The translations under genes were made by a program, and so were the position numbers. The notes under the pieces were generated by a model. It saw only the letters and a program-made list of their open reading frames with translations. It searched no databases and was not told the origin of the DNA. Shown one piece after another: positions 1-58,901 of a stretch of 58,901 nucleotides of DNA; the first letter of the stretch is position 1, and every line of letters starts with the position of its first letter. Location: the NCBI GenBank assembly GCA_913049555.1, contig CAJWYM010000010.1, positions 1-58,901 on the forward strand. The letters run 5' to 3'. The DNA is from an uncultured Opitutia bacterium (GTDB lineage Bacteria; Verrucomicrobiota; Verrucomicrobiia; Opitutales; CAJWYM01).

Positions 1-1010
1 ACTCCCAAACCACCAAAAACATTGGTGGTCGGAACACTGTTTCCGTTGATTGTGTCTGAAAAATCACGAGAGATACTGGATGAAAAATTTACTTTGGGTC
101 TTTGATTGGCCCGAATAACCACATACCTGTTTTTTTCTTGTTCAATAAGATCCATTTGATTGTTTACTTGCCTAGTCCCTGCATACCAGTTGCCTGGCAA
201 TCTAAACTCAGTCAACCAAAGCTGAATCAAACTTAAATTTAAGGGAGGGACCTCACTCGATCCCTCAACCGCGACTTTCACCCCGGAGGCATGTTCAAAA
301 TCATCAGTAATTTCCCGGTTGTCATAAACAATTCGCTCAATGTCCAAAAAAGATTCTTCTAAAGTGATTTGAAACTCCAAATACTCTTCTGCTGAAATTC
401 TACCCGCATTGAAATCCCCTTTTTTAACTTTTGCATCCTCTTTTAAAATATTCTCCTCCAATCTTGTGTTTCTAAGTTTTAAATTATTAATCACAAGATC
501 CATATAACTGGAACGGAAATCTTGAACGAGACTTTGAAAAGACTCCTCAGTAATTCTCACACTCCGGTCGTACTGAAGTTCGCCAATTTTAATACCTGCA
601 TGGACGGCACCCCAATGATAGAGGGGTCTGGACATACCAATAGATCCATTCATCCCCATGCTGTCCGTGGTCGGGCCATTTTCGCGAAAAGTTCGATTAG
701 CACCAAAGGACATACCTGTCGAAAGTCTCGGCCAATAGGCAGATCGAGCAATTTTTAAATCCTCCGTTGCAATGTTTTGACGCAACAAATTCTCAATCAT
801 TTGAGGAGCCCGATCTCCAGCATTGATTAAAATACTTTCCAATTCGGGGTACAAAATTTCTGGTCTCGGCAGATCTGAAACCGTAATTTCTTGAGTTGGC
901 AAATTGGAAGTAGCGATTCTTTGCTCAACATTCGCATGGATGTTTAAAACTGAAAATAATACAGCAAAAACAGAATATAAAGGCCCCTTATACATTCTTA
1001 AGATACTCAT
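1..1010 (-). CDS. TolC-family outer membrane efflux protein, C-terminal part beyond window
   Basis: The frame stays open from an ATG at 1010 to the window edge, giving about 336 residues of the N-terminal part; the C-terminus lies outside. The product starts with a short basic segment and a hydrophobic stretch (about residues 8-26, ending near NIHA), which looks like a Sec signal peptide. Long helical segments with regular charged/hydrophobic spacing follow, including LEENILKEDAKVKKGDF and RISAEEYLEFQITLEE, as expected for the periplasmic helices of TolC-type outer membrane factors. AAAGGA lies about seven bases before the ATG, one of the few good ribosome sites here. Such proteins form the outer membrane exit duct of RND, MFP or type I secretion systems. 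The partner genes would lie to the left. The family call rests on helix pattern and signal peptide only. Confidence 0.6.
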   Translation of the reverse strand, partial: MSILRMYKGPLYSVFAVLFSVLNIHANVEQRIATSNLPTQEITVSDLPRPEILYPELESILINAGDRAPQMIENLLRQNIATEDLKIARSAYWPRLSTGMSFGANRTFRENGPTTDSMGMNGSIGMSRPLYHWGAVHAGIKIGELQYDRSVRITEESFQSLVQDFRSSYMDLVINNLKLRNTRLEENILKEDAKVKKGDFNAGRISAEEYLEFQITLEESFLDIERIVYDNREITDDFEHASGVKVAVEGSSEVPPLNLSLIQLWLTEFRLPGNWYAGTRQVNNQMDLIEQEKNRYVVIRANQRPKVNFSSSISRDFSDTINGNSVPTTNVFGGLG

Positions 1011-1040
1011 AAATATATCCTTTTAGATCAACCTCCAATT

Positions 1041-2453
1041 TTACAATTGGATGCTTTTGCAGTATTTTTCAACAATTCCATCGAAGGATCCATTAGAAAA
1101 AAAACAAACGATCTTTCTTTGAGGACTTTTGTGAGCGATTAAATGCTCAAGCAACAACTCATTGGAATTAAAAAAATTTGCGGCAACCTTGGATGCACAA
1201 AGTTCAGCGCACAAAAAATCAAGATCCAATCGATGTTCCAATTTTATAGAACTCCCTCGATGCAATGTTCCAATCAAAACTTTATCCGCAGACAAAAAGG
1301 CTCGCCTGAACTCCGATTGAAAAATGTTTTTCACAGAAGTATTGCTTCTAGGTTCAAAGCAAACAATCAACTCGGAATCTTTAAAGCGACTTTTTAAAGA
1401 ATGTATGGTTCCCTCAATCGCAGTTGGGTGATGACCAAAATCTTCAACACAAACGAGCTCCTCGCAATTGATCAAAACCTCCTGTCTCCTTTTTACTCCT
1501 ATGAAATTAGAAAGTGAAGATAAGTTTAAAGAAAACAAATCCTTGTCGTAATAAGCAATGGCAGTTGCTACAGAGGCCATTGCAGCATTGCGAGCATTGA
1601 ACAAGCCGTGTAACTTCCAATTTACAGATTGCCACAACTTGCCATCATAGAATAATTCAAAGCTAGATTCGGTTTCGTTTTCCACAAAACTGGCGATTTG
1701 GACATCACAATGAGGACTGCATCCAACAGTGATGACAGGAGCCCAATCAATTGGAAACAAGGACATTACATTTTCATCGTCTGCGTTGACAATAACAGTT
1801 CCGGTCCCAGGTAGAATTTTAAGCAAATGACGAAAAGTTCTTAAAACATCCTCTAAATCTCGAAAAATGTCCGCATGATCAAATTCAATATTATTGATTA
1901 CTAGGATATTTGGGTGATACAAAATAAATTTGCTTCGTTTATCAAAAAAAGCACTGTCATACTCATCTCCTTCAATAAAAAAAGGAGCTTTTGAATCCCC
2001 AAGGCAAGATCCTTTCGGTAAATCACGTGGAACTCCACCAATTAAATAACCGGGATCAAAGCCATTGATATTTGCCAAATAAGCGCTGATAGTTGTGGTA
2101 GTTGTTTTTCCATGAGTGCCACAAATCACTACAGAATTTCTATTCTCTAAAATTTCTTTACCTAGCAAGTCAGGTAAAGATACATAGGGAAATGCTCTAG
2201 AGCAAAGAAGCCACTCCATTTCTGGATTTCCCCTTGATACGACATTCCCCACTACTACCAGATCGGGTTCCTCGACTACTAAATTTTCTACATCAAAGCC
2301 AATTCTATAACGGATTTTTTCTGACTCTAATGCATAGGACATCGGTGGATAAATTCCGGTATCCGAGCCCGTGCAGTCGTGACCCAGGTTTTTCATTAAA
2401 ATAGCCGCGTTTCCCATCGCGGTTCCACCAATTCCCATGAAGTAAATTTTCAT
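1041..2453 (-). CDS. mpl: UDP-N-acetylmuramate:L-Ala-D-Glu-meso-DAP ligase (Mpl)
   Basis: A 470-residue Mur-ligase family protein of the muropeptide recycling type. It joins the recovered tripeptide L-Ala-gamma-D-Glu-meso-DAP to UDP-MurNAc with ATP, in the cytoplasm. The N-terminal Rossmann-like segment has MGIGGTAMG and SDTGIYPPMS, characteristic of Mpl rather than MurC. The ATP loop CGTHGKTTTTT is at residues 111-121, and the central domain has EGDEYDSAFFDKRSKF, an Mpl signature. Length fits Mpl (about 450-490). Its presence implies DAP-type peptidoglycan and cell-wall recycling. It is separated from the TolC-like gene by 30 bp and from the regulator upstream by a 270-bp gap carrying a tandem repeat. 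No clear Shine-Dalgarno precedes the ATG. Confidence 0.93.
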   Translation of the reverse strand: MKIYFMGIGGTAMGNAAILMKNLGHDCTGSDTGIYPPMSYALESEKIRYRIGFDVENLVVEEPDLVVVGNVVSRGNPEMEWLLCSRAFPYVSLPDLLGKEILENRNSVVICGTHGKTTTTTISAYLANINGFDPGYLIGGVPRDLPKGSCLGDSKAPFFIEGDEYDSAFFDKRSKFILYHPNILVINNIEFDHADIFRDLEDVLRTFRHLLKILPGTGTVIVNADDENVMSLFPIDWAPVITVGCSPHCDVQIASFVENETESSFELFYDGKLWQSVNWKLHGLFNARNAAMASVATAIAYYDKDLFSLNLSSLSNFIGVKRRQEVLINCEELVCVEDFGHHPTAIEGTIHSLKSRFKDSELIVCFEPRSNTSVKNIFQSEFRRAFLSADKVLIGTLHRGSSIKLEHRLDLDFLCAELCASKVAANFFNSNELLLEHLIAHKSPQRKIVCFFSNGSFDGIVEKYCKSIQL

Positions 2454-2652
2454 AAAAAAAGTTTCCGTTTATTTCCTTAGAATCTCAAACTAAAAAAAGA
2501 TTCCACTCTTGAAAATACTTTCAAATAGAAGCCCTTTAAAACAAATTTTTAGAAGCGTAAACAAGACCATCCAAGAAGAAAGAATTTAAGCCATAAATAA
2601 ATAGCAAATTGCTAGTCCAATCAAAATCTTAAGGAGGATCGCTCTCTTTTCA

Positions 2653-2701
2653 GGTCTAAGGTCTAAGGTCTAAGGTCTAAGGTCTAAGGTCTAAGGTCTA
2701 A
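2653..2701. repeat. Tandem heptamer repeat, 7 perfect copies of GGTCTAA
   Basis: Seven uninterrupted, identical copies of the 7-bp unit ggtctaa fill 49 bp. They begin 22 bp past the stop of the XylR-type gene and lie in the 270-bp gap before mpl. There is no imperfect copy at either edge. A short inverted repeat (tagcaa, one base, ttgcta) lies at 2602-2614 in the same gap. Such a short perfect array is prone to slippage and probably varies in copy number. It is not CRISPR: unit too short and no spacers. No function can be read from the sequence. Confidence 0.95.
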
Positions 2702-2723
2702 AAATCAAAATTTCCTTGTTCAC

Positions 2724-3875
2724 TCAAACCACTTTTTGAAATTTTTTCCTGTACGCTGTCGGTGTCAAAAGGGTGACTTGTTTGAAACTGACCGAAAATC
2801 TCTCAGCGGAACTAAAACCTGATTTTTCTGCAATTTCGGGCATTTGCATACTTGTATCTAGTAAAAGTCTTTCCGCTCTTTCCACTTTCAATCGGACAAT
2901 TTCTTCTCTTGGAGTCTTTTTCAAATACAATTGGAACAATTTCTCTAAGCTTCTTCTTGAGACCCGACAATGCCTTACAACCTCCTCTACACTCAAATTA
3001 GCGGAAATATTATTCCTAATAAAATAGACTGCTTGGACTAAGACCGGATTGTCAATATACAACATATCGGAGGATTGCCTATGCTCTATAAGGGAGGGTT
3101 CAATAAGGGTTGTAAGAGGAAAATCAAAATTTTTTTTGCAAATTTTGACCAAGTTTTGAGTCGCCTGATACCCAATCTGAGCCCATGGAATTCGAACACT
3201 CGACAAAGGTGGATTCACTAAATCACAAATGAGGGGATCATTATTAGCGGAAATCACTGCAAAATCATCTGGAATTTTAATTCCCAATTGACGGCACCTT
3301 TCCAATAGAGATCTACCTAGAGGATCATGAGCAGTAAAAATCGCACAAGGTTTAGGTAAAGACTGCAACCATTCACTTGCCGTAGATTGATGATCTTGCC
3401 AATATTCAGTATACCTGCGAACGACCTCTACCCTTTCAATGAATTTATGAACCTGCAATCCTTTGGTGTTTAAAAAAGATTCATAACCTTTCAGTCGTTG
3501 CTCTGAATAGTGAGTATTATTGCCGTAAAATGCGATCTCCCTGTAGCCTTGATTTAAAAAATATCTGGCAACAGAATATCCGACTTCTCGATCATTTACA
3601 TCCACATATCTGCAATTTTCATATTTAAAATCCTCTGCATCATTTGGACAAATAACCACAGGCAACTGAATTTTATCTAAAATAGGTCGAGTCAACCCAA
3701 GTATGTATTCACTGATAATCCCATCCGGTTTCCATTGATCTAATAACTCAGTGATTTCCTCCAAAGGTCTATAAATATCAATCTGCCAGAACTCATAACC
3801 CTCTTGAACGAATGGAATAAAGCCTGGAGAAAATCGATTTATATTGGTAGGAGAGGCAATTAAAGCAATTTTCAC
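2724..3875 (-). CDS. XylR-type transcriptional regulator (LacI-like ligand domain + AraC HTH)
   Basis: A 383-residue regulator. Residues 1 to about 270 resemble the periplasmic-binding-protein fold of LacI/GalR effector domains (VGYSVARYFLNQGYREIAFYG; IPDDFAVISANND). Residues about 278-383 form an AraC/XylS DNA-binding domain with two helix-turn-helix units (LSVEEVVRHCRVSRRSLEKLF; MPEIAEKSGFSSAERFSVSFK) and the usual TPTAYRKKF ending. This arrangement is that of E. coli XylR (392 aa) and is very common in Verrucomicrobiota, Lentisphaerae and Planctomycetes, where it usually senses a sugar. The start is GTG. No sugar transport or catabolic gene lies next to it, so the ligand cannot be inferred. 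The adjacent genes are peptidases and mpl. Confidence 0.9.
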   Translation of the reverse strand: MKIALIASPTNINRFSPGFIPFVQEGYEFWQIDIYRPLEEITELLDQWKPDGIISEYILGLTRPILDKIQLPVVICPNDAEDFKYENCRYVDVNDREVGYSVARYFLNQGYREIAFYGNNTHYSEQRLKGYESFLNTKGLQVHKFIERVEVVRRYTEYWQDHQSTASEWLQSLPKPCAIFTAHDPLGRSLLERCRQLGIKIPDDFAVISANNDPLICDLVNPPLSSVRIPWAQIGYQATQNLVKICKKNFDFPLTTLIEPSLIEHRQSSDMLYIDNPVLVQAVYFIRNNISANLSVEEVVRHCRVSRRSLEKLFQLYLKKTPREEIVRLKVERAERLLLDTSMQMPEIAEKSGFSSAERFSVSFKQVTLLTPTAYRKKFQKVV

Positions 3876-3936
3876 CAGAAATTCAAAAGGATTTTAATCA
3901 GGATCTACAGAGTCATATTCTCTATCACGAATTCAA

Positions 3937-5325
3937 TCAAACGCCAGCAAGATCGCCAATTATTTTTTCAAAAGTCAGAATTCCTTTTTTCATAATATTA
4001 AGATCAAAACTTTCATCGGGTGCATGTAAATTGTCCTCGGGCGTGAACAAACCAATCATAACCGAATCCAAACCCGCTACATCTTTAAGATCTGCAATAA
4101 TTGGAACGCTCCCACCTTCCCGCAAGTAAAGGGGCTTCTTTCCAAAAACTTCAGCAATTCTTTTCTCTGCACTTTTGAAGGCATCTACCATAGCTTGAAC
4201 CTGACCCTCAGGCGTGTTGGGTTTATTTGGCGGAATGACTACATAAGGATTTCCTTCGCCGTGGACCTTAATATTCGCTCTTATTCCAGCTGGAACTCTG
4301 GATTCAATCGCTTCTTTAACTAACTTTTCGATCTTCTTACTCTCTTGATTCGATACAAGTCTACAGCTTATTTTGACAAATGCCTTGCTTGGAATAACAG
4401 TCTTTGTTCCCTCACCCTGATAACCCCCACCAAAACCATTGAATTCTAAAGTGGGTGCAAATCGAACCGATTCATGGACAGAATATCCATCTGGAGGAAA
4501 GAAAGCATCCACATCCAAAAATTCTTTGTATTCATCTACGGAACCTGGAAACTTTAAAAGCTCCTCTCTCTCCCAGTCTTCGACAGGAAGAACATCCTCA
4601 TAAAAACCTTCAATATTTACGAGTCCCTTTTCGGTGTGTAAACTAGAACATAAATCCGCAAGAGCACGAATTGGATTTACGACTGGACCCCCGTGCAATC
4701 CAGAATGTAAGTCTGATTTTGGACCGGTCAACTCCACTTCTAATGAAACCAAACCTCTCAGTCCAGTCGTGATTACTACTTGATCTTCACTAGGTATACA
4801 AGTATCCGAAACTAAAACAAAATCCGCTCGAGACAAATCATGCTGATAATCTTTTAAAAATTGGCTAAAACTCGGACTTCCAATTTCCTCTTCCCCTTCT
4901 ATTAAATAAGTAATATTCAAAGGCAAATCGGGTTGTTTCTTCAATAAATTCGCGAGAGCACACAAGTGAACAATTTGGGGTCCTTTATTGTCTGCAGCTC
5001 CTCTCCCATAAAGACGATGGCCGCGAACCTCTGCATGAAACGCTGAACTACTCCAAAGGTTTAAAGGATCTGCTGGTTGAACATCGTAGTGACCATAAAT
5101 AATAATATGGGGCCAAGTAGGATCTCCATGACGCTTGGCCAAAACTATCGGGTGCAAGGGGGTTTCAACGATTTCCACATGAAAATCTAATTCTTCTAGC
5201 AAATGAACTACAAATTCTCGAGCCCCTGAAAGGCCTGCTTTATAATTTGAATCCGCGGATATGCTAGGAAAAGAGATATACTTTTTGAGTAATTCCTCGG
5301 GATTTGAAAAAGATTCTGACATCAT
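3937..5325 (-). CDS. M20 family dipeptidase (zinc/cobalt metallopeptidase)
   Basis: A 462-residue M20 peptidase of the dipeptidase/carnosinase type. Metal ligands and catalytic residues are in place: H79 and D81 in GHYDVQP, bridging D112 in GAADNKGP, the glutamate pair in GEEEIGS (about 145-147), D174 in VSDT, and H434 in HAPDES near the C-terminus. A dimerisation domain lies between about residues 190 and 340. No signal peptide is seen, so it probably hydrolyses small peptides in the cytoplasm. The ATG overlaps the TAA of the upstream M48 lipoprotein gene by one base (TAATG), so the two are probably translationally coupled. A second ATG follows immediately (residue 2). Confidence 0.93.
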   Translation of the reverse strand: MMSESFSNPEELLKKYISFPSISADSNYKAGLSGAREFVVHLLEELDFHVEIVETPLHPIVLAKRHGDPTWPHIIIYGHYDVQPADPLNLWSSSAFHAEVRGHRLYGRGAADNKGPQIVHLCALANLLKKQPDLPLNITYLIEGEEEIGSPSFSQFLKDYQHDLSRADFVLVSDTCIPSEDQVVITTGLRGLVSLEVELTGPKSDLHSGLHGGPVVNPIRALADLCSSLHTEKGLVNIEGFYEDVLPVEDWEREELLKFPGSVDEYKEFLDVDAFFPPDGYSVHESVRFAPTLEFNGFGGGYQGEGTKTVIPSKAFVKISCRLVSNQESKKIEKLVKEAIESRVPAGIRANIKVHGEGNPYVVIPPNKPNTPEGQVQAMVDAFKSAEKRIAEVFGKKPLYLREGGSVPIIADLKDVAGLDSVMIGLFTPEDNLHAPDESFDLNIMKKGILTFEKIIGDLAGV

Positions 5326-6104
5326 TATCTGTATCGGTTGTTTTGATAAATAAGCATCGCATTGGGTAGAATACTTTGTAGGTGACGAAGTCGATCCGGT
5401 TCCGCCGGATGAGAGGACAAAATTGTAGGAACTTTTCTCATTTTAGAATGATGAATCATCTTTTGCCAAAATGCAATCGCTGCCTGAGGATTGTAACCCG
5501 CCAGCGACATATAGGTCAGCCCAAGATTGTCCGCCTCCATTTCATGGGCTCTTGAATATCTTAGGGATCCCAATTGCCCTCCCACTCCTGACAAAGCATA
5601 CACAATCTCTTTGGTGGTCTCATCCATGTCTTTTGCCAAAAAACCACCAATTGCACCCGCGGCAGCCAGACCCATTTGAAGAGAAACTTGTTGATTTGAA
5701 TGGCGAGCAGCGACATGAGCAACTTCGTGCCCTAGAACTGCAGCCAACTCATCATCCGAGGCAATAAATTTGATAAGCCCAGAGTACACTCCAATCTTAC
5801 CTCCGGGCATAGCAAAAGCATTCAATTGAGAATCATCTTCAAAGACTACATACTCCCAATTCAAATATCCCAAATCTCTCGAAGCTATTTCTGTTATTCT
5901 TTTGCCAACCCTTCTCACTCGATTGTTATAATTTGAATTGTAGGAAATATTCGAGTCCTTTTTTAGTTGAACAAAAGCAAGTTGAGATTGGGAAACCAGG
6001 GTCTCCTCAGGGATTAAAGTAAAAGCAGATCGGCCAATTTCTGGGACTGTGTAACAACCGCTAACAAAAAGAATAAAAAACAAAAATTTATTCTTAATCT
6101 TCAT
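5325..6104 (-). CDS. M48 family zinc metalloprotease, lipoprotein
   Basis: Starting at the ATG at 6104 the product has 259 residues and a textbook lipoprotein signal: basic n-region KIKNK, hydrophobic core FLFFILFV, lipobox VSGC with the acylated Cys at residue 17. The M48 core follows: HEVAHVAARH (HEXXH at 126-130) and the third zinc ligand Glu in HEMEAD (about 188). It resembles the periplasmic LoiP/BepA/YcaL group, which degrades or helps fold outer-membrane proteins. The frame extends upstream to a TTG at 6131, but that would bury the signal peptide behind nine extra residues, so the ATG is preferred. It lies 30 bp after purH and is coupled to the M20 dipeptidase downstream. Confidence 0.9.
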   Translation of the reverse strand: MKIKNKFLFFILFVSGCYTVPEIGRSAFTLIPEETLVSQSQLAFVQLKKDSNISYNSNYNNRVRRVGKRITEIASRDLGYLNWEYVVFEDDSQLNAFAMPGGKIGVYSGLIKFIASDDELAAVLGHEVAHVAARHSNQQVSLQMGLAAAGAIGGFLAKDMDETTKEIVYALSGVGGQLGSLRYSRAHEMEADNLGLTYMSLAGYNPQAAIAFWQKMIHHSKMRKVPTILSSHPAEPDRLRHLQSILPNAMLIYQNNRYR

Positions 6105-6134
6105 GAAACCAAGGACAGAAATAGAACTCAAAGT

Positions 6135-7688
6135 TTAATGTTTGAAATGCCTTTTTTTAGTAAAGACCATTGCCATCCCTCTTTCATTAGCCGCTTGAAT
6201 CACCTCTTTATCTCTTACACTTCCACCGGGTTGGACTGCACAAGTTGCGCCCGCATCAGCAGCAGCGATTAGACCATCAGCAAATGGAAAAAACGCATCC
6301 GATGCAACGCAAGTTCCATCCAAAGATAAACCCGCATCCTTTGCCTTCATAATAGCAATACGAGAACTGTTAACTCGGGACATTTGACCCGCTCCAACTC
6401 CAATAGTTTGCTCTCCTTTTGTGTATACAATCGCATTGGATTTGACATGCTTGACCACTTTCCACCCAAACAGCAATGACTTCCACTCTTCATCAGTCGG
6501 TTGCCTTTCAGTTACCACTTCAAAAGTCGAGGGATTGGGCCTTTTATGGTCTCGATCTTGGATTAAATATCCTCCAGGAACACTTTTAATTTCAGAGAGT
6601 GTCTCTGCTCCAAATCCTGTTTTTGCAACCATGAGACGCACCTTTTTTTTCTTTGCAAAAATATTTAAAGCCTCCTCAGAAAACTTAGGAGCAATGATCA
6701 CCTCGCAAAAAATTTCTCGAATCTTATTTGCTACTTCCAAGTCGCAAGTATTGTTCATAATTATAATTCCACCAAAGGGCGCTTCATTGTCTGTTGCAAA
6801 CGCAAGATCCCAAGCTTTTTCTAATGAAAAATCAGAAGCAACTCCACAAGGATTCGTATGTTTTAAAATCGCCAGAGAAGGGGCTTCGAATTCACCGATC
6901 AAATAGACTGCAGCTGAAATATCTATAATATTGTTATAACTAAGCTCTTTCCCTTGAAGTTGTTTAAAGTATTCAAAAAAGTTTCCATAAAGAGCCGCTT
7001 GTTGATGAGGGTTTTCTCCATATCTAAGGGTTTGTACTCGGGTGGATCGAATTTCCAAACATTCAGAAAATCCAGACATTTCTGCCAAGTCAGGGCCTTC
7101 TTCCTCTTTCTTTAAATATTCTGTGATGGCTCGATCATAAGCGCTTGTTTTATCAAAAACTTTAATTGCCAATTCCCTTCTCAATCGATTTAGAGCCGGC
7201 TCGTCGTTCAAATGAGAAAGAACTCGATCGTAATCGATCGGATCGCAAACAACAGTGACATCCAAGTGATTTTTAGCAGCACTTCTCAACATTGAGGGAC
7301 CCCCTATATCAATGTTTTCAATTGCATCTTCGCGAGTGACCTCTAATTTTGCAACCGTTTCCTCAAATGGGTAGAGATTAACTACCACTAGATCAATCAT
7401 TTCGATAGAGTGCTCAGCCGCCTTTTCACAATGATCTTCATTGTCTCTTAAACAAAGAAGCCCTCCATGAATTTTCGGATGCAAGGTTTTTACTCGACCA
7501 TCCATCATTTCTGGAAAGCCAGTATGTTCACTCACATCGGTTGTTTCTAATCCACTGTCTCGAAGAACTTTAGCAGTTCCCCCTGTGGATAGGATTTTAT
7601 ACCCATGCAATTCAACTAATTCAGTGCAAAAAGGAATGATTCCTGTTTTATCACTGACAGATACTAGTGCTACTTTTCCGATACCCAT
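6135..7688 (-). CDS. purH: Bifunctional AICAR transformylase / IMP cyclohydrolase (PurH)
   Basis: PurH catalyses the last two steps of IMP synthesis: formylation of AICAR with 10-formyl-THF and ring closure. The N-terminal cyclohydrolase (MGS-like) domain begins VALVSVSDKTGI and has STGGTAK and DGRVKTLHPKIHGG. The C-terminal transformylase part has RYGENPHQ, LKHTNPCG and the closing AVQPGGSVRDKEVI, then a family-typical tail in KKRHFKH. From the ATG at 7688 the protein has 517 residues, the usual length. The frame also runs 21 codons further upstream to an ATG at 7751, but that segment has no family counterpart and would overlap the palindrome at 7733-7748. AGGAAG lies about 16 bases before the chosen ATG. 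purD diverges from it. Confidence 0.95.
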   Translation of the reverse strand: MGIGKVALVSVSDKTGIIPFCTELVELHGYKILSTGGTAKVLRDSGLETTDVSEHTGFPEMMDGRVKTLHPKIHGGLLCLRDNEDHCEKAAEHSIEMIDLVVVNLYPFEETVAKLEVTREDAIENIDIGGPSMLRSAAKNHLDVTVVCDPIDYDRVLSHLNDEPALNRLRRELAIKVFDKTSAYDRAITEYLKKEEEGPDLAEMSGFSECLEIRSTRVQTLRYGENPHQQAALYGNFFEYFKQLQGKELSYNNIIDISAAVYLIGEFEAPSLAILKHTNPCGVASDFSLEKAWDLAFATDNEAPFGGIIIMNNTCDLEVANKIREIFCEVIIAPKFSEEALNIFAKKKKVRLMVAKTGFGAETLSEIKSVPGGYLIQDRDHKRPNPSTFEVVTERQPTDEEWKSLLFGWKVVKHVKSNAIVYTKGEQTIGVGAGQMSRVNSSRIAIMKAKDAGLSLDGTCVASDAFFPFADGLIAAADAGATCAVQPGGSVRDKEVIQAANERGMAMVFTKKRHFKH

Positions 7689-7732
7689 AGAAATCAATTT
7701 GATTCTTCCTGATAAATTTCGCAAGGAAAAAT

Positions 7733-7748
7733 ACGGAGTAAACTCCGT
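7733..7748. promoter_or_regulatory. 16-bp perfect palindrome between purH and purD, candidate purine operator
   Basis: ACGGAGT-AA-ACTCCGT is a perfect inverted repeat (7-bp arms, 2-bp centre) in the 113-bp gap between the two divergent purine genes, if the family-supported starts (7688 and 7802) are right. Length and outer ACG/CGT ends recall the 16-bp LacI-family operators such as E. coli PurR (ACGCAAACGTTTGCGT). The inner bases differ, so the identity of the regulator is inference. Position and symmetry suggest one site controlling both genes. Confidence 0.55.
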
Positions 7749-7801
7749 CATTTTTAAAATTTGGGATGGATGTTAGATCTGAAATTATTTATATGTTAAA
7801 G

Positions 7802-9082
7802 ATGGCTAATATTTTTAAAAAAGTATTGATAATTGGATCTGGCGGTAGAGAACATGCGTTGGTAAAAGCATGCCTGAAAAGCCCATTGGTTGAAACAGTC
7901 ATTGCAGCTCCTGGAAATGGAGGGATGAAAAAAGAAGTGGAGTGTTTCGACGCTAAAATTGAAGAACCTCAAGAGATTGTCAAGTTAGCCATCGAGCAAT
8001 CCGTTGACTTTGCGATTATTGGACCTGAAATTCCACTTTGTGAAGGAGCTGTGGATGCTCTAGAGGCTGTTGGCATTCTAACTTATGGTCCTAATAAATC
8101 AGCAGCAAGATTTGAAGGCAGTAAAATTTTCACTAAGGAATTCCTTAAAAAATACAAGATTCCGTCCGCTGCATTCGAAAAATTTTCTGACTCCACTTCT
8201 GCAATTGATTACTTACGCTCACTGGATCATCCCCCTGTAATCAAAGCGAGTGGTTTGGCAGCTGGTAAAGGAGTTTTTATACCCGAATCGATTCAAGAGG
8301 CAATAGAAGTTGTCCGATCGGTTATGGATGAAAAGATCTTTGGTGACAGTGGCTCTGAAATTGTAATCGAAGAATTTATGGATGGAGAAGAAACTTCATT
8401 TCATATTATGGTATCTGGTGAATACTTTGCAATGCTTCCTACCAGCAGAGACCACAAGCGAGCCGGGAATGGGGATACTGGTTTAAACACTGGAGGCATG
8501 GGGGCCTATTCCCCTGCAAGAGATATTCCCAAATCTCTTTTTAACAGAATTGTTGAGGAAATTGTTCGTCCTACCATTCAAGGATTTATAAGAGACCATA
8601 TCAACTATCGAGGCACCCTCTATATTGGACTAATGCTCACCACTGAGGGACCTAAAGTGGTAGAATTTAATGTTCGTTTTGGAGACCCTGAAACCCAAGT
8701 TTTACTCCCAATGTTAGCACAAGATCCTGTAGATTTAATGATCAAATGTGCCAAGGGTCAGAAGGTGCCAGAAATAATACCCCAAAAATCAGGAGCCTCT
8801 GCAATTGTGGTTTTGGCTGCATCTGGCTACCCGAATACTTACCCTAAAGGGGACATTATTTCTGAGAATAAAACTCCCGATGGGGTTGAAATTATTCATG
8901 CAGGCACTCTGATGAATAAAGAGGGACAAGTCATCACGAATGGCGGGAGGGTTTTAGGCGTAACCGCTTATGGTGAAAATATTGATCAAGCTATAAAAAA
9001 AGCCTATCAAGGAGTCGATGCAGTCGATTACGCATCCAAATATTACCGAACTGACATAGGTCAAGTGCGGGGAACCTTTTAA
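7802..9082 (+). CDS. purD: Phosphoribosylamine-glycine ligase (PurD, GARS)
   Basis: PurD makes GAR from phosphoribosylamine, glycine and ATP, step two of purine synthesis. The chosen ATG gives 426 residues starting MANIFKKVLIIGSGGREHAL, matching the family's first strand and GSGGREHA loop. The ATP-grasp core is complete: KASGLAAGKGV, EEFMDGEETSFH, TSRDHKRAGNGDTGLNTGGM, and GLMLTTEGPKVVEFNVRFGDPE with the metal-binding Glu and Asn. The C-terminal domain has LAASGYPNTYPKG and NGGRVLGVT. The frame is open from an ATG at 7766, but the 12 extra residues have no family match. It is followed after 6 bp by the phosphofructokinase gene, so the two are almost certainly co-transcribed. Confidence 0.95.
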   Translation: MANIFKKVLIIGSGGREHALVKACLKSPLVETVIAAPGNGGMKKEVECFDAKIEEPQEIVKLAIEQSVDFAIIGPEIPLCEGAVDALEAVGILTYGPNKSAARFEGSKIFTKEFLKKYKIPSAAFEKFSDSTSAIDYLRSLDHPPVIKASGLAAGKGVFIPESIQEAIEVVRSVMDEKIFGDSGSEIVIEEFMDGEETSFHIMVSGEYFAMLPTSRDHKRAGNGDTGLNTGGMGAYSPARDIPKSLFNRIVEEIVRPTIQGFIRDHINYRGTLYIGLMLTTEGPKVVEFNVRFGDPETQVLLPMLAQDPVDLMIKCAKGQKVPEIIPQKSGASAIVVLAASGYPNTYPKGDIISENKTPDGVEIIHAGTLMNKEGQVITNGGRVLGVTAYGENIDQAIKKAYQGVDAVDYASKYYRTDIGQVRGTF

Positions 9083-9088
9083 TTATAT

Positions 9089-10288
9089 ATGAAACCAAAA
9101 AAAGTAGCACTACTCACTGCGGGCGGACTCGCCCCTTGTTTATCATCAGCTGTTGGCGGCTTGATCGAAAGATACACAGAAATAGATCCGAGCATAGAAA
9201 TCATTGCCTATAGAAGTGGATACAAAGGCTTGTTATTAGGGGATAGCTTTAAAGTCACAACTGCAGTTCGTAAAAATGCAGGGGCTCTCCATAATTTTGG
9301 AGGGAGTCCTATTGGAAATAGTAGAGTGAAACTGACGAATATCCAAGACTGTATCAAAAGAGATTTGGTCCAAGAGGAAGAGGATCCGCTTCGAGTAGCT
9401 GCAGATCAACTTGTTGCAGACCAAGTGGATGTTCTGCACACGATTGGGGGGGACGATACAAATACAACCGCAGCCGATTTAGCAGCTTATTTAAAAGAAA
9501 ACGACTATAATCTAACCGTTATTGGATTGCCTAAGACCATTGACAATGACGTCATTCCAATTCAACAAAGCCTTGGTGCTTGGACTGCAGCTGAAGAAGG
9601 TGCTAAATATTTCAACAACATCGTTTCGGAATCCAATGCAAATCCTCGTATGTTGATTATCCATGAAGTAATGGGTAGAAATTGTGGTTATTTGACCGCT
9701 GCAACCGCAAAAGAATATCGGACTTTGTTAGATCATCAGGAGTTCCTCGAGGAAATCGGATTGAACCGTATTTCTCGTGATGTGCATGCCGTATTTATTC
9801 CAGAATTAGATTTGGAAATTGAAGCGGAAGCATCCCGATTAAAAAATATTATGGACGAGGAGGATTCTGTTAACATCTTTTTAAGTGAAGGCGCTGGTGT
9901 AAGCAGCATAGTAAAAGAAATGGAGGCTCGTGGTGAAAAGATTCCGAAAGACGCATTTGGACACGTAAAATTAGATGCTATCAATCCAGGACAATGGTTT
10001 GCGAAACAATTTAGTAAACTACTCAATGCTGAGAAAGTACTTGTTCAAAAGAGCGGTTATTTTTCCAGAGCCGCACCCGCAAATCCTGAGGATCTACGAT
10101 TAATAAAAAGCTGCGTGGATCTGGCTGTTGAATGTGCGATGAAAAGAGAGGGTGGAGTCATTGGGCATGACGAGAATCAAAACAATGTTCTTCGAGCCAT
10201 TGAATTTGAAAGAATCGAAGGCGGCAAAGCATTTGACACCTCCGTTTCATGGTTTCAAAAGATGTTAAAAGAGATCGGTCAAAAATAA
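9089..10288 (+). CDS. pfp: Pyrophosphate-dependent 6-phosphofructokinase
   Basis: A 399-residue group A phosphofructokinase. The donor-site motif is GGDDTNTTA (GGDD at 120-123); an Asp after GGD is the established mark of PPi-using enzymes, whereas ATP enzymes have GGDG. The substrate and catalytic loop PKTIDNDV is at 148-155 with the second marker Lys (K149), and MGRNCGYLTA at 195-204 binds the sugar phosphate. The enzyme interconverts fructose 6-phosphate and fructose 1,6-bisphosphate reversibly, so it serves glycolysis and gluconeogenesis. It starts 6 bp after purD and is followed by an intrinsic terminator, so the pair forms a two-gene unit. No Shine-Dalgarno is near the ATG. Confidence 0.94.
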   Translation: MKPKKVALLTAGGLAPCLSSAVGGLIERYTEIDPSIEIIAYRSGYKGLLLGDSFKVTTAVRKNAGALHNFGGSPIGNSRVKLTNIQDCIKRDLVQEEEDPLRVAADQLVADQVDVLHTIGGDDTNTTAADLAAYLKENDYNLTVIGLPKTIDNDVIPIQQSLGAWTAAEEGAKYFNNIVSESNANPRMLIIHEVMGRNCGYLTAATAKEYRTLLDHQEFLEEIGLNRISRDVHAVFIPELDLEIEAEASRLKNIMDEEDSVNIFLSEGAGVSSIVKEMEARGEKIPKDAFGHVKLDAINPGQWFAKQFSKLLNAEKVLVQKSGYFSRAAPANPEDLRLIKSCVDLAVECAMKREGGVIGHDENQNNVLRAIEFERIEGGKAFDTSVSWFQKMLKEIGQK

Positions 10289-10304
10289 TTTATGTGATTG
10301 AAAC

Positions 10305-10334
10305 GAAGCCCATGAATCGGGGCTTCTTATTTTA
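10305..10334 (+). terminator. Rho-independent terminator after purD-pfp
   Basis: Stem gaagccc (10305-10311) pairs with gggcttc (10320-10326) across an 8-base loop and is followed by ttattttaatt. It lies 16 bp past the phosphofructokinase stop and ends the purD-pfp transcript. Confidence 0.85.
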
Positions 10335-10400
10335 ATTCAGAAATTTGTTAAAAAATGAATATTACATTTACAAACTTCTGATAATTGATAATTTTAAGGT

Positions 10401-10748
10401 ATGAGTCTCGAAAGTGAATTTAGAAGTTCTTTATCTCAGCTGTACAAGAAAATAGTTGTTAAAACAAACAGACACTTCCCACACTTCAATCAGACTCTGC
10501 ATTTAGAAGACTCTGATTTTATGGCCCAAATCTATAGGATGCTTAATAAAGAGAGTTCTGGTTTTGTTGAAATTGCCAAAACATTCAATTCTTTAGAACT
10601 TACGGTGGAGGTAGAAATCTTAAACCCTAAATGGTTGCCTTTTTTTACAAGCAACAACCATAAAGGGTTTGATCTAAAACTCCTTCAAAAAATAAAAGAT
10701 CGTGTTTATGAAAATGACAAATTGGGCTCTTTAAAAAATTTGTATTAA
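10401..10748 (+). CDS. Hypothetical protein, 115 aa
   Basis: I do not recognise this protein. It has no signal peptide, membrane segment, cysteine or repeat. The N-terminal half is predicted helical and rich in Lys/Ser (EFRSSLSQLYKKIVVKTNRHF); the middle has alternating hydrophobics (SLELTVEVEILNPKWLPFF) suggesting beta strands. It stands alone after the terminator of the phosphofructokinase gene. AAGG is only two bases before the ATG, too close to act as a normal ribosome site, and two gataat sequences lie within 30 bp upstream and could be -10 elements. Composition is like its neighbours. It could be a genuine small orphan gene. Confidence 0.55.
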   Translation: MSLESEFRSSLSQLYKKIVVKTNRHFPHFNQTLHLEDSDFMAQIYRMLNKESSGFVEIAKTFNSLELTVEVEILNPKWLPFFTSNNHKGFDLKLLQKIKDRVYENDKLGSLKNLY

Positions 10749-10976
10749 TCTTTGCCTTCTTCATTTTTAGACCTCTAATCACTTGTATTAATTTTATTTT
10801 CTATTTATTTAAAAATAATTTGAGCCTCTTATTGAGATCACCCTCATTACCCAAGCAGGCAAATTAAGCCATCCTGTGGATCTTTTAATTCATTCTCATG
10901 GTTGAATTTAACACACAACTCGATCAAAAAAGAGATACAATAACTGCAAACTCTAAATTTAAAAGATTGCAAGTCG

Positions 10977-11642
10977 ATGATTGAGTCCTCTGCGGAGTCC
11001 CCTCCCGTAATAAAAGTCTGCAAGAATTGTAAGACAAAATTACCAGGAAATGCTTTGATTAAAGTTGTTAAAGGAACCATTGAAGATTTATCCTGCTGTA
11101 ATCTCGGAAACCTTCTCTTCGTTCCCTCAGGAGATCCTTGTATTACAAGACGCTCTAATAAATATTCAAGTCAACGGGCCATTGTTTATAAATGGAACTC
11201 TCTGAGAAAAAGAAATGAGAGAAAAGGAGTTCTCGTGGCAGCAAGAGCATTTCATAAGGCAAAGAACGAGTGCATAAAAGATGAAAAATCAAGAGGTGAT
11301 ATCAGTAAAAAATTGGCTATTAAAAGAGAAGTTTTAGACCAAAAATTTATTCACCAATTCGCCAAAAAGATCCGTTGCCTCTTTCCTTCATGTCCAAAAG
11401 ATAGAGAATTTATTATTTCCGCTCACGCTTGCTTAAAGTATTCTCAACGAGTTGGAAGAAGTGCATTTGCTAAAGACTTTGATAGGGAGGCCATTTCTCT
11501 TTCAGTGCGAGCTCATATACGGCATGAGGAGACCAATTACAACAGTCACCTTTTCGGTGGACTGACAAAAAAAGAAGCGCGCTTAAAAGTTCAAGGGAAT
11601 GTAGAAAAGATCTTTAAATATTGGAAGCTTAAAGGAAAATGA
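10977..11642 (+). CDS. DUF2293 domain-containing protein
   Basis: A 221-residue protein. The C-terminal part (about 130-218) has the features I associate with DUF2293: FPSCPKDREFIISAHAC, KYSQRVGRSAFAKDFD and VRAHIRHEETNY, followed by a basic helix. The middle segment (FVPSGDPCITRRS, then WNSLRKRNERKGVLV) also fits longer members. The N-terminus has CKNC (C15, C18) and a second pair SCC (C40, C41) that could bind zinc. The protein is strongly basic, which suggests nucleic-acid contact, but function is unknown. It converges on dtd with only 2 bp between the stop codons, so antisense read-through is likely. A possible -10 (tacaat) lies at 10936-10941. Confidence 0.75.
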   Translation: MIESSAESPPVIKVCKNCKTKLPGNALIKVVKGTIEDLSCCNLGNLLFVPSGDPCITRRSNKYSSQRAIVYKWNSLRKRNERKGVLVAARAFHKAKNECIKDEKSRGDISKKLAIKREVLDQKFIHQFAKKIRCLFPSCPKDREFIISAHACLKYSQRVGRSAFAKDFDREAISLSVRAHIRHEETNYNSHLFGGLTKKEARLKVQGNVEKIFKYWKLKGK

Positions 11643-11644
11643 GC

Positions 11645-12088
11645 TCAATCCGTGGACAACAAAAGAGTCACCGGTCCATCATTTTCAGAGCAAACCTTCA
11701 TTTTCGCTCCAAATATTCCAGCCTGTGAAGTTTTGGAGAGAGTTTTAGAGATTTGTTCTTTGACCTGATTGTAATAGTGATTTGCTTTTTTCGGATCTGC
11801 AGCCTCATTAAAAGAGGGTCGACTTCCTTTTTTAACAGATCCATAGAGGGTGAATTGACTTACAAGAAGAATATCGCCATCCACATCCTTCACTGAATGA
11901 TTCATTTTACCACTATCGTCATCAAAAATCCGAAGCCCCACAATTTTTTCTACCATAAAATGAACATCTGATTCTAGATCTTTTTTCCCAATCCCCAAAT
12001 ATACAAGGAGTCCCAATCCAATCGAGCCAGTGGTAACACCAGCAACTTCAACTTTAGCTTCTAAGACTCTCTGAACAACGGCTTTCAT
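11645..12088 (-). CDS. dtd: D-aminoacyl-tRNA deacylase (Dtd)
   Basis: Dtd hydrolyses D-amino acids (and glycine) wrongly attached to tRNA. This 147-residue protein is of normal length and has the two signature loops: LVSQFTLYGS with the SQFTL motif, and the C-terminal cross-subunit loop ENDGPVTLLLS, in which the usual Asn-Xaa-Gly-Pro-Val-Thr appears as NDGPVT. KKGSRPSFNEAADP is the expected substrate-pocket segment. Its ATG overlaps the menD TGA by four bases (ATGA). It is the last gene of the obgE-queC-transglutaminase-menD-dtd cluster. Confidence 0.95.
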   Translation of the reverse strand: MKAVVQRVLEAKVEVAGVTTGSIGLGLLVYLGIGKKDLESDVHFMVEKIVGLRIFDDDSGKMNHSVKDVDGDILLVSQFTLYGSVKKGSRPSFNEAADPKKANHYYNQVKEQISKTLSKTSQAGIFGAKMKVCSENDGPVTLLLSTD

Positions 12089-13818
12089 AGAGCTTGATTC
12101 AGTAACAACTTTCTATAAGCGGTGTCTCTCTTTCGATCTGTAACCACTTCGATAATTCTTACCTTCTGTTTGGAGGGGATACTCAATTGCCTCTGAAGGG
12201 ACTCTTTAGTTTCTACTCTGCAATAGGAACAGTCTTTATAAGAAGAGATCAGAGGTTCAAATTGAACCGATTGAGGCGTTGCAAAGTATTCCTCAAAGAG
12301 ATCCTCCATCGATGAAACCGCTAAATTCTCAAAGATAGCTCCTCCATCATTGTTGACGAGTAAGATCGTCAATTGACCTTCCAAAATTCTTGCACTCATC
12401 AATGCATTGGTATCATGCAAAAAAGCAAGATCCCCACAAAGTAGATAAGTCACTTTGGCATTGTGGGATAAACCAATCGCTGTCGAAACATTGCCATCAA
12501 TTCCATTGGCTCCCCGATTTGCAAAAACTTGAGCTGAGGTTTTATTGTTGGGTAAAAAAAATTCTCCGTCTCTTACGGGCATTGAGCTTGCAAACATCAA
12601 TTGACTCCCCCTCTCCATGTAAGGAAGAAGGGATCTAATAATAAAACCCTCAAAAATATTGACTGATTTTTCAAACTGAATTTGTAAATATTTCTCCCAT
12701 TTTTTTTGAATCGATAAAAACTGAAAATTCCAGGAACACTTGTCTTTCTTGGCAGAAAACTGTTTGACGTCTCTTTCTAATTTCTTCAATGAAACTGGAA
12801 ATGAATTTACATGCAATGGGTCTCTATTTTCAGATTCCTGGGAAACAATTCCAAAATCTGGGTTTTCCTTCTCAATCCAAGACCTTAAAACTTTACTTGT
12901 AGGCAATTCCCCGATTAACAAAACAAACTCTAAATTATAAAAATTATAGTTTCTCAATGCATAATCGTAAGCCCAAATAACAGATAAAGATTCATTGCCA
13001 AAATTTCGGCATGAAGAAGTGGCATCTGCGAGAATGGGCCAGGCTGTTTTATCACTCAATTCTAGGACAATTTTAAGAAGCCGCAGAGCCTCTTCTCCAT
13101 GATTGTTTCCTAATATTATGACTCCATTTTTAAAATTAAAAAAAGAAGAATAATCTGAAATAGAATTTTCAACAAATTGATTGAGCGGAGAAGGGATTGA
13201 AACCTGAAAAATCTTTTTGAATAATTTAGGTTTCAGCAATACTTCTTGATCCTCGGTCGGTAAGAGTGGCTCTCGAAAAGGAACATTGATATGGACCGGT
13301 CCAGGAATATTAGATACCGAGCTAGAAACCATATTTCGAATCGAGTTTCGCATATATTTCAATAATTTTAAATCACACGAAGGCAAAGATAGTTCTATGT
13401 AGGATCGAACATAGTTTCCATAAATTTGATTCTGATCAATTGCCTGACCAGCAAAGCAATCGCGTAATTCATGAGGACGATCTGCCGTTAAAAGAATTAG
13501 AGGAACACGGCTCATACTTGCTTCGACTACAGCAGGTAAATAGTTTGCGGTTGCTGAACCCGAGGTGCAAACAAGAACTACGGGCTTTTGGGTTCTCTTG
13601 GCAATTCCTAAAGCAAAAAACCCCGCACTTCTCTCATCTAATATGGGAACTGAATCTATCAAATCATTTGCCGCAAGAGCATATACAAGAGGTGAGGAAC
13701 GAGATCCGGGAGATAAAATAGCGTTTTTAACACCGCATTGAACCATCGTCTCTACCACCCCAGCACTCCATGCGGTGTTAGTATTCTTGAATAAATTCTC
13801 TTTAATTTGATTGCTCAT
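12085..13818 (-). CDS. menD: SEPHCHC synthase, menaquinone biosynthesis (MenD)
   Basis: A 577-residue thiamine-diphosphate enzyme that condenses 2-oxoglutarate with isochorismate in menaquinone synthesis. The N-terminal Pyr domain carries AILSPGSRSSPLVYAL, DERSAGFFALGIAK, VLVCTSGSATANYLPAVVEA and LILLTADRPHELRDCFAGQAIDQ cut here into motifs, all MenD-specific. The C-terminal PP domain has FANRGANGIDGNVSTAIG and CGDLAFLHDTN, the ThDP/Mg site, then NNDGGAIFE. Length is normal (550-590). It shows that this organism makes menaquinone by the classical pathway, though no other men gene is in the window. It lies 19 bp after the transglutaminase-like gene and overlaps dtd. Confidence 0.95.
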   Translation of the reverse strand: MSNQIKENLFKNTNTAWSAGVVETMVQCGVKNAILSPGSRSSPLVYALAANDLIDSVPILDERSAGFFALGIAKRTQKPVVLVCTSGSATANYLPAVVEASMSRVPLILLTADRPHELRDCFAGQAIDQNQIYGNYVRSYIELSLPSCDLKLLKYMRNSIRNMVSSSVSNIPGPVHINVPFREPLLPTEDQEVLLKPKLFKKIFQVSIPSPLNQFVENSISDYSSFFNFKNGVIILGNNHGEEALRLLKIVLELSDKTAWPILADATSSCRNFGNESLSVIWAYDYALRNYNFYNLEFVLLIGELPTSKVLRSWIEKENPDFGIVSQESENRDPLHVNSFPVSLKKLERDVKQFSAKKDKCSWNFQFLSIQKKWEKYLQIQFEKSVNIFEGFIIRSLLPYMERGSQLMFASSMPVRDGEFFLPNNKTSAQVFANRGANGIDGNVSTAIGLSHNAKVTYLLCGDLAFLHDTNALMSARILEGQLTILLVNNDGGAIFENLAVSSMEDLFEEYFATPQSVQFEPLISSYKDCSYCRVETKESLQRQLSIPSKQKVRIIEVVTDRKRDTAYRKLLLNQAL

Positions 13819-13837
13819 GAAAACTGATATTAAAGGA

Positions 13838-15712
13838 CTACTCCGATTCTTGCTCCAAAACAGAAAACAATCGATGAATCTCCGAATCTAAAATACTCCC
13901 TTTTTCAATATTCATCTTTGAAAAAGCGTATTTTAACCCACTTTTTGCTTGCTTGTGCTCATTTGATAGTAAACAAGCAAAAAAGTAGGGTCGAACTAAC
14001 TTATAAAATAAATTTCCACCCCCTTGATCATCAAATTTTCTGATTAAGGATTTAAACTCTTTTTCAGCTTCAACCCAATCTTTAGTATCCAATTTTTCAG
14101 CCAGCATTTCTGCACCAACCCCGATTCCAAGGTCAAAACGTTTCGTACGATTTTCTCTAAGCATGGAATTTCTAAGGAACTGAACTTTTTTTTCTAAACC
14201 TAATTTTGAATACAAATCGACTAACTGTTGTTGAGCGAATACTTTCAAATCTTTCTCTTTTGAAAAATGTTTTATCCAACTTTCATAAAAAGCCACTTGG
14301 TCCAGTTTAGATGCATGTTCAGAAAGAAATTCTGCTTCCATCTTCCAAGGTTCTACATAATCTGAATAATTATTTCTCACCTCACGAACCACCGCTATGT
14401 AGGTCTCTTGATTTGAAATATGAGAAGCCCAATCAAGGATTTGTTTTAACTTTTTAAATTCTTGCTCGCTGCCCAAAGAATCGCTCATTTGTTTGAGTTC
14501 CCGATCATTGATGGTCTCCCAAGTCTGCGGATCCAAAGCTTCACCGATTGGGTAATTTTGAGATTCGTACTGACCACAATCAGTGATCCACCGACCTTCA
14601 TTTCTTAAAAATCCGAACCATGCATGTCCTCCATTCGCTCCCTGTCCACTAAAATATAAAGTGGGAATTCCTTTCGCTTTCCCCGCAATAGAAGCGTAAT
14701 AAGCTTGATCCACACAAATGCCCCCATTATCCATGATGGTCTCCAATCGATAATCGTCATAAGGCCAATTAAAAACTCCTAATTCCAATCGACTCCAGTC
14801 ATATTGGATCGATGAAAATACATCATCAAATTTACTGATTTTGTGCTTCACGTTTTTTTGAGCCCATTCCAACTCCGAAGTGGGTAATTTGTGGTCAATC
14901 AAATGCTTCATCTCCATGACCCCTAATTTTAACAAAGAAAAATGTAGATCTTGTTCTTTCTCTTTGTTCAAATAATAGTCAAAATTTTCTATATGAGTAG
15001 AATGAGGTTGTGGCATCGCATTTGAATTCACTTGGTGATGAGGCCAATTTTTAGGAAATGGTTGATCAAAAACGATCGCTAAGGCGACTGCTAATTTAGG
15101 GTATTGAATCACTCCTTCTTTATTGTGCTTATACAAATCCGCTAAGACTCTGAAAGCTTGATTAAAATTATCTTTAGAATTCAGGGCATTAAGAAAAATA
15201 CGTACAAGTTCTGGAAGCTGACCCATTTCTTTAAATACATCTAAAAACAGTGGATCTTCATCAAAGCTCTTTTCAATCGAAAAAAAGAATCGCATCCATG
15301 ATAAATGATCCACCCATTTATAAAATTCATTGAAAGAAGATGCGTACTTGTATTTTGAATTTTTCCAAACAGATTCAAGAACCTTTAAAATACGATTGTA
15401 CTCAGAAATCCACTGATCTGGGCTTTTTGTTTTCCACCAAATCCGAGACCAATCCTCATAATAATTGGGCACTGATAATTTAAAATCACTCAATAAAACC
15501 AAAGCATAATCAACATCCTTTTCAATTAATTGATAGGGTTCGAGCAGAAATAACCTCTTATCAGAACTCCGTTCAATTTTGAATCTTCCCTGATCCAGAC
15601 CCAATAATTTTCCATCAAAGACTCGATAGGTCTCTTTATCCGTCCAATCCCTTCCATATAAAGTAGTAGTGAATAAGAGAAGAAAAAGAAAATATCTTCT
15701 TGGATTAGACAT
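13838..15712 (-). CDS. Exported protein with transglutaminase-like domain
   Basis: A 624-residue protein with an N-terminal signal peptide (basic NPRR, then YFLFLLLFTTTLYG). A papain-like transglutaminase core lies near the middle: Cys333 in GGICVDQA, His363 in GGHAWFGF and Asp378 in WITDCGQY, in the right order and spacing for a triad. A short N-terminal region (22-65) resembles an SHD1-like strand pattern seen in secreted PVC proteins; this is tentative. The last 250 residues are helical and TPR-like. It probably acts in the periplasm as a peptidase, amidase or cross-linking enzyme; the substrate is unknown. It sits 2 bp after queC and 19 bp before menD, with no obvious link to either. Confidence 0.8.
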   Translation of the reverse strand: MSNPRRYFLFLLLFTTTLYGRDWTDKETYRVFDGKLLGLDQGRFKIERSSDKRLFLLEPYQLIEKDVDYALVLLSDFKLSVPNYYEDWSRIWWKTKSPDQWISEYNRILKVLESVWKNSKYKYASSFNEFYKWVDHLSWMRFFFSIEKSFDEDPLFLDVFKEMGQLPELVRIFLNALNSKDNFNQAFRVLADLYKHNKEGVIQYPKLAVALAIVFDQPFPKNWPHHQVNSNAMPQPHSTHIENFDYYLNKEKEQDLHFSLLKLGVMEMKHLIDHKLPTSELEWAQKNVKHKISKFDDVFSSIQYDWSRLELGVFNWPYDDYRLETIMDNGGICVDQAYYASIAGKAKGIPTLYFSGQGANGGHAWFGFLRNEGRWITDCGQYESQNYPIGEALDPQTWETINDRELKQMSDSLGSEQEFKKLKQILDWASHISNQETYIAVVREVRNNYSDYVEPWKMEAEFLSEHASKLDQVAFYESWIKHFSKEKDLKVFAQQQLVDLYSKLGLEKKVQFLRNSMLRENRTKRFDLGIGVGAEMLAEKLDTKDWVEAEKEFKSLIRKFDDQGGGNLFYKLVRPYFFACLLSNEHKQAKSGLKYAFSKMNIEKGSILDSEIHRLFSVLEQESE

Positions 15713-15714
15713 GA

Positions 15715-16419
15715 CTAAACCCGCCAGTTGTTAGCAACTAAAAATTTTAAACTTGGAGCGGACGAGCTATACTTCGTTTTGTCTTCCACACCCGCTAAAT
15801 AAAATGCTTCTCGTCGCTCAATGCAAGTTCCACACTGTCCACAATGAACATCTAGTCCTTTGTAACAAGACCATGTTTGCTCAAGAGGAACCTCCAATTC
15901 AACTCCTTTTCTTACAATTTCAGCCTTCGATAAACCAACAAAAGGTCGAACTAAAGAAACAGAATTCCAATCGCACAATTGGATTGCCTCATTCATCGCA
16001 TCCGCAAATTCATTTCTACAGTCAGGATAGATGGCATGATCTCCTGAATGAGCTGCATAAGCGATTTTATTGGAACCAATGCTGATTGCCCAAGCAGTTG
16101 CAAGAGATAGGAAGATCATATTACGATTGGGAACTACTGTCTCCTTCATGGACTCCTCTTCATAATGACCATCAGGAATCTCGCAGTGATTAGCAACCAA
16201 ACTGGTGTTTCCAAAAATATCAGAGAGATTTGAAATATCTGCTAACTTGTGTTGCAAACTTAAAAGAGAAGCAAACTTTTTTGCAACCGCTAGTTCTTTT
16301 TGATGTTTTTGTCCATAAAAAATCGAGAAAGTCGAGACTTGATACCCTTGATGGATCAAATCATATAAAAGAACCGATGAATCCATCCCGCCAGAATAGA
16401 CTAAAACAACTTTCTTCAA
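15715..16419 (-). CDS. queC: 7-cyano-7-deazaguanine synthase (QueC)
   Basis: QueC turns 7-carboxy-7-deazaguanine into preQ0 using ATP and ammonia, on the way to queuosine in tRNA. The 234-residue protein has the PP-loop SGGMDSS at residues 9-15 and the zinc site C185...C193-x2-C196-x2-C199 (SCYKGLDVHCGQCGTC). NRNMIFLSLA is a further family motif. QueD and QueE, the two preceding enzymes, are encoded at 54.6-55.6 kb, so the three steps are split over two loci. The start overlaps obgE by 4 bp (ATGA), indicating translational coupling. Confidence 0.96.
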   Translation of the reverse strand: MKKVVLVYSGGMDSSVLLYDLIHQGYQVSTFSIFYGQKHQKELAVAKKFASLLSLQHKLADISNLSDIFGNTSLVANHCEIPDGHYEEESMKETVVPNRNMIFLSLATAWAISIGSNKIAYAAHSGDHAIYPDCRNEFADAMNEAIQLCDWNSVSLVRPFVGLSKAEIVRKGVELEVPLEQTWSCYKGLDVHCGQCGTCIERREAFYLAGVEDKTKYSSSAPSLKFLVANNWRV

Positions 16420-17408
16420 GCTTTACACTCCTTGTAAAATAAGTTTTTTAATTCTTCTAAACCTTCCTCAGTGAGACAAGATATAGGTTGTATTCGAACC
16501 TCTGGTTTGAGCCTTTTAAAAGTTTTTAAATTTTCAGTGGCTTCAGGCTCATCCATTTTATTAGCGGCAACAAATATTTTTTTGCTTAAAAGATCTTTCT
16601 TATAATTTCCCAACTCATGGATTAACTGGTCATAATCATCCACGGGAGACCTGCCATCAATCCCTGCCATGTCTAAAATGAGCAACAAAACGCTGCAACG
16701 TTCAATATGTTTCAAAAAGCGAATTCCCAAACCACGGTTCTCTGAAGCACCATCAATAATTCCAGGAATGTCAGCCAATTTTAATTGGTCAAATAAATCC
16801 GGATAATCAACAATCCCGACAGATGGATTGAGAGTAGTAAAAGGATAAGATCCAATTTTTGGAGTTGCCGTTGTGATCAGTCGAGTAAGAGAAGATTTGC
16901 CAGCATTCGGGAAGCCTACGAGTCCAATGTCAGCAATTGTCTTTAAAATAAATTTAAAATCATGTTCTTCGCCAGCTTTTCCTTCAGTGGTTTGCCTAGG
17001 TGCCTGATTGATAGAAGATTTAAAAGTTGAGTTTCCTCGACCCCCTCCACCACCCTGTAGAAGAATTTGCTCCTGACCGTGCACAGTGATTTCGGCCAAC
17101 ACTTCCCCAGTAATCTCATTGATTACAAGAGATCCTAGTGGCAGTTTTAAAAGACAATCTTTTCCTGATCGCCCCACCATTTTTTTACCTTTCCCTCCCT
17201 CACCGGTTTGCGCCTTCCAGCCAGGCTTAAAATGGAAAGTCCTCAAGTCTCCAACATTCTCGTCTCCACGAATCAGAACATCCCCTCCTTTACCTCCATT
17301 GCCTCCATCAGGACCTCCAAAAGGAATGTATTTTTCACGACGGAAACTCATACATCCATCTCCACCTTTGCCGGCCTTCAAAGAAACTCTTACTTCATCA
17401 TAAAACAT
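16416..17408 (-). CDS. obgE: GTPase Obg/CgtA
   Basis: An essential ribosome-associated GTPase. The 330-residue protein has the glycine-rich Obg fold (residues 1-158; KAGKGGDGCMSFRREKY, GGNGGKGGDV) and the G domain with GFPNAGKSS (165-173), DIPG (G3) and NKMD (G4). It ends soon after the G domain, so it lacks the C-terminal OCT or acidic extension of some homologues; similarly short Obg proteins are found in many bacteria. It is first in the cluster running to dtd, 118 bp downstream of lpxA, so a promoter probably lies in 17409-17526. Confidence 0.96.
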   Translation of the reverse strand: MFYDEVRVSLKAGKGGDGCMSFRREKYIPFGGPDGGNGGKGGDVLIRGDENVGDLRTFHFKPGWKAQTGEGGKGKKMVGRSGKDCLLKLPLGSLVINEITGEVLAEITVHGQEQILLQGGGGGRGNSTFKSSINQAPRQTTEGKAGEEHDFKFILKTIADIGLVGFPNAGKSSLTRLITTATPKIGSYPFTTLNPSVGIVDYPDLFDQLKLADIPGIIDGASENRGLGIRFLKHIERCSVLLLILDMAGIDGRSPVDDYDQLIHELGNYKKDLLSKKIFVAANKMDEPEATENLKTFKRLKPEVRIQPISCLTEEGLEELKNLFYKECKA

Positions 17409-17526
17409 AGCATATACTGTTACAGATTAAGCGGATAAGTGGCAATCAAGAACCGAAACTTAGAAAAAGGATTCCATTTGTAAGATAAAGAAAATTCTTG
17501 GAATCAAACAAGAGACTTCAATAGGG

Positions 17527-18336
17527 TTAATGAGAATCTTTTCTACTTATAAATGTTGCAAAGCCTCTTTCCCCAGAATTAAAAAAACTTAAAAAATCAA
17601 TGATTGCATCGTGCAAATCAGATTTCTCTAAATGTTTCGAATAATCTTGGGCTAGAACTTTTGTATTCGTGGAAGAAAAAACATACCTAAACGCTTCTTT
17701 CAACTGTTTGATAGTGCTCCTATCGATTCCGCTCCTTTTCAAACCAATCAAATTCAATCCATTAATAGCATTTCGACCCGTAACCATACAATAGGGCGCA
17801 ACATCTTTTGTAATTACAGTGAGGCCCCCTACCATTACGCCCGCACCTATTCTAGCGAATTGATGAACGGCTGCACCTCCCCCAATAAATGTTTTGTCTC
17901 CGACAAAAACATGACCTGCTAAGAGAACTGCGTTTGCTAATACTACGGAGTCTCCAATCTGACAATCATGAGCAACGTGTGAATTGGCCATAAGCAAACA
18001 CTTTTCACCAACAATCGTGTTCTTTTCCTTATAACACGAACGATGAACAGTCACTCCCTCCCTCAAAACAGTATTGTCTCCAATAATTACTCCCGAATTG
18101 GTACTCTGAATAAATCCTAAAAATTGAGGGTCTCCGCCAATAACAGAAAAACTGTCTATTTTGCAATATTTACCAATTTTAGATCCTCTCCTAATCACAC
18201 AATGACTGTCTATTGAACTGCCATCCTCGATCTGCGCACCAGATTCAATAATTGAAAAAGGACCCACTAAAACACTCTCTGAAACAATTGCTCCTGGCTC
18301 AACAATTGCAGAGGGATGAATATTAAATTTGGACAT
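17527..18336 (-). CDS. lpxA: UDP-N-acetylglucosamine O-acyltransferase (LpxA)
   Basis: LpxA adds the first 3-hydroxyacyl chain to UDP-GlcNAc in lipid A synthesis. The 269-residue protein is a left-handed beta-helix of hexapeptide repeats (residues about 5-185). ANSHVAHDCQIG contains the catalytic His (H123, equivalent to E. coli H125), and the specific motif NAINGLNLIGLKRSGI is intact. A helical C-terminal part follows. This proves an LPS-type outer membrane. LpxA normally sits with lpxD/fabZ/lpxC; here it follows the 13.4-kb coiled-coil gene by 17 bp on the same strand, so it is either the second gene of a very long transcript or has a promoter inside that gene. Confidence 0.95.
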   Translation of the reverse strand: MSKFNIHPSAIVEPGAIVSESVLVGPFSIIESGAQIEDGSSIDSHCVIRRGSKIGKYCKIDSFSVIGGDPQFLGFIQSTNSGVIIGDNTVLREGVTVHRSCYKEKNTIVGEKCLLMANSHVAHDCQIGDSVVLANAVLLAGHVFVGDKTFIGGGAAVHQFARIGAGVMVGGLTVITKDVAPYCMVTGRNAINGLNLIGLKRSGIDRSTIKQLKEAFRYVFSSTNTKVLAQDYSKHLEKSDLHDAIIDFLSFFNSGERGFATFISRKDSH

Positions 18337-18353
18337 TCTCTAAATGCAATTTC

Positions 18354-21300
18354 TTATTCAAAAACAAGATTTTCAGCAGTCAATTGAATGTTGTTTAAAC
18401 CAGAGCGAATCTCAATCGGTTGAGACCAAACGGTTCCCTCTGGTCCAGCGGAAGTAGCTCCTATGATGAAATAACTGCCAGCAGATAAATCCTTGATAGT
18501 GAGCTCCCCTTTGCTATTAGTTCTACCACGCCCTACGCTTTTAGATGCCAAAAAGGATCGAATTTTGGCAGCGATCCCCGGGTAACTAAAACCATTTTTC
18601 AAAGACTTTCTCCATAAATCCGCCATAGAATTCACCGATCGTCCAGAAGGGACTTGAATTCCAGAGTCAGACAATAAACTTTCAAGATCCTGAGATACAA
18701 CAAAAAACTCTTTATAATAAACCGCAGTCACTCCTCTAGGACCGTTGATGGAAGCATTGACTTTTAATTGAGCATTTTTTAATACCGTCCTCGAACCAAT
18801 ATCAGCAGCTATTGTTTTGGGAGAATCTTCTTCAGGATTCAAATCAAAGTTCAATGGAGAAGACAATCGATCGTTACTAATTGAAATTTTAGGGATTTGT
18901 GAGATTGAAGAGGCTGAATTATTGGAAGATTGACTGCTAGACAATCTAGAAACCAACTCTAGCAAACGCTTGTTTTCTGAACGCAGTCTTTCTAAATTAA
19001 TGTTGGCTTGATCTTTCTGATTAATGATCCCTGAGAGTGCCTCTGTCAAACGAACAACCTCAGACTCCTTAGAAGCGAATTCACTTCTACGACGAGTAAT
19101 CTCATCCTGCAATCTTCCAACCAATCCCTTTAAATTGTTCACTTCAGAAGATGCATTTGAAGTCACTGAAACGCGCTGCTCCAATTTATTTTTATCAATA
19201 ATCAATTCATTAATTTTATCAGCAGAGCGATTTACTTTAATTAAAAGCAACTCATTTTCTTGACCCAAGGATATCAATTTACTCTCTAAACCTCTAGCCT
19301 CTTCAGCCAAATCAGCTTTTTGTTCCTTCAAGGTCTGCAAAGAAATGTTTAATTCCTCATTTCGAATCTCAAGGGAGGAAATTTTATCAGATCCTTCAGT
19401 GTTTACTGGTTGCCCCGAAAGGGAAATTTCCCTTTCTAAAGATTTTCTTTCCTCCTGAAGGCGTCTTATCTCAGCTTCCATGATAGATTGATTGTTTTGC
19501 AAATTAGATAAATTAGTAACTGCCGTTCCTAGTTGTTGGTTTGTGTCATCAGACTCCAACGCAATGTTTTGATTGAGAATCTTTAAATTCTCATTTTCAC
19601 TTTGCAAATTATTCATCCGATTCTGCAACCGAGAGATTTGCTCCGTTTGAACTTTAATTGTATCTAAATTTTGCTGCTCAACCTCTTTTTGGCTTCTAAA
19701 ATTGGAGGCTTTATCATTTAAAGAAACGATATTATCCGAAAGTCTTTTTATTTCAAACGCACGATCTTCCAAAACTTCATTCAACCTTTCTATTGTTTCA
19801 TCTTTATCACTCAAAGAAGTTCTTAGAGATTCCAACTCCCTCTTCAACAATACAAGGTTTTCGTTCAATGTATCGCCCTCAGCCGAAATTTTCTGTAATT
19901 GAGAAATCTTAACTTGTGCTTGCCGTAGATCCCTTAAATAATTTTTAGCTTCTTGATCCGAAAGATTTCTCTGTTCGATATTTTTAGCAAGCTCAGCCTC
20001 TAAAATTTTAATATGGTCGCTTAATCGACTCACGGTTTGATTGGCATCGAGCAATTTATCGTTTCTATCTTTGACCTTAAAGTTGCTATCATTTTGTAAA
20101 CTGGACAACTTCTGCCGTAATTCTTTGGCCTCTCTTTCGGCAGATTCCAGAGATTTTTTCATTTGCTCCGTTGCTATAGAAACGTTTGCGTATTTTTCTT
20201 TTATTTCAAAAAGTTGATCCTCAATGATTTTAGAACTCGATGATTTCGCTTGAGAACGAATTAAGTCCTGCTCCATATCACGGATCAATGTCATTCTTCG
20301 CTCTACGGTCATCTGTAGGGAAAGAATTTTTTTAAAGGCACCCATCAATTCTTTTCTAAGAATATCCGCTTCCTTATTAAATTTTTTTGCAGCTAATTGG
20401 CTTTGCTCGAGTTCATTCTGCAAGGAATCCATCTTTGCAAGATTGCGACCATTAGCATCATCAATCTCTTCAATCTGGGTTACTTTGAGTCGCAATTCTT
20501 TGGATTCAACTTCTAAAGAAGCAATGGTAGACTTGGCTTTTCTCAAGCTCGTTTTTAAATCTAAAATCTTATCATTCGAATCTTTTAAATCTCGTTCTAA
20601 ACGGATTTTTTCTCGACTGCTTTGTTCGTCCTTTACAGACAAATTCAACTTTTGATTTTCATTTTTCAATGATTTATTTTTACTGATGAGTTCATTCAAT
20701 GATTGCTCTGTCTCCTCTAGAGCCAATCTTAATGAAGAAAGAATTTGTTCTTTTTCCTGCAATCTTTGTGAATTCTTTTTTAAATTCATTTCCAGAGAAT
20801 TAATTCTGTCATCCCTAGAGTTCCCCTCTTTGTTTAAAAGACGTAGACGCTCTAATTCATTGTTTAAAGACTGAACCTTAGAACGGGTTTCAGACAACTG
20901 ATTTTGATAATCATTTTCTGTTTTAAGAAGCTCTCTCTGGAGACTTTCTTGAATCTCTAATAAATTCGACTCCAAGCTTTTTACTTTTTCCTCCAATAAT
21001 TTTTTCTCCTCGGCAGCTAAGGTGTTTTTACTGTTTCTAATTACTTTTAATTGTTTACGATAATCTTGAACTTCAAATTCATACTTTTCCTTAAGATTCT
21101 TATATTCGTTCTGACTAGAGTTTAAAACTTGTTTCAATTCAGCAATTTGAAATCTTAATTTTTCAAATTCATCAGGGCTAGAGGATGTGGATATTTGATT
21201 GCGAGCCTCGGCTAATTCACGTCTCAAAAGATCCATCTCACTCTGAAGGTCCTTTCGCTCTGAATCAAAAGCATCGGTTAGTAAAACGATCGTATCTTCA

Positions 21301-24300
21301 CTGGAGGTTAATTTAATATTTAAAGCCTTTATAAGCTCTTTTAAATCCTCCTCCGATTTGGAACGATTTTTAGAACGGATTTCATTTTTCAAAACAACTA
21401 CTTGAGAATTAAGTTTTTTGATAATCTTATCTGAACTTAATTTCAAATCCAAGAATTCCGAATTTTTAAGGGAAAGTTCTTTTTTGGCAAGGATCAAGGA
21501 GGATTCCATATCTGCCATCAAGGTTTCGTACTCCTTTGATTTATCTGGATGTTCATTTAAAACAGAAACAGAGGCTGTTTTTTGAAGAATCAATAACTGT
21601 TCTTCAAGTTGAGTAACGGTATTTATGGCATCTAACTTTTCTTTTTTTAACAAAGAAATTTGTTTGTCTGCCTCTGCTAGGTCGGTTTCCAAAGTTGAAA
21701 CCGCACTTTCAATAGACGCTTTTTTAGAAAGAATGCGATTTTTAGTTTCTTTAAGTTCAAAAACGGTGGATTCCAAATCCTTTTGTAAATTGTTGACTTC
21801 TTCACTCAGTTGTTTTTTTGACAGAAAGCTTTCTTTTTTAAATTGCTCCAACTCTTTATTTTTGTCTGCAACTAAAAGCTCCAGTTCATTTAGTTTTTCT
21901 AGAGAGTCTCCGCTCTTATCTTGTTCAATAGTCTCCAGATTGGTGAATTGTTTCCGTAAATCGACTAATTTCTCTTTAAAACGCTGACTTTCTAATTCTT
22001 GAAAAGCGAGCGCTTTTTTTAGTATTCGAACATTTTCAGAGTCGGAGCTTTTCTGTTTTTCATATTCCAATTGAGTTTTTTCCAAATCATTCGTCAATCC
22101 AGAAATTAAATCCTCAAGTTGCTCGATTTCTTTGATGGAATTCTCACTTTTTTGGGAATCAGACAGTGATTTCAATTCATATTCTTTCTGAAGGACTTCC
22201 AACTCCTCTCTGGTTTTAATCAAACTTTCCTCTAAAAACCTTTTTTTATTTTCAACCTCTTTAAATCTAGCAGTTTTCTCATAAATCGAGTCTTTTGCTA
22301 TCTCCAAATCATCCCTTAACTGGATCACTAATTTGGTCTCTTGAATCAATTGGGTGTTGCTCGAAGATAAACTTTCTTTCATGTCCACGCGAAGAGAATC
22401 CAGTTCCAACTCAAGTCCATCGATAGATTGCTGATATTTTTGTTTCAATTCTTCAGACTCATCTACGAGGGCATCATATTTGCTCGAATTCTCTTTCAAA
22501 GAATCCGTTAGATTTTTTATTTTACTTTCGGAGAGAGCTCGCTCCTCCTCTATCAACTCTGTAATTTTGTTCTTTTCTACAACCCCTCTTGCTAATTCTT
22601 TTTCCAAAAGGTTGATTTCTGACTTTTCTCTTTCTAAATTTTTACTAAATTCGACTCGATCTTGATTTAAGGTATTTTGTAAATTTGCTATTTCTTCTCT
22701 TAACTTCGTAATGACATTTTCTAATTCTGCATCTTGCTTTTTATTTGCTTTTTGTTCTACCTCATAATTCTTGGAAACTTCTTCGTATTTGCTTTCAAGA
22801 TTCTTTGTGACGAGATGAAACTGCTCTTGCTTTTCAGATAGTTTCTTTGAAATAAGATCTACTTGAGATTTTAATGTATTTTCTCTCATCAATGCAGACT
22901 CCAATTTAGATTCCATCTCCGATTGTTCAACATCTCTCGTTTGCATTAACATTTTATTGTTTTGCTGAGCCTCTATTAATGAAGATCCCATTTTTTCGAG
23001 TAATTGTGCTCGTTTCTCCAAAACAGCTTCCAATTCCTTTTTTTCAAGATCTGATTGACGAACATGATTGTCGAATGCTTCCTTCAAATTGAGAGTATCC
23101 TTTTTCGTTTTAATACTACTCTCAACCCATTCGGCCTCGAGTTCTTCTGCATTCTTTTTCAATGAAGTCAACTCTCCCTCTAAAAATAGGATGCGATTCT
23201 TATGGGCAGTTAATTGTTGATTTAAATCGACTAATTCAAGCTTTTTAACTCTTAGAACCTCCTCTAAATCGGTGTATTCATTCTTCGAAATATTTAAAGA
23301 TTGCTCACTTTCAATTCTCCTCTCTTCTAGGGATTCTGAATTTGCAATTAAATTGGACAATTCATTTTTTAAGCGATCCAGATCTGAAGTAAAAAACTCT
23401 TCTTGCCTGTTTTTTAAAGTCTGAACAGAAGCCAGTTTAATCTGTAATTCTTTTATAATTTCATCAGATTTTTTTTGTTTGGCTTGTAAGGAGTTTATTT
23501 TTTTTAAACTACTCTCGTTCTTCTTAGAAAAGCCGTCCTTAAGTTGAACAATAAAAGCATCCTGATCTTTGCTTATTTTTTTAGAAAGTTCCTCGAGATT
23601 TTGAGCTTTTTTTAATGTATCTTTGTAAAGATTTCTTTGTGTTTCTAATTCTTGTTTTAATTTTGAATCTCTTTTATCAAGTAAAATCCTCTCATTGTCC
23701 CAGGTGGATTGAAATTTTTCAAACTTTGACTGGGCAACGGAAAGCTCATTCTGGTTGTCAAGGGACTTATTTCTTAACTTCTGTATTTCAATTTTTTTAT
23801 CCTCTAGAGATTCTTGGAATTTAACATCCAGAGTCGACAGATCTTGGCTTTTTTTTGCAATCACAGTGGAAAGATTTTTAAGTTTTGATTCTTGATCCAC
23901 TTTTTTTTGTTCTAATTGAACAATGATATTTTTTAGTCTTTGCACCTCTAATTCATTCGATCCCTTAATTTTAGAAAGCGTCGCACCCGTTTGATCTTTT
24001 ACATTTTCAAGTTCTTGGACTGCCTCGTTAAGCCTTGCTTTAAATTGATTGATACTTTCAGTAGATTCTGATTTTAGTTCCTGCCTTCTAAGAATCCATT
24101 GATCTGCTTTTTCTTTAAATACTTGCTTTGATTGTTCCATCTCTAACTGATTGGTTTTTATCAAATTCAGTAATTTTGTCTTTTCCTGCGACCATAATTT
24201 CTTGGAAGCATCCAAAACATCGCTGATTTCTTTTAACTCATTGTTCTTAGATGCAAGTTCATTCTTCAACTTCGATTGAATTAATTTGCTGGCATTCAAT

Positions 24301-27300
24301 TCCTCAATCAGTGATTGATAACGAAGGGAGTCTTGATTTGTTTTATTTTGTAAAACTTGAACAATTTCTAATTCGAGTTTATTGATTTGAATTTGTTTAT
24401 CAGACAACTCTTTCTCAAGAGACTGGATAGAATTTTCCAATACTTCGGTTTCTTGAAGTTGTATTCTTTTTAACTCTTCGAGATCCGTATTAGAATTCTT
24501 TTTGAGAGTATCCAATTCAAACAACAATCTTTCCTGATCTTCAGACATCTTTCTGGAACTTTTCTTCAATTTATCAGAATCTTTAACCAACTTTTCATAA
24601 AGATCATTTCTTGTTTCTAAATCATTCTCGAGCTTGGACAACGACCGATTCATATTCGCTTTTTCGTCAGCCCAATCCGTTTGGAAATCATCTAATTTCG
24701 ATGCAGCGTTCATCAGTTTTTCAGTTAAAACATTGATTTGAGTCTCACTTTTGATAGCTTGCTCCTGAACTTTCTTATAAGAAAGCTGAGTAGTAACTAA
24801 GGATTCATCGCTTGCAATCCGTTCCTTCATTAAAAGATCGTAGGCTGCATTTTGCTTGTCTAAATTCACTTTCAAGCGAGCTAAATCTTTCGCAAAAGAT
24901 TCTTCCTGTTTTCTTTGATATCCCTCTAAGGAGGAAATCTTTTTTTCTAAGGATTGAATCTGATCCTTGGCCTCTTTTCTTTCTTCCAACTGCGCTTTCA
25001 ATTGCAACTGACTCTCATCGAACTTTTTGGTCAATGCACTCAATAGTTCTTCTTGTTCTTGCTTGATTTTCTGAGAACTTATTTCTAGTGCATCCGCCTG
25101 ATTAAGAGCCTCTTTATACAAAGAATCCTTCCGAACTAAATCACCTTTTAATATAGAAATCGCTTTTTTGAAGTCTTTTTTTTCTTTTTCCCATAGAATC
25201 TGAGATTCTTGATTTTTAAAATCGAGATTTTCATATTCATTTTTTAACTTCTCAATCTTGATAATCAATCGCTTGATTTCCTGTTCTTTTATCGACTGAA
25301 GTTCAGAGAAACCCTTATCGGACTTTTCCTGAATTTCACGAACCCTTTCAACTGCTGCTTTGAGTTGATTCTTTAGTTCTATAGTTTTTTGAGTGCCTTT
25401 TTCGAAAAATTGGGCTTTTTCCAGCTCGAAAGCTTTTGAATTCGAGTTGAAGTCATTTTTAAACTGGTTGAATCTTTCTTCGCTTTTTTGAGTCAATTCT
25501 AATAATTTTGCCTTTTCTTCCGACCAAATGGTCATTGAAGTCCTGTAATCCAATTGCAGACGCTCCAATTCTTTCACTTTAGAAATCAATTCATTGTTAA
25601 GCTTCTCATTAATTTCCTTAGAATCTGCATTTTGTTTGAGTAACTTATTCAGTCGCTCTGCATCTTTTGGGGATTTTTTGTGAGTGTAGTTCTTAATTTC
25701 GTCCTTGAGTCTTTGATTTTCAGTATTTTGGAGGGTCCACTTTTTTTGAATAGACGCAATCGAGTCCTTTAGTTTTTTGGAATCCGCTGCATGGCGGGAT
25801 TTCAAATTTTCGAGATCCTCATTGGATCTTTTCTTGATTTCCTCAATCTGATTCAATGACGAAGTCAACTGTTCTTGTAAAAGCTTGTCCTTAGTTACCA
25901 CTAACAACTGCAATTTTTTAATCAACTGATTCTTAGCAAGGAGCTCTTTTTCAAGATTCTGGATCAGCGAAGTTGAAGATTCATTGACATGTTTCAAATC
26001 AACTTTTGCTAATTTCAACTCCTCTTCGAGGACATTTATCCTATTGTCATTCTGATTATTGAAGTCCTTACTTCTTTTAGCCAATAATTTTTCAGTATTC
26101 GCAATTACTAATTGTTGGGTCTCAATTGTAATCGTATTTTGAGAAAGCAGATTTTCGAAACGTGTTAATTTATCAAGAGTTGTTTTAAGCTCCTCGGATA
26201 AAGAGTCGTTTTTTCGATTGCTAGCTTCTAGGAAGTCTTCCATTTTTGATTTTTCAACTGCATAAGCATCCTCTAGGTTCTCATACTTTTCTTTAAAGAC
26301 CTTTAAAGACTCCATAGAATTCGCTTTTTTCTCAAGCTCAGCCAGTTGTTGCTTGGTAAAATACAATTCATTCTCCAATTTTTTAATAATTTCTGTAGAG
26401 GAATCTTTATTATCAACGAGCTCGGACAAAAGAGATTTAACACGGTTTCTTAAACGTTCTACATCCATTTGAAGTCCCAATGCAATTTTGTCCGCATCTT
26501 TTCTTAAAGTGCTATTGCGGTCCGTCAATTCATCATATTCGTCCAAACGAATCTTTAACATTTTCTTTAATTTACTCACTTCTTCTAAACTTGAATTATA
26601 TTTGTTCTTCAATTCAGAATTAGAGTTCGATAATTGTTCTTCAAGATCCATGATCGAAGATTCAAACCCTTTGATTTTACTAGCAGTTGCGGCTTCGTTT
26701 TCTTTTTTCTGCTTCTCAGCTGAAGCCAACTCTCTGCGTGCAATCCCCTCAATCAGTTTTAACTCATCTTTGGAGTCTGACAATTCAAGCTCTAGCTGTT
26801 TGATTAATTTTATTGAATCCGACTGTTGATTTTCTTTATCGATATTCAAACGCTGCAACTGACCATTTGCCTCATCCAAAAGAGATAAATATTCATCTCT
26901 CTTTTCTTTTAGAGAATTTTTTTCCTTTTTCGACTTTTCTTTTGATTCATCCAACTTTTTTTGAAATTCAAAAAGCTCTGACATCAACTCCTCATTTTGA
27001 TTTTTTGCCTCTATTTTGAATTGATCAAGCATTAAGATAGATTTTTTTAGATTATCTTTTAGTTTCTTAATTTCACTTGAAAGAGCAATTATTTGGCTTT
27101 CTTTGTTTTTAACCACCTCCTGAGTTGTTTTCTCCTTACCCACCAAAAGACCTCGCATTTGATCTAATTCCAACTTTAATTCTTCAATCATATTGGAATG
27201 TTTTGAATCTTGCTCTACTAATTTGGTTCTCAAGAGTGATTCGGCTTTCAATACATTCGAGAGCTCATCTTCAAGTTTTTTAATATTGCTGAAATGAGAC

Positions 27301-30300
27301 TCGCTGGAAAACTCTTTTCTTGAAAGAAGCGCTTTTTCAAGTTTTTCCTTATCTGACTCAGAAATCTTCAGTTGTTTTTTAAGTTTGTCCAACTCTTTGT
27401 AACTGACCGTCAACTTAAATGAAATTTCTTTAAGGCTTTCTGAATACCTAAAATCTGAATCTTCTTGGATTTTTTTAAACAAACTGATTTTTTTATTTAG
27501 CGCTTGTTCTCTTAGATCCTTGGTAGAAATTTTGTCACTCAGTTTTTGTAACTCTTCATCCATCTTTTTGACTAAAAAGTCATTTTTATTATTTAGTGTA
27601 TCGATCTGGTCTCGCAACTGAGACTCGGAAGAAGAAAGATTTACCAATTTTTCCTTTAAATTTTTTACCTGAGCAGACTGATGATCTTTAAGATTTTCTT
27701 CAGAAGTGGATCGCAGCTTCTTTAAGGAGATATTTTCCGTTGCCAATGACTGGAGTTTTTTTCTAGAACTCGCAAGATCAGCTTTTGTCTGGAACAATTC
27801 ATCCGTTAAAATTTTTATATCCTCTAAACTCTTATTCCTCTCAGCCAAATCTTTATCATTCAGGGATTTTAATTTCTCATTTAATCTTTCTTGGGAAACG
27901 TCTTTGTTATTAAGAGTAGATTGCAAAATAGTTAATTCAGATTCGAGCTCACGAATCAATAAGGCTTGCTTCTTTTCTTGAGATTCGTATCGAACTCTTT
28001 GCTTCCTTTCATTTTCGGCTATTTTGGAAAGCGCAATTTCCAAAGATTTAATTTTCTCACCCTGTAGGTTCTTGTCATTTTTGCGATTCGTGAGCGCTTC
28101 ATTGGTATTTTGCTTCTCTAATTGTAATTTATCTATCTGCTTTTTTGCTTTCAATAAGTCTAGAGAAGTTTTTTTCAAATCTTCTTTTAAGACTTCTATT
28201 CTTGAGGAGCTATCCCTCAAGTTGGTCTGCGTCGATTTCTTTAAAAAACTGATTTCAACGGTCAAATTTGCGACTCTTTTTTCTGCATCCTGAACAAGCT
28301 TCGCACTTTGCTCTCTTGCAACAATTGAATTTTGTTCGGCAAGAACCAATTCTTTTTCTAACTCTCGAATAAATTTAAATACTTTGCCCTGATCTTTTTG
28401 GTACTCCTCTTTTGCTGAATCATATGCATTTTGTAACTTTTCCAGCTGATTTTTAAGGAGCTTTACCTGGGAAGATGAATCACGATTATTGATCCCCAAT
28501 TTTTCACTCAAGGTCTCCAATTCGTTCTTAGCAGTGGTGAGTTGTTTTTCTAGAAAAATAATTTCATCAGTAAGCTTCTTTTTTTCGCTTTTAAAATTCT
28601 TGACCTTATTTCCATATTCTTGCTTCAAAGACTTTATATTCAACTCCATCATGGATCTCGCTTTTTCAATCTCTACATCGAATATTTTTTGTTGTTCTTC
28701 AATCTTTTGACTGATGGTTTCCTTTTCTTTCATTTCGTTGGTCAAACGATCTTCTAACTTTGAAATCAATCTAGAAACCTCTTTATTTTTGTTCCTATGA
28801 GTGGCTACAATTTGATCCATTTCAGACTCTGCCTCTTCTAATTGATTTCTAAGAAAATCTGTCTGCTTTTTGGTGATTGCATCTGCTTTGGCATTTTGCT
28901 CAGAAAGCTTTTTATTTTGTTTTTGCAAAGTTGAAATCTGCTTGGTTAGCGCATCGATTCTATTGGATGCGCTCTCTAATTTATCCTTTTGATTTAAATC
29001 CAAAGCGTCCAAAGCCTCTTCTTTACTTTTTAGATCCATCTTAAGGGATAATAGATCTTCGTTAGATTTCACTTTAGAAAGGTTGAGAGCCGACTCATAA
29101 TCCGACATTTTTAAAGAATACTCTTTTATCTTGATTTCCAAGTCCTCGATTTGGTTTTGATAAAGTTTTTTCTCTTCCTCAATTTTCCGAGATTGAGACG
29201 CTCGAGATCTAACGGCATCCTTCAAACTTGAATTCAATTGTTCTAGTTGATTTTGCATTTCAACTGTTTTCTTTTTTCCCAGGAATACCTGTTTACTAAG
29301 ATTACTCTCCGCAATCGATAACTTAGACTTTAAATCACTCACCAACTTCTCGGCATCTTTGATATAAAGATCCTTACTTGCTTTTTCTCGGGTTAAATTT
29401 TTAGTCGTTTCCTCCAATCTTATTAAAACTTTTTCGAGTTCTAATTTATTTACATCCATCAAAGCTTGGTCTTTAGAATGCACTTCTTGCATTAGTTGTA
29501 TATTGTCCCTGAGCTCTGTATTGACTCTCTGCATTTTCGCATAATCAGCAACATGCATCGTTTGCTTTGCAATTAAAGCCTCCCCGCTGGCTTTTAATTT
29601 TTGTTCTAAACTTCGAATTTTATCTGCGCTCTGCTCTTGAATTCTAAGCTGTCTTGTTTGACTGATTGCCAATTCATTCTTAGCTTTCAATAAGGTGCGT
29701 TCGAGCGATGAAATCAAAAAATCGGAATCTTCCTCGTGCTCAAAAAGTTTATCTTTTGCAATTTCCAATTCTCCGCGAACTTTTAAAATAGTGTTCTCGT
29801 AACTGTCAATCAACTGCTGCAAGTTTTCATCCCTTAAATCGATCTGACTGCTTGTTTGATTGAGTTGAATGGAGGCGGAATTTAAATTTTTAATTTGATT
29901 ACGCGCAGAAATAAGTTGCTTTTCCAACTGCACATTTTTCTGAAGAGCCACTTCTAATTCTTTTCCACTGTCACGAATAATTATGGATGACGTATTCTTC
30001 AAACGAGAGATCAAATCCTGTTTCTCTATTTCTAGTGTTCGGACCGTTGAAGTAAGAAATGAGATCTGCTTGGAGGCATCTGCTTCAAATTTCTTATCCG
30101 CAATTTTTAAGGCTTCCATTTGGTTTTTAGACTCCTCTAACTGAATTTTCAGTAGATCAAGATCATTATTTTTAAAATTTTTGTATTCTAGTGATTTTTT
30201 CTTTAATTCTTCAACCCTAAGTAAGGATTGTTCTAAAGCTGAATCCCGTTCAGCCAATTTCAATTTATAAAATTTTTCTAATTTTGCTTTTTCTTGAATC

Positions 30301-31742
30301 AATTGTTTTTCAATATTTACGATCTTCGAAATCGAATCATCTCCTACTGATTTTGATAGTTTTAGCTCTTTGTTTAGTAGATTATTTTGCTTTTCAAGAT
30401 CATTAACAAGGATTTTAGCGTTTTCTTCAGCTGAATTTCTAAGTGAAATTTCTTCAACAATCTTTCGATCCAATTCAAGAAGTTTCTTTTTAAAATTATT
30501 GATTTTCTGATTACTCTCTTTGCTTATGGCATCATAAGCACTGGACAATTCTTTGTTTTTTCTTCTTTCAGCTTCAAGTTCGGCAACCAAGCCTTTTAAT
30601 CTGGCGACTCTTGCAGATTCATTGCTAGATCTTGCTTTTAATAGGGTATCTCTCTCATTTGAAATGGAAACCAACTCATTTTTGAGTCTTTTTATCTTCT
30701 CTTTGGAATCTTGCAGTTTAGACTCAAGGGATATTCTTAGTTCAGACAATTGGTAAACAGAATCCTCTTCTATCTGTTTGGCAATCATCGTTTGAGAACG
30801 GAGTTTGCCTTTGGTATTTTCTAAAGCTTTCTCTAAACTTTTAATTTCCTCCAAACTGTTATCAATTCCAGTTCGGCGATTGTCTTCAGCTTCATTTAAA
30901 GCTAATTTAAGGGTTGCAATCTCTTGGTCCAAGGCAGCCAAAATCTGTTTTGAATCTTCTCTTTCAGATTGCTGATTGGCGATAGCAAGGGAAAGCTGCT
31001 CTTTTGACAATGCCAATTGATCTCGCAAAGACTCAATTTGTTTGGTATTGACTGAATTTATCAAACTTACTGAGGTACTTATTTTTTCAGAAGTTTGTAT
31101 TTTTTCACCATTCTCAAATCTACTTAAAGCTTCCGTATAAATACTTTTACCAGGATTGAGTCGAACTGCCTCTTCTAGAGCAGATTTTAATTGCCAATTA
31201 AAACGAAAAGGACTCAGCATTCCTTCTTTTTGAATTTTTTTGCTGTTAGTAGACAAAAATAGGCTTAATTGAAAATGCAATTCTGAGTTACTTGGGTCGA
31301 TTTCTATTGCCTGAAGATAAGAAGCAAAAGCATTTCTCAAATCAGCCTGAGAATTGTAATACTCTCCAAGAACTATTTTAATAAAAGGAGACTCAGGCAG
31401 GAAACGATCCGCTTTTAAAAAAAAGGGAAGCCCCTTTTTAGGTTGGTTTATTTTATTTAAATAAACGCCATACAATATATTTGCATATGCATTCTTAGGA
31501 TTCTTGGTCAGATAATTGGTCAACTTCCGATCTAAGACATCCGAGGGAGACCCTGAAGAGAATTCAGTCACCTCTTTAACCAAGGATTTTAAAATGGAGT
31601 CATTCGTTTGACTTTGAACAATCTTGATAGCCTGTGAATAGGGAGATTCAGCTATCAAACGGGTATAATTGCACAAAGATAAAATTAACAGGAGTAGTGG
31701 TAGTAGTAATAATTTTAATTTCACACTTAGAAAATGATACAT
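18354..31742 (-). CDS. Giant exported coiled-coil protein, 4,462 aa
   Basis: One uninterrupted reading frame encodes a protein of about 0.5 MDa. Order of parts: signal sequence (residues 1-31; LLLLPLLLLI core, possible cleavage after LIA); a TPR-like helical region (about 66-208, with AFASYLQAIEIDPS); a heptad-rich coiled coil from about 228 to 4267; a Ser/Pro linker (about 4268-4322); and a compact C-terminal domain (4323-4462). The rod is Glu/Lys/Leu/Ser rich. I count only about four prolines in it and see no cysteine. There is no Walker A motif, so it is not an SMC/Rad50 ATPase. A continuous rod of 4,000 residues would span roughly 0.6 micrometres at 0.15 nm per residue. The C-terminal domain is shared with the 352-aa protein at 48.4 kb. 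Function unknown; an envelope tether, stalk or ruler is inference. Confidence 0.93.
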   Translation of the reverse strand: MYHFLSVKLKLLLLPLLLLILSLCNYTRLIAESPYSQAIKIVQSQTNDSILKSLVKEVTEFSSGSPSDVLDRKLTNYLTKNPKNAYANILYGVYLNKINQPKKGLPFFLKADRFLPESPFIKIVLGEYYNSQADLRNAFASYLQAIEIDPSNSELHFQLSLFLSTNSKKIQKEGMLSPFRFNWQLKSALEEAVRLNPGKSIYTEALSRFENGEKIQTSEKISTSVSLINSVNTKQIESLRDQLALSKEQLSLAIANQQSEREDSKQILAALDQEIATLKLALNEAEDNRRTGIDNSLEEIKSLEKALENTKGKLRSQTMIAKQIEEDSVYQLSELRISLESKLQDSKEKIKRLKNELVSISNERDTLLKARSSNESARVARLKGLVAELEAERRKNKELSSAYDAISKESNQKINNFKKKLLELDRKIVEEISLRNSAEENAKILVNDLEKQNNLLNKELKLSKSVGDDSISKIVNIEKQLIQEKAKLEKFYKLKLAERDSALEQSLLRVEELKKKSLEYKNFKNNDLDLLKIQLEESKNQMEALKIADKKFEADASKQISFLTSTVRTLEIEKQDLISRLKNTSSIIIRDSGKELEVALQKNVQLEKQLISARNQIKNLNSASIQLNQTSSQIDLRDENLQQLIDSYENTILKVRGELEIAKDKLFEHEEDSDFLISSLERTLLKAKNELAISQTRQLRIQEQSADKIRSLEQKLKASGEALIAKQTMHVADYAKMQRVNTELRDNIQLMQEVHSKDQALMDVNKLELEKVLIRLEETTKNLTREKASKDLYIKDAEKLVSDLKSKLSIAESNLSKQVFLGKKKTVEMQNQLEQLNSSLKDAVRSRASQSRKIEEEKKLYQNQIEDLEIKIKEYSLKMSDYESALNLSKVKSNEDLLSLKMDLKSKEEALDALDLNQKDKLESASNRIDALTKQISTLQKQNKKLSEQNAKADAITKKQTDFLRNQLEEAESEMDQIVATHRNKNKEVSRLISKLEDRLTNEMKEKETISQKIEEQQKIFDVEIEKARSMMELNIKSLKQEYGNKVKNFKSEKKKLTDEIIFLEKQLTTAKNELETLSEKLGINNRDSSSQVKLLKNQLEKLQNAYDSAKEEYQKDQGKVFKFIRELEKELVLAEQNSIVAREQSAKLVQDAEKRVANLTVEISFLKKSTQTNLRDSSSRIEVLKEDLKKTSLDLLKAKKQIDKLQLEKQNTNEALTNRKNDKNLQGEKIKSLEIALSKIAENERKQRVRYESQEKKQALLIRELESELTILQSTLNNKDVSQERLNEKLKSLNDKDLAERNKSLEDIKILTDELFQTKADLASSRKKLQSLATENISLKKLRSTSEENLKDHQSAQVKNLKEKLVNLSSSESQLRDQIDTLNNKNDFLVKKMDEELQKLSDKISTKDLREQALNKKISLFKKIQEDSDFRYSESLKEISFKLTVSYKELDKLKKQLKISESDKEKLEKALLSRKEFSSESHFSNIKKLEDELSNVLKAESLLRTKLVEQDSKHSNMIEELKLELDQMRGLLVGKEKTTQEVVKNKESQIIALSSEIKKLKDNLKKSILMLDQFKIEAKNQNEELMSELFEFQKKLDESKEKSKKEKNSLKEKRDEYLSLLDEANGQLQRLNIDKENQQSDSIKLIKQLELELSDSKDELKLIEGIARRELASAEKQKKENEAATASKIKGFESSIMDLEEQLSNSNSELKNKYNSSLEEVSKLKKMLKIRLDEYDELTDRNSTLRKDADKIALGLQMDVERLRNRVKSLLSELVDNKDSSTEIIKKLENELYFTKQQLAELEKKANSMESLKVFKEKYENLEDAYAVEKSKMEDFLEASNRKNDSLSEELKTTLDKLTRFENLLSQNTITIETQQLVIANTEKLLAKRSKDFNNQNDNRINVLEEELKLAKVDLKHVNESSTSLIQNLEKELLAKNQLIKKLQLLVVTKDKLLQEQLTSSLNQIEEIKKRSNEDLENLKSRHAADSKKLKDSIASIQKKWTLQNTENQRLKDEIKNYTHKKSPKDAERLNKLLKQNADSKEINEKLNNELISKVKELERLQLDYRTSMTIWSEEKAKLLELTQKSEERFNQFKNDFNSNSKAFELEKAQFFEKGTQKTIELKNQLKAAVERVREIQEKSDKGFSELQSIKEQEIKRLIIKIEKLKNEYENLDFKNQESQILWEKEKKDFKKAISILKGDLVRKDSLYKEALNQADALEISSQKIKQEQEELLSALTKKFDESQLQLKAQLEERKEAKDQIQSLEKKISSLEGYQRKQEESFAKDLARLKVNLDKQNAAYDLLMKERIASDESLVTTQLSYKKVQEQAIKSETQINVLTEKLMNAASKLDDFQTDWADEKANMNRSLSKLENDLETRNDLYEKLVKDSDKLKKSSRKMSEDQERLLFELDTLKKNSNTDLEELKRIQLQETEVLENSIQSLEKELSDKQIQINKLELEIVQVLQNKTNQDSLRYQSLIEELNASKLIQSKLKNELASKNNELKEISDVLDASKKLWSQEKTKLLNLIKTNQLEMEQSKQVFKEKADQWILRRQELKSESTESINQFKARLNEAVQELENVKDQTGATLSKIKGSNELEVQRLKNIIVQLEQKKVDQESKLKNLSTVIAKKSQDLSTLDVKFQESLEDKKIEIQKLRNKSLDNQNELSVAQSKFEKFQSTWDNERILLDKRDSKLKQELETQRNLYKDTLKKAQNLEELSKKISKDQDAFIVQLKDGFSKKNESSLKKINSLQAKQKKSDEIIKELQIKLASVQTLKNRQEEFFTSDLDRLKNELSNLIANSESLEERRIESEQSLNISKNEYTDLEEVLRVKKLELVDLNQQLTAHKNRILFLEGELTSLKKNAEELEAEWVESSIKTKKDTLNLKEAFDNHVRQSDLEKKELEAVLEKRAQLLEKMGSSLIEAQQNNKMLMQTRDVEQSEMESKLESALMRENTLKSQVDLISKKLSEKQEQFHLVTKNLESKYEEVSKNYEVEQKANKKQDAELENVITKLREEIANLQNTLNQDRVEFSKNLEREKSEINLLEKELARGVVEKNKITELIEEERALSESKIKNLTDSLKENSSKYDALVDESEELKQKYQQSIDGLELELDSLRVDMKESLSSSNTQLIQETKLVIQLRDDLEIAKDSIYEKTARFKEVENKKRFLEESLIKTREELEVLQKEYELKSLSDSQKSENSIKEIEQLEDLISGLTNDLEKTQLEYEKQKSSDSENVRILKKALAFQELESQRFKEKLVDLRKQFTNLETIEQDKSGDSLEKLNELELLVADKNKELEQFKKESFLSKKQLSEEVNNLQKDLESTVFELKETKNRILSKKASIESAVSTLETDLAEADKQISLLKKEKLDAINTVTQLEEQLLILQKTASVSVLNEHPDKSKEYETLMADMESSLILAKKELSLKNSEFLDLKLSSDKIIKKLNSQVVVLKNEIRSKNRSKSEEDLKELIKALNIKLTSSEDTIVLLTDAFDSERKDLQSEMDLLRRELAEARNQISTSSSPDEFEKLRFQIAELKQVLNSSQNEYKNLKEKYEFEVQDYRKQLKVIRNSKNTLAAEEKKLLEEKVKSLESNLLEIQESLQRELLKTENDYQNQLSETRSKVQSLNNELERLRLLNKEGNSRDDRINSLEMNLKKNSQRLQEKEQILSSLRLALEETEQSLNELISKNKSLKNENQKLNLSVKDEQSSREKIRLERDLKDSNDKILDLKTSLRKAKSTIASLEVESKELRLKVTQIEEIDDANGRNLAKMDSLQNELEQSQLAAKKFNKEADILRKELMGAFKKILSLQMTVERRMTLIRDMEQDLIRSQAKSSSSKIIEDQLFEIKEKYANVSIATEQMKKSLESAEREAKELRQKLSSLQNDSNFKVKDRNDKLLDANQTVSRLSDHIKILEAELAKNIEQRNLSDQEAKNYLRDLRQAQVKISQLQKISAEGDTLNENLVLLKRELESLRTSLSDKDETIERLNEVLEDRAFEIKRLSDNIVSLNDKASNFRSQKEVEQQNLDTIKVQTEQISRLQNRMNNLQSENENLKILNQNIALESDDTNQQLGTAVTNLSNLQNNQSIMEAEIRRLQEERKSLEREISLSGQPVNTEGSDKISSLEIRNEELNISLQTLKEQKADLAEEARGLESKLISLGQENELLLIKVNRSADKINELIIDKNKLEQRVSVTSNASSEVNNLKGLVGRLQDEITRRRSEFASKESEVVRLTEALSGIINQKDQANINLERLRSENKRLLELVSRLSSSQSSNNSASSISQIPKISISNDRLSSPLNFDLNPEEDSPKTIAADIGSRTVLKNAQLKVNASINGPRGVTAVYYKEFFVVSQDLESLLSDSGIQVPSGRSVNSMADLWRKSLKNGFSYPGIAAKIRSFLASKSVGRGRTNSKGELTIKDLSAGSYFIIGATSAGPEGTVWSQPIEIRSGLNNIQLTAENLVFE
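18357..18776 (-). other. C-terminal ~140-aa domain of the giant protein, shared with a second protein
   Basis: This segment encodes residues 4323-4462. The first half is helical (EFFVVSQDLESLLSDSG, then YPGIAAKIRSFL). The second half looks like a small beta sandwich of the carboxypeptidase-regulatory/transthyretin type (RTNSKGELTIKDLSAG, SYFIIGA, GPEGTVWSQPIEI, NNIQLTAEN). The protein at 48415-49473 ends with the same sequence of elements. It is probably the anchoring or binding head of the rod. Confidence 0.8.
23100..25530 (-). repeat. Long-period internal repeats in the coiled-coil rod
   Basis: Tryptophans are rare in the rod but recur here in WxxEK-type blocks at about 25525, 25192, 24673, 24193 and 23701. 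Three of them (25192, 24673, 23701) start homologous segments with the pattern W, then SxLxxxLxxRxxLY about 13 residues later, then SxKxxxxQ. The other two (25525: WSEEKAKLLEL; 24193: WSQEKTKLLNL) are also alike, as are the segments after them. Spacings are 111, 173, 160 and 164 residues. This suggests growth of the rod by duplication of segments a few hundred residues long. Confidence 0.6.
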
Positions 31743-31840
31743 TTGATTATTTAAAAAATTGATCTTTAAAACCTTATAATTCTCTACAGAATCTAAAATA
31801 GATCAAACTAAAAGTCACCAAACTAAAGATTACTAGAAGC

Positions 31841-33256
31841 ATGAATAATAATCATTTTGATATCCTTATAATTGGAGGCGGCTCAGCAGGATATGCTGCC
31901 GCAAGGACTGCAGCCTCTTTTGATAAAAAAGTAGGAATCGTCGATGGAGCAAAGGAACTAGGAGGGCTTTGCATATTAAAAGGCTGCATGCCTTCAAAAA
32001 CCCTCATATACTCTGCAGAACTCCTTTGGCATGCAAAGCAGGGATCTAAATTTGGATTAAAAATTAAAGACCCACAAGTGGCAATGGATCGTTTGCAAAA
32101 TCGAAAGAACATGATTGTGAATGAATTTGCTGAATATAGAAAAAATCAGCTGAATGAGGATCGATTTACTCTTTTTAGATCCAATGCCAAATTCCAAGAC
32201 AATCAAAACATAGTTCTGGAAAATGGGACTCCATTGTCAGCGGACAAATTTATAATATCGACTGGATCCACGGTTCAAACTCCACCCATTCCCGGATTGA
32301 GAGAAACTCCCCATTGGACAAGTGATGAAATACTGAACCTTGATAAATTACCTGAAAGCGTGATTGTTTTAGGTGGTGGAGTAATTGCTATAGAATTGGC
32401 ACAATTTCTAAATCGTCTGGGCTCAAAAGTTACACTTTTACAGCGAAATTCATTTTTAGTTAAAGAATATTCAACTGCAATTTCTGAGGAAATTAAAAAG
32501 GCTTTAGAAAGTGAGGGGATTGAGATTTACACTGCATGTAGATTCAACCAAATAAATTCTACTAAAGATGGCTATTCGGTAAATCTTACTTTGGGAAAAG
32601 AAAATCGAACCATTCTTGGAAAAAACCTCTTCAACGCCATGGGTCGCAAGCCCAATATAGAGTCTTTAGCGTTAGAAAATGCAGAAATAGAGGTACTTCC
32701 CAGTGGTCATATAAAAACAAACGAGGATCAATTAACGACCAACCCCAATGCATACGCTTGCGGAGATTGTTCAGGTCCTCACGAAATTGTTCACATTGCT
32801 ATCAAACAAGGAGAACATGCCGCCAAGCATGCCCTTGGTATGAAAAGTATTCCCGTTCATTACGAAAATCTACTTACAGTAATCTTTACAGATCCTCAAA
32901 TAGCCGCGATTGGATTGTGTGAAAAGCAACTCCATGAACGGGGAATCCAATATTTGGAGGCTGTTTATCCATTCAATGATCATGGGAAATCTATTCTTAT
33001 GAATGCCACTTTTGGCTTTGTAAAAATATATGCAGATCCCAAAGATGGTGCCTTGTTGGGTGCAGAATGTGTTGGAAAAGATGCTTCCGAGCTCATTCAT
33101 TCTATGTCTGTAGCAATCACACTTAAAGCAAAAGCTTCCGAACTTTTAAAAGCCAATTGGTATCACCCTACATTGAGCGAAATTTGGGAATACCCACTTG
33201 AGGAACTAGCAGATAATTGTGAACTTAACCTAAATCAATCCAACTTAGAAAACTGA
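31841..33256 (+). CDS. Dihydrolipoamide dehydrogenase-like flavoprotein disulfide reductase
   Basis: A 471-residue class I pyridine nucleotide-disulfide oxidoreductase. It has the FAD-binding GGGSAGYAAA (12-21), the redox disulfide C44-x4-C49 in GGLCILKGCMPSKTL, the NAD-binding GGGVIAIELAQ, the second FAD motif AYACGDC, and the C-terminal catalytic dyad His442/Glu447 in HPTLSE. These features fit dihydrolipoyl dehydrogenase or mercuric-reductase-like relatives. The active-site stretch differs from the canonical GGTCLNVGCIPSK, no E1/E2 genes are adjacent, and no extra N-terminal metal-binding domain is present, so the substrate is uncertain. It diverges from the giant coiled-coil gene across 98 bp and overlaps trmL tail to tail by 22 bp. 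Confidence 0.85.
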   Translation: MNNNHFDILIIGGGSAGYAAARTAASFDKKVGIVDGAKELGGLCILKGCMPSKTLIYSAELLWHAKQGSKFGLKIKDPQVAMDRLQNRKNMIVNEFAEYRKNQLNEDRFTLFRSNAKFQDNQNIVLENGTPLSADKFIISTGSTVQTPPIPGLRETPHWTSDEILNLDKLPESVIVLGGGVIAIELAQFLNRLGSKVTLLQRNSFLVKEYSTAISEEIKKALESEGIEIYTACRFNQINSTKDGYSVNLTLGKENRTILGKNLFNAMGRKPNIESLALENAEIEVLPSGHIKTNEDQLTTNPNAYACGDCSGPHEIVHIAIKQGEHAAKHALGMKSIPVHYENLLTVIFTDPQIAAIGLCEKQLHERGIQYLEAVYPFNDHGKSILMNATFGFVKIYADPKDGALLGAECVGKDASELIHSMSVAITLKAKASELLKANWYHPTLSEIWEYPLEELADNCELNLNQSNLEN

Positions 33257-33696
33257 CGCAACGCTTCGAACACTCCAATTCCAGCACTTGTCGAAAGATT
33301 CAAAGATCGTAAACTATTTCGTTTGTGAGGAATAGTGATTCGATTGTGCTTCAGTTTCTGGTGCAACCAATCCGGACAACCAGAGCCCTCACTACCGAAA
33401 AGTAAGCCATCCTCGTCTTCAAATGAGACATCCCAATATAAATCTTCTGTTTGAGTCGTGAACATCCATATTCTTTTAGGACCCAATTCAGAGCTTTTGA
33501 AAGCCTCCCAATCTTTGTGGTGATGAACATCTAGCTGATTCCAATAATCCATTCCACTCCTCTTTAAATACTTATCGGTGACTTCAAAGCCCAAAGGATA
33601 AATCAAGTGCAATCTCGTTTCTGAGATGGCACACATACGCCCTATATTGCCAGTGTTTTGAGGAATCTCAGGTTGATATAAAACAAGATGCAGCAT
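33235..33696 (-). CDS. trmL: tRNA (cytidine/uridine-34-2'-O)-methyltransferase (TrmL)
   Basis: A minimal 153-residue SPOUT methyltransferase that methylates the wobble ribose of tRNA-Leu isoacceptors. It has the TrmL N-terminus LYQPEIPQNTGNIGRMC, the HPLGF-like IYPLGFEVTDKYLKRSG, the SAM-knot motifs FGSEGSG and IPHKRNSLRSLNLSTSAGI. Length matches the family (about 155). AGGA lies six bases before the ATG. Its stop lies inside the 3' end of the convergent flavoprotein gene. smpB lies 13 bp upstream, so the two are probably co-transcribed. Confidence 0.93.
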   Translation of the reverse strand: MLHLVLYQPEIPQNTGNIGRMCAISETRLHLIYPLGFEVTDKYLKRSGMDYWNQLDVHHHKDWEAFKSSELGPKRIWMFTTQTEDLYWDVSFEDEDGLLFGSEGSGCPDWLHQKLKHNRITIPHKRNSLRSLNLSTSAGIGVFEALRQFSKLD

Positions 33697-33709
33697 CCAA
33701 ATCCTAAAA

Positions 33710-34189
33710 TTATCTATATACAGTTTGTTTCATGGCACGGTCGGCCTCTCTCTTGGCTAAATCTGCTTTCAGAGCATAGCGCTTGTCTTGCAAATTCTTA
33801 CCAGAACAGACTGCTAAATCTAATTTTATGAGACCCTTTCTTAGAAAAATTCGGAGCGGAATCAAAGTTTTACCCCCTGCATCGACTTCATTTTGCATTT
33901 TAAGAATTTCCTTTTTATTCAATAAAAGTTTACGAATTCTATTCGGTGCATGATTGTTAAAATTACCAAAAGTATATTCTTGGATATGAGCATTGCACAA
34001 AAAAGCTTCCCCTTTGTCGATTCGGACGTAGGATTCTGTAATTTGTGCCTTTCCTTCACGAATGGCCTTCACTTCTGTACCCACAAGTTTGATCCCTGCT
34101 TCATATTTTTCACCAATATGATACTTATGACGAGCACGCTTGTTTAGGATTTCAGTAACCCTTACTTGCTTTTTCTTTTTACCTGCCAT
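33710..34189 (-). CDS. smpB: SsrA-binding protein (SmpB)
   Basis: SmpB carries tmRNA to stalled ribosomes. From the ATG at 34189 it has 159 residues starting MAGKKKKQVRVTEILNKRARH. Family motifs are present: YEAGIKLVGTEVKAIREGKAQI, AFLCNAHI, PNRIRKLLLNKKEI, and a basic tail KREADRAMKQTVYR. The frame opens four codons earlier at a TTG (34201), but the ATG matches the family start. It lies downstream of rpoZ, separated from it by an intrinsic terminator, so it may have its own promoter or rely on read-through. Confidence 0.95.
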   Translation of the reverse strand: MAGKKKKQVRVTEILNKRARHKYHIGEKYEAGIKLVGTEVKAIREGKAQITESYVRIDKGEAFLCNAHIQEYTFGNFNNHAPNRIRKLLLNKKEILKMQNEVDAGGKTLIPLRIFLRKGLIKLDLAVCSGKNLQDKRYALKADLAKREADRAMKQTVYR

Positions 34190-34210
34190 AACAAATAACA
34201 ACTGAATACA

Positions 34211-34248
34211 AAAAAACTCCTTAGCTTGGTTTGAAAACTAAGGAGTTT
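34211..34248 (-). terminator. Rho-independent terminator between rpoZ and smpB
   Basis: An 11-bp perfect stem (34214-34224 with 34238-34248) and a 13-base loop; read on the minus strand it is followed by a run of T (complement of the six A at 34211-34216). It lies just after the rpoZ stop, so it ends or attenuates transcription before smpB. Confidence 0.85.
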
Positions 34249-34265
34249 CGGTAAATAAATGAGCT

Positions 34266-34478
34266 CTATTCCTCGTCCTCGCCCTCATGGAGAACATAAT
34301 CAATTTTGCCCTCAATAATTTCACGAAGAGCCGTATCCTCTGGACTCAAACGCTCCAATGACTCCACCAAAGCCTTGTTGCCGAATCTGAGTTGTTTTGC
34401 CCGTTTGGAGACAACATTAATAAGGATGTTAGGATCCGTAATTACTTTTTGTGCGTCTTTTAAATAATCTTCTCTCAA
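34266..34478 (-). CDS. rpoZ: DNA-directed RNA polymerase omega subunit
   Basis: A small omega-like protein that helps assemble RNA polymerase. Recognisable parts are DPNILINVVSKRAKQLRFG (the RxxQL core) and the helix ALREIIEGKIDYVL, followed by an acidic tail. No ATG exists in the frame. The chosen TTG at 34478 gives 70 residues starting MREDYLKDAQKV. The frame opens further upstream at a TTG at 34553 (95 aa), but the extra 25 residues look non-homologous. An AGGAGG lies 39 bases before the chosen start and has no in-frame start at a suitable distance. The start is therefore uncertain. Confidence 0.8.
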   Translation of the reverse strand: MREDYLKDAQKVITDPNILINVVSKRAKQLRFGNKALVESLERLSPEDTALREIIEGKIDYVLHEGEDEE

Positions 34479-34565
34479 GGTCGTTCCGTTTTGAGTTAAT
34501 GGTTGATTGTTGGAAAACCTCCTATTTAAATTGGATTTGCATCCACACTGCAACCTTTTTTTAAT

Positions 34566-34880
34566 ATGAATGATAGGATTTTAATCGCTTGGACAACCCT
34601 GCCGAACAAAAAGCGAGCTATTGAATTGGCTCACACACTGATCCGCGAAAAACTTTGCGCCTGCGCTCAAATTGATTCAAACATCACCTCTATTTTTTCT
34701 TGGGAAGGGGAAATACAACAAGAATCAGAGTGTAGACTTTTAATGAAATACACTTCAAGCACTCATGCAAAACTTGAAAAGAGGATCCAAGAAGTTCATC
34801 CTTACAAAATCCCCCAATGGATTTATTTTGAAGGAAATGCCAGCAATGAATATGCAGGTTGGATCCAAGGTAATTTGTAG
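34566..34880 (+). CDS. cutA: CutA family divalent-cation tolerance protein
   Basis: A 104-residue trimeric signalling-type protein of the CutA1 family. The diagnostic segments are present: AWTTLPNKKRAIELA, REKLCACAQI, SIFSWEGEIQQESECRLLMK and VHPYKIPQWIY. The Cys pair in the LCACAQI strand is at the usual metal-contact position. The precise role of CutA is still debated (copper tolerance, chaperone-like assembly). It diverges from rpoZ and converges on ribD with 3 bp between stops. Confidence 0.94.
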   Translation: MNDRILIAWTTLPNKKRAIELAHTLIREKLCACAQIDSNITSIFSWEGEIQQESECRLLMKYTSSTHAKLEKRIQEVHPYKIPQWIYFEGNASNEYAGWIQGNL

Positions 34881-34883
34881 AAA

Positions 34884-36011
34884 TTATGGGTATTTAACAA
34901 ATCCTCTTATCATTTGATCCTTGCCAAAAAACTCGTGATGAACCGCTTCCAGCTCAATTGCTTGATTGACTGACAAACATTCTCTTCCCACAAAGGCTCC
35001 CAAAGCTTGGTCATCCCCAAATATTTTTGGAGCTCGGTATGAATACAAATACTGAATAGCTTTCATTTCTAGCAAGGAAGCAATTAATTTTGCACCGCCT
35101 TCGAATAGAACTCCTGAAATTTTTTGCTGAAAGCATTTGTTTATAAATTCATTGAATGGAACTTGATTGTTTTCGTCGCTTTGAAAAACCCAGTAGCTAA
35201 TTGCGTGTTGCTTCAACAGTTTAAATTTAGATTTTTCTGCATGATTCAAGGTCACCACAATTGTTTTATGTTTAAAAGGATCTGAAAATAAATTCAGACT
35301 TCTTAAGTTCTCCTCATGAACAGAGCTAAGACTTCCGTCGAAGATAAAACGATAAGGACATCCTAAGTCTTGACCATTTTTATTTCTAATGGTCAAGCTT
35401 GGATTGTCCTCAAGGAGGGTCTTGGCTCCGATTGCAATTCCTGGAAAAAATTGGCGCCATTTCATAACATCCAATCTAGCTTGTTCTCCAGTTATCCATT
35501 TAGATTTTCCTGTACGAGTGGCAATCTTTCCGTCTAAAGTGGTCGCTACTTTTGCTGCAATTAATGGGGCGTTGTTGATTTTCCAATAATTATGGATCAA
35601 ATTTAAATCCAAACACAAATTTTTAAGCACTCCTCCAATGGTTTTCACCTTTAAGAATTTAAGATTTTTAAGCGCTGATCCTCTATATTGTGAGTCTGGA
35701 TATGGAGATCCAAAAATAACTTGAGTCACATTTAAATCATGGATCGCATCTACTTCAGATCCATTAGAGTATACCCTAGAAACAGGCTCCAAGGTAGTAA
35801 ACAATTTTCCACCATGGTCCAGCTTTCTTCCCAATTTTTCGCATGCTTTTATAATTGCAGAGTCCCCGGATCCATCTGCAGTCCATGCACTTGAAACAAC
35901 GATCCCATTTTCAACAATGAGACATCCTTGCAAAGGTTCCAACCCATTGGAACCCCACCCTTTTAAAGCCAGATCGTAAGCTTCATTCATAAAAATTTCA
36001 TTTGTTTTCAT
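34884..36011 (-). CDS. ribD: RibD-like riboflavin enzyme with degenerate deaminase and intact reductase domain
   Basis: A 375-residue protein with the RibD two-domain plan. The C-terminal reductase (about 148-370) looks functional: AAKVATTLDGKIATRTGKSKWITGEQAR, IGAKTLLEDNPSLTIR and VLFEGGAKL, all split here into short motifs. The N-terminal deaminase domain keeps its framework (LFTTLEP) but not its chemistry: the usual HAE is DSA at 50-52, the first zinc Cys of TLEPC is Val77, and the TPPC Cys position is Glu/Val at 86-87. No zinc ligand remains. It should therefore reduce 5-amino-6-ribosylaminouracil phosphate but not deaminate its precursor, as in plant PyrR. It diverges from leuB and converges on cutA. 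Confidence 0.88.
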   Translation of the reverse strand: MKTNEIFMNEAYDLALKGWGSNGLEPLQGCLIVENGIVVSSAWTADGSGDSAIIKACEKLGRKLDHGGKLFTTLEPVSRVYSNGSEVDAIHDLNVTQVIFGSPYPDSQYRGSALKNLKFLKVKTIGGVLKNLCLDLNLIHNYWKINNAPLIAAKVATTLDGKIATRTGKSKWITGEQARLDVMKWRQFFPGIAIGAKTLLEDNPSLTIRNKNGQDLGCPYRFIFDGSLSSVHEENLRSLNLFSDPFKHKTIVVTLNHAEKSKFKLLKQHAISYWVFQSDENNQVPFNEFINKCFQQKISGVLFEGGAKLIASLLEMKAIQYLYSYRAPKIFGDDQALGAFVGRECLSVNQAIELEAVHHEFFGKDQMIRGFVKYP

Positions 36012-36123
36012 TCTTTTATGATCCTGCCTACAGGCTTTAAATTGAAAAGGATTGTTTATTAGAGCAAATAAGCTTTAGATGTATTGTTTTTTAAGTAAAG
36101 ACTAAAACAATGTTATAGATAGT

Positions 36124-37233
36124 ATGAAAAATTTGAAATTTGCAGTTCTTCCAGGCGATGGAATCGGTCCAGAGGTCATGGATGTTGCCCTAAAGGTTTT
36201 AAGAACAGCCTCCAATAAATACGAATTCAGCTTTGACTACGATTTTGCCGACATTGGAGGAGTTGCAATCGATCGTCATGGTAAAGCATTTCCAGAATCT
36301 ACTTTTAAAGTTTGTGAGAACAGTGATGCGATTCTTTTCGGCTCTGTAGGAGGACCTAAATGGGAATCTCTTCCGCCAAAAGACCAACCCGAAAGAGCCG
36401 CGTTACTCCCTATCAGAAAAGCATTTTCTTTGTATGCAAACGTTCGACCGGGTCTTCTTTACAAAGAATTGACCTCCCTCTCCCCACTAAAAAATGAAAG
36501 AATCGAAGCAGGTATTGATCTTGTTTGCATTCGGGAACTAACAGGGGGTATTTATTTTGGACAGCCCAAAGAAACAAGAATTCTTGAAAATGGAGATATC
36601 CAAGCGATCGATACAATGGTTTACAAAAAATCAGAAATTGAGCGGATCACCGAAATTGCAATCAGCGCAGCTCAACTTCGTGGTAAGAAACTTTGCTCTG
36701 TCGACAAAGCCAATGTCTTGGAAACTTCTGTCCTTTGGAGAAAAGTAGTCACAGAATATGTCCAAAAAAATGCTCCTGAAATTGAACTTAGCCATATGTA
36801 TGTTGACAATGCTGCAATGCAAATGGCTCGGGACCCCAATCAATTTGATGTTCTTTTGACGGAAAATATGTTCGGAGATATCCTGTCCGATGAAATGGCG
36901 GTCATTTGTGGTTCTTTGGGAATGTTGGCCTCTGCCAGCCTAGGAACTGGCAAGAATTGCCACAATCTACCGTATGGTCTTTATGAGCCAGCTGGTGGAA
37001 CCGCGCCTGACATTGCAGGTAAAAATTTAGCCAATCCATGCGCTCAAATTCTCAGTGCTGCACTGATGCTTCGATACAGTTTTGGGTTAGAAGAGGCTGC
37101 TCTAGGAATTGAAAATGCCGTCAAAAAAGCAGTCAAAGATGGGAACCAAACGGGGGACATAGCTCAAGAGGGCGTACAACCCATTGGAACTTCTGAATTA
37201 GGCGCTGTTGTTATTGAAAATCTGAACGCTTAA
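36124..37233 (+). CDS. leuB: 3-isopropylmalate dehydrogenase (LeuB)
   Basis: LeuB oxidatively decarboxylates 3-isopropylmalate with NAD in leucine synthesis. The 369-residue protein has LPGDGIGPEVM at the N-terminus, the substrate loop RELTGGIYFG, the catalytic Lys/Asp region SVDKANVLETS and TENMFGDILSDE, and the NAD site GTAPDIAGKNLANP. Length is normal. It stands apart from leuA/C/D and lies 11 bp before alaS, so the two are likely co-transcribed. The 112-bp gap to ribD holds both divergent promoters; I see no leader peptide with leucine codons. No Shine-Dalgarno motif. Confidence 0.95.
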   Translation: MKNLKFAVLPGDGIGPEVMDVALKVLRTASNKYEFSFDYDFADIGGVAIDRHGKAFPESTFKVCENSDAILFGSVGGPKWESLPPKDQPERAALLPIRKAFSLYANVRPGLLYKELTSLSPLKNERIEAGIDLVCIRELTGGIYFGQPKETRILENGDIQAIDTMVYKKSEIERITEIAISAAQLRGKKLCSVDKANVLETSVLWRKVVTEYVQKNAPEIELSHMYVDNAAMQMARDPNQFDVLLTENMFGDILSDEMAVICGSLGMLASASLGTGKNCHNLPYGLYEPAGGTAPDIAGKNLANPCAQILSAALMLRYSFGLEEAALGIENAVKKAVKDGNQTGDIAQEGVQPIGTSELGAVVIENLNA

Positions 37234-37244
37234 AAATTTTCATT

Positions 37245-39941
37245 ATGAATTCTGCAGAACTTCGCCAATCGTTTTTAAATTTCTTCGAGAAAAAAGGGCA
37301 TACAATTGTTCCTTCTGCACCTTTACTCCCTGATTCTCCTAACCTTCTGTTTACAAATGCTGGTATGAATCAATTTGTTCCGGTCTTTTTAGGGGAAAGA
37401 AGTTCTCCCTATCCCTCCGCTACCGATACACAAAAATGTATTCGTGCAGGAGGTAAACACAATGATTTGGAGGATGTGGGATTTGATACTTATCATCATA
37501 CTTTTTTTGAAATGCTTGGTAATTGGTCTTTTGGAGATTACTTCAAAAAAGAAGCGATTGATTGGGCATGGGAACTACTAACAGTTGTCTGGAAACTTCC
37601 AAAACATCGGCTCTATGCGACAGTTTATATGCCTGAAAAAGGAGAGCCTGCAGAATTTGATCAAGAGGCGCATAGCCTTTGGACTTCTATCTTTAGAAAT
37701 GAAGGATTAGATCCTGACAAGCATGTTATTTTTTCTGGAAAAAAAGATAACTTTTGGATGATGGGAGACACCGGTCCTTGCGGGCCTTGTTCAGAAATTC
37801 ACATAGATCTGACTCCAGAAGGAGACAGTGGTGAAAAGTTAGTGAATCAGGATTCTGGAAGATGTATTGAGATTTGGAATTTAGTTTTCATTCAATTCAA
37901 TTCTAATGAGGATGGAACGCTTTCAGACTTGCCGGCTAAAAATGTGGATACAGGGATGGGTTTTGAAAGGGTTGCCGGAATAATAGCAACCACAAAAAAC
38001 TTTACTGATTTTAGTGCAGAGCCTTCTAATTACGACAGTGATTTATTCTCAGACATTTTCAAAATCCTTACAGAGGAATGTGGTAAAGAATACAAGGGTA
38101 CGATTCCAAACTCCCGAGAAAACCTTTCAGATCAATCCATGACTGATTTTGCTTTTCGAGTGATCGCAGACCACTTAAGGACTCTTAGCTTTTCTATTGC
38201 TGACGGAATTTTGCCAGGAAACGAAGGAAGAAATTATGTGCTTCGTCGTATCTTAAGAAGAGCTGTTTTATTTGGACGTAAATTAGATCTTCCTGCCGGT
38301 TTTTTCGCTAACTTGGTAAAGACTCTTGTTTTAAAAATGGGAGCTTTCTTTCCAGAACTCATGGATCAACAAAAAATAATTACTAGCGTTATCCGATCCG
38401 AGGAAGCGTCCTTTGAAAGAACGATTTCTCGGGGGCTTCAGTTATTAGAAAAAATAGCTTTAAGTAAAGACAAGACCATTAGCGGCCTAGATGCTTTCAC
38501 CTTGTATGATACCCATGGATTTCCAATCGATCTCACTCAACTCATAGCCATTGAAAAACGCCTAGAATTAGACATGGAAGGTTTTGAAATTGAAATGGGA
38601 AAACAGCGAATGAGATCTCAAAAAGCAATCCAAAAATCTGTGATTTCCCTTAAAGATGGGGATGAGAAAGATGAAACTCCATTCGTAGGGTTCGATCAAA
38701 ATCAATTACTGAACTTAGAGACCAAACTAAAAAAATTTGTATATGGTCCCAAAGATGAAATTTATCTAATTTTTGAGAAGTCCAATTTTTATGCTGAAAT
38801 GGGAGGTCAATTAGGAGATCATGGAACCGTTAGGGTGGGAGAAAAGACTTTCAAAATCATAGATACCTTAAAAGACCCCAGTGGGCAGTTTTTGCATAGA
38901 GTCGACACCAATAATATTAAAGATATAGACAACTGGATTCAATCCACGGCAACCCTGAGTGTCGATCTCCGAAGAAGAAAAGCTTTGCAGGCTCACCATA
39001 GTGCTACCCATGTTCTTCATTGGGCAATGAGACAAATATTAGGAACTCATATTCGGCAAGCAGGTTCTCTCGTGGATTCAAACCGACTCCGATTTGACTT
39101 TTCACACTTTGAAACTGTCAGCATTCAAGACCAAAGAGCGATTGAAAGTTTAGTCAATCAGCAACTAGTCAAAAATGACTCTGTCCAAACTTTTGAGGTA
39201 AATTTCAATGATAAGCCTGTAGATGCAATTGCTTTCTTTGGAGAAAAGTACAGCGACACTGTTCGGATAGTAGACATCGGTGGCTATTCCAAAGAATTGT
39301 GTGGTGGAACTCATGTTGATAAAACAGGAGAAATTGGTTTTTTTAAAATTGTATCAGAATCTTCTATTTCAGCGGGTACCCGCAGAATTGAAGCCGTGGT
39401 TGCAGACAGTGCAGCGAACTATGTTTTTCAGCTCACAGATCAAGTAGAGAGACTTTGCACCCAATTCGGTTGTGGTCCCGATAAGCTAAATGAAAAAATA
39501 GCCCGTATTGAAGCTCAAAAAGAAGAATTACTAAGGAAATTAGAGCGCTATGAACAGAAAGGTCAAGCAAACCTAGCTGAATCCTTAGCTAAAAAAGCTA
39601 TTGAGAAAAACGGTATCCAGATTGTGGCAGCTTCTCTGGACAATATTGAAAGCAAGGAACTAAGAAACATTGCAATCCAAATATCAAAGAAAATGAGTAA
39701 ATCTTTGATATTATTAGGAATTTCTGATGAAAAAAAATCTGCCCTTTTATCCATGTGCTCCATGGAAGCGATCGAATCAGGTTATAATTCGGGGGATATT
39801 ATCCGTTCCATTAGCAATTCTTTAGGAGGTAAAGGAGGAGGGAAAGCTGATTTTGCAATGGGAGGAGCCCCAGCCAACAAAGAACAACTCAAAGAAGCTA
39901 TTTCTTTATTTATTTCACAAAACACAGAATCTCAAACCTGA
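37245..39941 (+). CDS. alaS: Alanyl-tRNA synthetase (AlaS)
   Basis: An 898-residue class II synthetase with all parts. The catalytic domain starts LRQSFLNFFEKKGH, and has TNAGMNQFVPVF, KCIRAGGKHNDLEDVG and GNWSFGDYFKKE. The editing domain has the zinc sites HHSATH and CGGTH. The C-terminal domain has a coiled linker (about 730-770) and the glycine-rich end GGKGGGKADFAMGG. Length is typical (860-900). It follows leuB by 11 bp; the upstream bases are A/T-rich with no Shine-Dalgarno. It converges on the GNAT gene, with 58 bp between stops. Confidence 0.97.
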   Translation: MNSAELRQSFLNFFEKKGHTIVPSAPLLPDSPNLLFTNAGMNQFVPVFLGERSSPYPSATDTQKCIRAGGKHNDLEDVGFDTYHHTFFEMLGNWSFGDYFKKEAIDWAWELLTVVWKLPKHRLYATVYMPEKGEPAEFDQEAHSLWTSIFRNEGLDPDKHVIFSGKKDNFWMMGDTGPCGPCSEIHIDLTPEGDSGEKLVNQDSGRCIEIWNLVFIQFNSNEDGTLSDLPAKNVDTGMGFERVAGIIATTKNFTDFSAEPSNYDSDLFSDIFKILTEECGKEYKGTIPNSRENLSDQSMTDFAFRVIADHLRTLSFSIADGILPGNEGRNYVLRRILRRAVLFGRKLDLPAGFFANLVKTLVLKMGAFFPELMDQQKIITSVIRSEEASFERTISRGLQLLEKIALSKDKTISGLDAFTLYDTHGFPIDLTQLIAIEKRLELDMEGFEIEMGKQRMRSQKAIQKSVISLKDGDEKDETPFVGFDQNQLLNLETKLKKFVYGPKDEIYLIFEKSNFYAEMGGQLGDHGTVRVGEKTFKIIDTLKDPSGQFLHRVDTNNIKDIDNWIQSTATLSVDLRRRKALQAHHSATHVLHWAMRQILGTHIRQAGSLVDSNRLRFDFSHFETVSIQDQRAIESLVNQQLVKNDSVQTFEVNFNDKPVDAIAFFGEKYSDTVRIVDIGGYSKELCGGTHVDKTGEIGFFKIVSESSISAGTRRIEAVVADSAANYVFQLTDQVERLCTQFGCGPDKLNEKIARIEAQKEELLRKLERYEQKGQANLAESLAKKAIEKNGIQIVAASLDNIESKELRNIAIQISKKMSKSLILLGISDEKKSALLSMCSMEAIESGYNSGDIIRSISNSLGGKGGGKADFAMGGAPANKEQLKEAISLFISQNTESQT

Positions 39942-39999
39942 AAAAACAATTCGTATAAAAAGTTGCATTTTTAACTTAAAAAAAATTCCACCCATAAAT

Positions 40000-40521
40000 T
40001 TAATAATCCGAACAGATCGCCCATCTTTCATGATCTCTCCACGCACCATAGATATACATAAACCTTTGAGAAAATCCCTCATTCACAAAACCCATTTTTT
40101 TTATCAATGCCTTGGATGCTCTGTTGTTGGGTTGGACATTGGCTTCAATCCGATGAAGCCGCAGATTCTTAAAGATATATGGAATAATTCCCTTTAAGGC
40201 TTCCGACATAAATCCTTTCTTAGCATAAGGTTCATTCAAATAAAAACCTAATTGGCCAGATTGTAAAGCGCCTCGAAGAATTCCTCCTAAACTAACGAAT
40301 CCTACAATCTCATTGTTTTCAAGGTGCTCTAGTAAAAAACCTTCTGCAGAAATTCGGTTAAAAGTCTGATAATATTTTAAAAACTCGGCCTTTGTTTTAA
40401 CAGGTCTCACCCATGGATATAAAAATTGGTCGTTGGAGTTCATGACTTTAAGAAATGAAGCGCAATCACTCTCACGAAGAGAACGGATTCTTAATCTAGC
40501 AGTTTTCATTGGCAATTGCAT
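40000..40521 (-). CDS. GNAT family N-acetyltransferase (RimJ/RimL-like)
   Basis: A 173-residue acetyltransferase of the type that acetylates protein N-termini (RimJ/RimL/YjcK). It begins with TARLRIRSLRESDCASFL, has a beta strand with NNEIVGFVSLGGI, and the acetyl-CoA loop region EPYAKKGFMSEALKGIIPYIF followed by LHRIEANVQPNNRASKALIKKMGF, which is family-defining. The ATG at 40521 is preceded by GGGAAGG at a good distance. The frame also opens at a TTG at 40530 that overlaps the upstream gene by four bases. The target is unknown. Confidence 0.88.
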   Translation of the reverse strand: MQLPMKTARLRIRSLRESDCASFLKVMNSNDQFLYPWVRPVKTKAEFLKYYQTFNRISAEGFLLEHLENNEIVGFVSLGGILRGALQSGQLGFYLNEPYAKKGFMSEALKGIIPYIFKNLRLHRIEANVQPNNRASKALIKKMGFVNEGFSQRFMYIYGAWRDHERWAICSDY

Positions 40522-40526
40522 CCACT

Positions 40527-40985
40527 TCAACCTTCCCCTTCAATAATGTTTATTATGTATTCTTGGATTTGAGCAAGTATACTGTAGGCCCAATAAAAGG
40601 TAGAAATTTCATCGGTCAAAGAGGAAAGATCCACCTCTCCATTTTCAAGTTCAATCTCGTCGATTCTATCTTGAAACTTTGATTTCTGAATACTCAATCT
40701 TAAAGAAGTGATTCCTTGCAAGAATTCATCCACTTTAGAGATTGGAACAATCAAATTGCCTCGCTTGAATGATTCACATAGAAAGACATTTTTTGTTAAT
40801 TCCATAACCTCAGTCGATTTTTGCTGAATAGAATTTCTCCAGAATTCTGAAAAAGCAGCGTCTTGCTCATCAAAATAGAGGTTGTGGTTCCATAAGGAAA
40901 TCCAATTTTGACAAACAGATTCAACGACAATTTGCAAATTAGCTGTAATCTCTGTTGAGAGATTGATTCGAATAGACTCCTCCAT
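40527..40985 (-). CDS. Hypothetical protein, 152 aa, upstream of the GNAT gene
   Basis: I do not recognise this protein. It is acidic, has no signal peptide or membrane segment, and appears all-helical: an N-terminal helix (EITANLQIVVESVCQNWISL), a middle charged region, and a C-terminal amphipathic helix (TDEISTFYWAYSILAQIQE). Its stop is adjacent to, or overlaps, the start of the GNAT gene, so the two are co-transcribed and may be a functional pair. Across 70 bp it diverges from the rhomboid gene; that gap contains the AT palindrome aataattatt. It might be a GNAT-associated partner, but this rests on position only. Confidence 0.65.
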   Translation of the reverse strand: MEESIRINLSTEITANLQIVVESVCQNWISLWNHNLYFDEQDAAFSEFWRNSIQQKSTEVMELTKNVFLCESFKRGNLIVPISKVDEFLQGITSLRLSIQKSKFQDRIDEIELENGEVDLSSLTDEISTFYWAYSILAQIQEYIINIIEGEG

Positions 40986-41055
40986 ATAGATAGAATAATT
41001 ACTAATTAGATCGCTCAGACGCGAAATAATAATTATTTTAGAACCAATTTTTCTA

Positions 41056-41589
41056 ATGAATAATCTTAGATATTTAAAACATGTGTTCGGATTTGTAAGT
41101 TTCTTGTGGGTTTTAGAAATCCTAGATGTTTTCGTTATGCATCAAAGTTTGAATCAATTTGGTATATTGCCTAGGACACAAATTGGTTTGAGAGGCATTT
41201 TGTTTTGTCCCTTTCTCCATGGAAATTTCACCCACTTAATTGCTAATTCGATTCCCCTTCTAATTATGGGATCTTTAATTCTTTTAAAAGGACCGATTTA
41301 TTATTATAGAACCCTAATATTTTCAATTTTCATTGGAGGATTCTTAGTTTGGGGTCTTGGAAGTAATGGGATTCATATTGGAGCCAGTGGAATTGTATTT
41401 TCATTTTTTGGTTTTTTAGTGATTCGTGGTTTCTTAGAAAAAAAGTTTTTTCCGCTTTTGCTCAGCTTATTGATTATTTTCCTTTATGGTGGAATCTTCT
41501 GGGGATTATTACCGATTCAGAAAGGAGTCTCATGGGAGGGGCATTTATTTGGTCTTGTTGCAGGGATCTTTTCAGCTAGGGTAAAATAA
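41056..41589 (+). CDS. Rhomboid family intramembrane serine protease
   Basis: A 177-residue membrane protein with five or six transmembrane segments. The catalytic Ser111 is in the hallmark GASG (109-112) and the catalytic His163 in WEGHLFGLVAG. The oxyanion-side residues His60 and Asn64 are present in HLIAN. It cleaves other membrane proteins within the bilayer; substrates are unknown. It is a compact rhomboid with no extra N- or C-terminal domain. It stands alone, followed after 60 bp by the small transcription unit at 41651. Confidence 0.92.
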   Translation: MNNLRYLKHVFGFVSFLWVLEILDVFVMHQSLNQFGILPRTQIGLRGILFCPFLHGNFTHLIANSIPLLIMGSLILLKGPIYYYRTLIFSIFIGGFLVWGLGSNGIHIGASGIVFSFFGFLVIRGFLEKKFFPLLLSLLIIFLYGGIFWGLLPIQKGVSWEGHLFGLVAGIFSARVK

Positions 41590-41650
41590 GTGCGTTTTTC
41601 AAGTTTAATTAGGTTAGGCTCAAAAGTAAGCTAATTTCATCCTATATTCT

Positions 41651-41679
41651 TTGACAAATCCTCAGGAAAATCCGATAGT
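41651..41679 (+). promoter_or_regulatory. Predicted sigma-70-type promoter of the 36-codon mini-gene
   Basis: Perfect -35 TTGACA (41651-41656), exactly 17 bp, then GATAGT (41674-41679; 4 of 6 matches to TATAAT). Predicted start about 41686, leaving a leader of about 60 bases before the ATG at 41746. Confidence 0.6.
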
Positions 41680-41745
41680 AAATTCGATCTTAATCTACTA
41701 GTTGATGGATAGCTAATAGAAACTCTAACCCTAAAAAAAGCAAAA

Positions 41746-41856
41746 ATGGAAATTAAAACTGAATCTACATTGGAGATAAAAACTGGAGTTAAAGCCGGTT
41801 ACGATTATGACTTTGAACTTTCTGCTATGCCCTCAGACGTAGCAATTCCTTGGTAA
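41746..41856 (+). CDS. Small ORF, 36 aa, possible peptide precursor
   Basis: A 36-codon frame fills most of a discrete transcription unit that has its own promoter-like sequence and a strong terminator. The peptide starts with a charged, threonine-rich part (MEIKTESTLEIKTG), then VKAGYDYDFELS, and ends AMPSDVAIPW. It has no cysteine and no signal peptide. The split into a charged front and a short hydrophobic end recalls precursors of modified peptides, but no maturation gene is near and I know no family match. A 7-bp hairpin (41869-41890) lies between the stop and the terminator. The transcript could instead be a small RNA with a chance ORF. Confidence 0.45.
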   Translation: MEIKTESTLEIKTGVKAGYDYDFELSAMPSDVAIPW

Positions 41857-41903
41857 TTTTAACCATGTATTGAATCCAAGTGCATTCAATCTTTGAATTT
41901 TCG

Positions 41904-41935
41904 ACCCCACAAATTTTTGTGGGGTTTTTTATTTT
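41904..41935 (+). terminator. Rho-independent terminator of the mini-gene
   Basis: GC-rich stem (accccacaaa 41904-41913 with tttgtggggt 41916-41925) followed by ttttttatttt. It lies 48 bp past the 36-codon ORF and 63 bp before the DUF4250 gene. Confidence 0.92.
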
Positions 41936-41997
41936 AGTCAATTACTGTTAGCACCAAAATTTAAATTCTAATTAATTCCTACCCTTAACTATTTTAA

Positions 41998-42186
41998 ATG
42001 GATTTAAGTAACTATCAAAAAATAGATCCAAATCTACTTATTGGAATTATAAATACCCTACTTAGAAACCATTTTGATACCCTAGAAGATCTTTGCCAAA
42101 TCCATAATATCAACCAAAAATTACTTGAAGATAAATTAAGATCTATAGATTACATTTACAAAAAGGAACAGAACCAATTCAGATAA
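41998..42186 (+). CDS. DUF4250 domain-containing protein, 62 aa
   Basis: A 62-residue helical protein whose pattern matches DUF4250 as I know it: a start like KIDPNLLIGIINTLLRNHF, then DTLEDLCQIHNINQKLLEDKL, and an end with IDYIYKKEQNQF. Members of this family are short proteins of unknown function, common in Firmicutes and Bacteroidetes. It is isolated between two intrinsic terminators, so it should be a single-gene transcript. The gap 42187-42315 after it holds nothing I can identify. Confidence 0.72.
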   Translation: MDLSNYQKIDPNLLIGIINTLLRNHFDTLEDLCQIHNINQKLLEDKLRSIDYIYKKEQNQFR

Positions 42187-42315
42187 TCTTCAATTTTGCA
42201 TTTTTAAGAAATTCTGAGGCAAGCGCTTTTAAATTTTTGCTTCAACTTGGAGGATCCAATAGTAAATGAGATTCAAGCAAAAAAGATAAAAGCGAAATGA
42301 ATTATTAAATTCTAA

Positions 42316-42337
42316 AAAAGAACCTTTTGGTTCCTTT
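42316..42337 (-). terminator. Intrinsic terminator, best read on the minus strand (after sua5)
   Basis: On the minus strand AAAGGAACC, loop AAAA, GGTTCTTTT forms a 9-bp stem with one G-U pair, followed by further T. It lies about 128 bp past the sua5 stop. On the plus strand the stem is shorter with an interrupted T run, so it may also serve DUF4250. Confidence 0.65.
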
Positions 42338-42464
42338 AACTTTTTGTAAATCATTGCATTTTAATATTTGAAGATTTAAATTTCTAACAAAGATTCGGGT
42401 TTCACATAGAATCTATTAATAATTCTATATTATCAGATTAGAAAGGAAACAATTAAATTCTTAT

Positions 42465-43466
42465 TTATTGAGCTGCTGCTCTTTTCAAACGATCGTTGAC
42501 TGCAATTCCAATCTCTGAATTAGGAAATCTTTGAAAATAAATTTTATCATACTTCGAATCCCACTTTCTTAACTCCGAGAAAACGTTTTTTGCCGCTTCA
42601 TTTATATCTCCCTTCTTTGAAAGGAATACCCACTCTTTAGCAGGAAAAAGATTTTGATGTTTTTGAATGCAAATGACAACAGAAGAGCCTAAATCGAATT
42701 CTCTCAAATCCTCTGGAGAGTCAAATAGAACAAGAGAGGAGTTTGGACTGTAATGTTTCTTCATCATGCCTGGACTTCTAGACAATGTATCAGGATCCGA
42801 AACATCCTGAGAGGACTTCACTTTGAGATCTAGGACTGAACTAATTGCCTCGACTGAAACAGGTCCAGGTCGTAAAACTACAGGTTCTATTGGGTCTAGA
42901 AGACTTAAAACAGTGGATTCAACGCCATGCAAACAAGTTCCCCCATCAATTACAGGCAGTTCCAGTCCAAAGCTATCCCTAACATGTTGTGCACTGGTGG
43001 GGCTAACGTATGCAAAAGGGTTGGCACTGGGTGCAGCCAAAGGAACATTACATAGCTTTAGCAGAGATCGAAATACTGGATGACTGGGCATTCGAACTGC
43101 AATACTATCAAGTCCAGCCGTAACAAGACTTGGAACGGTTGGCTTTTTCGGAAATATCAAAGTGATGGCTCCGGGCCAAAAAGCTTCAAAAAGCTTATCC
43201 ACGTTTTTAATATGCGATAAATGAGTCAGTGAAAAAACTTGCTCTAGGGAATGAACATGAACAATTAAAGGATCCGTTAAAGGTCTCTTTTTTGTTTCAA
43301 ATATCTTCTTAATTGCACTTTCATTCAAAGCATTTCCCGCTAAACCATAGACTGTTTCTGTTGGAACAGCGACTAAATTACCTGACTTTATAATGGAGGA
43401 TGCAATCTTTAAATCATAGGCATTTGGCAACAAAAAAGCACCGGATGACTGGTTGAAACAATTCAT
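42465..43466 (-). CDS. sua5: L-threonylcarbamoyladenylate synthase, Sua5/TsaC family
   Basis: This enzyme makes threonylcarbamoyl-AMP for the t6A37 modification of ANN-decoding tRNAs. The 333-residue protein is the long Sua5 form. The YrdC domain (about 18-210) has VPTETVYGLAGNA, the FETKKRPLTDPLIVHV substrate site and ESTVLSLLDPIEPVVLRPG. The C-terminal Sua5 domain (about 230-333) starts after SPGMMKKHYSPNS. It begins 44 bp after rpsR on the same strand. Confidence 0.94.
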   Translation of the reverse strand: MNCFNQSSGAFLLPNAYDLKIASSIIKSGNLVAVPTETVYGLAGNALNESAIKKIFETKKRPLTDPLIVHVHSLEQVFSLTHLSHIKNVDKLFEAFWPGAITLIFPKKPTVPSLVTAGLDSIAVRMPSHPVFRSLLKLCNVPLAAPSANPFAYVSPTSAQHVRDSFGLELPVIDGGTCLHGVESTVLSLLDPIEPVVLRPGPVSVEAISSVLDLKVKSSQDVSDPDTLSRSPGMMKKHYSPNSSLVLFDSPEDLREFDLGSSVVICIQKHQNLFPAKEWVFLSKKGDINEAAKNVFSELRKWDSKYDKIYFQRFPNSEIGIAVNDRLKRAAAQ

Positions 43467-43510
43467 ACCGATGCTAAAATTTAGAAAATTGTAAAATTAT
43501 AATATTTGCA

Positions 43511-43702
43511 CTACTTCATCAAAAGCATAGATCGTGAAGTCTTGATCGTGCGGGCTAGGTGTCGTTGTTCCTTAGGAGTCAGACCCGTAATTCGACGTGG
43601 TAATATTTTGCCTGTGTCTGTCACAAATCTTCGCATGTGATCGACATCCAAATAACTCAATTCTAAAATGTTTTTTTGTTGTAACTCTTGTGATTCGTCC
43701 AT
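43511..43702 (-). CDS. rpsR: 30S ribosomal protein S18
   Basis: From the ATG at 43702 the product has 63 residues. The S18 core is clear: [21 protein letters not shown], then [19 protein letters not shown]. It is at the short end for S18 (usually 70-90) and lacks the N-terminal cysteine cluster of the zinc-binding form. The frame opens 12 codons earlier at a TTG (43738), giving a hydrophobic extension unlike S18. It is not beside rpsF/ssb/rplI here; sua5 follows downstream. Confidence 0.92.
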
Positions 43703-43950
43703 AGCAAACCAAATTAGCAAAATGTATAAAGGAATCAAGTAAATTAATATTTATAAAGACATCTCTTTCATGGAACTGGTGAAAATTAAAATAAACACCG
43801 TAATTAAAGCCGTAATTTTTTCTTTTTTAATTCCTACAATCATTCGGTTTTAGAGGATTTTAGAGTTTTCTTTTAAATCCATTAAAAATTCACTTATCAG
43901 ATTACTTAAATTCTTCTTGAAATTAAAAATCTTAGGTAGACAATTAGTAT

Positions 43951-46719
43951 ATGAAATTGTATTCGGAGTATTTATTAGAAATTGAGAAGAGAAAAGAAGA
44001 AGGATTAAACCCTAAACCCATTGATGATTCTAAATTATTAATAGAAATTATAGATCAAATTAAAGATCTTGAGCACCCTCACCGGAAAGACTCTTTGGAT
44101 TTTTTCATCTACAATACTTTACCTGGAACTACAAGCGCAGCAGTTGAAAAGGCTCATTTCCTAAAAGAAATAATAAACCAAAATTGCTCCGTTGACGAAA
44201 TATCCACTCGGTTTGCTTTTGAGTTACTTTCTCACATGAAAGGCGGTCCCTCTGTAGAAGTTCTATTAGACTTAGCCTTAGGAAATGTTCCCGAAATTGC
44301 TTTTCAAGCTTCAGAGGTTTTGAAAACTCAGGTCTTTTTGTACGATGCAGATACGAGTCGCCTAAAAAAGGCTTTCGAAAATGGCAACGATTTTGCCAAA
44401 GAAATTTTAGAAAGTTATTCAAATGCAGAATTTTTTACAAAACTCCCAGAAGTTCAAGAGGAGATAAAAGTAGTAACTTTCATTGCTGGGGAGGGTGATA
44501 TCTCGACCGACTTACTCTCTCCTGGAAATCAAGCACATTCAAGATCTGACAGAGAACTTCATGGAAAGTGTATGATCAGTGAAAATGCCCAAAAAGAGAT
44601 CCAAAAACTCCAATCAGAGCATCCTGACAAAAGTGTAATGCTAATTGCCGAAAAAGGCACCATGGGCGTCGGTTCTTCAAGGATGTCTGGAGTCAACAAT
44701 GTTGCTCTATGGACCGGCAAGCAAGCAAGCCCTTACATTCCTTTTGTAAATATAGCCCCAATTATTGGTGGGACAAACGGAGTCTCTCCCATTTTCTTAA
44801 CAACAGTCGGTGTTACTGGTGGCATTGGCATAGATCTCAAGAATTGGATTAAGAAACTCGATACTCATGGAAATCCTATCTTTGACGAACATGGAGATCC
44901 TATTTTAGAGCAGGCCTACTCCGTTCAATCAGGGACTGTTTTAACAATCCATACAAAGAAAATGAAATTGTTCAATGGTGAAAAAGAACTTGTCGACATT
45001 TCCTCAGCACTCACACCTCAAAAATTAGAATTTATTAAAGCACGCGGATCTTATGCAATTGTATTTGGAAAGAAACTGCAAAGCTTTGCCTCCGATGTTT
45101 TAGGCTTACCTCTCAAACCAGTGTTTGCTCCCTCCAAAGAAATTTATCACAAAGGTCAAGGACTGACTGCAGTTGAAAAGATTTTTAATAGAAATTCGGT
45201 TGGGGTATTAGCAAACACCCCCTTACATGCAGGATCGGATGTAAGGGTGGAGGTCAACATTGTCGGCTCACAAGATACTACTGGTTTAATGACCTCTCAA
45301 GAATTGGAGGCAATGGCCTCTACTATCATTTCTCCAATTGTAGATGGAGCTTATCAATCTGGATGCCACACAGCATCAGTCTGGGATAAAAAAGCGCAAG
45401 CAAACATTCCAAGACTAATGAAGTTCATGCAGAATTTTGGGTTAATCACAGCTCGTGATCCTGAAGGAAAATACCATGCGATGACAGATGTGATTCACAA
45501 GGTTCTTAATGACCTTACCATAGACGAATGGGCGATCATAATAGGGGGCGATTCTCATACTAGAATGTCAAAAGGGGTAGCCTTTGGAGCGGATTCTGGA
45601 ACTGTAGCTCTTGCACTTGCCACCGGCGAAGCTACCATGCCCATTCCTGAATCTGTAAAAGTAACTTTTAAGGGAGATTTAAAAGACCATATGGATTTTC
45701 GAGACGTTGTCCACGCAACCCAATCTCAAATGTTAAAAAAATTTGGCGACAATGTTTTTCAAGGCAGAGTCATAGAAGTTCACATTGGAACCTTACCAGC
45801 AGACCAAGCGTTTACTTTTACGGATTGGACCGCTGAAATGAAAGCAAAAGCATCGATCTGTATTTCTCAAGACGAGACCCTCATCGAATCTCTTGAAATT
45901 GCCAAAAGTAGAATTCAAATCATGATTAACAAAGGCATGGATAACTCAAAAGAAGTGCTTCAAGGCTTGATTGATAAAGCAAACTTAAGGATAAAAGAAA
46001 TTCAGTCTGGTTCAAAACCGGCCCTAACTCCTGATTCAAATGCGAACTATTTTGCTGAATTTGTTGTAGATCTAGATTTGATTATTGAACCTATGATAGC
46101 AGATCCAGATGTTAACAATGACGATATTTCCAAACGATACACTCATGATACAATTCGAGAGCTTTCATATTACAAAGGAGTAAAAATTGTTGACCTCGGT
46201 TTCGTGGGTTCATGCATGGTTCACAAAGGAGATTTAAAAATTGTCTCTCAAATGCTCAAAAATTTAGAAAAAACACAAGGAAAAGTTAAGTTCAATGCCC
46301 CTTTGGTAGTGGCTGCACCTACTTATAACATAATAGACGAGCTAAAAGAAGAAGGGGATTGGGAGATGCTTCAAAAATATTCCGGTTTCGTATTCGATGA
46401 CGAGGACCCAAAGAATAAAGCGCGTTCTGAATATGAGAATATGATGTACCTTGAAAGACCTGGATGCAATCTATGCATGGGCAATCAGGAGAAAGCTGCC
46501 AAAGGAGACACTGTAATGGCTACCTCAACTCGACTTTTTCAAGGAAGGGTCGTTGAAGACTCCGAAAGAAAAAAAGGGGAATCTCTACTCTCATCGACAC
46601 CGGTTGTTGTTCTTTCAGCAATTTTAGGAAGAACTCCTAAATTTGATGAATATAAATCTGCGGTTGCAGGGATTAACTTAACAAAATTTGCTCCTCCATC
46701 TGAAGCTTTGATAAGTTAG
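43951..46719 (+). CDS. acnB: Aconitate hydratase B (AcnB)
   Basis: A 922-residue 4Fe-4S aconitase of the B type, interconverting citrate and isocitrate in the TCA cycle. The N-terminal HEAT-like domain (about 1-160) typical of AcnB is present. The swivel domain has EKGTMGVGSSRMSGVNN. Later come GGDSHTRMSKGVAFGADSG, the cluster-binding Cys in VGSCMVHKGD and the pair in PGCNLCMGNQEK, and near the end TSTRLFQGR. Length is slightly above E. coli AcnB (865). It stands alone; a weak -35-like TTGAAA is at 43917. No Shine-Dalgarno motif is at the ATG. Confidence 0.96.
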   Translation: MKLYSEYLLEIEKRKEEGLNPKPIDDSKLLIEIIDQIKDLEHPHRKDSLDFFIYNTLPGTTSAAVEKAHFLKEIINQNCSVDEISTRFAFELLSHMKGGPSVEVLLDLALGNVPEIAFQASEVLKTQVFLYDADTSRLKKAFENGNDFAKEILESYSNAEFFTKLPEVQEEIKVVTFIAGEGDISTDLLSPGNQAHSRSDRELHGKCMISENAQKEIQKLQSEHPDKSVMLIAEKGTMGVGSSRMSGVNNVALWTGKQASPYIPFVNIAPIIGGTNGVSPIFLTTVGVTGGIGIDLKNWIKKLDTHGNPIFDEHGDPILEQAYSVQSGTVLTIHTKKMKLFNGEKELVDISSALTPQKLEFIKARGSYAIVFGKKLQSFASDVLGLPLKPVFAPSKEIYHKGQGLTAVEKIFNRNSVGVLANTPLHAGSDVRVEVNIVGSQDTTGLMTSQELEAMASTIISPIVDGAYQSGCHTASVWDKKAQANIPRLMKFMQNFGLITARDPEGKYHAMTDVIHKVLNDLTIDEWAIIIGGDSHTRMSKGVAFGADSGTVALALATGEATMPIPESVKVTFKGDLKDHMDFRDVVHATQSQMLKKFGDNVFQGRVIEVHIGTLPADQAFTFTDWTAEMKAKASICISQDETLIESLEIAKSRIQIMINKGMDNSKEVLQGLIDKANLRIKEIQSGSKPALTPDSNANYFAEFVVDLDLIIEPMIADPDVNNDDISKRYTHDTIRELSYYKGVKIVDLGFVGSCMVHKGDLKIVSQMLKNLEKTQGKVKFNAPLVVAAPTYNIIDELKEEGDWEMLQKYSGFVFDDEDPKNKARSEYENMMYLERPGCNLCMGNQEKAAKGDTVMATSTRLFQGRVVEDSERKKGESLLSSTPVVVLSAILGRTPKFDEYKSAVAGINLTKFAPPSEALIS

Positions 46720-46837
46720 GCTCCCCTGAGCCCTACTTTGGAAATATCTAAAATTAGTGTTTATCCATCAAATCCAGTGATAACGGCCTTGACTTCAAGA
46801 GAACTATTGATTTGATATTATCCTTGTTTAATAAATT

Positions 46838-47110
46838 ATGACATCTAGTGAAACTGTAGAAGTAGAAGGTAAAATAGTAGCGGTTCTTCCAGGAACTATG
46901 TTTCGAGTTGAGTTGGCCAACGGCCACCAAGTCCTTGCACATATATCTGGCAAGTTGAGAAAAAATTTCATTAAAATTACCACCGGAGATATGGTTAAAA
47001 TGGAAATGAGTCCCTACGATCTAGAAAAAGCTCGAATTGTTTACAGGCTTAAAAACGCGAATGTCAACCGTAATGCTCCTATCAGGAGCTATGGTCCAAG
47101 AAGAAGATAA
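46838..47110 (+). CDS. infA: Translation initiation factor IF-1 with C-terminal extension
   Basis: IF-1 binds the ribosomal A site during initiation. The S1-like OB fold is standard: [38 protein letters not shown] and [14 protein letters not shown]. The usual protein ends near here (about 72 aa); this one has about 18 further residues, a tail rich in Asn and Arg ending SYGPRRR, for a total of 90. It lies 32 bp before cysK on the same strand. The upstream sequence has no Shine-Dalgarno. Confidence 0.94.
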
Positions 47111-47142
47111 TCTTTTACCCTCCAAACCTCAAATCAAAATCT

Positions 47143-48114
47143 ATGGCAATTGCTAACTTAATTACTGATACGATTGGAAATACTCCATTGGTGAAACTGA
47201 ATGGGATTGCTAAAGATCTTCCGGCTGAAATCTATTTGAAACTTGAATTTTTCAACCCTCTTTCCAGCGTTAAAGACCGAATTGGAAAAGCCATGATTGA
47301 AGATGCTGAAAATAAGGGTCTTCTAAAAAAAGGTGGTGTGGTTGTCGAACCCACATCAGGGAACACTGGTATTGCACTTGCTTTTGTTTGCGCAGCAAAA
47401 GGGTACTCTTGTAAATTAATAATGCCGGAAACAATGTCTCAAGAAAGAAGACTTCTTTTTTCTATGCTTGGTGCTGAAATTATATTGACCCCAGGTCCCA
47501 AAGGTATGGGGGGTGCGATTAAAAAAGCCACAGAAATTGTTTCTCAATATGGGGATCGTGGTTTTATGCCCCAACAATTTGAAAATCCTGCCAACCCTGA
47601 AGTTCATAGAAAAACAACAGCTGAGGAAATCTGGGAAGACACAAAAGGTGAAATTGATGTGTTTGTCTCTGGAGTTGGCACAGGAGGAACCATTACAGGT
47701 GTTTCTGAAGTTATAAAATCAAGAAAACCAATCCACACGGTAGCTGTAGAACCTTCAGACAGCCCTGTGCTCTCTGGAGGAAAACCCGGACCTCACAAAA
47801 TCCAAGGGATTGGAGCGGGTTTTATCCCTGGAAACTGCAATACAAAAATTATTGATTCGGTGGTTACTGTTAAAAATGAAGATGCATTTGAGACTGCAAA
47901 TAAAGTGGCTCTTACAGATGCACTCTTAGTAGGAATTTCATCGGGTGCAAATATTTGGGCAGCCATGGAGGTTGCTAAACGTCCTGAAATGGCCGGAAAA
48001 AAAATAGTCACAATTGCCTGCAGCTCAGGAGAAAGATACCTCAGCACTCCTCTTGCAGCCAACGCGGTTAAAGCAGCTGAAGTGGCGGGTCAAAATGTCC
48101 ATTCTGTAGATTAG
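47143..48114 (+). CDS. cysK: Cysteine synthase A (O-acetylserine thiol-lyase)
   Basis: A 323-residue fold-type II PLP enzyme making cysteine from O-acetylserine and sulfide. PLP-binding Lys44 is in [11 protein letters not shown]; the substrate loop is [10 protein letters not shown]; the phosphate loop is [14 protein letters not shown]; and the C-terminal PLP-ring contact is [13 protein letters not shown]. Start [19 protein letters not shown] is standard. It follows infA by 32 bp and is probably co-transcribed with it. No serine acetyltransferase gene is nearby. Confidence 0.95.
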
Positions 48115-48414
48115 GCAATTCGTTTTTTTGGCATGCCTGATATACTCACTGTAAAACGATTATAGATGATTTTTCGTTATTGTTAATTTTGCTTTATTTT
48201 AGACTTTTTTTATCGCAGCCAATCTGATTTTAATCGCTTAATGATGGGGGGCTTTCATTTTCCTCAAATTCTGTCAAACGTTCTGCCCCTCCAATGTAAG
48301 CACTTAACATTATATGTTATAAACGCCTCTTGAGTTAAAAAATGATTTGATTTTAGTGACACAATACTTGTAAATTAATCTTGGAATTTTGATAAAAGAC
48401 TATTATATAATAGC
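48115..48414. other. Intergenic region, cysK to coiled-coil gene (300 bp)
   Basis: AT-rich, with no open frame of note on either strand and no terminator hairpin with a T run that I can see after cysK. Its right end carries a promoter-like sequence: TTGGAA (48381-48386), 19 bp, TATAAT (48406-48411). Because TATAAT ends 3 bp before the annotated ATG, transcription would start inside the reading frame, so either the promoter is not used or the true start is a later codon (ATG at 48424). Confidence 0.5.
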
Positions 48415-49473
48415 ATGTCTCCTATGAACAGACTCACTAAACCTCTTTTAAAAAGAGTTTTAATTGTTTTTTATTCAACGTTTTTTATTCCAATTTCTCT
48501 AATTTTCTCCGAAGAAGAAGAAAAAAAGTGGAAGATGCGTGATAGTAACAACTTCTTTTGGGACAATCGGAGCAAAGAAATCAGGGAAACAATTCGTTCC
48601 AAAAATGATAAAATAAGCGCTCTTGAAAATGACCTTGCTACAAAAGATTTAGCTTTATCTATCCAAGAAAATAAAAATGTCCAACTAAAAAAACAAATCG
48701 AAGAACTTGATAAGGAGAGAAAAACGCTGCTAAGAAGAGTGAATATTAGAGATAAAGAAATTCTTGGCTTACAAGTTCGTCTCAAAAGAATCTCCAAAGA
48801 CTTAAAGAACTCTGAATTTAAAATTGAAAAGATAACGAATCAGACTTCAGATTCTTTCCCATCTCTAATAAATGGAGCCAATAAAAAAACAGAAGAAAAA
48901 ATCACTTCTTACATATTGAGTAATGTTTCGGATTCAAAGAAGATTTCCACCAAAACAGACGTAGATGAAACTCAAAATCGAAAAGTCTTTCCTAATGAAA
49001 TTCCGAAAAAAATCAAAAATCCTAATTTAGATTCATTCACTCAGCAAGAAGACTTAATCTTTCAAGCTTTCTCAGTAAACGAGCAAGGAGCAGTCACAAA
49101 AGCGTACCTATCGGAATTTTTCCTGACCACGAAACCACTAGATACTCTTCTAAAAAACACTGGAATGGAGAGTCTTTCTGCGGATGATAGTAAAAATATT
49201 TATGAAACTTGGGCTTACGCTGCTAACGACAGGAAAAAATACCCACAAATTGCCTCTAAAATTAGAACCCATCTACTAGAATCCTGCTATTTAAGAGTTC
49301 GTACGGATTTTGATGGTATTGGCAAATTAGATCCTATTGAAAATGGAAAGTATTATTTAATCGGTCTCGTTCAAATCGGTTCAGTAGGAACCGTTTGGGA
49401 AATGCCAATAATTAAGAAAGAACAACCCATCAACATACAGTTGTCTCAAAGGAATTCAAACTGGTATCGTTAA
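48415..49473 (+). CDS. Exported coiled-coil protein, 352 aa, small paralogue of the giant protein
   Basis: Same plan as the 4,462-aa protein in miniature: a signal or anchor segment (residues 14-32, VLIVFYSTFFIPISLIF), a coiled coil (about 50-150; KISALENDLATKDLAL, VQLKKQIEELDKERK), a Lys/Ser/Thr linker (150-205) and a C-terminal domain (211-352). That last domain aligns with the giant's end: VTKAYLSEFF against VTAVYYKEFF, YPQIASKIRTHL against YPGIAAKIRSFL, GTVWEMPI against GTVWSQPI, NIQL against NIQL. No other domain is seen. It stands alone between cysK and pdxH. Function is unknown; it probably acts with, or in the same way as, the giant. Confidence 0.88.
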   Translation: MSPMNRLTKPLLKRVLIVFYSTFFIPISLIFSEEEEKKWKMRDSNNFFWDNRSKEIRETIRSKNDKISALENDLATKDLALSIQENKNVQLKKQIEELDKERKTLLRRVNIRDKEILGLQVRLKRISKDLKNSEFKIEKITNQTSDSFPSLINGANKKTEEKITSYILSNVSDSKKISTKTDVDETQNRKVFPNEIPKKIKNPNLDSFTQQEDLIFQAFSVNEQGAVTKAYLSEFFLTTKPLDTLLKNTGMESLSADDSKNIYETWAYAANDRKKYPQIASKIRTHLLESCYLRVRTDFDGIGKLDPIENGKYYLIGLVQIGSVGTVWEMPIIKKEQPINIQLSQRNSNWYR

Positions 49474-49826
49474 CATACACTAGCAATTTAGATAGGCAAC
49501 TTTTCCTTCATTTACTAGTAAAAGTTACTACTCAAAAAGAGACATTAAAAATTTAAAATTGAAACCTACTTTAGTTTTTTATTCACAGAGTAGATCTATG
49601 ATCAAACCTGCTTTTTTTCATCTAGCATTTTTCAAATTTTCTATCGGAAAATTAACTTCAACATGAAAATCAAAGATTACATTAAATATACAATAAAGTT
49701 TTGGGTGAATAAGATAAATCAACTTTTACATTGAAGTTTCAACATTCATTATTACACAAAAGCTTTGGAAAATATAAGATTTTAATAAACTTTATTGAAA
49801 AGTTATCAATCCAATTTATTTTTCAA
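49474..49826. other. Intergenic region without recognised feature (353 bp)
   Basis: Very AT-rich region between the convergent coiled-coil gene and pdxH. I see no credible ORF, RNA or clear intrinsic terminator. A plus-strand frame starting at 49731 runs into pdxH antisense and has no features of a gene. Confidence 0.6.
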
Positions 49827-50465
49827 CTACGGACAGAGCCTTCTAATTTTCCAATTTCCCTCAAGCCCTTGAAAATATTCAATGCGATCGTGGAGACGGT
49901 CCTCTCCTCCTTGCCAGAATTCAATTTTATTGGGTTTTACTTTAAACCCGCCCCAAAATTCAGGGATTGGAATCTCACCATCTCCAAATTTATCTAGAAG
50001 CGCGTTCATCTTTTCAACCAACAATTCTTTAGAAGAAATCTCTCGACTTTGATCTGAGACCCAGGCGCCTAACTGACTTCCTCTAGGTCGAGAAAGGAAA
50101 TAGCTTAAGGAGTCTTCTTGACTGATTTTTTCTGCGGTGCCTTGGATAGAAACTTGACGCTCCAAAGGCAACCATAAAAAATGCAAGGCCACTTTTGAAT
50201 TCAAAGATATATTTACTGATTTCCGACTTTTATAATTCGTATAAAAAACAAACCCATCATCGGCAATTGACTTTAAAAGAACCGTTCTTACGGATGGTTG
50301 ACCCTCTGCATCTACCGTCGAAAGGTTCATGGCATTGGGTTCTTTTAATTTCGCGTTTCTAGCGTCCTTGAACCATTCTGAAAACTGATCTAATGGATCT
50401 ATGTTAACCTGCTTTTTATTCAAAGAGGCTTGAGTATAACTTTCTCTTAAATTCCCTAAGTTCAT
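49827..50465 (-). CDS. pdxH: Pyridoxamine/pyridoxine 5'-phosphate oxidase (PdxH)
   Basis: An FMN enzyme that makes pyridoxal 5'-phosphate. The 212-residue protein is of standard length. It begins NLGNLRESYTQASL, has AMNLSTVDAEGQPSVRTVLLK (FMN and substrate contacts), FYTNYKSRKS, RQVSIQGTAEKIS, SRPRGSQLGAWVSDQS and the C-terminal signature PEFWGGFKV...IEFWQGGEDRLHDR and RRLCP, given here as separate motifs. It lies 52 bp after the predicted 6S RNA, on the same strand. Confidence 0.96.
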   Translation of the reverse strand: MNLGNLRESYTQASLNKKQVNIDPLDQFSEWFKDARNAKLKEPNAMNLSTVDAEGQPSVRTVLLKSIADDGFVFYTNYKSRKSVNISLNSKVALHFLWLPLERQVSIQGTAEKISQEDSLSYFLSRPRGSQLGAWVSDQSREISSKELLVEKMNALLDKFGDGEIPIPEFWGGFKVKPNKIEFWQGGEDRLHDRIEYFQGLEGNWKIRRLCP

Positions 50466-50517
50466 AAAATTCTTTCTAGACTCACAATCCTATTGGTAAT
50501 TTGGGTTAAAAAACATA

Positions 50518-50705
50518 AAGTATCCCCCATAGGCGCCGTTACAGTAGTGAGACCTTCTTTGACCCTTTAAGGTTCAAGTGGGTGCTTCTTTGGCAACCTT
50601 TGTCTTCCGGTTTACGGCTTGACAGCAGTCACCTCAGATAAGGCTCCCGGTAATACTAGAGTAAGAGAAAGAAGACAATTAGTTCTCGAACGCCACAGAG
50701 AATAC
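50518..50705 (-). ncRNA. ssrS: Probable 6S RNA
   Basis: About 188 bases with the 6S layout. The 5' end (GTATTCTCTGT then GGCG, from 50705) pairs with the 3' end (CGCC, one bulged base, then ATGGGGGATAC to 50520) to form a closing stem of about 15 bp with a few G-U pairs. An upper stem TTGTCTTC/GAAGACAA (8 bp, perfect) encloses an apical hairpin TGAC-TGCT-GTCA. The 3' side of the middle carries CACTTGAACC...GGGTCAAAG, closely like the CACCTTGAACC...GGGTTCAAGG hairpin of E. coli 6S. A T-rich stretch follows the 3' end. 6S RNA mimics an open promoter and holds the housekeeping RNA polymerase in stationary phase. Identification is by eye, not by covariance model. Confidence 0.65.
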
Positions 50706-50711
50706 ACCTAC

Positions 50712-50740
50712 ATACAACTTCATAGGTTTGGAAATGTCAA
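50712..50740 (-). promoter_or_regulatory. Promoter of the predicted 6S RNA
   Basis: On the minus strand a perfect TTGACA (50735-50740), exactly 17 bp, then TTGTAT (50712-50717; 3 of 6). Seven bases further, at 50705, the predicted closing stem of the RNA begins, which is where transcription should start. The -35 lies just past the hrpA stop codon. Confidence 0.6.
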
Positions 50741-50746
50741 CGCTCG

Positions 50747-53700
50747 TCACTCTGATAATTCGCTGAATCGTTGAAATACTATTTTATCAGACACCCTTAC
50801 AGCTGTTTTTAACTCCGGTGCGAAAACAGAAACTTTAAATTCCTGCAGAATCCAAAAAAATTCATTCATTTTCGAGATTTTATGCTGGCTGTAAGATCGC
50901 ATTTTTAATAATTTCAAAAATCCTTCCTCAAAAGACTGTACCCGATTGTTTTTATCACTATCTTTATTTGGATTGGCAAGAAATCTATGATTTCGAACCT
51001 CAATCGCTTTCAAATAACGTGGAATTTCAAAGAATTGTTTCAGAGGGGTCTGTTTAACAAAACTTGAAGGTAGAAGAACCTTTACATCGCGATGCATGAG
51101 GTCATACGATTTTCTGATCAATAACAATTTTTGGCGCTCATTTAAAATAGATTGGATGCAATCCAGTATTCGGGGCACCAATCCTCGCCAAGATTTTCGG
51201 ATCGCTTCGAAGTAATTGTTGTGCTCCTCGGAGTTCATGGGATGCAACCGAAATGTCTTACGAGCATCCAATAGAATCATTCTCAACAAATCAAATTCCA
51301 GATCTTTAACGTTTCCTAAATTAGAAAACAGAAGACCGCATTTTTTTTGAGTCTCGTTCAAATCTTTTTGAAGCCATGCTACATCTTTGGAAAGTTTTTG
51401 ACGTAGGAACGCCTCCAACGATTTGAAACTTGAAAGATCCGCATCCTTCTTACTTGGATATAAGCGAGCAGCAAATGCACACTTTTCACAGGAAATACCG
51501 ACATACAAAAAGCTTTTTATTCCCGAAATTTTTCCACACTCAATTTTCTCTTTTAGATTATAACTTCCAACTCGATCTAAGTCTGGAATTTCATAGCGAC
51601 TTTTAAAAATATTCAAATCATGAGCAATAGATTGATTCGATTTAGATCCTTCGGGGAGCAATTTTTTTTCTAAGAGTTTATAATCTCGACCGGCTATAAT
51701 GGGCTTTCTATTTTGGTCTAAGACCTCAAAACGAAGTTTTAATTGAGGAGGGAAATTAGGATCTGCAAACTCTTCTAATTTGAAATTTAACTTATAAATT
51801 TTTTTAAGTGACTTAAAAATGGATTCTTTCAATGAATAATTACCAGCAACCGTAACGCTTTGGACCTTTTCAGCTGCATCGGCAATCGGAAAAATTCGGG
51901 TTCGGATTTCTTTAGGCAAAGCACGCAACCAAATTTCAATTTTTTCTGATAAAAATCCAGGAATAATCCAATCAGCGGTTTGAGAATTTATTCTAAGAAA
52001 TGCATCGATTGGAATTGATAAAGTCGCCCCATCCAAATCAGAGCCAGGTTGGTAACGATACTGGATTTTAAAGCTTTTCTCTCCAATCTTTAATTTAGAT
52101 GGAAATTGAACTTCATCCAAAGCCCAATCTTCCTCAGATAAATCCCGAGATTGAATTCGGAATTTTTTGCGATTCAAATCGGAATTCAACCATTTTGAAA
52201 GCTCCTGCAACGAAGAAATACTGGGAATGATTTTATCATAAAAAGCGAATACCTTATCATGCAGATGCCAACTTGCAAAATTCCGATTTCTGGACAGATT
52301 CTGTTCAAAAAGCTCAATCAAATTGCGATTCACATTTAAAATTGGTAAGCAATCACGAACTTCAAATTGAACCAACGCAGATCTGATAAAGATTTCTCGA
52401 GCTTCACGAGGATTTACTTTTCCAAAACCCACTTTTTTAACATCGATCAATAGACCGAAAATACGAATTTTCTCAAGAACCAAAACACGATTTTTCTTTT
52501 CGCTCCAGTAAGGTTCAACATAAGATTTCCTGATTAAATGCGGCGCTATTACTACCATCCAGTTAGGATCAATTTTTCCAACACAACGAGCAAAGGTTCG
52601 TGAGGTTTCTGAAATGTTTCCAGCAACAATCCAATCTGGAGTTTTACCAAGATTAGGATCTTTGGAAACTTCTAATCGGCTTCTCTCCAGCTTCTTCTCT
52701 ACTTTAAAAGCTTTTCTGTCATAGAGACCAGAACCAGGGAAAATAGATACTTCTCGATTGCCAGATGCTCTATAAATATTTCCACTTACCTTTTGAGCTA
52801 CATTTAAAATCAGACCTGAGAGAATAGCCTGATGGATCCGATCATATTTTTTATCGATGGATTCTTCTGGTTCCTTTTTCTTTTCTTTTTTAAAGCTCCA
52901 TTGAATCTGTTTATAAAGATCCATCCACTCTCTCATCCTCATATAAGCTAGAAAATGTTTCTTACAAAATTTGCGCATTTTACTTTGGCTCATACCATCC
53001 AAATCGTTATGAAATGAGTTCCAAATATTATAAAGACTTATAAAATCAGATTCTGGATGCAGAAATTTAATATGCTCATGATCTGCTAATTCCTTAGAAT
53101 CTTCAGGTCTCTCACGGGGGTCCTGTATGCTCATTGCAGCCCCGATTACAGCGACTTCATGAAACACTCCAAGCTTCTCCGCATGCAACATCATGCATCC
53201 AATCGATAAATCAATCGGGAGCCGTACAAGTCGCTTTCCAAGTGAGGTGATTCTATTTTTAAGATCAATGGCACCAATCGCTTGCAAATTCTTATAAGAA
53301 GATCGAATCGCTGAAATTTTAGGGGGATCCACAAAAGGAAACTGGTGAATCTCTGGAATTTTCAAATCAATCAATTTTAAAATTACAGCTCCAAGATTGG
53401 CTCTAAAAATTTCAGGTTCTGTAAATTCATCTCTAGAAAGATAATCCTCCTCATCATAGATTCGAATACAATAACCGGGACCTAAACGTCCGCATCGACC
53501 CTTTCTCTGATCGGCACTGCTTCTTGAGATTCGCTCAATGGGTAAACGCAAGGTTCCCGTGGCATGACTGTATCGACTCACACGAGCCAGTCCAGTATCT
53601 ATGACAGACTCTATCCGAGGAACTGTTAAAGAGGTCTCGGCAATATTTGTAGTTAACACAATTCTTCTTTTCTCACCCGGGTGGAAGATTTGTTGCTGAT

Positions 53701-54490
53701 CTCGGTTGGATAAGCGCCCAAATAGTAGAAGAATTTCGACTTCATTGCCAAAAGACCCATCCATCAAATTATGGGTTTCACGGATATCTGCTTCAGTGGG
53801 TAAAAAAACCAATACATCGCCTTGGGTTTTAAAAATCAAAGATTCAGCAGCTTCGACACATTCATCCAAATAGGTTTTATCTCCTAAATCCTGCCTTTCA
53901 TTATCAACAGGTCGATAATCCACTTCAATAGGATATAAAGTGCCTGAAACTTCAATTATGGGTGCCTTTGAAAAGGCGTTTGAAAATTTCTGAGTATCAA
54001 TCGTTGCGGATGTGATCACAACCTTCAAATCCAAACGCTCCTGAATTAAGTTTTTCAAAAAACCCAGAATAAAATCGATATTGAGGCTTCTTTCATGGGC
54101 TTCATCTATAATTAAAACATCATAATTGGACAATTTTGAATCAGACTGGAATTCTTGCAAAAGAATCCCATCCGTCATCACTTGAATTCGGGTATTTTTA
54201 GAAGTTTTGTCATTAAAACGAATCTTACTACCAACTAAAGATCCATAAGAAACTTTTAATTCATCTGAGATTCTCTGAGCAACTGAGATTGCAGCTACAC
54301 GTCGAGGTTGTGTGCAACCAATTTTTTTTTGCTTTCCAAAACCAGCCTCCAAACACATCTTAGGAATTTGGGTTGTTTTCCCAGAACCAGTGGAACCGGA
54401 GATGATAACAACAGAGTTTTCCTTGATAGCTGAAACAATTTCAGCACGTTTTCCACTAATGGGCAGATCTGCGGGATAATCAATTTTCAT
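50747..54490 (-). CDS. hrpA: ATP-dependent RNA helicase HrpA
   Basis: A 1,247-residue DEAH-box helicase of the bacterial HrpA type. Motifs: I GSTGSGKTTQIPK (32-44), Ia TQPRRVAA, II DEAH (129-132), III SATID (161-165), then LTTNIAETSLTVP and QRKGRCGRLGPG (V and VI). Winged-helix/ratchet and OB-like regions follow, then a long C-terminal half (about 700-1247; DUF3418-like) specific to HrpA. E. coli HrpA (1,300 aa) resolves collided ribosomes; the same role is likely here. The gene stands alone and ends just before the 6S RNA promoter. Confidence 0.95.
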   Translation of the reverse strand: MKIDYPADLPISGKRAEIVSAIKENSVVIISGSTGSGKTTQIPKMCLEAGFGKQKKIGCTQPRRVAAISVAQRISDELKVSYGSLVGSKIRFNDKTSKNTRIQVMTDGILLQEFQSDSKLSNYDVLIIDEAHERSLNIDFILGFLKNLIQERLDLKVVITSATIDTQKFSNAFSKAPIIEVSGTLYPIEVDYRPVDNERQDLGDKTYLDECVEAAESLIFKTQGDVLVFLPTEADIRETHNLMDGSFGNEVEILLLFGRLSNRDQQQIFHPGEKRRIVLTTNIAETSLTVPRIESVIDTGLARVSRYSHATGTLRLPIERISRSSADQRKGRCGRLGPGYCIRIYDEEDYLSRDEFTEPEIFRANLGAVILKLIDLKIPEIHQFPFVDPPKISAIRSSYKNLQAIGAIDLKNRITSLGKRLVRLPIDLSIGCMMLHAEKLGVFHEVAVIGAAMSIQDPRERPEDSKELADHEHIKFLHPESDFISLYNIWNSFHNDLDGMSQSKMRKFCKKHFLAYMRMREWMDLYKQIQWSFKKEKKKEPEESIDKKYDRIHQAILSGLILNVAQKVSGNIYRASGNREVSIFPGSGLYDRKAFKVEKKLERSRLEVSKDPNLGKTPDWIVAGNISETSRTFARCVGKIDPNWMVVIAPHLIRKSYVEPYWSEKKNRVLVLEKIRIFGLLIDVKKVGFGKVNPREAREIFIRSALVQFEVRDCLPILNVNRNLIELFEQNLSRNRNFASWHLHDKVFAFYDKIIPSISSLQELSKWLNSDLNRKKFRIQSRDLSEEDWALDEVQFPSKLKIGEKSFKIQYRYQPGSDLDGATLSIPIDAFLRINSQTADWIIPGFLSEKIEIWLRALPKEIRTRIFPIADAAEKVQSVTVAGNYSLKESIFKSLKKIYKLNFKLEEFADPNFPPQLKLRFEVLDQNRKPIIAGRDYKLLEKKLLPEGSKSNQSIAHDLNIFKSRYEIPDLDRVGSYNLKEKIECGKISGIKSFLYVGISCEKCAFAARLYPSKKDADLSSFKSLEAFLRQKLSKDVAWLQKDLNETQKKCGLLFSNLGNVKDLEFDLLRMILLDARKTFRLHPMNSEEHNNYFEAIRKSWRGLVPRILDCIQSILNERQKLLLIRKSYDLMHRDVKVLLPSSFVKQTPLKQFFEIPRYLKAIEVRNHRFLANPNKDSDKNNRVQSFEEGFLKLLKMRSYSQHKISKMNEFFWILQEFKVSVFAPELKTAVRVSDKIVFQRFSELSE

Positions 54491-54573
54491 CCTTTGAAAA
54501 TATGATTTTTACAATCCTATCCAATTGAGAGCGAATTTATAAAATTCATACGAAAAATGAACATGTTCCAAAT

Positions 54574-55215
54574 CTATCGACTCCTAGAGTCTAACTCATC
54601 TGCTTGATACATTTTATGCATTTGATAGCCAGCTCGAAATGGAGATCCATGAGATTTGATGAATTCAGTGATAGAAGTTAATACCTTAAAATCCTTAGCA
54701 ACAGACCACTCAGGGTGAAGCCATATATTTTGAATTTCTTTAATATGGGAGTTGATTATAGAACCCCATTTCGAAATGCTTTTCTGATCTTCAACAATGA
54801 TCTTTAATTCATTAGCCAATTTATAATTTTCCTCAAGTGGTAATTTATTCCACTTTGGGCTTAAGGTTATCCAATTAAAATTTCCCCTTATCGGGAAAGC
54901 TCCACTTGTTTCTAAGTGAACTGGCAAATTTTCTGAATGAATGGCATCACTCAACTCAGTCAAATCGTGAATTGCGGGTTCACCCCCTGTAATCACAACA
55001 AAATCGGGCTTTTCTTTACTAATTTCAGCGACGATTTCTTTTGCTGTTCTTTTCTCAATATTCCGAGGAATATGATCTTTATGCCAAGTTCCAGCTGAAT
55101 CACACCAAGGACAATGAACCGGGCAACCAAATAATCTAACAAAAAAAGCGGCACGTCCCATATGAACCCCCTCACCTTGCCATGAGAAGAATCGCTCATG
55201 AATCGGATATTTCAT
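54574..55215 (-). CDS. queE: 7-carboxy-7-deazaguanine synthase, radical SAM (QueE)
   Basis: QueE contracts 6-carboxytetrahydropterin to 7-carboxy-7-deazaguanine with SAM and a 4Fe-4S cluster. From the ATG at 55215 it has 213 residues: MKYPIHERFFSWQGEG, the cluster motif C-x3-C-x2-C in FGCPVHCPWCDS, VVITGGEPAIHDL and a C-terminal ENYKLANELKIIVED / IWLHPEW pair of QueE motifs. The ATG overlaps the queD TGA by four bases (ATGA); the frame also opens at a TTG 12 bases earlier. It forms one unit with queD. Confidence 0.95.
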   Translation of the reverse strand: MKYPIHERFFSWQGEGVHMGRAAFFVRLFGCPVHCPWCDSAGTWHKDHIPRNIEKRTAKEIVAEISKEKPDFVVITGGEPAIHDLTELSDAIHSENLPVHLETSGAFPIRGNFNWITLSPKWNKLPLEENYKLANELKIIVEDQKSISKWGSIINSHIKEIQNIWLHPEWSVAKDFKVLTSITEFIKSHGSPFRAGYQMHKMYQADELDSRSR

Positions 55216-55646
55216 AGTTCGGGACAAAAAGTGGCTGAATTTTTACTGTCCTCAGTCACGGTCAAATCAACTATAAAAACGCGACTTTTTGTGTCCTCAG
55301 ATAATATCTTAGAAAAAACTTCATAAAAATGAAATGCTAAGCCCTCACAAGAACAATTGTCCACAATATAAGATTTAAACGCAGAGGGACAAGATTTCAA
55401 AATGTGATCTTTTTCAGGATCGGATTCATTCATTAGAATTGCATGGTCTAAGTTGCTTTCAATCCAATTTTTGATCGATTTTAATTTACCAAAATCAATC
55501 ACAAAACCATTTGCATCCAAGTTCTTACAGGCAAAAGTAATTTCAATTCCCCAATTATGCCCATGAATGTAAGAGCAATGACCACTGTGCGTGTGCTGTC
55601 TATGGGAAAAAGGGATGTCTCTATATTCTTTTTTGCAGGTCAACAT
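55212..55646 (-). CDS. queD: 6-carboxy-5,6,7,8-tetrahydropterin synthase (QueD)
   Basis: QueD converts 7,8-dihydroneopterin triphosphate to 6-carboxytetrahydropterin, the first committed step to queuosine. The 144-residue protein has the zinc His in PFSHRQH and HGHNW, with the catalytic Cys in HCSYIHGH; FVIDFGKLKSI and LDHAILM follow; TVTEDSKNSATF matches the family's C-terminal glutamate strand. It heads the queD-queE pair. No preQ1 riboswitch pattern was found in the upstream 188 bp (55647-55834). Confidence 0.94.
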   Translation of the reverse strand: MLTCKKEYRDIPFSHRQHTHSGHCSYIHGHNWGIEITFACKNLDANGFVIDFGKLKSIKNWIESNLDHAILMNESDPEKDHILKSCPSAFKSYIVDNCSCEGLAFHFYEVFSKILSEDTKSRVFIVDLTVTEDSKNSATFCPEL

Positions 55647-55834
55647 AATCTAAGATTTAAGCACATGGATACCAATTGAAATAGATCTCATACCCTTGCT
55701 AAAACTAATTAGCTTAGTATTCTATATCCGATAAAAAGAATCAACAGTAATGGCACCTTCAACTCAATAAATCAATCCAGAAATTAGATCTAATTTAGGC
55801 TTTGAGATTCAAGCCATTTTCATAAGATTTGATA

Positions 55835-56461
55835 TTAATAAAAGGGGTCTAAGCCTTGATCTGTGATTTCAAACAAACGAAGGCTTATAGTATCTAAAAA
55901 TTTATCGTTGTTTTGTCTAACAAATCTTTGAATTTCTAAGTAAGCATTTTTAGAATTATTTGGAAACATCATCAACATATCTCGTTGAGGAATATTCAAT
56001 AAAATACTTTCACTTTTTAATTCCTGCTTGAACCAAGAGTTCATTTTAGGCAAAAGCATACAACTTGAGGTCAACCAATGGCCTCCCCAAATCATCATAG
56101 GCATTTGATTAGGCCCTTGAACCAACCGTTTAATAATCTGATCGCTCTCCGCCAATACTGTTAAATTATCCAAAGCAAATTGATGGGCGGTTCCAACTGT
56201 AATCCCCAATCGATCTAAATCAGATTGGACTAAATTTCTAACCCTTCCATCCATATCATAAACCAAGGTAACATACAGCTTGTGTCCAATTTCATATGTG
56301 GCCCCTGGAGGACTATTAGACAAGTCACGAATGTCTTCAGCGGTAACTACAAAAGGAAAAATAAGTTGTGATTCGTTTACATTCGGAATAAGAGCCAAAA
56401 TAGAAATACTTAAACTCGAGGAAAAGCAAATAGCCCCCCACAAACTTTTTACAAAGGACAC
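55835..56461 (-). CDS. DUF1444-like protein with N-terminal signal or membrane segment
   Basis: A 208-residue protein with a hydrophobic N-terminus (about 5-25) that could be a signal peptide or anchor. The rest resembles DUF1444 (YtpQ-like): VTLVYDMDGRVRNLVQSDL, a helix with GTAHQFALDNLTVL, then a strand-rich part with ILLNIPQRDMLMMFP and a C-terminal helix with NDKFLDTISLRLFEI. Function is unknown. The GTG start overlaps the rnc TAG by one base (TAGTG), so expression is probably coupled to RNase III. Family assignment is tentative. Confidence 0.65.
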   Translation of the reverse strand: MSFVKSLWGAICFSSSLSISILALIPNVNESQLIFPFVVTAEDIRDLSNSPPGATYEIGHKLYVTLVYDMDGRVRNLVQSDLDRLGITVGTAHQFALDNLTVLAESDQIIKRLVQGPNQMPMMIWGGHWLTSSCMLLPKMNSWFKQELKSESILLNIPQRDMLMMFPNNSKNAYLEIQRFVRQNNDKFLDTISLRLFEITDQGLDPFY

Positions 56462-57159
56462 TACTGAATCCCCAGTTGTTCAATTGCAATCGAAGCAGCC
56501 ATCTCCTCTGCTTTCTTTTTTGAATTTCCCTCCCCTACCGCAAGAACCTCTCCATTAGCGATTAAAGAAATAGAAAAACTTTTTGAATGGTCTGGCCCTT
56601 TCATATTCTCCAATCTATACTGAACTATGGATTTGCTTTTAGTAGCTTGGTAGTATTCTTGAATAATTCCCTTTGGATTATCACTTCCTCGATGGTTTTT
56701 TAATCCGTTTGCATGTGCAAGGAAATGTTCCGCAATAAACTTATAGGCCTTGTCATATCCTCCATCTTTATAAATAGCACCGATCACAGCTTCTAAGACA
56801 TCTTCTAAAACTTTCGGATTCAATCGGACTCCTTGAGATTCTCCTGATTGAGAGACGATTATAAATTTGTTCAAATTTAGAGATTTAGCAATTTTTACCT
56901 GAGTCGATCCTTTACAAAAAAAAGATTTGTATTTAGCCAAAGTTCCTTCATCTGCACCAGGAAATCGATCGTATAAAATATCTGCAATTACAAAGCCTAG
57001 AAATGAATCTCCCAAAAATTCAAGCCGCTGGTAATCTTTTTTGAGACTTGATTCCAAATTATAATTCGACTTCATGGAAGGATGACTCAAAGCCTCTCGA
57101 ATCCATTCACAGTTTAAAAATTGATAGTTTAATATACGCTCCAGCTTCTTAAGATCCAT
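56461..57159 (-). CDS. rnc: Ribonuclease III
   Basis: RNase III cleaves double-stranded RNA in rRNA and mRNA processing. From the ATG at 57159 it has 232 residues. The catalytic domain has RLEFLGDSFLGFVIADILY (signature with catalytic Glu/Asp) and EDVLEAVIGAIYKDGG with the second acidic pair. The C-terminal dsRBD (about 155-232) has PKGIIQEYYQ and GEGNSKKKAEEMAASIAIEQL. The frame opens five codons earlier at a TTG (57174). It lies between the surface-protein gene and the DUF1444-like gene on the same strand. Confidence 0.95.
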   Translation of the reverse strand: MDLKKLERILNYQFLNCEWIREALSHPSMKSNYNLESSLKKDYQRLEFLGDSFLGFVIADILYDRFPGADEGTLAKYKSFFCKGSTQVKIAKSLNLNKFIIVSQSGESQGVRLNPKVLEDVLEAVIGAIYKDGGYDKAYKFIAEHFLAHANGLKNHRGSDNPKGIIQEYYQATKSKSIVQYRLENMKGPDHSKSFSISLIANGEVLAVGEGNSKKKAEEMAASIAIEQLGIQ

Positions 57160-57191
57160 AAGTCTATAAAACAATAACCTATAGACAAAAA

Positions 57192-58901
57192 TTAATTTTC
57201 ACTCAAGACAACAGATTTTTTTAAAAACTTTTTCTTTAGAAACAGAAACAATAACAAAAACAACAACCCAGAAATAGAGACTATAGTAGAGGTCTCGGGC
57301 ACTGCCTCGTAGGTGAGCCAAAGGGTATTGTTGTGGTATTCTAAGCCCCAATTAATCCACCAAGTATCCCCATTAGTGAAACCACTGGAATCGATGCTGA
57401 AATAATCTTCATCAAAAGACCCTCCATTGAAAGTAACCCCTCCAGTAATAATTGGTATTTCGACTTTCTTGCCCCACTCCCAGCCAGTAGAGTTGCCAGC
57501 AGAATTCAAATTAAGATTGAAGCGAGTCCCAGAGGAAAGACCCGTCATATTTAAACCACCGGTAAATTGAAGCGCATCCCAGTCGCTTCCGGTAGTTCCT
57601 GTAGCCTCAGCATATCCATTGGAACCGATTGAATCAGAGCCCCCTCCCATGCCTCCGGAAATATCCATGATGAAAGAACCAGATGAAGAACCTTGTGCCC
57701 AAGTAGAGGCTGCCCCAACCGTCATCTTTCCTGAAACTGCAGAGCCATTACCACTGATTGCCAAACCAGAGTTCCCAACTGAGACATCCCCAGTCAATGT
57801 GCCTCCTCCACCATATGTAAGGCCTTTTACACTGGATGAGGCCGTAGTTCCCAAAGATAAGTTACCAGCACCCGATTTTGTCAAAACATAATTCGAACCA
57901 GTAATTCCATTGGTCAAAGTTAAAGTTTGTCCAGAAGTATCCACGGCAATTGACGAATCCGCTGCTAAAGTTAGCTGATTTGTAATTGTATGGGAACCAG
58001 AAGCATTGTGAAGGGCTCCACTACTGCTTACACCTGTTCCTGAAATTGTAATATTTTCATTAGAAATTGTCATTGCTGAAGCATTGTTTAATTTTAAAGA
58101 TGCTCCACTGGCTACCGTTGTCGCTGCCGCGCCACCATCTCCCAGTCCATCCGCATGTTCTAACTGAAGAATTTGTCCTGCATCGGTGATGGAAGTAGCC
58201 CCCGAGTAGGTATTGTCTCCAGACACAACTATAGTCCCTGCAGTTCCCGTAGTATTATAATCCACATTGCCCGAGCCACTTATAACACCAGACAGAGTGA
58301 GTGATGAACCCGAATTCTTATTGTAATCCACCGTATTCGATCCAGTCAGTGCAATTCCACCACTCCATGAAGTGGTTCCGGAGACTTTCAAAGTTCCAGT
58401 GCTCAAAGCCAATGCCTCAGCAACATTGTCCAAACCATTCGCAAGGGTTAGAATTCCACTGCTGCTCACAGTTGTGCCTGACGCAGTGGAACCCAAACCC
58501 CCAACATCACTCAAAGTTACATTGCCTCCCTGAATAACAGTTGCTCCAGAATAATTGGTATCCGCATCCAAATCAATGACACCGGCCCCAGTATATGTCA
58601 ATGCACTGGAACCCGTTATGTCCCCGGTAAATTTCATAGTTCCGCTGTCAATATCTATCGTGCTATCAGCCGCCAAAGCAACATCCCCAGAAATCGTTAC
58701 CGTTCCTGAATTGCTTTTATAAAGAGCACCCCCAACTCCGCCAGCCCCCGTTCCAGTTCCCGAAATGCTGATGTCCTCCTCCACAGTGGAAGTCCCGTCC
58801 AGTTGAAGAGTCGCACCTGAGCTAACAGTAGTAGATCCACTCGTAGTCCCAAGTTTGCCACTGCCAGTAAGTTTGAGAATCCCTGCACTTACAGTAGTTG
58901 T
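57192..58901 (-). CDS. Beta-strand repeat surface protein with PEP-CTERM sorting tail, N-terminus beyond window
   Basis: The frame is open to the right window edge, so about 569 C-terminal residues are visible. Most is made of Gly/Ser/Thr/Asn-rich imperfect repeats of the autotransporter-passenger type (GTTVSSSGILTLANG, ASGASLKLNNAS, TVSSGATLQLDG, YSGATVIQGGNVTL), predicted to form a beta-helix. A globular C-terminal part (GSDWDALQFTGGL, NLNLNSAG) follows. It ends with VPE (in EAVPETST), a hydrophobic span (about 18 residues) and basic KKKFLKK: the PEP-CTERM signal recognised by exosortase. There is no autotransporter barrel. It is probably exported and anchored or secreted through the exosortase system, as in many Verrucomicrobiota. 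Confidence 0.88.
   Translation of the reverse strand, partial: TTTVSAGILKLTGSGKLGTTSGSTTVSSGATLQLDGTSTVEEDISISGTGTGAGGVGGALYKSNSGTVTISGDVALAADSTIDIDSGTMKFTGDITGSSALTYTGAGVIDLDADTNYSGATVIQGGNVTLSDVGGLGSTASGTTVSSSGILTLANGLDNVAEALALSTGTLKVSGTTSWSGGIALTGSNTVDYNKNSGSSLTLSGVISGSGNVDYNTTGTAGTIVVSGDNTYSGATSITDAGQILQLEHADGLGDGGAAATTVASGASLKLNNASAMTISNENITISGTGVSSSGALHNASGSHTITNQLTLAADSSIAVDTSGQTLTLTNGITGSNYVLTKSGAGNLSLGTTASSSVKGLTYGGGGTLTGDVSVGNSGLAISGNGSAVSGKMTVGAASTWAQGSSSGSFIMDISGGMGGGSDSIGSNGYAEATGTTGSDWDALQFTGGLNMTGLSSGTRFNLNLNSAGNSTGWEWGKKVEIPIITGGVTFNGGSFDEDYFSIDSSGFTNGDTWWINWGLEYHNNTLWLTYEAVPETSTIVSISGLLFLLLFLFLKKKFLKKSVVLSEN

Follow-up and report, generated by a model that had tools for sequence, protein, structure and literature searches.

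Gene and Domain Architecture

What a bacterium might build from a single 4,462-residue protein, most of it one coiled-coil rod, is the question raised by a 13.4-kb gene in the window, i.e., the whole 58,901-nucleotide stretch of an uncultured Opitutia genome that was analysed here. The gene forms one unbroken frame of 4,462 codons at 18,354–31,742 on the minus strand (ATG at 31,742, stop at 18,354–18,356); the initial annotation had given these coordinates and this length exactly, leaving the strand unstated. It had also described an exported product with a signal sequence, a TPR-like region, a rod of about 4,000 residues with almost no proline and no cysteine, and a compact C-terminal domain, and this layout was borne out, for the TPR region by both AF2 and Pfam. 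Within residues 216–4250 (ca. 4,035 residues), four prolines (2025, 3399, 3523 and 4112) and no cysteines were found; the single cysteine of the whole protein, residue 24, lies within the signal peptide. GC content by codon position was nearly constant along the gene (GC1, 0.42–0.45; GC3, 0.28–0.36), although GC2 fell within the rod relative to the two ends. GC1 and GC3 resembled those of the neighbouring genes, as one coding frame would give. No exact tandem DNA repeats were present within the gene. The lack of stops over 13 kb had been taken to imply strong selection; this argument is weak alone, and better evidence comes from the phase-locked core and one-sided stutters described below.

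The protein begins with a signal peptide read from the sequence (residues ca. 1–31, MYHFLSVKLKLLLLPLLLLILSLCNYTRLIA; 31,650–31,742, minus strand), in which LSLC does not form a canonical lipobox (Leu at −1); a comparable signal starts all four TPR paralogues of this genome. It is followed by a TPR domain (residues ca. 32–212; 31,107–31,649, minus strand), in which Pfam TPR_17 was detected above its cut-off (E 8e-6). The AF2 model of this head consisted of helical pairs with a mean pLDDT of 86.7 and most residues above 90, and TPR structures aligned to it with Z scores of 13–15 over ca. 150 residues, values that are usual among helical repeats and thus support only a TPR-like fold. The giant shares its signal peptide and a homologous TPR region with an exported TPR protein of ca. 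300 aa found across the order, though not the full TPR length, as its domain stops near residue 212 and the last part of the ca. 250-residue TPR region is missing. A profile of the head was present in 144 of the 223 genomes of the order, normally as one copy in a frame of ca. 280–400 aa. In the present genome, a 567-aa protein on contig C5 was the best match of every relative examined and is therefore regarded as the orthologue of the order-wide protein; it matched the giant's head with E 3e-16. The gene adjoining this orthologue, which we take to encode an M50-type peptidase, was also its neighbour in four relatives. As a separate observation, the order-wide conserved exported TPR protein (L007, 3,631–5,334, minus strand), which has the peptidase gene adjoining it in several genomes, was covered by no characterised family. 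MamA, PilW and FlcA were considered as identities of the TPR proteins and rejected, as their NCBIfam matches were weak and far under the cut-offs. A search for the head on plasmids found no giants there.

At the other end, a short Ser/Pro-containing linker (residues ca. 4276–4317; 18,792–18,917, minus strand) joins the rod to the C-terminal domain or tail (residues 4318–4462; 18,357–18,791, minus strand), which AF2 modelled from 23 relatives with a pLDDT of 93.7. The model, structure matches and family alignment A1 point to a transthyretin/prealbumin-like beta-sandwich with a helical insert. The tail model matched PA1324 with a Z score of 8.8 over 108 residues, and transthyretin, CnaB/CnaB2 pilin and carboxypeptidase-D-type domains with Z scores of ca. 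7–7.7; a family missing from a list of fold matches was not counted as excluded. Its topology was that of the seven-to-eight-stranded sandwich of CarboxypepD_reg, SpaA and CnaB domains, and no transthyretin/prealbumin-like family passed its Pfam cut-off (best, SpaA with E 7e-4 among 23 tail members). The helical insert, at model residues 33–86, bears the best-conserved motif, ELWA...YP..A..IR. As in the C-terminal domain family of Opitutia (alignment A1), the giant combines the ELWA..YP..A..IR insert with GxYFxIG...GVVWS strands at the extreme C-terminus. Sequence searches of the PDB returned no match for the whole giant and weak matches only for the tail profile. As pilins, enzymes and transport proteins share it, the modelled fold is generic and points to no ligand.

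Periodicity and Chain Arrangement of the Rod

The rod between these domains (residues ca. 215–4275; 18,918–31,100, minus strand) was delimited by composition, periodicity and a heptad HMM. Its hydrophobic periodicity peaked at 81–84, compared with 6.7 after shuffling. Training of this seven-state HMM was unguided and left all phase jumps open to it; the resulting core was 66% hydrophobic at a and 54% at d. Judged by its sequence, the rod forms a true coiled coil. Phase jumps were almost exclusively of the +4 type in the giant (107 of 117) and in a 5,126-aa paralogue (126 of 131), i.e., stutters, in which heptads are interrupted by an eleven-residue repeat; the rods of f2, a neighbouring family of uncultured Opitutia, had mixed phase jumps. 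Stutters were commonly spaced 25, 32 or 39 residues apart, and this spacing accounts for both the mean core period of 3.553 and the autocorrelation peaks at the same lags (peaks at 32, 7, 14, 25, 57 and 39). The lag-32 peak was also found in the rods of relatives. Such even spacing would give an under-wound, uniform supercoil of ca. 190 rather than 105 residues per turn, which might suit a long straight rod. The FilP/Scy group of bacterial intermediate-filament-like coiled coils similarly combines a long coiled coil with a superposed non-heptad repeat. These proteins are cytoplasmic and are not known to carry an export signal, and the Scy repeat spans 51 residues; the giant differs in its export signal and its stutter spacing of 25, 32 or 39 residues, and a 51-residue repeat of the FilP/Scy type was not among its autocorrelation peaks.

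The hydrophobic stripe kept its phase over a long distance. Between residues 230 and ca. 3330, the phase at a period of 3.553 deviated from its mean by no more than ca. 80 degrees, which defines a phase-locked stretch of ca. 3,100 residues (residues 231–3330; 21,753–31,052, minus strand). The corresponding spectral peak of 89 was reached by none of 200 random-stutter simulations (mean 29, maximum ≤62) and by none of 300 shuffles of the rod's inter-stutter segments (mean 33, maximum ≤81). Phase locking was weaker in the 5,126-aa paralogue, whose peak was reached by 20 of 200 simulations and 3 of 300 shuffles. In the last ca. 600 residues, the giant's rod shifted to the canonical period of 3.5.

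When two chains run parallel and in register, each g position faces the following e position across the coiled coil, and by established rules, beta-branched residues at a with Leu at d mark a parallel dimer. Opposite charges from i to i+5 were enriched only at g–e' (z −3.6 in the giant and −3.3 in the 5,126-aa paralogue), with z values of −1.2 to +2.1 in the other registers, and Ile and Val made up 28% of a but 6% of d positions. A strict, HMM-free version of the g–e' test, in which numbers were small, gave z −2.6 for the giant (n = 38), −0.5 for the 5,126-aa protein (n = 47; not significant), −3.7 for f2 rods and +0.6 for those of family f18 (not significant). The charge pairing and core residues together indicate a predicted parallel dimer, and 4,035 residues at 0.1485 nm would extend over 0.60 micrometre. 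Both the parallel arrangement and the length of about 0.6 micrometre proposed in the initial annotation were thus supported.

Paralogues and Lengthening of the Rod

The source genome is a 3.1-Mb draft in 102 contigs. Searching it with the head recovered three more proteins, namely the 567-aa protein on contig C5, which has no rod, and adjacent proteins of 1,306 and 5,126 aa on contig C18, each with a signal peptide, a TPR domain and a coiled-coil rod. The 5,126-aa giant (L005, 604–15,984, minus strand) has a stutter-paced rod behind its TPR head and lacks the transthyretin-like tail. Its gene starts 11 bp downstream of that of the 1,306-aa protein (L005, 15,996–19,916, minus strand), whose rod contains a strong and young tandem array of 125 residues (lags 125, 250 and 375). 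The tail, in turn, recovered two short proteins, one of 368 aa on contig C16 and one of 352 aa in the window (48,415–49,473, plus strand); the latter consists of a signal peptide, a short coiled coil, a linker and a tail of the giant's type (33% identity over 129 aa). Lipoboxes were recognised by eye on the short tail type of f2, f18 and contig C16 of this genome (VASC in L057, LGGC in L070 and IVSC in L009, the last from the present genome).

Ungapped lag scoring of the giant's rod detected self-repeats at lags of 444 (197 residues, 29% identity), 324, 128, 501 and 173, all scoring higher than any of 20 simulated rods; self-BLAST of the giants returned nothing. In the first of these repeats, copy 1 (residues 1963–2159; 25,266–25,856, minus strand) was 29% identical to copy 2 (residues 2407–2603; 23,934–24,524, minus strand) in the ungapped self-comparison. 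These internal repeats and the 125-residue array in the 1,306-aa neighbour indicate that the rods lengthen by duplication.

Distribution of the Modules in the Order

Comparison with related genomes, in which the family of the present genome was represented by this genome alone, located the tail in 29 of the 223 genomes of the order. A phylum-wide search of 388 genomes with the tail profile returned only the present genome and one weak match, implying that the tail is clade-restricted. Genomes of f2 mostly carry three tail copies, one ending a coiled-coil protein of 1,792–2,053 aa and two in proteins of ca. 400 aa, and encode the short TPR protein separately from the protein with rod and tail. 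In f18, the TPR head carries a rod of ca. 1,600 residues without a tail; order-wide TPR proteins extended by such a coiled-coil rod were observed in L106 (5,029–10,797, minus strand) and L107 (4,687–9,549, minus strand). In terms of its predicted domains, the giant is a fusion of head and tail modules that are separate in f2. Fused parts usually act together, and as the giant joins modules encoded apart in f2, its head and tail would be expected to do so.

Searches of 132 genomes of the order with the rod sequence itself returned no homologue at 1e-8, and therefore no orthology with the rods of f2 or f18 is claimed. Synteny with the f2 rod genes, which adjoin Nuo-type antiporter genes, was sought and not found, and the gene neighbourhoods of the lineages revealed no shared partner. 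The protein had initially been presented as having a layout not known from any described bacterial protein. None of the systems compared below has this layout, but the protein is not a solitary case, given the longer paralogue in the same genome and the separate modules in relatives.

Proposed Role in the Cell Envelope

In our assessment, the chances are evenly balanced that the giant is an exported, two-chain parallel coiled-coil rod of ca. 0.6 micrometre serving the cell envelope as a mechanical tether or spacer. The rod would stay beyond the inner membrane without a membrane anchor of its own. Its TPR head might dock a partner peptide or protein, and its tail might dock onto the two short tail-sharing proteins, one of which looks lipid-anchored, or at their site. 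From the shared domain, the docking site of the tail is probably where these two short proteins dock, and the lipoboxes recognised by eye on short tail proteins imply that this site would be at a membrane. The two-stranded rod could then link or space two envelope or extracellular sites. Because 0.6 micrometre is too long to stand across the periplasm, the rod would either follow the envelope lengthwise or project beyond the cell. Downstream of the giant's gene, after a gap of 17 bp and on the same strand, lies what is presumably an lpxA-like acyltransferase gene (17,527–18,336, minus strand), a neighbour that is consistent with an envelope role of the giant and no proof of it. No terminator-like site was found in the 17-bp gap, and co-transcription of the two genes is possible.

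The same length would suit the cell surface far better than the periplasm, and the rod might instead cross the outer membrane as a surface stalk or adhesive fibre, presenting an end domain, most likely the tail, to cells or particles. Among the nearest folds of the tail are PA1324 and domains of pilins and adhesins, and most other giant proteins of bacteria are surface proteins (PMC11573180; PMC12863079). However, Pfam detected no domain in the giant for outer-membrane anchoring or export, such as an autotransporter barrel, an SLH or a sortase domain, and no secretion-partner gene lies beside it, which leaves this role conceivable but doubtful. It is less likely again that the rods pack laterally in the periplasm to form a cell-shaping belt resembling intermediate filaments, capped by the end domains. 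A core stripe in phase over 3,100 residues is what ordered lateral packing would need, and this genome encodes two giants alongside a 1,306-aa rod, whereas no long regular charge repeat for staggered packing was found, the peaks of the charge spectrum being weak (≤12). We consider it improbable that only the head and tail matter and that the rod drifted longer by duplication under a purely local coiled-coil constraint. The internal duplications of the giant's rod, the young 125-residue array in the 1,306-aa neighbour and the great variation in rod length among lineages (1,792 to 5,126 residues) would agree with such drift, but local constraint alone gives no long-range phase order of the kind observed here, and the f2 rod proteins stay within the narrow range of 1,792–2,053. 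An assembly or gene-prediction artefact, which the initial annotation had named as a potential refutation and which a draft in 102 contigs might favour, is very unlikely and already contradicted by the uniform codon-position GC, the continuous hydrophobic periodicity, the gene's freedom from exact tandem repeats and the independent presence of a similarly designed giant of 5,126 aa on a different contig.

The envelope tether remains our preferred reading, and a broader version of it may be proposed tentatively. The giants might belong to lineage-specific envelope rods with an interchangeable TPR head, a stutter-paced shaft and a transthyretin-like tail, whose rod length is adjusted between 400 and 5,000 residues through in-register duplication. 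A uniform, under-wound shaft in phase over hundreds of nanometres would then constitute a single-chain, micrometre-scale element.

Comparison With Known Systems

Most giant proteins known from bacteria are enzymes, pilin-like proteins or beta-repeat surface proteins. No Pfam or NCBIfam family covered the rod or the whole protein. The giant had been described as free of ATPase motifs and unlike SMC proteins, and indeed no match to a Walker A or ABC signature was found, which sets it apart from SMC, MukB and Rad50; the NCBIfam SMC model reached 55 of the 567 bits needed to pass its cut-off, with the match over the coil only. SMC, MukB and Rad50 share with the giant a long parallel-type coiled coil, whereas the giant has neither ATPase head nor hinge, is exported and has a rod several times longer. 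These three were the longest bacterial coiled coils in an early survey, in which coiled-coil domains of >400 residues were absent from the bacterial genomes covered (PMC1322226).

Envelope connectors and surface giants, i.e., SlpA, the Apilactobacillus giants and Gli521, are the closest functional parallels, and none has the giant's layout. Deinococcus SlpA and related connectors between the outer membrane and peptidoglycan are likewise exported coiled-coil envelope spacers between two end modules, but SlpA is trimeric, carries SLH and an outer-membrane barrel and spans ca. 29 nm, whereas the giant lacks these features and is about twenty times longer (PMC9388160). Pfam found no match in the giant to an SLH domain and outer-membrane barrel of the SlpA/OmpM type or to the C-terminal barrel of trimeric autotransporter adhesins, and its C-terminus is instead a sandwich domain. 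The Giant proteins of Apilactobacillus kunkeei are also exported (3,000–8,000 aa), and Giant5 is mostly one very long helix. They differ in their Gram-positive host, their SH3b-like wall-binding C-terminus and the lack of a TPR or transthyretin-like module, and Giant5 has no consistent coiled-coil prediction (PMC12863079). Gli521 of Mycoplasma mobile is a force-transmitting surface rod of similar size (4,727 aa), but it is divided into oval, rod and hook domains, has a membrane segment at its C-terminus and belongs to a wall-less bacterium, and no homology to it was found (PMC7052211).

PVC bacteria were already known as rich in giant proteins (PMC11573180). The present protein is a tether-type coiled coil, and what is new is its size, module set and shaft design. 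The two giants would represent a largely undescribed way to build a very long single-protein tether, with two predicted exported parallel coiled coils of 4,000–4,700 residues in one 3.1-Mb genome and modules traceable to short proteins of relatives. They provide a concrete case of bacteria lengthening a mechanical element and allow a clear test for long-range selection on coiled-coil phase. For marine Verrucomicrobiota, which are abundant and uncultured, they constitute a new candidate structure of the envelope.

Other Features of the Window

Two further features were observed in the window. A perfect 7-bp tandem repeat, AGGTCTA, occurs in 7.1 copies at 2,652–2,701 between two minus-strand frames and could be a slippage-prone element. 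At 57,192–58,901 on the minus strand, a frame open at the contig end encodes a Gly/Ser/Thr-rich repeat protein with a PEP-CTERM-like tail, VPETSTIVSISGLLFLLLFLFLKKK.

Follow-up and report, generated by a model that had tools for sequence, protein, structure and literature searches.

A RibD homologue with a degenerate deaminase half and a separate stand-alone deaminase in an uncultured Opitutia bacterium

Bifunctional bacterial RibD/RibG enzymes (TIGR00326) carry a deaminase half and a reductase half. A RibD homologue encoded by an uncultured Opitutia bacterium (assembly GCA_913049555.1), on a stretch of 58,901 nucleotides that we call the window, has the same domain order and the same reductase active site but lacks the zinc ligands and the catalytic Glu, and it scores just under the TIGR00326 cut-off. 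Like Arabidopsis, this genome most likely divides the RibD deaminase and reductase over two proteins. In the cited parts of PMC9678776, Arabidopsis PyrD is homologous to RibD over its full length but has a dead reductase half, and PyrR has a deaminase-like domain without catalytic residues. Both plant partners are full-length and their dead halves are complementary, whereas the deaminase partner in our genome is a single domain of 148 aa. The original prediction that the window protein mirrors plant PyrR is supported: a dead deaminase half is fused to an intact reductase half and a separate deaminase is present. The one difference in the partner is that it does not have the full-length, two-domain form of PyrD with its dead reductase half.

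Two further systems resemble this arrangement. Monofunctional archaeal and fungal enzymes also place the two activities on separate proteins (PMC3668577, in the sections used here). The archaeal-type reductase 2azn is 219 aa long. To our knowledge, the monofunctional archaeal and fungal reductases have no deaminase-like domain attached. In ADAT2/ADAT3, a dead deaminase domain is likewise kept beside an active paralogue; this pair is a proven heterodimer on tRNA and yeast ADAT3 still binds zinc (PMC7713142, as far as cited here), whereas the pair in the window genome is known from its genes.

The window gene is open over its full length (Table 1). When the protein is aligned with relatives and with the intact stand-alone deaminase that this genome also encodes, the columns of the HAE motif are occupied by S51-A52-I53, the first zinc Cys by V77 and the second by E86. 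The motif had at first been read as D50-S51-A52; the loss stands, but that register was off by one, and the middle Ala is retained. The predicted disappearance of both zinc cysteines and the retention of the LEP fold marker (L74-E75-P76, invariant across the 14-sequence alignment) agree with our alignment, and a realignment that could have recovered an intact HAE motif and Cys ligands still shows the zinc-site residues replaced. The Pfam deaminase model PF00383 has no match to the window RibD at E<=1, and RibD_C matches it. TIGR00326 covers nearly the entire protein at 151.9 bits (cut-off 156.35), and its score is at least 220 for all other full-length RibDs among the relatives' matches listed.

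The degeneration extends beyond the zinc site. In the cited sections of PMC3668577, N28, H81, R84 and T85 of Acinetobacter baumannii RibD lie near the phosphate of the deaminase substrate. The window RibD has Glu, Arg, Ser and Asn at these positions, and 116 intact sequences have Asn (115), Thr (108), Arg (105) and Thr (115), respectively. Thus, all eight deaminase-site positions (A. baumannii N28, H54, E56, C79, H81, R84, T85 and C88) are changed in a frame that remains open. The zinc ligands and catalytic Glu of a bifunctional RibD were looked for in the deaminase half, and S51, I53, V77 and E86 were found instead; the window RibD should therefore not be classed as a bifunctional RibD. A single-sequence structure model of this protein was unusable (pLDDT 35).

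Table 1. Positions of the features discussed; coordinates are those of the window unless a locus is named
Feature	Position	Strand	Remark
ribD homologue, 375 aa: degenerate deaminase half and intact reductase half	34884..36011	minus	no internal stop
degenerate deaminase half, residues 1-147	35571..36011	minus	no PF00383 match at E<=1
reductase half, residues 148-375	34887..35570	minus	RibD_C match 3.2e-28
leuB-type dehydrogenase, divergent neighbour of ribD	36124..37233	plus	
alaS, second gene of the conserved neighbourhood	37245..39941	plus	matches relatives' genes; name from sequence
cutA, convergent neighbour on the other side of ribD	34566..34880	plus	PF03091
4462-aa open frame	18354-31742	minus	
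6S RNA	50520-50704	minus	RF00013, 55.9 bits
extra RibD-type deaminase, G027	L137:2874-3629		
extra RibD-type deaminase, G242	L136:3139-3606		
extra RibD-type deaminase, G137	L135		
extra RibD-type deaminase, G483	L132		
short reductase-like protein, G505	L138:3278-4006		

The reductase half is retained, as had been predicted. All nine of the active-site residues checked (K154, S170, W172, T174, R179, R186, D202, R209 and E304) are kept; they correspond to those named for the A. baumannii reductase in the cited sections of PMC3668577. Q207, a main-chain contact in the A. baumannii enzyme (same source and sections), is Ser in the window RibD. Loss of the zinc site need not impair this half: a zinc-ligand knock-out in a RibD left the reductase active (Magalhaes 2008, as cited in PMC3668577).

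The genome of 3.1 Mb (102 contigs, 95% complete) encodes exactly two PF00383 proteins at E<=10. One is TadA-like and the other is P0002, the separate deaminase that the original prediction had called for. P0002 is a single-domain protein of 148 aa with an intact HAE motif and both cysteines. Its best family match is TIGR00326 over the deaminase half (158.1 bits, above the cut-off), and the solved structures that match it best are RibD chains. A search of the genome with the RibD model recovered P0002, the window protein and the TadA-like protein, and no others. P0002 has N84, near the reported phosphate site, where 105 of the 116 intact sequences have Arg. The gene is located on contig C24 between metG and pnp, with rpsO also a neighbour. 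We also identified ribBA, ribH and ribE and, with P0002 present, the riboflavin pathway therefore has no visible gap. The four loci of this genome that were searched contained neither an FMN riboswitch nor any other Rfam family. P0002 is most likely the protein that performs pyrimidine deamination in this organism, and we infer that it would act on the riboflavin pyrimidine substrate in vivo.

An assembly of 102 contigs could in principle have brought together genes from two different organisms, or the loss in RibD could be a sequencing error. We consider either highly improbable. C24 and the window have the same composition (GC 0.389 vs 0.372; tetranucleotide distance 0.11, where distances inside the window are 0.08-0.19 and those to pieces of five other genomes 0.26-0.64), the listed contamination is 0.84%, and eight deaminase-site positions have changed together in an open frame.

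The order of ribD, divergent leuB and alaS is common to relatives with a dead RibD (one whose deaminase half has lost its zinc site; L155, L156, L157) and to one with an intact RibD (L160). The window gene is therefore a native ribD and not an import. The window also contains a 6S RNA and a 4462-aa open frame that by eye is nearly all coiled-coil-like with a TPR-like start. Taking the loci together, we are confident that the window gene is a native ribD now encoding a monofunctional NADPH-dependent pyrimidine reductase with a dead, zinc-free deaminase domain, the preceding deamination being most likely performed by P0002. In such a pathway, RibBA would make the diaminopyrimidine, P0002 would deaminate this product, and the window RibD would reduce the deaminated product with NADPH. 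An unnamed phosphatase would act next, and RibH and RibE would complete the synthesis.

The window RibD is 35-46% identical to RibDs of the order in the 14-sequence alignment. Its closest relative is 44% identical among 372 genomes of the order and, among selected genomes, 46% identical (in G483). We aligned 147 RibD and deaminase sequences, chosen by similarity searches and not as a random sample (the reductase-only frame of L145 is absent from them), and P0002 was used as query against 252 genomes of the family with most relatives. The H, E, C and C residues are all present in 116 of these sequences; 26 others are dead, one is truncated (L117) and four have no deaminase half. The dead sequences comprise the window RibD, 20 of one clade and five of genus g46. 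Scans for relatives elsewhere gave two loci on viral contigs and one in named genomes (L066), a 35% match over 77 residues in a 157-aa frame with an ordinary PCxxC deaminase motif. Judged by titles and the starts of abstracts, we found no bacterial RibD with a dead deaminase half in the open-licence literature.

The clade (g83, g86, g92 and g115) belongs to another family of the order, and its genomes encode a dead RibD in 20 of 22 cases and a stand-alone deaminase in 21 of 22. RibD was not found in G504 and G505, and that of G503 is a fragment at a contig end. The stand-alone deaminase was not found in G507, whose assembly is 88% complete. All 20 stand-alone deaminases read have HAE, Cys and Cys; that of G502 is known from its P0002 and PF00383 matches. 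Besides its stand-alone deaminase, G505 has a short distant reductase-like protein, about 26-29% identical (Table 1). Where the zinc loop would be, the dead RibDs of this clade share a conserved motif peculiar to them, EPGPSSNRLESG and close variants. Such a motif could mean that the dead half has acquired a new ligand-binding or regulatory site and is not a passive fold, which we think quite unlikely: the window RibD has EPVSRVYSNGSEV and lacks the clade motif, so no common new function is in sight.

Dead RibDs of another kind occur in five genomes of genus g46. Two of these, G484 and G065, carry a riboflavin operon that includes an intact deaminase. The operon ends in an intact RibD-type deaminase half in G484 (L145) and in a full RibD in G065 (L147). 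In G299 (L146) the operon lies next to nad genes and reads, by its translations, nadC-nadB-reductase-ribE-ribH-ribBA; it is cut by a contig end. The operon of these three loci looks acquired, judging from its genes, because the rib genes of g46 relatives with an intact RibD are less similar to it. In the two remaining genomes, G275 and G487 (L105, L110), we found no ribE, ribH, ribBA or second RibD-type deaminase; other PF00383 proteins in frames of about 150-400 aa are known there from the profile match. Thus, a dead half is not always accompanied by a visible replacement. Between G275 and G299 the reductase half has hardly changed (dN 0.006). It is possible that G275 and G487 are riboflavin auxotrophs with a leftover reductase, or that contigs are missing.

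In a tree of the reductase half (94 sequences), the closest neighbour of the window RibD is intact and comes from family f9 (support 80/84); the dead clade (100/99) is placed separately from it. The tree omits six outlying reductases (L138, L147, L151, L152, L163 and L213) and sequences that are not dead beyond two per genus. The exact place of the window RibD in it is unsure because of long branches. On this tree at least four changes are needed to explain the dead RibDs, counted without the truncated L117. A single common origin of all dead RibDs was rejected (AU test, p = 0.0018; 25 dead sequences vs 68 others). Several independent losses of the deaminase within the order are shown by this computation. 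The bacterial losses are independent of one another. The likeness to plant PyrR described here is one of arrangement.

Selection was measured in relatives, as the family of the window protein is represented by one genome, and on hand-chosen pairs that are not independent and in many of which dS is near saturation. The dead half in the four-genus clade has dN/dS of 0.03-0.10 in nine of 11 pairs, dS being saturated in the other two. Two g46 pairs gave 0.21 and 0.14, and 14 intact pairs gave 0.09-0.33. The dead half of the clade is therefore maintained by purifying selection. Constraint on it nevertheless looks relaxed: in dead pairs the ratio of non-synonymous change between the N half and the reductase half goes up to 7-fold, compared with 0.4-2.8 in intact pairs.

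These measurements bear on what the dead half is for. It could be a recent relic without a role, on its way to being lost; in favour of this, the N half of the window RibD is 33% identical to intact relatives compared with 43% for the C half, the reverse of what is seen in the three intact sequences shown. We regard such decay as unlikely, since the frame is open over its full length and the dead domain of the clade persists across four genera with dN/dS far below 1. Another possibility, which we hold to be doubtful, is that the dead half serves as a binding partner, of the stand-alone deaminase or of a neighbouring subunit, and would be needed for activity or for transfer of the intermediate. 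At least three lineages keep it at full length, and in the clade it is under purifying selection; ADAT2 requires dead ADAT3 in the same superfamily (PMC7713142, cited parts), inactive domains have been proposed to serve protein contacts in plant PyrD/PyrR (PMC9678776, cited parts), and the deaminase domain of Francisella RibD is an interaction surface for enolase (PMC12742849, cited parts). Against such a partner role stands the non-synonymous change in the dead half, which in dead pairs reaches 7 times that of the reductase half and suggests relaxed constraint. For the monofunctional reductase that we favour, we infer that the dead half is retained for folding or assembly of the reductase.

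A tree of active deaminase domains (79 sequences, keeping one intact RibD per genus) groups the 25 stand-alone genes other than L145, P0002 included (91/89, not starred). P0002 forms a long branch and is placed (85/71) with a type from four genomes of four families, G027, G242, G137 and G483. In a search of 344 genomes of the order, this type appeared among the best matches only in G242, G027 and G137; that of G483 came from the P0002 search of genomes. If P0002 were a partial copy from its own RibD lineage, it should group with the RibD of G008, the nearest relative on the reductase tree; this grouping is disfavoured (p = 0.051). The four genomes with the extra deaminase (Table 1) also have a full RibD, and HAE, Cys and Cys are present in all three of these RibDs that were read, L096 (G483), L119 (G137) and L009 (G027).

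The surroundings of these genes point to zinc. The extra deaminase of G027 forms a fusion with YidD, and around it lie genes for HisI, CysRS, a COG0523 GTPase, a MerC-like protein and a regulator of the Fur family; the best model for the GTPase is the zinc chaperone ZigA, below its cut-off. YidD and HisI are adjacent to the extra deaminase in G242, and at L140, in the dead clade, the stand-alone deaminase gene overlaps yidD. Zinc-limitation clusters with nine families of zinc-enzyme paralogues, HisI and CysRS included, are described in the cited parts of PMC2770081. The surroundings in G027 and G242 have the same make-up as these Zur/COG0523 clusters, but RibD is not among the nine families in those parts of the paper, and the deaminase of the window genome, with metG, pnp and rpsO as neighbours, has no COG0523/Zur cluster around it.

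That related stand-alone deaminases lie in clusters of the zinc-limitation type suggests how the split began. Given these clusters, it would be plausible for a backup copy to have become the sole enzyme and for the zinc site of RibD to have decayed afterwards. A broader scenario, which we rate as less likely than not, goes further: a single-domain RibD-type deaminase may have arisen in the order as a backup for zinc limitation, which would extend the nine Zur paralogue families of PMC2770081, and may have spread between families and taken over the step permanently in at least two lineages. The RibD zinc domain would then have become zinc-free and would be maintained by selection, perhaps because it partners the new enzyme. 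G027, G242, G137 and G483, with a full RibD and an extra deaminase, are possible living intermediates of the takeover.

The case described here belongs to a known kind of enzyme splitting, in a bacterial variant that has recurred. Bifunctional fusions tend to be imagined as stable, and yet one bacterial order has reversed a fusion several times. On each occasion one half died and stayed on as a full-length remnant, as in plants. Genes of this kind are easily called bifunctional RibD by homology, and would then be assigned, in pathway reconstructions, a step that is most likely beyond them. The repeated splits provide natural replicates for asking why a dead domain is retained, and the connection with zinc-limitation clusters suggests a way, open to testing, in which such splits begin.
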